Position numbers and translations under genes: made by a program. From a virus, in the IMG/VR virus record IMGVR_UViG_3300032240_002801, positions 1-30,176 of that record: DNA of 30,176 nt; one strand, given 5' to 3'. The notes beneath the pieces are model-generated. The model was not told the origin of the DNA. It did no database searches and saw nothing but the letters and a program-made list of their open reading frames with translations. Shown one piece after another: positions 1 through 30,176 of the stretch; the first letter of the stretch is position 1, and every line of letters starts with the position of its first letter.

Positions 1-102
1 ATTGCAATACCAGTTTGGGAGGAAGAAAAAGAAGAAAATTACGAAGGATATTGTTTTGTTGAGAGTCAAAGTTATGACCGTAAAGGTTTTTGGGTCAAAT
101 AA
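1..102 (+). CDS. 3' end of an unidentified protein (partial)
   Basis: An open frame enters from the left edge and stops at TAA 100-102, leaving 33 residues that begin IAIPVWEEEK and end DRKGFWVK. The segment has an acidic run (EEEKEE) and is rich in aromatic residues near the end. I do not recognise the family, and the remaining fragment is too short to assign a function. It is called as a gene because the frame is open from the first base, the stop sits just before the next gene, and the strand agrees with every other gene in the window. The true start lies outside the window. Confidence 0.55.
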   Translation: MAIPVWEEEKEENYEGYCFVESQSYDRKGFWVK

Positions 103-105
103 ATA
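98..105 (+). promoter_or_regulatory. possible weak T4-type late promoter before speD
   Basis: AATAAATA differs by one base from the T4 late promoter octamer TATAAATA. It overlaps the stop codon of the upstream gene and lies about 37 bases before the ATG of speD. In sequence this AT-rich a one-mismatch hit is common by chance, so position is the only real support. Confidence 0.25.
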
Positions 106-141
106 TATTTTTGCCGAAAATATGAATTGAAACAGTTTTCC

Positions 142-468
142 ATGGGCAATCACCTCCTTTTGGAGGTGTATAATGTCGATTTTAATCTCATCAATGATGC
201 AATATCCCTCCAAGAAACGATGGAAAGGGGTATTGCACGTGCTGGAATGACGATTTTAAATACATTTACATATTGTTTTACCCCACAAGGATGTACGATT
301 GTAATTGCTCTTGCAGAAAGTCACGTTTCTTGTCATACTTGGCCAGAAAATGGATGTTTGGCAATAGATGTATATACTTGTGGTGAAGGAAATCCAAAAT
401 TAATTGCACTTGAACTGTTAAAATACTTAAATTCTGACAACTATAACTTAAGATACCTATATCGTTAA
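142..468 (+). CDS. speD: S-adenosylmethionine decarboxylase proenzyme (SpeD)
   Basis: Pyruvoyl-dependent enzyme that decarboxylates S-adenosylmethionine to give the aminopropyl donor for spermidine synthesis. Counting from ATG 142, the motif ESHVSCHTWPE carries the self-cleavage Glu-Ser pair with Ser60, followed by His65 and Cys80 (in DVYTCGEG). This reproduces the Ser/His/Cys spacing (+5, +20) of the small prokaryotic enzymes such as that of Thermotoga maritima, so the proenzyme should process itself. At 108 residues it is slightly short of that class at the C-terminus. An in-frame TTG at 127 would add five residues (MKQFS); neither start has a good Shine-Dalgarno, and ATG 142 is preferred for its codon. 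The frame is intact from either start. speD is a known auxiliary metabolic gene of cyanophages; here it stands directly before the virion structural cluster. Confidence 0.93.
   Translation: MGNHLLLEVYNVDFNLINDAISLQETMERGIARAGMTILNTFTYCFTPQGCTIVIALAESHVSCHTWPENGCLAIDVYTCGEGNPKLIALELLKYLNSDNYNLRYLYR
151..168 (+). promoter_or_regulatory. perfect 7-bp hairpin near the 5' end of speD
   Basis: CACCTCC and GGAGGTG are exact inverted repeats around a TTTT loop, lying nine bases after the speD ATG. The right arm contains a perfect Shine-Dalgarno core (GGAGG 162-166), and the left arm with its flank (ATCACCTCCTTTT) matches the 3' tail typical of 16S rRNA, the anti-Shine-Dalgarno. The out-of-frame ATG at 173 opens only a 25-codon frame that I do not believe is a gene. 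The structure could affect initiation on speD, or be a by-product of the codons for NHLLLEV. Confidence 0.4.
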
Positions 469-509
469 ATACTGGTAGGGGAGATAGCAACCTCCTTCCA
501 AAAAAAGTT

Positions 510-528
510 CTGTTTTTACAAAAAACAG
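510..528 (+). promoter_or_regulatory. hairpin that buries the ribosome binding site of the next gene
   Basis: CTGTTTTT (510-517) and AAAAACAG (521-528) are exact inverted repeats around ACA. The stem can grow by a T-G and a T-A pair to 508-530. The Shine-Dalgarno AGGAG (527-531) of the gene starting at 537 is then almost wholly inside the stem. No T-run follows the stem, so an intrinsic terminator is unlikely. Translational gating is the better reading, similar in principle to T4 late genes whose early transcripts fold over the ribosome binding site. Confidence 0.5.
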
Positions 529-536
529 GAGCTAAA

Positions 537-782
537 ATGTCAAATTTACCAGTTGATAGGGATCAAAATTACATGCATCAAATGTGGGGCACTACAAAAT
601 TGGTTACTGATTATATTTCCTTTCCAGAAAAGAAAAAAGTAATTCAGGAAATCATGCATGATGAAATTGAAAAAAATAAATTCAAACTATCTGAAGTATC
701 TCATAAATCAATAAGAAATGATGTTGATTATGATGACTGGGATTATGGAACTGAACCAATTTACGGACGTCCCTGGTCCTAA
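537..782 (+). CDS. small protein of unknown function
   Basis: An 81-residue protein I do not recognise. It starts at ATG 537 behind a clear AGGAG (527-531), the best Shine-Dalgarno in this part of the window. The N-terminal half contains a lysine-rich, probably helical stretch (about residues 30-55, FPEKKKVIQEIMHDEIEK). The tail is acidic and aromatic (DVDYDDWDYG, then GRPWS). There is no signal peptide or membrane segment. Its position between speD and gp25, with the late promoter beginning immediately after its stop, suggests it belongs to the upstream transcription unit, not to the baseplate block. The hairpin over its ribosome binding site suggests timed expression. A structural role is possible but nothing in the sequence shows it. 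Confidence 0.75.
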   Translation: MSNLPVDRDQNYMHQMWGTTKLVTDYISFPEKKKVIQEIMHDEIEKNKFKLSEVSHKSIRNDVDYDDWDYGTEPIYGRPWS

Positions 783-790
783 TATAAATA
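783..790 (+). promoter_or_regulatory. T4-type late promoter before gp25
   Basis: An exact TATAAATA octamer, the consensus read by the phage late sigma factor (gp55 family) in T4-like phages. It sits right after the stop of the previous gene and 27 bases before the gp25 ATG, in the only real gap on this side of the baseplate genes. A run of eight A follows it. Confidence 0.75.
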
Positions 791-817
791 AAAAAAAGTA
801 CATGACTTAATAGGTTA

Positions 818-1219
818 ATGGCAATAACGAGAATATCAAAAGGATTTAAGGATATTAGTTTGTCTTTTGACATGCACCCTGTTACCAAAGATATTCTCGT
901 TTTAACTAATGAAATTGCAATTAAAAAATCGATAAAAAATATTATTCAAACAATTCCAACTGAAAGATTTTTTAATCCGTTATTTGGATCTGAGGTAAGA
1001 CCTACTTTATTTGAGTTTATAGATTTTGGTACTGCATCAATATTAAAAAGCTATGTTGAAATTGCAATATCCAACTTTGAATCGCGTGTTGCTGATGTTG
1101 AAGTTGAAGTTACACCATATCCAGATTTGAATTCTTTTGAAATCATCGTTTATTTTACTATTATTGGCGAAAATACACCAAAACAAACATTCACTTACAT
1201 TTTAGAGGCAATTAGATAA
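818..1219 (+). CDS. 25: baseplate wedge subunit gp25
   Basis: Homologue of T4 gp25, the small wedge protein at the centre of contractile-tail baseplates that connects the wedge to the first sheath ring. The length of 133 residues equals the family's usual size (T4 gp25 is 132). The centre carries the family's typical block, an arginine before NPLFGSEVRPTLFE (about residues 52-66), followed by a helix and a beta-rich C-terminal half ending in a strand (FTYILEAIR). It begins 27 bases after an exact late promoter, with only a weak TAGG as ribosome binding site, and gp6 follows one base after its stop. T4 encodes gp25 elsewhere, but a gp25-gp6 pair is usual in marine T4-like phages. Confidence 0.92.
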   Translation: MAITRISKGFKDISLSFDMHPVTKDILVLTNEIAIKKSIKNIIQTIPTERFFNPLFGSEVRPTLFEFIDFGTASILKSYVEIAISNFESRVADVEVEVTPYPDLNSFEIIVYFTIIGENTPKQTFTYILEAIR

Positions 1220-1220
1220 A

Positions 1221-3101
1221 ATGCCTTTTACAAGATTTGCTAATTTAGATTTCGATGAAATCAAAACATCAATAAAAGATTATCTTAGAGCAAATTCTAA
1301 TTTTACGGATTTTGACTTCGAAGGATCTAATTTTTCTGTTTTAATAGATATTTTAGCATATAATACTTATATTACTGCATTTAATGCAAATATGGTTGTG
1401 AATGAATCATTTTTAGATTCAGCAACCATAAGAGAAAATGTAGTTTCTTTGGCAAGAAACGTAGGTTATGTTCCAAGATCAAGAAGATGTGCAAAAGCAG
1501 TAATATCATTTGACGTTAATTTAGGAGTCCCAGTTAATGCACCAACTCAACTCATACTTAAATCCGGTTTAGTTTGTATTGCTCCAACTGATAACAGTTC
1601 ATATGTATTTTCTATACCAGAAAATGCTATTACAACAGTCGATGCAAATTCAGCAATAGCTTCTTTTACAAATGTAGAAATTTATCAGGGAAATTTAATA
1701 ACTCAACAATTTGAAAATATTTCTTCATCGGATAATAAATTTATTTTAAATAATGCAAATATTGATACCACAACTATTGTAGTTAAAGTAAATGGTATTC
1801 AATATAAAATGATTGATAATATCACGGAACTTGATTATACATCTGAGATTTATTTAATGCAAGAAATAGAAGATAATAGATATCAAATCATATTTGGAGA
1901 TGGAATTTTAGGTAGAAAACTGGAAGGTGGATCAAAAGTAGATATTAGTTATATAATTACTGATGGAAAAGGTGGAAATGGTCCTTCCCTATTTTCCTTT
2001 TCCGGAATTTTAACAAATAATCTAGATCAAATCCAAACTCCTACTGCACCAATTTCAATAACAACCGTTTCGTTAGCTACTGGGGGTAATGATTTAGAAT
2101 CTATTGATTCTATTAAATATTTTGCCCCAAGATTGTATTCTTCCCAATATAGAGCAGTTACTTCAGTTGATTATGAATCTATAATCAAATATATCTATCC
2201 AGAAGCTGAAGCAGTAACAGTTATAGGTGGGGAAGTTATGGACCCCCCACAATATGGTAATGTTTTTATAAGTATTAAACCAAAAGATTCTTATAGATTA
2301 TCGGATTTTACAAAAAGTGATATTTTAAAAAAAATAAAAAAATACGGTGTGATTGGAATAAATCACCAAATAATGGATCTTAAAGTTCTTTATGTTGAAA
2401 TTGATAGTTCTATTTACTACAATCCAAATAAAATTTTAAATTCTTCAGTGTTAAAAGAAAAAATATTAACATCTTTAGAATCTTATGCAAAATCTATAAA
2501 TTCCACAAAAACCGCAGGAAGATTTAGATATAGTAAAGTTGTACAATTAATTGATAGTGTTGATTCATCTATAACATCAAATATCACTAAAATTAAGATG
2601 AGACGTAATTTAAATTGCGTTTTAAATAATTTTGCACAATATGAATTATGTTTTGGAAATCAATTTCATAAAGAAATTGGAAAATACAATATTAAAAGTA
2701 CCGGATTTACTATTTTGGGAGAAACTGGAACATGTTTCTTTGTTGATGTTGCCACAAGCAGCGATATTGGAGAACTGACTATAGTCAAACCTTTGGAAGA
2801 TTTAAAAACATATCAGATAGTTAAAAAATCAATTGGAACTGTTAATTATAAAACAGGAGAAATATTAATTAATACAATTAATATTACATCAACAAATTTA
2901 AATAACGGTATAATAGAAGTCCAAGCATATCCAGAATCAAACGACATTATTGGATTGAAAGATTTGTATGTTATTTTTGATGTTAATGCTAGCTCAAGTA
3001 ACATAAATATGCTAAGAGATACTATTGTTTCTGGCGAACAAATTTCTGGAGTTGATTTTCCAGTAACTTCAAGTTATTCAAACGGCAAAATAACGAGGTA
3101 A
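1221..3101 (+). CDS. 6: baseplate wedge subunit gp6
   Basis: Homologue of T4 gp6, the protein whose dimers form the inner iris ring of the baseplate and hold neighbouring wedges together. At 626 residues it is close to the T4 protein (660). The N-terminus (FTRFANLDFDEIKTSIKDYL, then an IDILAYNTY block at about residues 47-56) is typical of the family. The middle contains the Baseplate-J-like signature with FGDGILGRKLEGG (from about residue 224) and a GKGGNG turn. The stop TAA overlaps the leader of the giant gene, and the Shine-Dalgarno of that gene (GAGG 3095-3098) lies inside the last gp6 codons, so the two are probably translationally coupled. Confidence 0.93.
   Translation: MPFTRFANLDFDEIKTSIKDYLRANSNFTDFDFEGSNFSVLIDILAYNTYITAFNANMVVNESFLDSATIRENVVSLARNVGYVPRSRRCAKAVISFDVNLGVPVNAPTQLILKSGLVCIAPTDNSSYVFSIPENAITTVDANSAIASFTNVEIYQGNLITQQFENISSSDNKFILNNANIDTTTIVVKVNGIQYKMIDNITELDYTSEIYLMQEIEDNRYQIIFGDGILGRKLEGGSKVDISYIITDGKGGNGPSLFSFSGILTNNLDQIQTPTAPISITTVSLATGGNDLESIDSIKYFAPRLYSSQYRAVTSVDYESIIKYIYPEAEAVTVIGGEVMDPPQYGNVFISIKPKDSYRLSDFTKSDILKKIKKYGVIGINHQIMDLKVLYVEIDSSIYYNPNKILNSSVLKEKILTSLESYAKSINSTKTAGRFRYSKVVQLIDSVDSSITSNITKIKMRRNLNCVLNNFAQYELCFGNQFHKEIGKYNIKSTGFTILGETGTCFFVDVATSSDIGELTIVKPLEDLKTYQIVKKSIGTVNYKTGEILINTINITSTNLNNGIIEVQAYPESNDIIGLKDLYVIFDVNASSSNINMLRDTIVSGEQISGVDFPVTSSYSNGKITR
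3095..3098 (+). promoter_or_regulatory. ribosome binding site of the giant gene, inside gp6
   Basis: GAGG lies four bases before ATG 3103 and within the last codons of gp6. It fixes the start of the 4239-residue protein and indicates coupling to gp6 translation. Confidence 0.6.
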
Positions 3102-3102
3102 T

Positions 3103-6100
3103 ATGATATCGAAAAATTTTGAAAGCAGGATAAAGATAAATCAAATTATTGATAATCAAATACCAGAATTTATTTTAGAAGAAAATCCTAAATTTTTAGA
3201 ATTTTTGCGCCAATATTATATTTCACAAGAATTTGAAGGTGCTCCAACAGATTTAATAGAAAATTTAGATCAATATTTAAATTTTGATTATTTAAATGAA
3301 AAACTAATTTCTGATACAATTTATTTGTCATCTAATATAACAGCAGAATCAAAATCAATAACAGTTTCTTCAACAAAAGGATTTCCGAAAAAATATGGAT
3401 TATTAAAAATTGATGATGAAATTATCACGTATGAAGAAATTAATAACAACACATTTTTAGGTTGTTCTCGTGGATTTTCTTCAATAACGTCTTTTAATGA
3501 TTTTCAAAATCCAGAAGAATTAATTTTTTCTTCGTCCAAAGCAAGTTCGCACAAATCAAACTCAGTCGTTACTAATTTAAGTTCTTTATTTTTAAAAGAA
3601 TTTTATAAAAAATTAAAGTATATTTTTTCTCCGGGATTTGAAGATTTTGAATTTTCACCAGAATTGAATATTAATACATTTATTTCAAAAATAAAATCTT
3701 TTTATCAATCTAAAGGAACTGATGAATCTATAAAAATTTTATTTAAAGTATTATACAACGAAACTCCAAAAATTATAAATCTTGAAAATTTCTTAATAAA
3801 ACCATCTGATGCAGAATATTTACGTAGAAGTGTAGTTGTATGCGATTTAATCACAAAAAATGCAAATCCATTCAAATTAGTTGGACAGCAAATAAAAAGT
3901 AACGATGGAAGTTTTTCAGGTCCAGTATCAAAGGTAGATATATCAACAAAAAATAATAAAACAGTTTATAAAATTCATTTATTTTATGGATATGGTGACG
4001 ATGATTTAATTGAAGGTAATTTTACAATTACTCCAAAATCCAAAGTTACAGATTTTGTTGAGGTAGGAGCATCAACAATTACTGTAGATTCAACTGTAGG
4101 ATTTAAAAATTCTGGTACATTTGTGTGTGATGGACAAGAAATTAAATATGAAAGTAAAAGTGTTAATCAACTGTATGGTTGTAGTGGAGTTTTAAAATCA
4201 ATAAATTCAGGAGAAGATTTATATTTTAAAGATTATGTGGTATATGGATATGAAGACGGAAATACTTCCAAAAAAATAGAGTTTATTGTTATTGGTTCAT
4301 TATATGATGTTGAAGGAATAGAAAATTTTAATTTATTAAAACCAAATGATATAGTTAATTTAGGGGAATTTGGACAAGATATTAGGTTTGATATTCAAAA
4401 TAAAACTATAAAAGAATATGCATTTAATTCTTGGATTTACAACACCAGAACTAGTTACGATATTCAATATTTTACTTTAGGAAGTCCAGTAATAGACACT
4501 TATGAAGAACCCCATCCTACTAGTTTAAAAACAAATGATATTGTTGATATCTTATTAAAAGATACCGAAATGGTAGTTTTAAAAGATGTTGTTGTTAATT
4601 CTATTTTAAATAATAAAATAACTTTAGATACTCCAATATCTGGTATTTTTCCGCAGCAAAAAATAGTAATAAGAAGAAAATATAATTATGCACTTAGCTC
4701 TATTATACCATTAAAGTATAACAATATATTATCAAACGTTCAAAATACATACGTGTATAAAGATGACATGTATGTTGCATCAAATTCTTTACCATCAAGA
4801 GAAATAACTTTAGATATTAAGCAATCTTCAAAAAATATATTGAATTCTAAAGATGCAAATGAATTTTTTGATGGTATTTTGGGTGGTATGTACACTATAT
4901 TATCTTTTGATAATGAAGTTCCATTTTTAACTGGAGATGTAGTTAAGTATTTTCATACCACATCTTCACCTATAAATGGATTACAAAATAATCCAGAATT
5001 TTATGTTGAAGTTTTACCACAAAAAAATAAAATAAGATTATATTCAGCTATTTCTTTTTTGGCAGTAAAAGATTTTTTGAGATTTGATAAAAATAATCAA
5101 ATTGGTCAACATAAATTTGTACTTATTCAGCATTCATCGCAAATTATAAATCCATCAAATTCTCTTAAAAAAATCTCTTTAAATCAAAATCTTAATTTAG
5201 ATGAAAATCAAATAGAAACAAAATCTGGTGTAATTGGATCATTAATTAATGGTGTAGATATTATTAATTATAAATCAACCGATAAAGTTTATTACGGCCC
5301 ACTAGAAAGGATAGATGTTTCAAATCCCGGTTTTGACTACGATGTAATTAATCCACCTCAAGTTGAAATTACTCCACCAAATACTGGTATTGGAACTACT
5401 GCAAAAGTAAATTTAATAGTAACGGGTAACTTTAAAGATGTATTAGTTGATCCTCAACAATTTGGAATTGAAAGAATTATATCCATTTCCGCAAAAGGTG
5501 GAAATGGAAAAAATGCAGTTTTTGAACCAATTATTAAAAAACAATATAGAGAAATTATTTTTAACGCCCAAACTTTAGATTTTGGAGGATCAATTGATAT
5601 TGTAAATGATTCTTTTATTTTTAAAGAACCACATGGTTTAGATAATGGTCAAAAAATAGTTTATAACTCTAATGGAAATTTAGGAATTGGTATTGGATCA
5701 TTTGCCGGATCAAATTTAGATAGTGGAAATTATTTAATTAATGGTGGAATTTATTTAACAAAGGTTCTTAATTCCAAAAGTATTCAAATATTTTCAAGTA
5801 CTTCTGATTTAAATAGTGGAATCAATACTATTGGTATAACAACTGTCAATACTTACGGAATTCATAAGTTTAGAATATATGAACCAATTAAAGTTTTATC
5901 TTATGTTAGGGTTGTTAATCCCGGAGAAGGGTATTCTTATAAATCTTTAAATATTAATCCATCAGGAATATCAACACAAACTAATATTATAAAATTTAAA
6001 GAACATAATTTTAATGATGGTGATTTAATTAATTATTCATATGATCAAGAACCTATTCTTGGATTGTCAACATCTAAAAAATACTATGTTTTAAAAATTG

Positions 6101-9100
6101 ATGATAACTCATTCCAATTATCTGATGGTGGAGAAATAAATGATGATGAAACATCAACTAGCAAGTTAAATTATATAAAAAGAAATCCGACAAGTATATC
6201 TTCAGTTGGTAATGGGTATCATACTTTTTCTTATCCAAAAATTTCTGTAGAAGTACTTGCAGAATATAGTGGAATTACTTCTGCTATACAGTTAACACCA
6301 ATAGTTAGAGGAAAAGTTACTGGTGCATATTTATATGATCCTGGATCCGATTATGGATCTACCGCACTTAATTTAAATATTAAACCTCTAATAACTATAA
6401 AAAAAGGTTCTGGTGCTCAATTAAAACCTTTGATTTTTAATGGAAAAATAATATCAGTTCAAGTTCAAAACAAAGGGTCAAATTATGATAAATCTATAGA
6501 TTTAACAGTAATAGGTAGTGGAATAGGTTGTAAACTACGAGCTGTTGTAATTGATGGATTGATAGATTCTGTAATAGTTTTAAATTCTGGTGTTGGATAC
6601 GATAATTCTACAACTATTACTATATCTTCACTTGGACAAGGGGTTGTTTTAGTTCCAACTATAAGATCTTTAATTGTTAATGATTATTATAGATATCCTG
6701 GAGAATTTTATTTAGAGAATAGAGAAAAAACCGGATTAACCTATGCAGTAAATGGTTATTATTCAAATAGAGAAGGTGTAGAATTTAATGATCCAAATCC
6801 AACGATATTCCACTCCAGAATAATTGGTTGGGCAAAAGATGGAAATCCCATATATGGACCATATGGATATAAAGATCCCTTCAATTTTTCTTCTCAAGTT
6901 GCAGCATTAAAATCTGGATATGAATTACAATCATCAAATATTAATAATAGACCATCATTAGATATATTACCTGCTGGATTTTTTATAGATGACTATAAAT
7001 TTACAAATTCTGGAGATTTGGATGAGCATAATGGTAGATTTACAAAAACTCCAGAATTTCCAAATGGAATATATGCTTATTTTGCTAGCACTAAATTAGA
7101 TGTTAGTACTTCTGCAAAAACAGAAATAGTTCCAGAATTTCCATATTTTATTGGAAATTCTTTTAGATCTAAACCAATTGATAATTTTATTTTAGATCAA
7201 AATTTAGATTTAGATGATAAAAAATTATTAAGAAATACTTTTCCATATAGAGTTAATAGAAAAAATTCTAGAAATTATTTTTTACCTAAAAATTATGGTT
7301 TAAAACAAAGTTGTGAAATAAAATCTGTAGATTCTGGTTCGATAGAAAGCATAACAGTTCAAGTTTCTGGAAGTGGATATAGTGTTGGTGATAGTGTTAT
7401 TTTTGACAACACAGATACTAATGGATCTGGAGCATCTGCTGTAGTTTCTAGTATTTTTAATGGTGTAAATATTGAAAAAATTAATACTACTTATACACAA
7501 TACCAAAATGTTGCATTTTCTTGGGAAAATGCAAATACAATAGTAGTAACTATTTTACCATCCCATAACTTTTTAGATCAAGATTATATTCAAATTAGTG
7601 GTTTAAGTACTTCATCAATAAAAGGTTTAAATGGAAATCATAAAATAAAAGTTGATACCGAATCATCAATTTTACTTAAAGATTTAAGTTCAGCAAATGC
7701 AGTTGGTGTAATTACAGACATTTATTTAGATAAACCATTACAAAATGTCAGTGTTGGTAGCAATGTTTCAATAGGAAATGAACAATTTACTATTTTAAAT
7801 ATTTTTGAAGATAATATTTTAAGATGCCAACGTAGTCAAGTTGGAATATCGCATACAGCATCATCAACTGTAACCGAAATACCTTGTAAATTTAAAATAA
7901 ATTTAAATACAGATAATTTTGTTTCTAACAATAAATCAATAGTTTATTTCAATCCCAATCTTTCAATTGGCGTTGGAACTGCCGATGGACTTAATATACT
8001 ATTTACTCAATATTATGGTGATTTTGTTAAAAAAGTTTCCATACCAACAAGATCAATATATTTACCAAATCATCCATTTGAAACTAATGATGTAATATCT
8101 TTGTCAGTAAGTCCATCATTAGGTAGCGTATCAATTACAGTTTCAAATTCTCCTTCTTCCAGTCAATTTTCAATCCCCGCTGAAGTTAATGAAAGTATAG
8201 AATTGTATGTAATTAAAAAATCAAAAGATTTTATTGGTATAGTAACTCAAATTGGTTTAACAACAACATCCTCTGGTTTATATTTTATATCTAACGGTTC
8301 TGATAGATATAATTACAAATTTGAAAAAGTACAACCGACTAATAAAGTAGTAACTGGAACTGCATCAAAAATAAAATCTCAAATTATTACTTCTAATCCA
8401 CATGGTTTAACAAATGGTGAAACTGTCAATCTTGAAGTTATCCCAAAAACAAATTCTGGAGGAATAACTACTTCATTACCACTAAAGGTAAAATATAATT
8501 CAAATTTCCATAAACTTTTAGTAAATCCAGTAACTTTTAATTCATCTGGAATAAACACCTCAAAAAATACTATTACTATACCCTCACATAAATTTTATAG
8601 TGGGCAAAAAGTTTTTTATAATACAGAAAATTATGTTAATGGGGGAATATCAACAGGAATTTACTATGTAAATAAAGTTGATAGTAATATAATTAAATTA
8701 TGCGAAACTTATTATGATTCAGTATCTTTTCCAGTACAAGAATTAAATATACAAAATGTTGGTGGTAATGGACAAGAATTATCTTCGATAAATCCACAAA
8801 TAATATCAATAAAAAATAACAATCTATCTTTTGATCTTTCAGATTCTTCCTTGACTGGTTATAATCTTAATATTTTTTATGATAAAAAATTCAATAAGAA
8901 TTTTGTTTCAACTGGATTGACCTCAAGATTTAATGTAGAGACTATTGGAATTCCGGGATCTAATGGATCTCTTACAATTAATTATGATAGTTCAATTCCA
9001 CCATTATATTATACATTAACTAAAGATGGTTATCCAATATTTTCAAATACAAGTGAAAATGATTATCAAATAATATTTACAGAAAGTTTATATAACAAAA

Positions 9101-12100
9101 CAAATTATGTTGTTTCTGGAGCATCAAATACAAGTTTTTATGTTAGTTTAAACAATATACCAGAAAATTTACAATATATTTCTGGAGAAAATGTAAGCAT
9201 ACGTTATTATACAACTTCAAAAAATACAACCGGACCAATACATTCAATAAAACTTTTGAGTGGTGGATCTGGATATACACAACTACCAAGAATAATAGGA
9301 ATTGATACTTCTTTTTCAAAAAGAATATCAGGAAATAGTGCTTTAATTTCTATAGAATCTAATTCTATTGGTAGATTTAAATCTATTGAAATTCCTAACG
9401 ATGGTTTTGATTATCCATCAGATAAAACTTTACGCCCATCGGCAAATTTAAATACCCTATTGTTATTAACAAATAATGAGGAAATATCAGAAATTAAAGT
9501 TATTAATGGTGGAAAAAATTATCTATCCAAACCAAATTTTGTTTTAGTTGATACTTTATCAAGAAAAAAAGTTTCTCCCGGTATAATGGAACTTTCATTA
9601 AACGGAAGTTCTATTGGATCTATAAAAATAATATCAAGACCAAAAGGATTGGCATCATCAACACATAAATTATGCACTGTTAATAATAGTAATGGAGTAA
9701 CTATTACTGGAGTAACAACAACAGTAAATGGAATAGTTCATGCTAATGTTAGAACTCCTCCAATTTATGGATTTTCTACTCCACCATTTGTTCCTGGGGA
9801 TTATATCTTTGTTGAAGGTGTTCAAAAAGGACCATCAGAAGATGAATTTGGAAATATTACTTTTCCTGGAGATGGATTTAATTCTGAAGATCATGGATAT
9901 AATTTCTTTAAAGTTGTTGATTTTATAAATGATGCTGGAAGTGCAGTGTTAAAATATGATGTATCACCATACACATTAAATCCAGGAATACCAGTAATAA
10001 GTCAAACAATATACAGTTCCGCTATAAATCAAAATATCTACCCAGTATTTGAAATAACTCAAATAAAGAGTAATTTTGTTGATGGTGAAGATTTGTATTT
10101 AAATGAAACTCCAACACAAATTAAAATTAAAGGTTTGTTAAATAATGCAATTAATGTTTCCAGAACATCAGATGCAATCAAAAGATATGATGTTATAAAG
10201 GGAACTATTTCAAATTCAAAGGCAATAGTATCCGATATATTTGAATATTCTGCGAGATTTAATTATTCTTCTCTCACTAGAGCATCTGTTGGGTGGTCTA
10301 ATGATACTGGAAAATTAAATTTTGACACACAATCTTTACCAGATAATGATTATTATCAAAATTTATCATATTCAATTAAAAGTAATATAGAATATGATAA
10401 ATTTTCAGAAGCAGTTAATAAATTGGTACATCCAATTGGAACTAAGAATTTTGGAGAAATAGGATTTAGTTCTTCATCAAAAACTTCAATTGGTGGAACT
10501 TCCTCATTATCAACTGTTTTAAATTTAGACAACGAAAATAGTGTAGATGTTATTAAAAATTATGATTTAGTACTTGATTATGAACCTTTTTCTGGATCTT
10601 CTTCTAATATTAAACTACTTAATAAAAAATTGAGTAATTATATTGAGTGTAAATCAAATAGAGTTTTACCAATAGATGATATTAGTAATAGTTTTTCTAG
10701 TTCAGAATTTAATAAAGATCAATTTTTAGAATCTGTTTCTTATGATATAGGTGGATTTTATTCTAAATTTTTGGTTCAAGTTTATAATACACCACAAAAT
10801 GAAGGGGAAGAAAAATCTTTTCAACTTTCCGATTTAGTAATTTTAAATGATTTCAAAAATACATATACTTTAAATAAAAGTGATCTTTATACTAATTTTA
10901 GTCTTGGGTATTTTGAAGGAAATCTTAATAATGTCGGAGATCCTACCCTAATATTTAATCCAGCAGATCCATATAATACTAAATATGAATTAAAAATTTA
11001 TAGAGAATCTTTTACTTTACCAAACGTTACTGGATTTGGAATTACTGATTATGGATTTCTTAGATTGTTTAGTGAAGCAAGAACTGTAAAAAATCAAATT
11101 GGATTTACAACTTCTGTTTTTAGAGCATTATCTGCAGATTATCACACAATACATTCATCATCATTAGTTATTAATACGAGAGATTATTCTTTGAATTACT
11201 ACGAAGTTGTTGGAACTTATGATGGAACTAATACACACTTATCAGAATTTTACTTTGATTCTTCACAATATTTGGGTGGATTTTCTGGTGGATATATTGG
11301 AACTTTTGGATTGGTAGAAAACTCTGGAATTTTAAGTTTAAATTTTACAAATAACACTAATGATAATATTGTAATTAAATCAAAAACTGTTGCAATAGGA
11401 AAAACTAGTCTTGGTGAAGGAGTACATAGATTTTTAGTTGAAGATCAAATACCTGGATCAGAAAAAACTTCTAGAATTGAAAGTGATTATTCATATATTA
11501 CAGGTATAAGTACAATTAAAACTTTTGATAGTTCTGTAGAATCTGGATTAAAGTCATTAATAAGAGTTTCTGTTGGGTCTACCGTTTCGGTATATCAAAT
11601 ATTAGTAATTAGTGATCAAGTATATACCAAACTTCAAAGTGATCCATTTATTACTGTTGGAACTTCTGTTGGTCTAGGAACATTTTCAACTTTAAACGAT
11701 GGATCTATTGTAAATATTATATTCCATCCAGATTCTAAATTTGTTTCTACAAAACTTTTAATTCAATCTATTGATCAGTTCATTTATGCGGAGAATGATG
11801 AATATAACATTCCACAAATTCTATCTTATGGACCAGCAAGAGAAAGACTATATATTAACCAATATGGATCAATTAATAATTACGGAAAAGATAGATTAGA
11901 CTTTGATTTAAATTGGAATAGAATTCCAATATTTGAAAAAATATTTAATCCAAAAAATATCAAACAATTTGATATTTCAACAGGAATATTTACTATAAAT
12001 AATCACTTTTTTGAAAATAATGAAAAATTAATATACACTCCAGGATCTACTCTTATTGGTGTTGCAGCATCTTCAATCGGAATATCTACTACTCTTGTTG

Positions 12101-15100
12101 GGGGAACATATTTTGTTGGAGACTCTATAGTTGGATTTAAAACTGTAACTGGAATAGCTTCATCTGAAGGAATAATAGATACATATTCTAATGTATTTTA
12201 TGGTCCGAATGTTGCGAACGGAACAAAAATTGTTAGTATTGGAAAAACCTATAGTTATTTTGTAGGTAGCGTTTCCTCTGGATCTACTGTCATCACGGGA
12301 ATTGCAAATACTTCAATTTTAAAAATTGGATCTGGAATATTTTCAGGTAACAACACTCAATATGGAACTATAGTTTCTATAGGAATTAATTCCATAACAT
12401 CTTCAGTCAATCTTCCAACTTCTAATAATATTTTATACTATGCAAATAATTTAAATTATTCAGTAACATTAAATAATGTTTCAACAGCAACAACTTTTAG
12501 AAACACATATCAAGTTGGAATAATAACTAACATATGTCCTTCTACAGTATATGCAAAAAAATTGGGGGAAAATACTTTTACATTAACTGGAACTAAAAAT
12601 GGTATAGGATTTACTTTTACAGATTATGGATCTGGAAATTTCCACAAATTGGAAATGGAGAAAAAACTTGAAAAAACGGTGCTAACAATTAATGGTGTTA
12701 TGCAAGCACCATTAACTTATACACCATTAACTAAATCATTAAGCGGAAATAATAATGGTTTAGTTAGTACAGGAACAACATTTATTTCTTTATCTGGAAT
12801 ATCTTCTATCCAACCTATAGACATTCTTAAAGTTAATGATGAATATATGACAGTTATTAGTGTTGGAGTTGGAACTACTTCATCTGGACCTATTACTGGA
12901 ATTGGTACTGTTCAATTATGTAATGTTAACAGAGGAACTTTAGGTTCAATTGGAAGTACACATTTAGATAATTCAGAAGTAAGAATTTATAAAGGATCAT
13001 ATAATATTGTTGGAAATAAAATATGGTTTTCTGAAGCACCTGACGGAAAAGGAAATAATGCTTTATTTGCCGATAACTACTTACCTTTACCAAAGTCAAC
13101 TTTTAATGGAAGAGTTTATTTAAGAAAAGATTATACAACCAATAAAATTTACGATGATATTTCATTACAATTTACTGGTATTGGTAGAACATTTACTTTA
13201 TATAATAAAGGTAATGTTGTTTCAGACTCAAAACCAGGAAATAGTATTCTTATACTAAATGATATATTCCAATCTCCAGATACTGAAACTAATACTGGAA
13301 ATAATTATGAAACACTAACAAATGATGGTATTTCTAGCATAAGATTTAAAGGAATAACTCTACCAAATACTTCAGAATCATTTACCGTTGATTATGATGT
13401 AAATCAAAATGATCTTCCAAGAGGTGGAGTATTAGTTTCGTTAGCATTTACTGGTGGATATGGATATGCGCCATTAATAGGTGTGCCATCAGAAGTTCTA
13501 GATATTAGAGTTGGAACTGGTGGATCAATCCGATATATTGGATTTACAACATCAATAATAGTTGGATTGGCAGTAACTGGATATATTGGAGTAACTACAA
13601 ATAAAATAACTGGAATTAATACTGGTGGTATTAAAATTAATCAAAAAGTTATGAATATTTTGAACAAATATATTGATGAAATTAAATTTGTACCACAATA
13701 TGTAAATTTAAAAGTTCCAAATAAAACTGATATTTTGCAATTTGATACTTTAGTTTCTGGTATTGGATCCAATTCAATAACATTATCAAAAACAACTACA
13801 AATACATCATCATTAACAACATCATTTGGATTTGATTTTGGTGAAGAATTTAGAGGATCTGGTTATTATAGTACAGTTTCTGTTGCAATTACAGATACTT
13901 CACATGTTGGTTCTGCCGCGACTATTATTGCTAAAGTTGGTTCTGGTGGATCAATAACAGAATTCAATATTATCCAAGGTGGAACTGGATACACTAATCC
14001 AAAAGTATCGATATCCGATCCTTCTTATCAAAATTTATCTATAGAAGGAATATATAGACCTTCTATAGGATATACGAAGCAAACTGGAATAGGTCTTTCA
14101 ATAAGCTTGGAAGTTTCTCCATCACAAAGAACGGGAATTGGGTCAACAACATCTTATATAAGTGATTTTACAATTACAAAACCTGGATATAATTTTGAAT
14201 TGGGAGATATATTTACAGTTTCTGGACTAACCACAGCAAAAGGTTTTACAAACCCACTAGAAAAACTGATATTTACTGTTACCGAAGTTAAAGGAGATAC
14301 TTTTGCTTCTTGGCAAGTTGGTGAATTTGATTTTATTGATAGTATAAAATCTTTACAAAATGGAGTTAGAACAAGATTTCCATTAGTAAGGGATAATAAA
14401 TTACTAAGTTTTGAAAAAAGTAAGACAGATCCTGCAGCAGCAATAATTGATTTTTCTACAATATTACTTATTTTTATTAATGGTGTTATGCAAGAACCTG
14501 GGGTTTCGTACACATATACGGGCGGAACCACATTTAAATTTGTAGAACCACCTCAAGCAGCAGATAATATTGCTATATTTTTCTATAGAGGAACTAAAGA
14601 TGTTGATAGTGTTGAAATTACAGTATATCCATCAATTAAACCCGGAGATACCATACAAATTAAAAAAAATAATTCTTTACCACTATCTTTAGATCAAGAT
14701 CCCAGAGTAATTTCTTACGTCACTTCTTCAGATACATTTGAAACTGGAATTTATTTTGGACAGGGGATTGATGAATTAAATCCAAAACCAATTAATTTAA
14801 TTCGCCAAAAAACAGATATTATAACAAATAATATTATTCAATACAAAGATAGAGATTCTTTAGAACCAATAGTACTTCCAACTGCTAAAATAATAAAATC
14901 GGTTAATTCTTTGGATAATGAAATATTTGTAGATAATGCTGAATTTTTTAACTATGAAGAAAATAATTTTGATTTAAACATCGCTTCATTTGATGCCATT
15001 ATAATTGATTCAATTACACAAGTTTCTGCAGCATTAACTGCTACAGTTTCTTCATCATCTACTATTTCTAATATCAATATTATTAATGGTGGTAGTGGAT

Positions 15101-15822
15101 ATATTGGAATTGGATCTAGTCTGTTATTGAAAATGAATTCAACACCAGGGATTGGCACTAAGGCAATCATATACGCCACAGTTTCTTCTGCAGGAACAAT
15201 AACTTCGCCATTTAATATAGTTAATCCTGGTTATGGATATACAACAGATAATCCACCTCAAATTATTGCACCTATGCCATCTTTTAAAAATGAATTAGTA
15301 GAAAATATACAATTTGTTGAGGGATTTGCTGGAATAATTACTGGAATTACGACATGTCCAGGAATTGGAACGGACATGGCTATTAAATTTTTTACTTCAT
15401 ATGATCAAAATTCATCAATAGAAACATTACAAGTTGGTTATCCAATTTATGTTTTTGATACTGCCGTTGGCAATGGAATAACTTCTATTAATTCTAATGG
15501 ATCTTCTATTATTTCTATAGGAAAATCTTATTGTGATAATGTATATGAAATTCACCGTATAGTGAATTTAAATCTAAGTGGAGAATTAATATGCAATATT
15601 TCGAATAAAACAAATATAAGTGGAATTAATACTTACGGATCAATCCAAAGAGGTAGATTTTCTTGGGGAAGATTTAGTAATATAAAAAGATCATCTTCAC
15701 CAATATCCATCGGTTTAAGTGGATATACTGCAACTTCTGGATTATCAACTTTCCCAATTATTCAAAGACGTGGGTATGGATTAAGAGATCTTGGTGGTTT
15801 GGTGAAAATAGTTATTGGATAA
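3103..15822 (+). CDS. giant virion structural protein in the gp7 position (VrlC-like)
   Basis: A single uninterrupted frame of 4239 residues, 42 percent of the window. It lies between gp6 and gp8, where T4 has gp7 (1032 residues), and resembles the large VrlC-like structural proteins of cyanophages. In order: a helical head with I-P-E-F-I and FLEFLRQYY (about 1-230); I-D-D-E-I-I-T-Y modules (about 80-125 and 325-365); several G-x-G-Y repeats (about 735, 935, 1075-1185, 1412, 2046-2150, 3620, 3986-4060); a YHYH-like domain (about 1235-1355); a conserved phage tail block with NLSYSIKS and LVHPIGTKNF (about 2411-2445); INGVMQ motifs (3196, 3792); and the tail motif LSTFPIIQRRGYGLR close to the C-terminus. 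It is probably a baseplate wedge or fibre-like protein. Homology to T4 gp7 itself is not evident by eye. No frameshift was seen. Confidence 0.88.
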   Translation: MISKNFESRIKINQIIDNQIPEFILEENPKFLEFLRQYYISQEFEGAPTDLIENLDQYLNFDYLNEKLISDTIYLSSNITAESKSITVSSTKGFPKKYGLLKIDDEIITYEEINNNTFLGCSRGFSSITSFNDFQNPEELIFSSSKASSHKSNSVVTNLSSLFLKEFYKKLKYIFSPGFEDFEFSPELNINTFISKIKSFYQSKGTDESIKILFKVLYNETPKIINLENFLIKPSDAEYLRRSVVVCDLITKNANPFKLVGQQIKSNDGSFSGPVSKVDISTKNNKTVYKIHLFYGYGDDDLIEGNFTITPKSKVTDFVEVGASTITVDSTVGFKNSGTFVCDGQEIKYESKSVNQLYGCSGVLKSINSGEDLYFKDYVVYGYEDGNTSKKIEFIVIGSLYDVEGIENFNLLKPNDIVNLGEFGQDIRFDIQNKTIKEYAFNSWIYNTRTSYDIQYFTLGSPVIDTYEEPHPTSLKTNDIVDILLKDTEMVVLKDVVVNSILNNKITLDTPISGIFPQQKIVIRRKYNYALSSIIPLKYNNILSNVQNTYVYKDDMYVASNSLPSREITLDIKQSSKNILNSKDANEFFDGILGGMYTILSFDNEVPFLTGDVVKYFHTTSSPINGLQNNPEFYVEVLPQKNKIRLYSAISFLAVKDFLRFDKNNQIGQHKFVLIQHSSQIINPSNSLKKISLNQNLNLDENQIETKSGVIGSLINGVDIINYKSTDKVYYGPLERIDVSNPGFDYDVINPPQVEITPPNTGIGTTAKVNLIVTGNFKDVLVDPQQFGIERIISISAKGGNGKNAVFEPIIKKQYREIIFNAQTLDFGGSIDIVNDSFIFKEPHGLDNGQKIVYNSNGNLGIGIGSFAGSNLDSGNYLINGGIYLTKVLNSKSIQIFSSTSDLNSGINTIGITTVNTYGIHKFRIYEPIKVLSYVRVVNPGEGYSYKSLNINPSGISTQTNIIKFKEHNFNDGDLINYSYDQEPILGLSTSKKYYVLKIDDNSFQLSDGGEINDDETSTSKLNYIKRNPTSISSVGNGYHTFSYPKISVEVLAEYSGITSAIQLTPIVRGKVTGAYLYDPGSDYGSTALNLNIKPLITIKKGSGAQLKPLIFNGKIISVQVQNKGSNYDKSIDLTVIGSGIGCKLRAVVIDGLIDSVIVLNSGVGYDNSTTITISSLGQGVVLVPTIRSLIVNDYYRYPGEFYLENREKTGLTYAVNGYYSNREGVEFNDPNPTIFHSRIIGWAKDGNPIYGPYGYKDPFNFSSQVAALKSGYELQSSNINNRPSLDILPAGFFIDDYKFTNSGDLDEHNGRFTKTPEFPNGIYAYFASTKLDVSTSAKTEIVPEFPYFIGNSFRSKPIDNFILDQNLDLDDKKLLRNTFPYRVNRKNSRNYFLPKNYGLKQSCEIKSVDSGSIESITVQVSGSGYSVGDSVIFDNTDTNGSGASAVVSSIFNGVNIEKINTTYTQYQNVAFSWENANTIVVTILPSHNFLDQDYIQISGLSTSSIKGLNGNHKIKVDTESSILLKDLSSANAVGVITDIYLDKPLQNVSVGSNVSIGNEQFTILNIFEDNILRCQRSQVGISHTASSTVTEIPCKFKINLNTDNFVSNNKSIVYFNPNLSIGVGTADGLNILFTQYYGDFVKKVSIPTRSIYLPNHPFETNDVISLSVSPSLGSVSITVSNSPSSSQFSIPAEVNESIELYVIKKSKDFIGIVTQIGLTTTSSGLYFISNGSDRYNYKFEKVQPTNKVVTGTASKIKSQIITSNPHGLTNGETVNLEVIPKTNSGGITTSLPLKVKYNSNFHKLLVNPVTFNSSGINTSKNTITIPSHKFYSGQKVFYNTENYVNGGISTGIYYVNKVDSNIIKLCETYYDSVSFPVQELNIQNVGGNGQELSSINPQIISIKNNNLSFDLSDSSLTGYNLNIFYDKKFNKNFVSTGLTSRFNVETIGIPGSNGSLTINYDSSIPPLYYTLTKDGYPIFSNTSENDYQIIFTESLYNKTNYVVSGASNTSFYVSLNNIPENLQYISGENVSIRYYTTSKNTTGPIHSIKLLSGGSGYTQLPRIIGIDTSFSKRISGNSALISIESNSIGRFKSIEIPNDGFDYPSDKTLRPSANLNTLLLLTNNEEISEIKVINGGKNYLSKPNFVLVDTLSRKKVSPGIMELSLNGSSIGSIKIISRPKGLASSTHKLCTVNNSNGVTITGVTTTVNGIVHANVRTPPIYGFSTPPFVPGDYIFVEGVQKGPSEDEFGNITFPGDGFNSEDHGYNFFKVVDFINDAGSAVLKYDVSPYTLNPGIPVISQTIYSSAINQNIYPVFEITQIKSNFVDGEDLYLNETPTQIKIKGLLNNAINVSRTSDAIKRYDVIKGTISNSKAIVSDIFEYSARFNYSSLTRASVGWSNDTGKLNFDTQSLPDNDYYQNLSYSIKSNIEYDKFSEAVNKLVHPIGTKNFGEIGFSSSSKTSIGGTSSLSTVLNLDNENSVDVIKNYDLVLDYEPFSGSSSNIKLLNKKLSNYIECKSNRVLPIDDISNSFSSSEFNKDQFLESVSYDIGGFYSKFLVQVYNTPQNEGEEKSFQLSDLVILNDFKNTYTLNKSDLYTNFSLGYFEGNLNNVGDPTLIFNPADPYNTKYELKIYRESFTLPNVTGFGITDYGFLRLFSEARTVKNQIGFTTSVFRALSADYHTIHSSSLVINTRDYSLNYYEVVGTYDGTNTHLSEFYFDSSQYLGGFSGGYIGTFGLVENSGILSLNFTNNTNDNIVIKSKTVAIGKTSLGEGVHRFLVEDQIPGSEKTSRIESDYSYITGISTIKTFDSSVESGLKSLIRVSVGSTVSVYQILVISDQVYTKLQSDPFITVGTSVGLGTFSTLNDGSIVNIIFHPDSKFVSTKLLIQSIDQFIYAENDEYNIPQILSYGPARERLYINQYGSINNYGKDRLDFDLNWNRIPIFEKIFNPKNIKQFDISTGIFTINNHFFENNEKLIYTPGSTLIGVAASSIGISTTLVGGTYFVGDSIVGFKTVTGIASSEGIIDTYSNVFYGPNVANGTKIVSIGKTYSYFVGSVSSGSTVITGIANTSILKIGSGIFSGNNTQYGTIVSIGINSITSSVNLPTSNNILYYANNLNYSVTLNNVSTATTFRNTYQVGIITNICPSTVYAKKLGENTFTLTGTKNGIGFTFTDYGSGNFHKLEMEKKLEKTVLTINGVMQAPLTYTPLTKSLSGNNNGLVSTGTTFISLSGISSIQPIDILKVNDEYMTVISVGVGTTSSGPITGIGTVQLCNVNRGTLGSIGSTHLDNSEVRIYKGSYNIVGNKIWFSEAPDGKGNNALFADNYLPLPKSTFNGRVYLRKDYTTNKIYDDISLQFTGIGRTFTLYNKGNVVSDSKPGNSILILNDIFQSPDTETNTGNNYETLTNDGISSIRFKGITLPNTSESFTVDYDVNQNDLPRGGVLVSLAFTGGYGYAPLIGVPSEVLDIRVGTGGSIRYIGFTTSIIVGLAVTGYIGVTTNKITGINTGGIKINQKVMNILNKYIDEIKFVPQYVNLKVPNKTDILQFDTLVSGIGSNSITLSKTTTNTSSLTTSFGFDFGEEFRGSGYYSTVSVAITDTSHVGSAATIIAKVGSGGSITEFNIIQGGTGYTNPKVSISDPSYQNLSIEGIYRPSIGYTKQTGIGLSISLEVSPSQRTGIGSTTSYISDFTITKPGYNFELGDIFTVSGLTTAKGFTNPLEKLIFTVTEVKGDTFASWQVGEFDFIDSIKSLQNGVRTRFPLVRDNKLLSFEKSKTDPAAAIIDFSTILLIFINGVMQEPGVSYTYTGGTTFKFVEPPQAADNIAIFFYRGTKDVDSVEITVYPSIKPGDTIQIKKNNSLPLSLDQDPRVISYVTSSDTFETGIYFGQGIDELNPKPINLIRQKTDIITNNIIQYKDRDSLEPIVLPTAKIIKSVNSLDNEIFVDNAEFFNYEENNFDLNIASFDAIIIDSITQVSAALTATVSSSSTISNINIINGGSGYIGIGSSLLLKMNSTPGIGTKAIIYATVSSAGTITSPFNIVNPGYGYTTDNPPQIIAPMPSFKNELVENIQFVEGFAGIITGITTCPGIGTDMAIKFFTSYDQNSSIETLQVGYPIYVFDTAVGNGITSINSNGSSIISIGKSYCDNVYEIHRIVNLNLSGELICNISNKTNISGINTYGSIQRGRFSWGRFSNIKRSSSPISIGLSGYTATSGLSTFPIIQRRGYGLRDLGGLVKIVIG
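6310..6660 (+). repeat. G-x-G-Y beta repeats, cluster 1 of the giant protein
   Basis: Three consecutive units at about residues 1075-1185 share the pattern small-G-S-x-Y: DPGSDYGS, NKGSNYDK and NSGVGYDN. Each is preceded by a strand that reads like I-x-x-V-x-V and is separated from the next by about 35 residues. The same unit occurs in gp8, gp14 and the DUF4815-type protein of this window. Confidence 0.6.
6808..7170 (+). other. region encoding a degenerate YHYH-like domain
   Basis: Residues about 1235-1355 of the giant protein contain IIGWAKDGNPIYGPYGY (1240-1256) and later LDEHNGRF (1306-1313) and PEFPNGIYAYF (1317-1327), then EFPYFIG. This order is that of the YHYH domain family. The eponymous Tyr-His-Tyr-His is Tyr-Ala-Tyr-Phe here, so both histidines are missing and any metal or ligand site built on them is probably lost. 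Confidence 0.72.
9238..9560 (+). repeat. G-x-G-Y beta repeats, cluster 2 of the giant protein
   Basis: Three units at about residues 2046-2150: SGGSGYTQLPRI, NDGFDYPSD and NGGKNYLSKPNFVL. Spacing and pattern match the units in cluster 1 and in gp14. Confidence 0.6.
15061..15270 (+). repeat. G-x-G-Y beta repeats, cluster 3 of the giant protein
   Basis: Two units near the C-terminus, NGGSGYIGIG and NPGYGYTTDNPPQI, about 50 residues apart. A related unit, QGGTGYTNPKVSI, lies upstream at about 13974-14010. Confidence 0.6.
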
Positions 15823-15824
15823 CG

Positions 15825-15832
15825 TATAAATA
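15825..15832 (+). promoter_or_regulatory. T4-type late promoter before gp8
   Basis: An exact TATAAATA octamer in the 35-base gap between the giant gene and gp8, 26 bases before the gp8 ATG. Its distance to the start codon almost equals that of the promoter before gp25, which supports both. It would allow gp8 and the genes after it to be transcribed independently of the 12.7-kb gene upstream. Confidence 0.75.
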
Positions 15833-15857
15833 TAGATAAAATGGTATAAGATAATAA

Positions 15858-17420
15858 ATGGCGGCAATAGTTACTGACCAATTTAGAATATTAAATTCTA
15901 AAAATTTTCTAGATTCGGTTAGAGATCCAAGTAACTCTTATTACATATTTTTATCTTTACCAAATCCCTCTCAAGTTGGATTTGGTAGAACTTCAACTTG
16001 GGATTCTTCTATTCCAACTCCAGAAGATAGTTTTAATTACTTAGATCATGTTAAAGATACTATTCTTTTTGGTAAAAGAATAACATCCGATAATATTAGA
16101 AGATTAATAAGAAAAGTTTCGTGGGAAAAAAATACAATATATGAGATGTACAGACATGATTATTCTGTACAAAATCCATCTCCCAAAACAAACTCATATA
16201 GATTATATGATGCAAATTATTATGTAATCAACAAAGATTATCGAGTTTACTTATGTATTGATAATGGATCAAAATCAATTAATAGATTGGGAAATCCTTC
16301 TCAAGATGAACCACTTTTTATAGATTTAGAACCATCAAGAGCTGGAGAAAGTGGGGATGGATATATTTGGAAATATTTGTTTACAGTTTCTCCAAGTGAT
16401 ATTATTAAATTTGATTCTATTGAATATATACCAGTTCCTGCAGATTGGGAAACATCAACTGATCCTGATGTTAGAGCAGTTAGAAATAGTGGAGATTCTT
16501 TAGTAAATGACAACCAGATAAAAAAAGTTTATATAGAAAATCCAGGATCTGGGTATAATTCATCGACAGAATCTTTAGACATATTGGGTGATGGTGAAGG
16601 AGCTAAAGTTATTGTTGATGTTGTTGGTGGAAAAATAAATGATGTATTAATTTCAAATGGTGGAAAAAATTACACTTATGGTAGAGTTGATTTGTCCCCA
16701 ATAAATCAAGGTGCAACTTCTTTTGCCCATTTAATTCCAATTATACCTCCATCAAGAGGACATGGATTTGATGTGTATAAGGAATTGGGATGTGAAAGAG
16801 TTTTAGTTTATGCAAGATTTGACGATTCTACAAAAGATTTTCCCACTGATATAAAATTTGCACAAATAGGAATTCTTAAAAATCCAACATTATCTGGATC
16901 TGCAACATCAATATATAATGATACTACCTTTTCAAATTTATATTCTGTAAAATTAAATGCAAATACAATTTCATTACCCGAAACAGTAACACCGGGAACA
17001 AAAATATACCAAACAATATCTGGAGTTGGAACTGCAGTTGGATATGTTGCTTCTTATGATAATGAAACAAAGGTTTTAAAATATTTTGTAGATAGATCTT
17101 TATATTTTAATGATATAACATATGACCAAAAAGACTCAAAGAATGTTTTCGTTCAAGGAAATAATATTGGATTTTCAACCGCAGGAAGTTTAATAACTTC
17201 TCAATCTGGATTTAGTGCAGCAATTGATCCTACATTTCAAGAAAGTGTTTTAGTTGTATCTAATACAAAATCTGTCAATTTAAATTCAACGTTTGTTAAT
17301 GGGATTTCTCAACCAGAAATAAATAAAAGATCTGGTGAAGTATTATATATTGACAGTAGACCTATTGTCAATAGAAATCCAAAACAAAAAGAAGACATTA
17401 AAATAGTACTGGAATTTTAA
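15858..17420 (+). CDS. 8: baseplate wedge subunit gp8, with repeat insertion
   Basis: Homologue of T4 gp8, a dimeric wedge protein that binds gp7, gp10 and gp6. Matches include AIVTDQFR at the N-terminus (T4 AIVTSKFR), ESGDGYIWKYLF (about 164-175; T4 EPGDGYVWEYLF), EYIPVP shortly after it, and a C-terminal SGEVLYIDSRPIV block ending in IKIVLEF (T4 SGEMIYMENRPPI and INILFTF). At 520 residues it is much longer than T4 gp8 (334). Part of the extra length is a glycine-rich repeat segment (about 222-275) carrying two G-x-G-Y-like units, so the T4-like core has been opened by an insertion. No clear Shine-Dalgarno precedes ATG 15858. The DUF4815-type gene follows after six bases. Confidence 0.92.
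   Translation: MAAIVTDQFRILNSKNFLDSVRDPSNSYYIFLSLPNPSQVGFGRTSTWDSSIPTPEDSFNYLDHVKDTILFGKRITSDNIRRLIRKVSWEKNTIYEMYRHDYSVQNPSPKTNSYRLYDANYYVINKDYRVYLCIDNGSKSINRLGNPSQDEPLFIDLEPSRAGESGDGYIWKYLFTVSPSDIIKFDSIEYIPVPADWETSTDPDVRAVRNSGDSLVNDNQIKKVYIENPGSGYNSSTESLDILGDGEGAKVIVDVVGGKINDVLISNGGKNYTYGRVDLSPINQGATSFAHLIPIIPPSRGHGFDVYKELGCERVLVYARFDDSTKDFPTDIKFAQIGILKNPTLSGSATSIYNDTTFSNLYSVKLNANTISLPETVTPGTKIYQTISGVGTAVGYVASYDNETKVLKYFVDRSLYFNDITYDQKDSKNVFVQGNNIGFSTAGSLITSQSGFSAAIDPTFQESVLVVSNTKSVNLNSTFVNGISQPEINKRSGEVLYIDSRPIVNRNPKQKEDIKIVLEF
16519..16692 (+). repeat. G-x-G-Y beta repeats inserted in gp8
   Basis: Two units, ENPGSGYNSSTESLDI and SNGGKNYTYGRVDL, about 43 residues apart and each preceded by a short strand (KKVYI, NDVLI). 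T4 gp8 has no counterpart in my recollection of its sequence. Confidence 0.55.
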
Positions 17421-17426
17421 ATTAAA

Positions 17427-20400
17427 ATGGCAAAAACAAATTTAAACGTATCACCATATTTTGATGATTTTGATACAACTAAAAACTTTTACAAAGTTTT
17501 ATTTAAGCCAGGATATCCAGTTCAGGCTAGAGAATTAACTACATTACAAACTATATTACAAGATCAAATATCTTCTTTAGGAAAAAGTATTTTTAAAGAT
17601 GGATCAGTTGTTGTTCCTGGTGAAGTCTCTTATGATCCAAATTATTATGCAGTTAAAATAAATCCTATTCATTTGGGATTAGATGTAGAATTTTACTACA
17701 AAGAGTTGATAGGAAAACGTTTGTTGGGGGATATTTCTCAAGTTACTGCAGTAGTTCAAAATGTTGTTTCTAGAAATAATTCTATTGAAAATGTAACAAC
17801 ATTATATGTAAAATATTTAAATTCTAATTCCAGTAATGAAAATCTAAGTTTTATTGATGGAGAAACTTTAACAACTTTAGATAATGTAAAATACGGAAAT
17901 ACAACTATATCTTCAGGAAATACTATTGCTTCACTATTAGATACTAATTCAACTGCAATTGGATCAGCAGTATCTATTTCTCCAGGAATTTATTTTATAC
18001 GTGGTTTGTTTGTTACTGTCGATCAAGATACAATTATATTAGATCAATATAATAATACTCCGTCATATAGAGTTGGTTTATCAGTATCTGAAACTTTTGT
18101 ATCTTCATATGATGATTCTTCTTTATATGATAATGCTAAAGGATTTACGAATTATTCAGCTCCAGGAGCAGATAGATTTAAATTAAAAACAAAATTATCA
18201 AAACAACTTTTAACAGATTACCAAGATACTAATTTTATAGAAATATTAAGAGTTGCTGGTGGTGTTGTTAAAAAAATAAAAGACACTAGTGATTACTCTT
18301 TAATAAGGGATTATATTGCAAAAAGAACTTATGAGCAATCTGGAAATTTTGCATTAAGTCCTTTTTCAGTTTTTGTTGAAGATTCATTAAATAATTTAAC
18401 AGATCAAAAAGGAATTTTTAAACAAAATCAAAAAACTGAGCAAAATAATACTCCAAGTGAAGATTTAATTTGTGTTAAAATTTCTTCAGGAAAAGCTTAT
18501 GTTAATGGTAATGATATTGAAAAATCTTCAACAACAATATTAGATGCAAAAAAAACAAGATCGGTAAATACTGTATTAAATTCTCCCATTTTGTTCGAAA
18601 TGGGTAATTTAATAGTATTAAATAATGTTTCTGGATCTCCAGCAATTGGTTTAAATAATAACTATGAGATTAGATTATTTGGTGATAGAAAATCTAGCAA
18701 TATTGTAGGATCTGGAACAACTATAGGAAAAGCTAGGGCTTATTCTTTCTCTGCTAGTGATAGTCCATATAAGGATCAGTCCAGTAGATGGAATCTTTAT
18801 GTTTATGATTTACAAACTTACACAACTATAACAGTAAATTCAAACGTTACAAATGATGTTGTAAAATCTTCATTTGTAAAAGGATTAAGTAGTGGTGCCT
18901 CTGGATATGTAGCAGAAAATCCAAATAATGGAAGAACAGTATTTTTATATCAAACTTCGGGATCTTTTAGTAAAAATGAACAAATAATATTTAATAATAA
19001 TAAAAATTTAATAAGAACGGTAGAAAAAATAAAAGTTTATAATCCAAAAGATATAAAATCAGTATATCAAAAATCTTCGGATGTATCTTTAAGTGGATTA
19101 TCTACTGATTTTTCTGCAGATGTATTTTTACAAAAAAATATTGCTCCTGGATTTAGTCCATCAGATACTATAACAATTCAACCAGCAGTTTCCGGAATTA
19201 GTACAGTTAATTCTCCGGGAAAAACTTTCTCAGGAATAAAAACAGATTCTATTATAAGATATCAAGTAGCAGGATTTTCTACAGAAACTTATAATAAAGT
19301 TGTATCCATAAGTGAAGATGGTTTAAGTATGAATGTGGTTGGAGTTACAACTGTCCTTAACGTTTGTGTTGGTTCTCTTCCATCAGGATCTTCAGTATCT
19401 GCATTATTTTCTTTAGGCGAATCAACCGTTAAAAATAAAGATAAATCAAATTTATATATCAATCTTCCAAATAAAAACGTTTCTTCTGTAGATTTATCAT
19501 CTTCATCAATAACGATAAAAAAACAAATATCTCAAAAAAGTACTTCAAGTGTTGGAACACTTTCATTATCAGTTTCTGGAGATTTTTCAATTAGCAGTGG
19601 ATATTTTGAACCTTTTTCTCCGGAAAGATATTCTATTTTTTATGGTGACGGAACAGTAGAAAATTTAACTTCCGAAAAAATAGAAATAACAAATAGTGGA
19701 GAAAATATATCTTTTTATGGTTTAAAACAATCCCAATCTGGAAATGTATCTGTTATTTGCACAATAACTAAAAATTCTGTTCGCAATAAAACAAAACTTT
19801 ACAAAAAAAGTGAGAAATTATTGATTTCAAAAACATCTTTAGGTATTTCAAACGGAATTAGTGGATTAACAACTAGTATACATTATGGAACTAGAGTAGA
19901 AGATGATGAAATATGTTTGAATGTTCCCGATGTTTCTAACATTTTAGCAATATATGAATCATCTAATTCAGAATCTCCAATTTTGGATAAACTAGTATTT
20001 TCTTCACAATCAATATCTAATGCAATTGTTGGGGAAAAAATATATGGATCTTTAAGTGAAGCAGTTGGACAAATTACAGATATTCAAGGAACTGATGTTA
20101 GTTTTGTTTATTTAAATTCAAATAAATTTCAAACTAATGATATTGTAAATTTTGAAGAATCAAAAATATCAACTTCAGTATTAAATGTTGTTCCTGGAGT
20201 TTATATAAACAGAAGCAACGATTTTACTTTAGATAAAGGGCAAAAAGATCAATATTATGATTATTCCAAAATAGTTAGAAATTTTGGATCTAATTCCCCA
20301 GCAAAAAAATTATTAATAATTTTTGATTATTTCCAAGTTTCTGAATCAGACTCTGGAGATTTATATACCGCAAATAGTTACAATTCATCAAATTTTAAAA

Positions 20401-23400
20401 ATGATGTTCCTATTTTAAAAAATGGATATAGATCTTCTGATGTATTAGATTTTAGACCAAGAGTATCTAAATTTACATCACAATCATCATCTCCTTTTGA
20501 TTTTTCTAGTAGAAATTTTTCAACGGCACAATCAAACATACAAATAGTTGTATCACCGAATGAATCTACTAAAGTTTCATATTCTCATTATGTCCCCAGA
20601 ATAGATAAATTAATTTTAAATAAAAATGGCAATTTCCAATTAATTACGGGTTCATCAGCAGTAAATCCACAACAACCGTCTTCTTTAGAGGACGGTATGG
20701 ATATTGCAAATATAGAAATACCAGCATACGTTTATAATGTAGATGATATTAAAATTTCTCTAATTGAAAATAAAAGATATACAATGAGAGATATTGGAAC
20801 TTTAGAAAACAGGATTAAAAATCTTGAAAACTTTGCATCATTAAGTTTATTAGAATTAGATGTTAAATCTCTACAAATTATTGATAATGAGGGATTAGGA
20901 TTAGCAAAATATAAATGTGGATTTTTTGCAGATAGTTTTATAAATTCCAATTTAGTTGATTATAAAAATCCAGATGCAAAAGTTTCAATTAATTCCGAAG
21001 ATGGTGAAATGACTACTGATGTATCTATTACATCTCTTAAAACTCAAGTATTACCAAGTCAAGGAACAAATTTAGAAAATGCTGATTATTCTCAAAATTT
21101 AGATTTAATCGATGCTAATATTAAAAAAACAGGTGATTTAGTTACTTTAAATTATTCTGAAGTTGAATGGGGAGATATATCCCAACCTTTTGCAACAACT
21201 AAAGAAAATATTAATCCACACGGATTATCGGATTATAACGGAAGTGTTAAACTTCGTCCTTCAACTGATGCTTGGGTTAAAACTATAAACTCAATTAAGG
21301 GTAAAGTTATAAGAACTCAAAGTGAGTGGAAAAATAGTTATCTATCAAATTTATATTTGTCTGGGGAAACTAGTAATAAAATGAGATCAAGAAATATTGA
21401 ATTTCTTGGATCAAATTTATTTCCTCTTTCAAAGCATACTCCATATTTTGATGGATCAGCATCTTTTGATGTAATTCCAAAATTATTAAAAATATCTATG
21501 ATATCTGGTATTTTTAGTGTTGGAGAAATTATAGATGGTTATGAAGGAAATGTAAAAGTATTTTCCGCTAGATTATGTACACCAAACCATAAATATGGTC
21601 CTTATAATTCACCATCAGAAACTTATCCAAGCAATCCATATCAAACTTCAGAAATACTTTCTGATTATTCTCAATCAACTACAGTTTTAAACATAGATAC
21701 ATATTCTTTAGCAGATAATGCTGATGGTAGATTCTATGGTTATGTTTCCTATAATATGGTTTTAGTTGGAAGATCTAGTGGAGCTCAGTGTACTGTAAGT
21801 AACCAAGATCTTATTTCTGATAAATATGGAGATTTAATAGGGTGTTTCTTTATTAGAAATCCCTTTTCGCCATTATTGCCACCAAATGTATTTAATGTAG
21901 GGGATAAAACTTTTAAATTAGAAACAGCAACTAATACACAATCCACATCAGCAATACAAATAAAGCAAGGTCTTTGCGAGTCTACACTATATCTATCGGA
22001 AAATTCAAATTTTTCCAATAACAGTATTATTAGAAGACCAGTTTTAACTAGATCTTCAGTTTTATCATCAAAAAGTTATTTGACTCAAACATTTAAAGTT
22101 GATACCTCTGGTGGATTTTTAACTTCTATTGATTTATTTTTTGCAGAAAAAGATAATAATGAAAAAGTAACTATTGAGATCGGTGAAGTTGATCTTGGTG
22201 GAACTCCAACAAATAAATTACTACAAGATTTTGCTAGAGTTCAACTCTTACCAAATCAAGTCAATATTTCTAATGATGGTGAAGTTGCTACTAATGTTAA
22301 ATTACCATCACCTCTTTATTTGGAACCAAATAAACAATATTGTATAAGAATTTATTCACCATCATCTTCTTTATATTCTCTTTGGACTGCAGTATCGAAT
22401 GAAGCAACCGTTAAAACTCAAAACTATCCCAATACACAACAAATAATATATTCTAATCAATTTATAGGTGGTAATTTATACAAACCACAAAATGGTGCCA
22501 TTCCTTCAGCATCCTTATTACAAGATTTAAAATTTAAAACCTATAAAGCTCAATTTGTTTCTGCTGGAACAGTATTCTTTACAAATCCTATTCTTTCCGA
22601 TACATCTTCAGGAGAATTTTATGACAGTAATAATGATAAATTAGTATCAAATCCAATAACAGGTTTTCCCCAAAAATATATAATTGGAATTTCTACTTCT
22701 TATGCTAATGATTTTTATACATTTGGTAAAAAAATACAATTTTCAAATGGAAATTATGGATTTATAGAAAAATCTGGAGGAAAAATATCAGGAATAACAA
22801 CCACAAATGTCGGAATAGGATACTCTGATGGAGTTTATTCAAATGTTCCATTATTTACAGTAAATGGATTTGGTCCTAATGTATATGGAGCTACTGCTAA
22901 TCTAACATTTACTGGTGGAAAACTAAGTAAAACAGTCATAGTAGATACGGGAAGTGGATATTTAAAAGGAGATTTATTGGGAATTTCAACAGGATATAAT
23001 CCAAAAGGAACTGGGGCATTAATATCAGTTTCCAATTTAAATGGAATTGATGCTTTATTACTGACTAATGTCCCAGGAAAAACAATTCAATTGGGAAATA
23101 CTTTATCTTATTTTGATGAAAATGGCGTACAAGTTTCTTTAGCAGGAACTACGGTATTACAAACTCCAAAGATTTTAAATGATCTATACAGTGGAGGCGT
23201 ATTTAAAGTCGAACATTATAATCATGGTATGCATGATGATAATAATTACATTACCATTAGTGGTGTATTCCCAGATACAACTCCTCAACAGTTAACATCA
23301 AACATAACAGCAGAATCTAACACAATATCTGTTGCAAGTACTTCAACATTTTCTAGTTTTGATGGTGGTTCTGTTGTTGGTTTTAATACAGGATATGTTT

Positions 23401-24512
23401 TAATTAATAATGAAATTATTGCATATACTTCTGTTAATGCAAATACATTACAAATTTCATCCAGAGGAGTTAATTATTCTACAATTAGAAATCATAATTC
23501 TGGCGATATGGTATATAAGTATGAGTGTAATGGTGTTTCTTTGATGAGAATTAATACAACGCATAGAAAATCAAATTCACAATATTTAAAATCATTAGAA
23601 ACTTCAGACAATTATTACTTAAAATTTTCTAGTGAAGAATTTAGCAATTCCACATTTATTGAAGAGAAAACATTTGGGGGATCTAATTGCAAAATAACTC
23701 AAAATTATCAATACAATTCAATTATACCAAAATTTAATATATTAACTCCTCCAGGAACATCTTTAAATAGTTCAATTAGAACAATATCTGGAACTAGTGC
23801 TTCTGGATCAGAATCATCATTTGTTGATCAAGGTCTTCTTCCATTATCTTTAAATTCAAAAAATGATTTTGATACACCAAAATTAATAGCATCTAGAATT
23901 AATGAAATTAATAATCTTTCAGGAACTCCTAGATTAAAATCTATGCTTATTTCTTTGACTTTAAGAACAAGAGATTCAAATATTTCTCCAGTTATAGATA
24001 CGGTTGAAGGTGCTACAGTTGCACTTATTAGAAATAAATTAAATAATCCAATATCAAATTATATTACTGATAATAGATCAAATTTATTAATAAATGATCC
24101 ACATTCTTCAATTTACATATCTAATCAAATTATTTTACTGAAACCAGCATCTTCCCTTAAAGTAATAACAAATTGTTATAGATCTTCATCTAATGATTTT
24201 AGAGTATTATATAAACTAATACGTCCAGATTCTAGTGAAGTTGACCAATCATATGAATTTTTCCCAGGATATAGTAATTTAAAAGACATAAATGGAGATG
24301 GTATTGGTGATACAATTATAGATACTTCACTTAATGATGGAACTTCTGATTTTTATGTTGGTTCGACTACGGAAGGTGAATATTCCGAATATGAATTTAC
24401 TGCAGAAAATTTAGGTCAATTTGTTGGATTTGTTATTAAGATAGTTATGAATGGTTCAAATGAAGCCAGACCATTAAAATTTAAGGATATTAGAGCAATT
24501 GCATTAGCATAA
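17427..24512 (+). CDS. large virion structural protein, DUF4815 type
   Basis: A 2361-residue structural protein. The N-terminus (NVSPYFDDFDTTKNFYKVLF, then PGYPVQARELTTLQTILQ and IFKDGSVVVPG, about 7-67) is typical of DUF4815 proteins in marine myoviruses. A central MRDIGTLENRIKNLE block (1120-1135) with a following LSLLELD predicts a short helix. A domain opening with LTQTFKVDTSGGFLTSIDLFF (about 1552) resembles a beta-sandwich found in many phage tail proteins. Later come G-x-G-Y repeats (about 1785-1890), an I-N-N-E-I-I-A-Y module (about 1960-2015) and a conserved C-terminal domain (FRVLYKLIRPDSSEV, FPGYSNLKDINGDGIGD). It occupies the place of T4 gp9-gp12, so a baseplate periphery or host-contact role is inferred, not shown. 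It begins six bases after gp8. Confidence 0.85.
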   Translation: MAKTNLNVSPYFDDFDTTKNFYKVLFKPGYPVQARELTTLQTILQDQISSLGKSIFKDGSVVVPGEVSYDPNYYAVKINPIHLGLDVEFYYKELIGKRLLGDISQVTAVVQNVVSRNNSIENVTTLYVKYLNSNSSNENLSFIDGETLTTLDNVKYGNTTISSGNTIASLLDTNSTAIGSAVSISPGIYFIRGLFVTVDQDTIILDQYNNTPSYRVGLSVSETFVSSYDDSSLYDNAKGFTNYSAPGADRFKLKTKLSKQLLTDYQDTNFIEILRVAGGVVKKIKDTSDYSLIRDYIAKRTYEQSGNFALSPFSVFVEDSLNNLTDQKGIFKQNQKTEQNNTPSEDLICVKISSGKAYVNGNDIEKSSTTILDAKKTRSVNTVLNSPILFEMGNLIVLNNVSGSPAIGLNNNYEIRLFGDRKSSNIVGSGTTIGKARAYSFSASDSPYKDQSSRWNLYVYDLQTYTTITVNSNVTNDVVKSSFVKGLSSGASGYVAENPNNGRTVFLYQTSGSFSKNEQIIFNNNKNLIRTVEKIKVYNPKDIKSVYQKSSDVSLSGLSTDFSADVFLQKNIAPGFSPSDTITIQPAVSGISTVNSPGKTFSGIKTDSIIRYQVAGFSTETYNKVVSISEDGLSMNVVGVTTVLNVCVGSLPSGSSVSALFSLGESTVKNKDKSNLYINLPNKNVSSVDLSSSSITIKKQISQKSTSSVGTLSLSVSGDFSISSGYFEPFSPERYSIFYGDGTVENLTSEKIEITNSGENISFYGLKQSQSGNVSVICTITKNSVRNKTKLYKKSEKLLISKTSLGISNGISGLTTSIHYGTRVEDDEICLNVPDVSNILAIYESSNSESPILDKLVFSSQSISNAIVGEKIYGSLSEAVGQITDIQGTDVSFVYLNSNKFQTNDIVNFEESKISTSVLNVVPGVYINRSNDFTLDKGQKDQYYDYSKIVRNFGSNSPAKKLLIIFDYFQVSESDSGDLYTANSYNSSNFKNDVPILKNGYRSSDVLDFRPRVSKFTSQSSSPFDFSSRNFSTAQSNIQIVVSPNESTKVSYSHYVPRIDKLILNKNGNFQLITGSSAVNPQQPSSLEDGMDIANIEIPAYVYNVDDIKISLIENKRYTMRDIGTLENRIKNLENFASLSLLELDVKSLQIIDNEGLGLAKYKCGFFADSFINSNLVDYKNPDAKVSINSEDGEMTTDVSITSLKTQVLPSQGTNLENADYSQNLDLIDANIKKTGDLVTLNYSEVEWGDISQPFATTKENINPHGLSDYNGSVKLRPSTDAWVKTINSIKGKVIRTQSEWKNSYLSNLYLSGETSNKMRSRNIEFLGSNLFPLSKHTPYFDGSASFDVIPKLLKISMISGIFSVGEIIDGYEGNVKVFSARLCTPNHKYGPYNSPSETYPSNPYQTSEILSDYSQSTTVLNIDTYSLADNADGRFYGYVSYNMVLVGRSSGAQCTVSNQDLISDKYGDLIGCFFIRNPFSPLLPPNVFNVGDKTFKLETATNTQSTSAIQIKQGLCESTLYLSENSNFSNNSIIRRPVLTRSSVLSSKSYLTQTFKVDTSGGFLTSIDLFFAEKDNNEKVTIEIGEVDLGGTPTNKLLQDFARVQLLPNQVNISNDGEVATNVKLPSPLYLEPNKQYCIRIYSPSSSLYSLWTAVSNEATVKTQNYPNTQQIIYSNQFIGGNLYKPQNGAIPSASLLQDLKFKTYKAQFVSAGTVFFTNPILSDTSSGEFYDSNNDKLVSNPITGFPQKYIIGISTSYANDFYTFGKKIQFSNGNYGFIEKSGGKISGITTTNVGIGYSDGVYSNVPLFTVNGFGPNVYGATANLTFTGGKLSKTVIVDTGSGYLKGDLLGISTGYNPKGTGALISVSNLNGIDALLLTNVPGKTIQLGNTLSYFDENGVQVSLAGTTVLQTPKILNDLYSGGVFKVEHYNHGMHDDNNYITISGVFPDTTPQQLTSNITAESNTISVASTSTFSSFDGGSVVGFNTGYVLINNEIIAYTSVNANTLQISSRGVNYSTIRNHNSGDMVYKYECNGVSLMRINTTHRKSNSQYLKSLETSDNYYLKFSSEEFSNSTFIEEKTFGGSNCKITQNYQYNSIIPKFNILTPPGTSLNSSIRTISGTSASGSESSFVDQGLLPLSLNSKNDFDTPKLIASRINEINNLSGTPRLKSMLISLTLRTRDSNISPVIDTVEGATVALIRNKLNNPISNYITDNRSNLLINDPHSSIYISNQIILLKPASSLKVITNCYRSSSNDFRVLYKLIRPDSSEVDQSYEFFPGYSNLKDINGDGIGDTIIDTSLNDGTSDFYVGSTTEGEYSEYEFTAENLGQFVGFVIKIVMNGSNEARPLKFKDIRAIALA
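22765..23090 (+). repeat. G-x-G-Y beta repeats in the DUF4815-type protein
   Basis: Units TTNVGIGYSDGVYSNVPLFTV and VDTGSGYLKGDLLGI lie about 45 residues apart and are separated by an alanine/glycine-rich strand (GATANLTFTGGK). They follow the same layout as the units in the giant protein, gp8 and gp14. Confidence 0.55.
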
Positions 24513-24709
24513 TGATACCAATAGAAGGACATAAAAATTTATATAGAGATGAAAATACTGGTGCAATATTGAATGCAGATAATATTGAATATAATAATTA
24601 TATTAAATTGAGAGAAGAAAAACTTAAACAAAAAAATGAAATTGATAATTTAAAAAAAGAATTATCAGAAATTAAATCTTTAATAAGGGAGTTATTAAAT
24701 GGATCCTGA
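24512..24709 (+). CDS. small coiled-coil protein of cyanophage type
   Basis: A 65-residue protein. The N-terminus (GHKNLYRDENTGAILN) matches a small uncharacterised protein I recall from this position in T4-like cyanophages. The C-terminal half (about residues 28-62, LREEKLKQKNEIDNLKKE and on) is highly charged with hydrophobic residues at heptad-like spacing and should form a coiled coil. Its ATG overlaps the stop of the preceding gene by one base (TAATG), and its own end overlaps the next gene by 11 bases, so all three are probably translationally coupled. The function is unknown; a chaperone or adaptor for the long structural protein upstream is only a guess. Confidence 0.8.
   Translation: MIPIEGHKNLYRDENTGAILNADNIEYNNYIKLREEKLKQKNEIDNLKKELSEIKSLIRELLNGS
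24685..24691 (+). promoter_or_regulatory. ribosome binding site of the 62-residue gene
   Basis: AAGGGAG lies seven bases before ATG 24699 and inside the end of the previous gene. It is one of the strongest Shine-Dalgarno sequences in the window and supports this very short gene as real. Confidence 0.6.
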
Positions 24710-24887
24710 CAAAATTGAACTAGAAAATTTGAGTAAAAGTTTTGAATATTATAAATTTACTTCCGAAATAGATAATATTGATAATATTGAAGATTTAAAA
24801 AATATAGCAAAATCTTATTTCAAATTGTATTTGAAGCAACAAGAGGTTTTATCTTCACTTGCAGTTTTCAACAAAAATGAAACATAA
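24699..24887 (+). CDS. small conserved cyanophage-type protein
   Basis: A 62-residue acidic, mostly helical protein. ELENLSKSFEYYK, the aspartate/isoleucine-rich middle (EIDNIDNIEDLKNIAKSYFK) and LYLKQQEVL resemble a small uncharacterised protein that accompanies the preceding one in marine T4-like phages. It has no cysteine, signal peptide or membrane segment. It overlaps its upstream neighbour by 11 bases and has a strong AAGGGAG ribosome binding site. The last codons overlap a candidate late promoter, which makes this the probable end of the gp8-DUF4815 unit. The function is unknown. Confidence 0.78.
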   Translation: MDPDKIELENLSKSFEYYKFTSEIDNIDNIEDLKNIAKSYFKLYLKQQEVLSSLAVFNKNET

Positions 24888-24890
24888 ATA
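24883..24890 (+). promoter_or_regulatory. probable late promoter before the neck gene block
   Basis: CATAAATA differs from the late octamer TATAAATA only in the first base. It overlaps the stop codon of the previous gene and lies 30 bases before ATG 24920, close to the 26-27 base spacing of the two exact octamers in this window. It would drive the small structural protein and gp13 to gp16. Confidence 0.5.
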
Positions 24891-24919
24891 TTTTATATAT
24901 TACTTATGGCACTAGAATA

Positions 24920-25258
24920 ATGGCCTCAATATATGTAAGTAATCTGGTTATTAATTCTGGAGCATCTTTTTCTCAAAATTTTTTTCTAGAGGATAGTGCC
25001 ACAAATTCTGCAATGAATTTATCTTCGGCAAGTATACAATCCCAAATGAGAAAGTGGTCTGGAAGCACGGGAGTAACAACTTTCACATCTTCTATTGTCA
25101 ATTCTCAAACTGGACAAATTAGAATTAGTTTAGGTTCTAGTATAACATCATCATTAAAACCAGGAAGATATGTTTATGATGTATTATTGACGAATAATAG
25201 CACAACTACAAGAGTTGTTGAAGGTATGGCTTTAGTTAGAGAAGGAGTTACAAGGTAA
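24920..25258 (+). CDS. small virion structural protein, beta-rich
   Basis: A 112-residue protein with an alternating strand pattern: IYVSNLVINSGASFSQNFFL, then IQSQMRKWSGS, then a C-terminal GRYVYDVLLTN and EGMALVREGVTR. This layout is common in small phage proteins related to the N-terminal domain of baseplate upper protein BppU and in small structural proteins of marine myoviruses. It is serine-rich, has no cysteine, signal peptide or membrane segment, and stands immediately before gp13. The start at ATG 24920 has no strong Shine-Dalgarno; the nearby ATG at 24906 leads to a stop after four codons. A part in the baseplate, neck or a head/tail decoration is inferred from position only. Confidence 0.78.
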   Translation: MASIYVSNLVINSGASFSQNFFLEDSATNSAMNLSSASIQSQMRKWSGSTGVTTFTSSIVNSQTGQIRISLGSSITSSLKPGRYVYDVLLTNNSTTTRVVEGMALVREGVTR

Positions 25259-25262
25259 AAAT

Positions 25263-26108
25263 ATGTCTAAACCCGCATCCAGACAACAATTAGTAGAATA
25301 TTGTTTGAGAAAATTAGGTGCTCCTATATTAGAAATTAATGTCGATGATGACCAAATAGATGATGCAGTAGATGATGCTCTTCAATATTTTCACGAAAGA
25401 CATTTTGATGGTGTCGAAAGAATGTATTTGAAATACAAAATAACACAAGAAGATATTGATAGAGGTTCTGCAAATGCAAAATCTCCAGTTGGTTCTGGAA
25501 TAGTTACAACGACTGGACAATCAAATATTAATGGTGTTTCTAAAACATTTAGTTTTTACGAGTCCTCAAACTATATACAAGTTCCAGATTCTGTAATTGG
25601 CGTTGAAAAAATATTCAAATTTAATTCTAGCACAATATCTTCAGGGATGTTCAGTATTAAATACCAATTATTTTTAAATGATTTGTATTATTTTAATTCT
25701 ATAGAACTTCTGCAATATTCGATGGTAAAATCATATCTCGAAGATATTGACTTTTTGCTAACCACAGATAAGCAAATTAGATTTAACAAAAGACAAAATA
25801 GATTATATTTAGATTTTAATTGGGAAGGAAATAATGCTGGAGATTTTTTGCTAATAGACTGTTATAGAATCTTAGATCCAAATGATTTTACTAAGGTATA
25901 TAATGATAGTTTTGTTAAAAAATATTTAACTGCATTAATTAAAAAGCAGTGGGGACAAAATTTAATAAAATTTAGAGGTGTTAAACTTCCAGGTGGAGTT
26001 GAATTAAATGGAAGAGAAATATATGAAGATGCTGAAAGAGAATTGGAAGATATCAAACAAAGAATGACACTAGAATATGAACTTCCACCATTAGATATGA
26101 TTGGTTGA
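25263..26108 (+). CDS. 13: neck protein gp13 (head completion)
   Basis: Homologue of T4 gp13, which with gp14 seals the portal vertex after DNA packaging and forms the neck to which the tail attaches. The N-terminus contains the conserved EYCLRKLGAPILEINVDDDQIDDAVDDALQYF stretch (about residues 11-42, seen here in parts) and the following FHERHFDGVERMYLKYK. At 281 residues it is near the T4 length of about 309. It starts four bases after the previous stop behind an AAGG, and gp14 starts one base after its stop. The gp13-gp14-gp15-gp16 order is the same as in T4. Confidence 0.93.
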   Translation: MSKPASRQQLVEYCLRKLGAPILEINVDDDQIDDAVDDALQYFHERHFDGVERMYLKYKITQEDIDRGSANAKSPVGSGIVTTTGQSNINGVSKTFSFYESSNYIQVPDSVIGVEKIFKFNSSTISSGMFSIKYQLFLNDLYYFNSIELLQYSMVKSYLEDIDFLLTTDKQIRFNKRQNRLYLDFNWEGNNAGDFLLIDCYRILDPNDFTKVYNDSFVKKYLTALIKKQWGQNLIKFRGVKLPGGVELNGREIYEDAERELEDIKQRMTLEYELPPLDMIG

Positions 26109-26109
26109 T

Positions 26110-27510
26110 ATGGCATTAAATTCATTTTTTCTTCAAGGATCTCCTGGAGAGCAACGATTAATACAAGAATTAATAAATGAACATTTAAAAATATATGGTG
26201 TTGAAGTTTTATACATACCTAGAAAATTTGTCAGAAAAGATACTATTTTTAGAGAAGTTCAAACATCAAGATTTGATGATAATTATTCTATTGAGGCATA
26301 CGTTAGTAATTTTGATGGTTATGGTGGATCTGGAGATATTTTAACTAAATTTGGGATGAGTTTAAGAGATGAATTAACATTAATAATTTCAAAAGAAAGA
26401 TTTGAAGATTTTATTTCTCCATTTTTAGAAGGAATGGATGATAATGAAATAGTTTTAACAACAAGACCTAGAGAAGGTGATATTATTTACTTTCCTCTTG
26501 GTAAAAGATTATTTGAAGTTAAATTTGTTGAACATGAACAACCATTTTACCAATTAGGAAAAACTTATGTTTATGAATTAAAGTGTGAATTATTTGAGTA
26601 TGAAGATGAAATTGGAGGATTTTCTGATGTTAGCACTGCGGTTGATGAAATAGATAATACTTTGCAGCAACAAGGATATATTACATCTTTACAACTATTT
26701 TCCTTTGGCCAAACTGCAAATGCTACATCTACAATTTCTAGTAGATACGTTAGAAGAATATTTATTAATAATGATGGTAATGGTTATACTGGAATTCCTA
26801 CAGTAGGTTTTTCTCCAGCACCATCCGGTGGAACATCAGCTTCTGCGGTAGCTATTACTACATGTAAAGGTGGAATTTGTTCAATAAAAGAAATATTATT
26901 AATTAATCCAGGATCTGGATATACTTCTATACCAAGTGTCACTATATATTCTAATGGAAGTGGTGTTGGTGCAGCAGCAACTGCAGAAATTGTAGAAGGA
27001 TCATATGGTGTTGGTGTTGTTGGAATTAGTAGTTATGGTGAAGGTTATGTAAGACCTCCACTAGTAACGTTTAGTAACCCTACAGTTGGATCTGGAATTA
27101 CTGCAAAGGGAATTTCAGTTGTTGGAACATCTGGATCTATAACTCAAATATTAATAAGAGATGCTGGTATTGGATATAGTAGTTCCCCATCAATAACAAT
27201 TGCTCCACCTCCTCTTTTAACTGGAATAGGTACTTATGCCTTCAATGAAATAATAAGAGGATCAGAATCTGGGACAACTTCTAGAGTTAAATCTTGGGAT
27301 AAAGATACAAATATTTTAACTCTTGGGGTAATTGATGGGTCATTTATTCCTGGAGAAACAATAGTTGGAACTTCATCTTCAGCAATATATACTTTAAAAA
27401 CAGTATCTGGAACTGAATTTTCCGATAAATATGAACAGAATGATCAAATAGAAGAAGAGGCAGATCTAATTCTAGACTTTACAGAATCAAATCCATTCGG
27501 TAATTACTAA
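26110..27510 (+). CDS. 14: neck protein gp14, with repeat insertion
   Basis: Homologue of T4 gp14, partner of gp13 in the neck. The first 180 residues match the family: YGVEVLYIPRKFV (T4 RGVECYYVPREYV), FGMSLRDELTLII, EGDIIYFPLGKRLFEV and QPFYQLGKTY. The C-terminal ESNPFGNY corresponds to the T4 ending ESSPFDND. At 466 residues it is nearly twice T4 gp14 (256). Much of the difference is an inserted segment (about 210-375) with four G-x-G-Y repeats. The start is placed at ATG 26110, one base after the gp13 stop; an in-frame TTG at 26101 would overlap gp13 and adds only three residues. The stop overlaps the gp15 ATG (TAATG). Confidence 0.92.
   Translation: MALNSFFLQGSPGEQRLIQELINEHLKIYGVEVLYIPRKFVRKDTIFREVQTSRFDDNYSIEAYVSNFDGYGGSGDILTKFGMSLRDELTLIISKERFEDFISPFLEGMDDNEIVLTTRPREGDIIYFPLGKRLFEVKFVEHEQPFYQLGKTYVYELKCELFEYEDEIGGFSDVSTAVDEIDNTLQQQGYITSLQLFSFGQTANATSTISSRYVRRIFINNDGNGYTGIPTVGFSPAPSGGTSASAVAITTCKGGICSIKEILLINPGSGYTSIPSVTIYSNGSGVGAAATAEIVEGSYGVGVVGISSYGEGYVRPPLVTFSNPTVGSGITAKGISVVGTSGSITQILIRDAGIGYSSSPSITIAPPPLLTGIGTYAFNEIIRGSESGTTSRVKSWDKDTNILTLGVIDGSFIPGETIVGTSSSAIYTLKTVSGTEFSDKYEQNDQIEEEADLILDFTESNPFGNY
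26749..27210 (+). repeat. four G-x-G-Y beta repeats inserted in gp14
   Basis: The clearest set in the window: DGNGYTGIPTVGF, PGSGYTSIPSVTI, YGEGYVRPPLVTF and AGIGYSSSPSITI, spaced about 40-45 residues apart. Each is led by a strand such as RRIFI, KEILLI or TQILI and followed by a glycine/alanine-rich linker. They define the consensus used to recognise the more diverged copies elsewhere. Confidence 0.75.
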
Positions 27511-28307
27511 TGTTAGGAACTTATTACTATCACGAAATTATTAGAAAAACAATAGTTTCATTTGGAACTTTGTTTAACCAAATGTATATAAAGCATAAAG
27601 ATGATGGTGGAGACACTTACAGCGAGATAAGAGTTCCTATTTCTTACGGTCCATCTCAAAAATTTCTAGCAAGAATTGAACAGCAAGCAGACTTAAATAA
27701 ACCAGTTCAAATTACATTACCAAGAATGTCTTTTGAAATGAATTCAATACAATATGATTCGTCAAGAAAATCTGGAGTAACCCAAACATTTAAAGCATCT
27801 GATGGGACTAATTTGAAAAAAGTATATTTGCCAGTTCCATATAATATTGGTTTTGAATTAAATATTTTAAGCAAATTAAATGATGATTCTTTACAGATTA
27901 TAGAACAAATATTACCATATTTTCAACCATCATTTACATTGACTGTTGATTTAATAAATTCAATAGGGGAAAAAAGAGATATTCCTGTGGTGTTAGAAAA
28001 TATTTCTTTTCAAGATGATTATGAAGGTGATTTTTCTTCGAGAAGAGCTTTAATTTATACATTACAATTTACCGCAAAAACATACTTATTTGGTCCTATT
28101 GCTACTACTACAGATGGATTAATTCGTAAAGTTCAAGTTGATACGCATACGACTACTGATATAACATCTGCCAAGAGAGAAATAAGATATACAGTTAAAC
28201 CAGATCCAGTAAATGCACAACCGGATGATGATTTTGGATTTAATGGTTCTTGGGAATATTTTGATGATGGTAAAACTTACAGTTCATCTCAACAAACTGA
28301 TATTTGA
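27510..28307 (+). CDS. 15: tail sheath terminator gp15
   Basis: Homologue of T4 gp15, the hexameric ring that caps the tail tube and sheath and binds the gp13/gp14 neck. At 265 residues it is close to T4 gp15 (272). Shared blocks include an early Y-Y-x-x-x-x-R-K core, EIRVPISYG (T4 FIRVPITYA), ITLPRMSFEM, IIEQILPYFQPSFT (T4 IVEQILPYFQPHFN), and a late SSRRALIYTLQF followed by DGLIRKVQVDTH. The ATG overlaps the gp14 stop by one base, which indicates coupled translation and stoichiometric neck assembly. The gp16 start follows five bases after its stop. No insertion like those in gp8 and gp14 is seen. Confidence 0.94.
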   Translation: MLGTYYYHEIIRKTIVSFGTLFNQMYIKHKDDGGDTYSEIRVPISYGPSQKFLARIEQQADLNKPVQITLPRMSFEMNSIQYDSSRKSGVTQTFKASDGTNLKKVYLPVPYNIGFELNILSKLNDDSLQIIEQILPYFQPSFTLTVDLINSIGEKRDIPVVLENISFQDDYEGDFSSRRALIYTLQFTAKTYLFGPIATTTDGLIRKVQVDTHTTTDITSAKREIRYTVKPDPVNAQPDDDFGFNGSWEYFDDGKTYSSSQQTDI

Positions 28308-28312
28308 ATAAT

Positions 28313-28738
28313 ATGAAAAATAGTTACGATAAATTGGATAAAGCATTAAATCTTGACAGTCAAATAATTGAAAGTGATTCTAAAAAATGTGAGATAGAAA
28401 TTATCAAACCTAGAGAAGAAAATGATATTAAGAAAGATTATGAATATACTCGTGCAAATCTTTATTCTTTAATTGAAAAAGGTCAAGAAGCAATTAATGG
28501 AATTATGGAACTTGCTGGAGAAGGAGGTTCCCCAAGAGCATATGAAGTTGCTGGTCAATTAATTAAAAGTGTTGCTGATACAACAGACAAATTAATCGAC
28601 CTTCAAAAGAAACTTAAGGATGTTGAAGAGGATACTGTTAAAACAACTAATAATGTTACGAATAATGCAGTATTTGTTGGTTCAACTTCAGAACTCTCAA
28701 AATTACTGAAACAAGGTTTTCTAAATAATAAAGAGTAA
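28313..28738 (+). CDS. 16: small terminase subunit gp16
   Basis: Homologue of T4-like gp16, the small terminase subunit that recognises phage DNA and regulates the packaging motor gp17. From ATG 28313 the protein has 141 residues (T4: 164). The core (about residues 43-100), with YTRANLYSLIEKGQEAINGI, then SPRAYEVAGQLIKSV and DKLIDLQKKLKDVEE, is characteristic of cyanophage gp16 and should be mostly helical, with a coiled coil at the end. The C-terminal VGSTSELSKLLKQ is also typical. An in-frame TTG at 28304 overlapping the gp15 stop would add three residues and is less likely. The large subunit gp17 is expected downstream but is not reached in this window. Confidence 0.92.
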   Translation: MKNSYDKLDKALNLDSQIIESDSKKCEIEIIKPREENDIKKDYEYTRANLYSLIEKGQEAINGIMELAGEGGSPRAYEVAGQLIKSVADTTDKLIDLQKKLKDVEEDTVKTTNNVTNNAVFVGSTSELSKLLKQGFLNNKE

Positions 28739-28750
28739 ACAAATATTTTA

Positions 28751-30176
28751 ATGAGTTGGTCTAACAAATACAAAAGATCAATAAATTGTGATTCCCCAAA
28801 AGGGTTTTCTCAACGTGCTCATTGTGCTGCCCGAAGAAAAAGAGCAAAAGGTGAAAATACTAAATCAAGGTCCCCCTTTAATGAAATGCATCAAGTCAAA
28901 TCCCACAAATCAATTGAACAAATAGCAAAGAAACATCGTCTTGAAGTTTCTTTTGTAAAGAATCAACTTAAAATGGGAATTCCAATTGAACATGAACATA
29001 CTAAAGATAAAGATCTTGCAACTGATATTGCTTTACAGCATCTTGATGAAATCCCAGACTACTACACAAGACTTAAAAAAATGGAAGCATCTGCAAAGAA
29101 AGAACATAAAAAATTTAAAGATGTTACAGAAGAAAAAATGGGTCTTTGGGCAAATATTCGTGCCAAAAGAAAAAGGGGAGAAAAACCAGCAAAACCGGGA
29201 GAAAAGGGATATCCAAAAACTTTAGATATTGAAGAAGGTTTGAAACAAGCACGTAAAAATGTAGGTGCTAGTAAGTGCTGGCCTGGCAAAGTTGCTAAAG
29301 GAACAAAAATAAAAAATGGAATAGAAGTTCCAGACTGTCGTCCTATTAAAGAAGAAACTGGAATGGTTAGATATTGTCCAAAATGTGAAAAAGAAGAAAC
29401 TCGTGATGAATGCAAGTATGGACCTAAGTATTGGGATATGTTTTCAACTCCAGTTGCTTTAGCATCAAATTCATATGATCCCAATAAACCACATCCAGCA
29501 AATGAAGAAAAGGATCACGAGTATTCTATGGCTCGTTCTGAACTTTCAACAATTATTAGTGCTGCTAAAAGATTAAAGAAAAAAATTGGTAAAGGTGAAG
29601 GTAATCTTGAAGCATGGGTTCAATCAAAAATCACTAAGGCAGCAGATTATATTGATACTGCAGCAGATTATGTTGATAGTGGTGAAATGAAAGAAGAAAC
29701 TGCAGTTGCTAAAAAACCAAAAAAACCACTAACGCCAGAACAAATAAGAAGTAAAGCAGAAAAACTTCATAGATTAATGTTAGCTGCTAAGGCAGGGCCT
29801 AAAACATCTGATGTTGCAAAAGAATCTGTAAGTATTGAAGATGCTAATGGAAATCATTATGCAGAGTTTATTGATATTATCAAACCAGAACCATTAAAAC
29901 CAAGTATAGGTATTGGTAGCAAACTCGTTGGCGAAGGTGTTTCTAATGAACCAAAGTTAAAACCTGGTTCTGGACTTGGTGGCGGAAAACCAGTTTATGA
30001 AAAAGGAAAAGAACCAAAACCAACAGGTGCTAAATTGCCTTTACAAAAAACTAATGAGGGAAAAACTCTTTCTCAATTTATGATTGAGGCATCTGCTGCT
30101 TGGCAAAGAAAAGAGGGAAAGAATCCTGAGGGTGGTCTAAATAAAAAAGGAATTGCTTCTTACCGCAAGCAACATC
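28751..30176 (+). CDS. mosaic basic phage protein with cysteine modules (partial, runs off right edge)
   Basis: Open from ATG 28751 to the window end, 475 residues without a stop, starting 12 bases after gp16. It is a chain of short modules known from marine phage proteins: C-x2-PKGFSQ-x3-C (13-25); a DUF5661-like EHTKDKDLATDIALQHLDEIPDYY (82-105); a basic GLWANIRAKRKRGEKPAKPG (131-150); CWPGKVAKGT...VPDC (176-196); a zinc-ribbon-like YCPKCEKEETRDEC (208-221); a helical GEGNLEAWVQSKITKAADYIDTAADY (282-307); a proline/lysine/glycine linker (315-436); and a C-terminal AWQRKEGKNPEGGLNKKG (450-467). The high lysine content suggests nucleic-acid contact or packaging with DNA. The function is unknown; its place between gp16 and the expected gp17 suggests a packaging or virion role. 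Module names are from memory. Confidence 0.8.
   Translation, partial: MSWSNKYKRSINCDSPKGFSQRAHCAARRKRAKGENTKSRSPFNEMHQVKSHKSIEQIAKKHRLEVSFVKNQLKMGIPIEHEHTKDKDLATDIALQHLDEIPDYYTRLKKMEASAKKEHKKFKDVTEEKMGLWANIRAKRKRGEKPAKPGEKGYPKTLDIEEGLKQARKNVGASKCWPGKVAKGTKIKNGIEVPDCRPIKEETGMVRYCPKCEKEETRDECKYGPKYWDMFSTPVALASNSYDPNKPHPANEEKDHEYSMARSELSTIISAAKRLKKKIGKGEGNLEAWVQSKITKAADYIDTAADYVDSGEMKEETAVAKKPKKPLTPEQIRSKAEKLHRLMLAAKAGPKTSDVAKESVSIEDANGNHYAEFIDIIKPEPLKPSIGIGSKLVGEGVSNEPKLKPGSGLGGGKPVYEKGKEPKPTGAKLPLQKTNEGKTLSQFMIEASAAWQRKEGKNPEGGLNKKGIASYRKQH

Follow-up and report, generated by a model that had tools for sequence, protein, structure and literature searches.

Related beta-units in neck and baseplate proteins of a virus with T4-type structural genes, and a putative exposed platform on gp14

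Marine T4-like phages infect picocyanobacteria and SAR11 and are abundant. How such phages hold their fibres and contact their hosts without T4 fibritin is a question on which the gp14 array described here may bear. In T4, fibritin (wac) is described as a neck appendage taking part in long tail fibre retraction, and domain I of the sheath protein gp18 as a protruding domain that binds the retracted fibres, where the substitutions G106S, S175F and A178V inhibit retraction (PMC3004832). Marine T4-like phages have been reported without T4 fibritin and without several T4 fibre genes, in a paper that also cites, as unpublished, a St. Kilda cyanomyovirus bearing whiskers (PMC2984593). Beta domains added to phage sheath proteins have been proposed to serve adhesion or stability (PMC9230969).

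The sequence analysed here, called the window, is the whole stretch of 30,176 nucleotides at positions 1-30,176 of IMG/VR record IMGVR_UViG_3300032240_002801. It contains the gene order gp13-gp14-gp15, as in the T4 neck. An earlier note on this DNA had described one beta-repeat family in four virion proteins, interrupting or extending T4 cores in neck and baseplate. Both recognisable carriers are indeed T4-type: gp14 matched PF11649 (Virus neck protein, 5.7e-31) and gp8 matched PF09215 (T4 baseplate gp8, 2e-9) in the Pfam search, and the gp8 model was aligned by VIA-align with T4 gp8 (1n7z_A) at Z 15.9 over 262 residues. The gp14 gene probably starts at ATG 26110; the homologue consensus begins MALNPFF. 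The four gp14 units were found as described, in an array at residues 212-385 (26734-27255), and all features are collected in Table 1.

Table 1. Coordinates of the beta-units and their carriers in the window
Feature	Residues	Position	Strand	Evidence
Giant protein, unit	731-768	5293..5406	+	31.4 bits
Giant protein, weak unit	933-958	5899..5976	+	4.9 bits, within background
Giant protein, unit	1113-1149	6439..6549	+	13.1 bits
Giant protein, unit	1152-1181	6556..6645	+	19.3 bits
Giant protein, unit, GxGYxxGD type	1411-1448	7333..7446	+	21.1 bits; possible T4 gp18 link
Giant protein, unit	2042-2069	9226..9309	+	14.1 bits
Giant protein, unit	2124-2145	9472..9537	+	10.6 bits
Giant protein, unit	3585-3612	13855..13938	+	8.7 bits
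Giant protein, unit	3614-3641	13942..14025	+	21.7 bits
Giant protein, T4-gp18-like stretch	3688-3707	14164..14223	+	top row, T4 gp18 domain I vs 303 sliding windows
Giant protein, unit	3984-4026	15052..15180	+	10.3 bits
Giant protein, unit	4030-4054	15190..15264	+	9.8 bits
gp8, unit 1		16506..16607	+	21.7 bits
gp8, unit 2		16629..16700	+	11.9 bits
gp8, two-unit module	222-296	16521..16745	+	matched to T4 gp18 domain I (VIA-align, weak; Z in text)
gp8, second inserted beta-barrel	361-486	16938..17315	+	eIF2-gamma rows, Z 3.8-4.7 (VIA-align), weak
DUF4815 protein, two weak units	1784-1864	22776..23018	+	hhalign 41.3; second unit (22911-23018) only 7.2 bits by HMM
gp14 gene (neck, head-closure)		26101..27510	+	ORF listed from TTG 26101
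gp14, T4-type core	4-185	26110..26655	+	PF11649 at 16-188; T4 gp14 chains at 17-170
gp14, small beta-barrel, strand 1	190-200	26668..26700	+	AF2 model, VIA-align
gp14, unit 1	212-256	26734..26868	+	unit profile
gp14, unit 2	257-298	26869..26994	+	unit profile
gp14, unit 3	299-341	26995..27123	+	unit profile
gp14, unit 4	342-385	27124..27255	+	unit profile
gp14, small beta-barrel, rest	386-440	27256..27420	+	AF2 model, VIA-align
gp14, conserved C-terminal tail DFTESNPFGNY		27475..27507	+	homologue comparison

The unit is about 42 residues long and mostly of the GxGYxxxPxVxI type. A profile of the gp14 units, built from the window and 80 homologues, matched gp8 217-236 at 14.6 bits and five sites of the giant protein in the gp7 position at 8.6-16.6 bits, where the controls, 11 reversed and 1,100 shuffled sequences, peaked at 7.6. 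The DUF4815 protein did not rise above controls (2.1 bits; 4.4 with a unit-4 profile, control maximum 8.1). When the search was iterated over 8,214 ORFs, 1,345 units were found at 10 bits or more and none in the reversed ORFs, which yielded 22 matches at a threshold of 6 bits and 6 at one of 8. In a profile-profile comparison (hhalign), the gp14 array was set against 303 sliding windows, 289 of them outside gp14; gp25 and gp6 entered their alignments without homologues. Among the top 33 outside gp14, 32 overlapped a unit and one had a GxGY-like site. Scores were 41.3 for DUF4815, 37.5 for gp8 and up to 61.3 for the giant protein, against 23.9 for the best sliding window with neither a unit nor such a site, and some unit-bearing ones scored lower (giant 1351-1440, 23.1; DUF4815 1831-1920, 22.2). 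Two independent PHROG profiles, phrog_2885 (at 1076-1165) and phrog_701, were common to gp14 and gp8.

These results confirm that the same unit occurs in four virion proteins, by profile in gp14, gp8 and the giant protein and firmly only by profile-profile comparison in DUF4815. Convergent glycine-rich beta turns with no common descent would suit so short and glycine-rich a unit, as well as the near-background DUF4815 score in the single-profile search, but the excess of forward over reversed matches at 10 bits, the ranking of unit-bearing sliding windows and the PHROG profiles all argue against convergence, which we consider highly improbable. The giant protein gave 11 unit matches (4.9-31.4 bits), among them two strong ones, at 5293-5406 and 7333-7446, that the earlier note had missed. 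Beyond the four proteins, units were found in 12 ORFs of P-SSM2_118 type and 35 unassigned ORFs, and the 25 such ORFs listed all belonged to S-RIM8 clade loci, upstream of gp14. A link to BURRH from a solved-structure search with the unit profile (two chains, 2.6e-5) was discarded as a repeat artefact, because single stretches were not significant. No description of the unit was found in the subset of open-access literature searched.

In the AF2 model of gp14, residues 190-440 were predicted with confidence (block pLDDT 75-96 for 191-440); the core had pLDDT below 50, and the orientation of the array relative to the core is not given by the model. A small beta-barrel would lie between the hexameric neck core and the conserved tail at the C terminus, with the array borne on one of its loops. 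In VIA-align, 80 residues of this carrier barrel (model range 184-441) were aligned with 9f4a_A0 761-847, in a single row of Z 8.4, the next row being 5.3. Foldseek gave no match of gp14 to the PDB at E<=0.001. T4 gp18 was absent among the 50 VIA-align matches listed for gp14, an absence that excludes nothing.

The gp8 pair (222-298) has six strands in the model, and we infer that each unit is a beta element of three strands that works mostly in pairs, two units probably forming a closed six-stranded barrel like that of gp18 domain I. VIA-align superposed the gp8 pair on T4 gp18 3foa_C, 3fo8 and 3j2m_U at Z 6.0, 5.9 and 5.7 over 72-74 residues, weak values at which common arrangements also appear. 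Units were grouped into eight clusters without regard to T4 and their profiles compared with 2,613 controls. Three matched T4 gp18 100-118 above all controls (15.0 vs 9.4, 10.3 vs 7.0 and 9.5 vs 6.6 bits), and the other five placed T4 gp18 below the controls. Three whole-family profiles gave it -1.6, 3.3 and 4.6 bits, under control maxima of 8.4, 13.1 and 12.2, and Pfam Gp18_dom_I (PF22639) had no match in the window at E<=10. A unit sub-type scored 16.9 bits vs 6.0 for the control, having been chosen after the T4 motif was seen. In the reverse test, with T4 domain I against the 303 sliding windows, neither the gp8 pair nor the gp14 units came near the top (the first gp14 one was about 29th); three of the first nine hold a stretch that was not recognised as a unit. 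The top row was giant protein 3688-3707, which no unit profile matched. G106, S175 and A178 fit the T4 gp18 sequence only in Met-removed numbering; there G106 falls on the glycine of TPGSNY, which aligns with the unit motif. The unit is perhaps related to gp18 domain I.

The earlier note had suggested that the family is a mobile surface module, moving among the structural genes of a single genome and perhaps displaying glycan-binding or decoration sites. The occurrence of one family in several genes, the differing gp14 unit numbers with two insertion loops, and a laminin-G domain (PF13385, 2.9e-7) inside the gp14 array of Sf-FS3 are consistent with such a module. However, among 1,303 units the nearest relative lay in the same gene of another locus for 1,285, in another gene of another locus for 18, and in another gene of the same locus for none. 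This test detects fairly recent moves only, and many loci are without some of the genes. All 14 window units tested had their nearest relative in the same gene of other phages; the window has all four genes, although its DUF4815 units, scoring under 10 bits, did not qualify for the test. Unit positions were fixed across 80 gp14, 81 gp8 and 81 DUF4815 homologues, and a search with the gp8 piece 16400-16900 gave, elsewhere in the window, a single DNA match (44 nt at 80%). The sequences therefore do not support recent spread within a genome, and we regard the mobile-module account as very unlikely. In gp8, the DUF4815 protein and the gp7-position protein, the module would be a fixed insert in this phage lineage. 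Glycan display is possible but indicated indirectly, by laminin-G in the array of another phage type; no laminin-G Pfam match was found in the window gp14 or gp8 (E<=1). What the comparison supports between phages is variation of gp14, in differing unit numbers, an empty site and the two insertion loops. When relatives were sought outside two-unit gp14s, the first units of two-unit inserts were nearest to other gp14s in 62/63 cases and the second units in 34/63, with gp7 nearest in 29/63, leaving the origin of these inserts ambiguous.

Units were counted in the 173 of 215 gp14-core ORFs with a tail motif, the 42 without it being dropped. At 10 bits, 3 had no unit, 64 had two, 76 four, 12 five, 17 six and 1 eight. 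All 12 five-unit proteins had a sixth unit in register at 5.9-9.5 bits, and numbers were even in 161/173 at 10 bits and 172/173 at 5-5.5 bits, counts drawn from a small number of architectures rather than from independent cases. Strict evenness was rejected: odd numbers occurred at every threshold tried (5 at 4 bits, 1 at 5-5.5, 2 at 6, 6 at 8 and 12 at 10), the lone odd gp14 at 5-5.5 bits being that of L071, with an extra 6.1-bit match. A single unit was seen in two gp14 ORFs of at least 250 aa; in ACG-2014f gp14 two units are clear and another two doubtful. P-SSM2 and S-SM2 have four units in gp14. The two loops that hold the arrays of different phages belong to the same small barrel. Units are absent from gp14 of S-SSM5, Cr30 and DLP6; that of S-SSM5, whose core is 74% identical to S-RIM8, is the bare barrel, an empty site.

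The gp14 appendages may also pass from phage to phage as whole cassettes, in the manner of tail-fibre tips. Between S-RIM8 and ACG-2014j the core is 40-42% identical and the appendage 67%. For 68 gp14s, the tree of the core and that of the appendage rejected each other (delta lnL 366 and 1219; AU test with 2,000 resamplings, too few according to the program), and the appendage contradicted 12/26 supported core splits. Incongruent triplets numbered 3,691 and involved 114/131 gp14s, and several pairs showed sharp DNA drops. However, at 44 loci (FastTree), gp13, gp15 and the core conflicted with one another about as often as with the appendage (1-4 supported splits in either direction), and three sharp-drop pairs already have core dS of 0.75-1.46, so that rapid change of the protein accounts for much of the drop. 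Because of this similar conflict across the whole gp13-gp15 region and the high core dS, cassette swapping was demoted to a rival, which we hold to be unlikely; as a route of change it can be compatible with the other readings.

The gp14 units evolve faster at the protein level, with dN/dS 3-19x that of the core: 0.249 vs 0.013 (L003) and 0.185 vs 0.054 (L005) for the units, and 0.227 vs 0.073 (L010) and 0.290 vs 0.083 (L011) for residues 190-440. In contrast, the gp8 units were not faster (0.010-0.121 vs 0.041-0.172 for the core). The second inserted gp8 barrel evolves faster than the gp8 core. Positive selection on gp14 has been reported in a cyanophage lineage, with signals there not above the false-positive rate (PMC5112629).

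As the best explanation, to which we give slightly less than an even chance, gp14 would bear a tunable platform, exposed on the neck, with paired units of gp18 domain I type. If they behave like gp18 domain I, a protruding part of the T4 tail, the arrays (presumably six copies of four units) would point outward from the neck for binding or docking. Differences in unit number, rapid amino-acid change and pairs now and then gained or lost would tune the platform from phage to phage. As candidate partners, we rank the host surface and the retracted fibres of the phage itself about equally. Against such a platform, three phages (S-SSM5, Cr30 and DLP6) do without any units in gp14. The array might instead be purely structural, strengthening the gp14-gp15 neck-tail joint with no partner outside the particle. 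A preprint reports that T4 gp14 178-256, the array's place, contacts gp15 extensively after tail attachment (PMC12270204), and the conserved gp14 tail and the gp8 units, about as conserved as the gp8 core, are consistent with this role; the faster change of the gp14 units, their number of 0-8 and the laminin-G domain within one array type argue against it, and we consider it possible but somewhat doubtful. A fast-changing, length-variable neck array is a concrete, deletable target in cultured phages.

A more specific reading is that the gp14 array is a built-in collar, a sheath-type fibre-docking module multiplied on the neck, whose six arrays hold and co-evolve with the retracted fibres in phages that are without T4-type fibritin and have a gp13 about 40 residues short at or beside the fibritin-binding domain. 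T4 wac had no match in 12 of 13 phage records searched, the thirteenth being T4 itself. However, wac is also missing in S-SSM5, DLP6 and Cr30, all without gp14 units, and we therefore dropped the idea that the array is required in place of fibritin. Across the phage collection, 1,427 records had a wac match; cyanophages were absent from the ten commonest names listed, the least of which had 28 records, and some cyanophages with wac may stand under rarer names. Our guess is that the whiskered St. Kilda phage is S-SKS1, whose gp14 has four units and which had no wac match. We consider the collar reading quite unlikely.

Among known systems, T4 gp14 (PF11649) resembles the core of the window gp14 (residues 16-188), but has 256 residues and no units. 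The added sheath domains described in PMC9230969 are likewise beta domains joined to tail proteins, but there mostly Ig-like and in the sheath. The carrier barrel may resemble a gp7 domain V-type barrel (T4 PF21427, at 766-861) through 9f4a_A0, which from its length is probably a gp7 homologue; PF21427 itself had no Pfam match in the window at E<=10. The T4 fibritin collar is, like the gp14 array, a neck appendage, but a coiled-coil trimer bound by gp13. T4 gp18 domain I differs in being a single copy in the sheath, whereas here several copies lie in neck and baseplate proteins, and its Pfam model and the whole-family profiles give no connection to the units. It is an inserted beta module of the T4 tail, and may be like the units in a strand-turn-strand stretch that some unit sub-types would have in common with it and in its weak superposition on the gp8 pair at Z about 6.

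A profile of the repeat unit was built from the gp14 units of the window and 80 homologues. In a search with this profile, every control scored below gp8 and below five sites in the giant gp7-position protein, confirming the proposal of the earlier note that gp14, gp8 and the giant protein share one unit. When the profile was iterated over 8,214 ORFs, 474 ORFs yielded 1,345 units of at least 10 bits, as compared with none from the reversed ORF set; the consensus after the last iteration was TSGSISSITITNGGSGYTTAPTVTISSPPTGSGTTATATAVV. The repeat unit is real, a beta module that tends to occur in pairs. Its proposed presence in the DUF4815 protein was borne out by profile-profile comparison, where the units were clear, but not by profile search, where they scored near background. 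All 78 gp14 homologous ORFs carried four units at 10 bits, and a fifth appeared in one of them at 6 bits, where 22 matches come from the reversed set as a whole. At least one unit was present in 76/82 gp8 homologues at 6 bits (64/82 at 10 bits) and in 70/81 DUF4815 homologues (44/81 at 10 bits), and none was found at 6 bits in ORFs homologous to gp13 (0/70) or gp15 (0/57).

For gp14 residues 191-440, the confidence of the predicted structure was fair to high (pLDDT by block, 75-96); in the model, the strand at 190-200 and residues 386-440 form a small barrel, and the four units loop out of it. Viral predicted structures resembling this model included neck, baseplate and P22-gp10-type proteins, some from uncultured phages. 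The predicted gp8 is the T4 gp8 fold with two insertions, the unit pair and a second barrel, in agreement with the earlier claim that the unit interrupts or extends a T4 core in gp8. In structure comparison, three T4 gp18 entries were the only rows for the gp8 unit pair. Among unsupervised unit clusters, 3/8 beat all controls on T4 gp18, and whole-family unit profiles failed against it; by sequence, only some unit sub-types carry the link. Excerpts of PMC3004832 report that gp18 domain I protrudes in T4 and that a gp18 glycine mutation inhibits fibre retraction; with residue numbering checked, this glycine aligns with the unit motif. A remote link of the module to T4 gp18 domain I is suggested.

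Spread of the unit between genes of one genome, which had also been proposed, was not supported. For the 14 window units of at least 10 bits, the best match was the same gene in another phage (53.5-88.2 bits), as compared with 27.3 bits at most against other window genes. The nearest relative of 1,303 units lay in the same gene elsewhere in 1,285 cases, in another gene elsewhere in 18 and in another gene of the same locus in 0, counted with an 'unassigned' protein class that may lump several proteins. The unit inserts were almost without gaps across homologues (80 gp14, 81 gp8 and 81 DUF4815). On the time-scale seen, the unit is not mobile inside one genome.

In S-RIM8 and ACG-2014j gp14, the unit pair (83 aa) follows an FTVGEEVVG or FTVGEEIVG strand, whereas, in the types shown with four or eight units, the array precedes the matching strand, indicating that the module was taken into two loops of one gp14 barrel. 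These loops were filled via two insertions, or via one insertion and a shift. S-SSM5 gp14 is a bare barrel with no insert. Unit matches at E<=0.01 were found in 11/12 whole phage records, T4 having none; the S-SSM5 record has 33, none in its gp14.

Unit number in gp14 by phage, and coordinates of features
Feature	Record	Position	Detail
gp14 units	T4, DLP6, Cr30, S-SSM5		0
gp14 units	S-RIM8, ACG-2014j		2
gp14 units	window, P-SSM2, S-SM2, S-SKS1		4
gp14 units	S-PRM1		8
gp14 units	Sf-FS3		five and a weak sixth; laminin-G domain among them
763-residue gp14 type	L193 and relatives among loci L284-L321 (IMG/VR)	L193 4001-6292	laminin G between units (tested in L193 only)
ORF upstream of gp14	loci L204-L283	e.g. 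L264 3-2183	1-3 units in an unassigned protein; GxGYxxGD type, closest to T4 gp18 domain I, among them
gp8 second barrel	window	16938-17315	gp8 residues 361-486
YHYH domain	window	6814-7101	residues 1238-1333 of giant gp7-position protein; PF14240, 2e-24
S-adenosylmethionine decarboxylase-like gene	window	127-468	PF02675, 9.4e-29; metabolic gene adjoining baseplate genes
Small ORF	window	24920-25258	phrog_3304 'L-shaped tail fiber protein assembly', 9.3e-34
Two small unlabelled ORFs	window	24512-24709; 24699-24887	65 aa; 62 aa; between DUF4815 and next gene
VrlC naming	Pelagibacter phage Mosig (L196)	14722-17346; 21471-27608	

Cyanomyoviruses are reported to lack wac, the T4 fibritin gene, in excerpts of PMC2984593, and a search with T4 wac through the full length of 12 other phage records gave no match. 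Excerpts of a preprint (PMC12270204) assign fibritin binding to T4 gp13 residues 190-239 and gp15 binding to T4 gp14 residues 178-256. In eight gp13s other than that of T4, two stretches are missing at positions aligned to T4 gp13 171-190 and 197-216, the exact place being alignment-dependent. The gp14 array might act as a collar, but S-SSM5, Cr30 and DLP6 all do without wac, without the gp13 stretches in question and without units in gp14, so it is not needed to stand in for fibritin.

The dN/dS of the gp14 units exceeded that of the core 13-19-fold between the window and L003, L004 and L008, homologous loci so near-identical to each other that they are in effect one comparison, and 3.4-fold against a further locus, L005. 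For gp14 residues 190-440 the excess was 3.1-fold (L010) and 3.5-fold (L011). In gp8, the units were above the core in 1/5 comparisons and the second barrel in 5/5 (0.145-0.409 vs 0.041-0.172). Because all dN/dS values were <1, they indicate weaker constraint or diversification and do not show positive selection. Across 44 loci, tree length was 12.6 for the appendage, the unit-bearing part of gp14, vs 4.5-6.2 for gp13, core and gp15. The module is fixed in baseplate proteins; as a variable, fast-changing neck array it is unusual, and its function we infer.

The 30,176-base virus record belongs to a T4-like marine myovirus and carries gp25, gp6, the gp7-position protein (matching phrog_2885), gp8, the DUF4815 protein (2,361 aa), gp13, gp14, gp15 and a small-terminase-like gene. 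In the Mosig record, 'VrlC' is the name given to the protein after gp8, and the one in the gp7 position is only ~875 residues long; two proteins may be confused in papers that describe VrlC as the replacement of gp7. The gene order of the window follows that of Prochlorococcus phage P-SSM2, in which the gp7 ORF encodes 5,195 aa; the gp7-position protein of the window has 4,239 aa.
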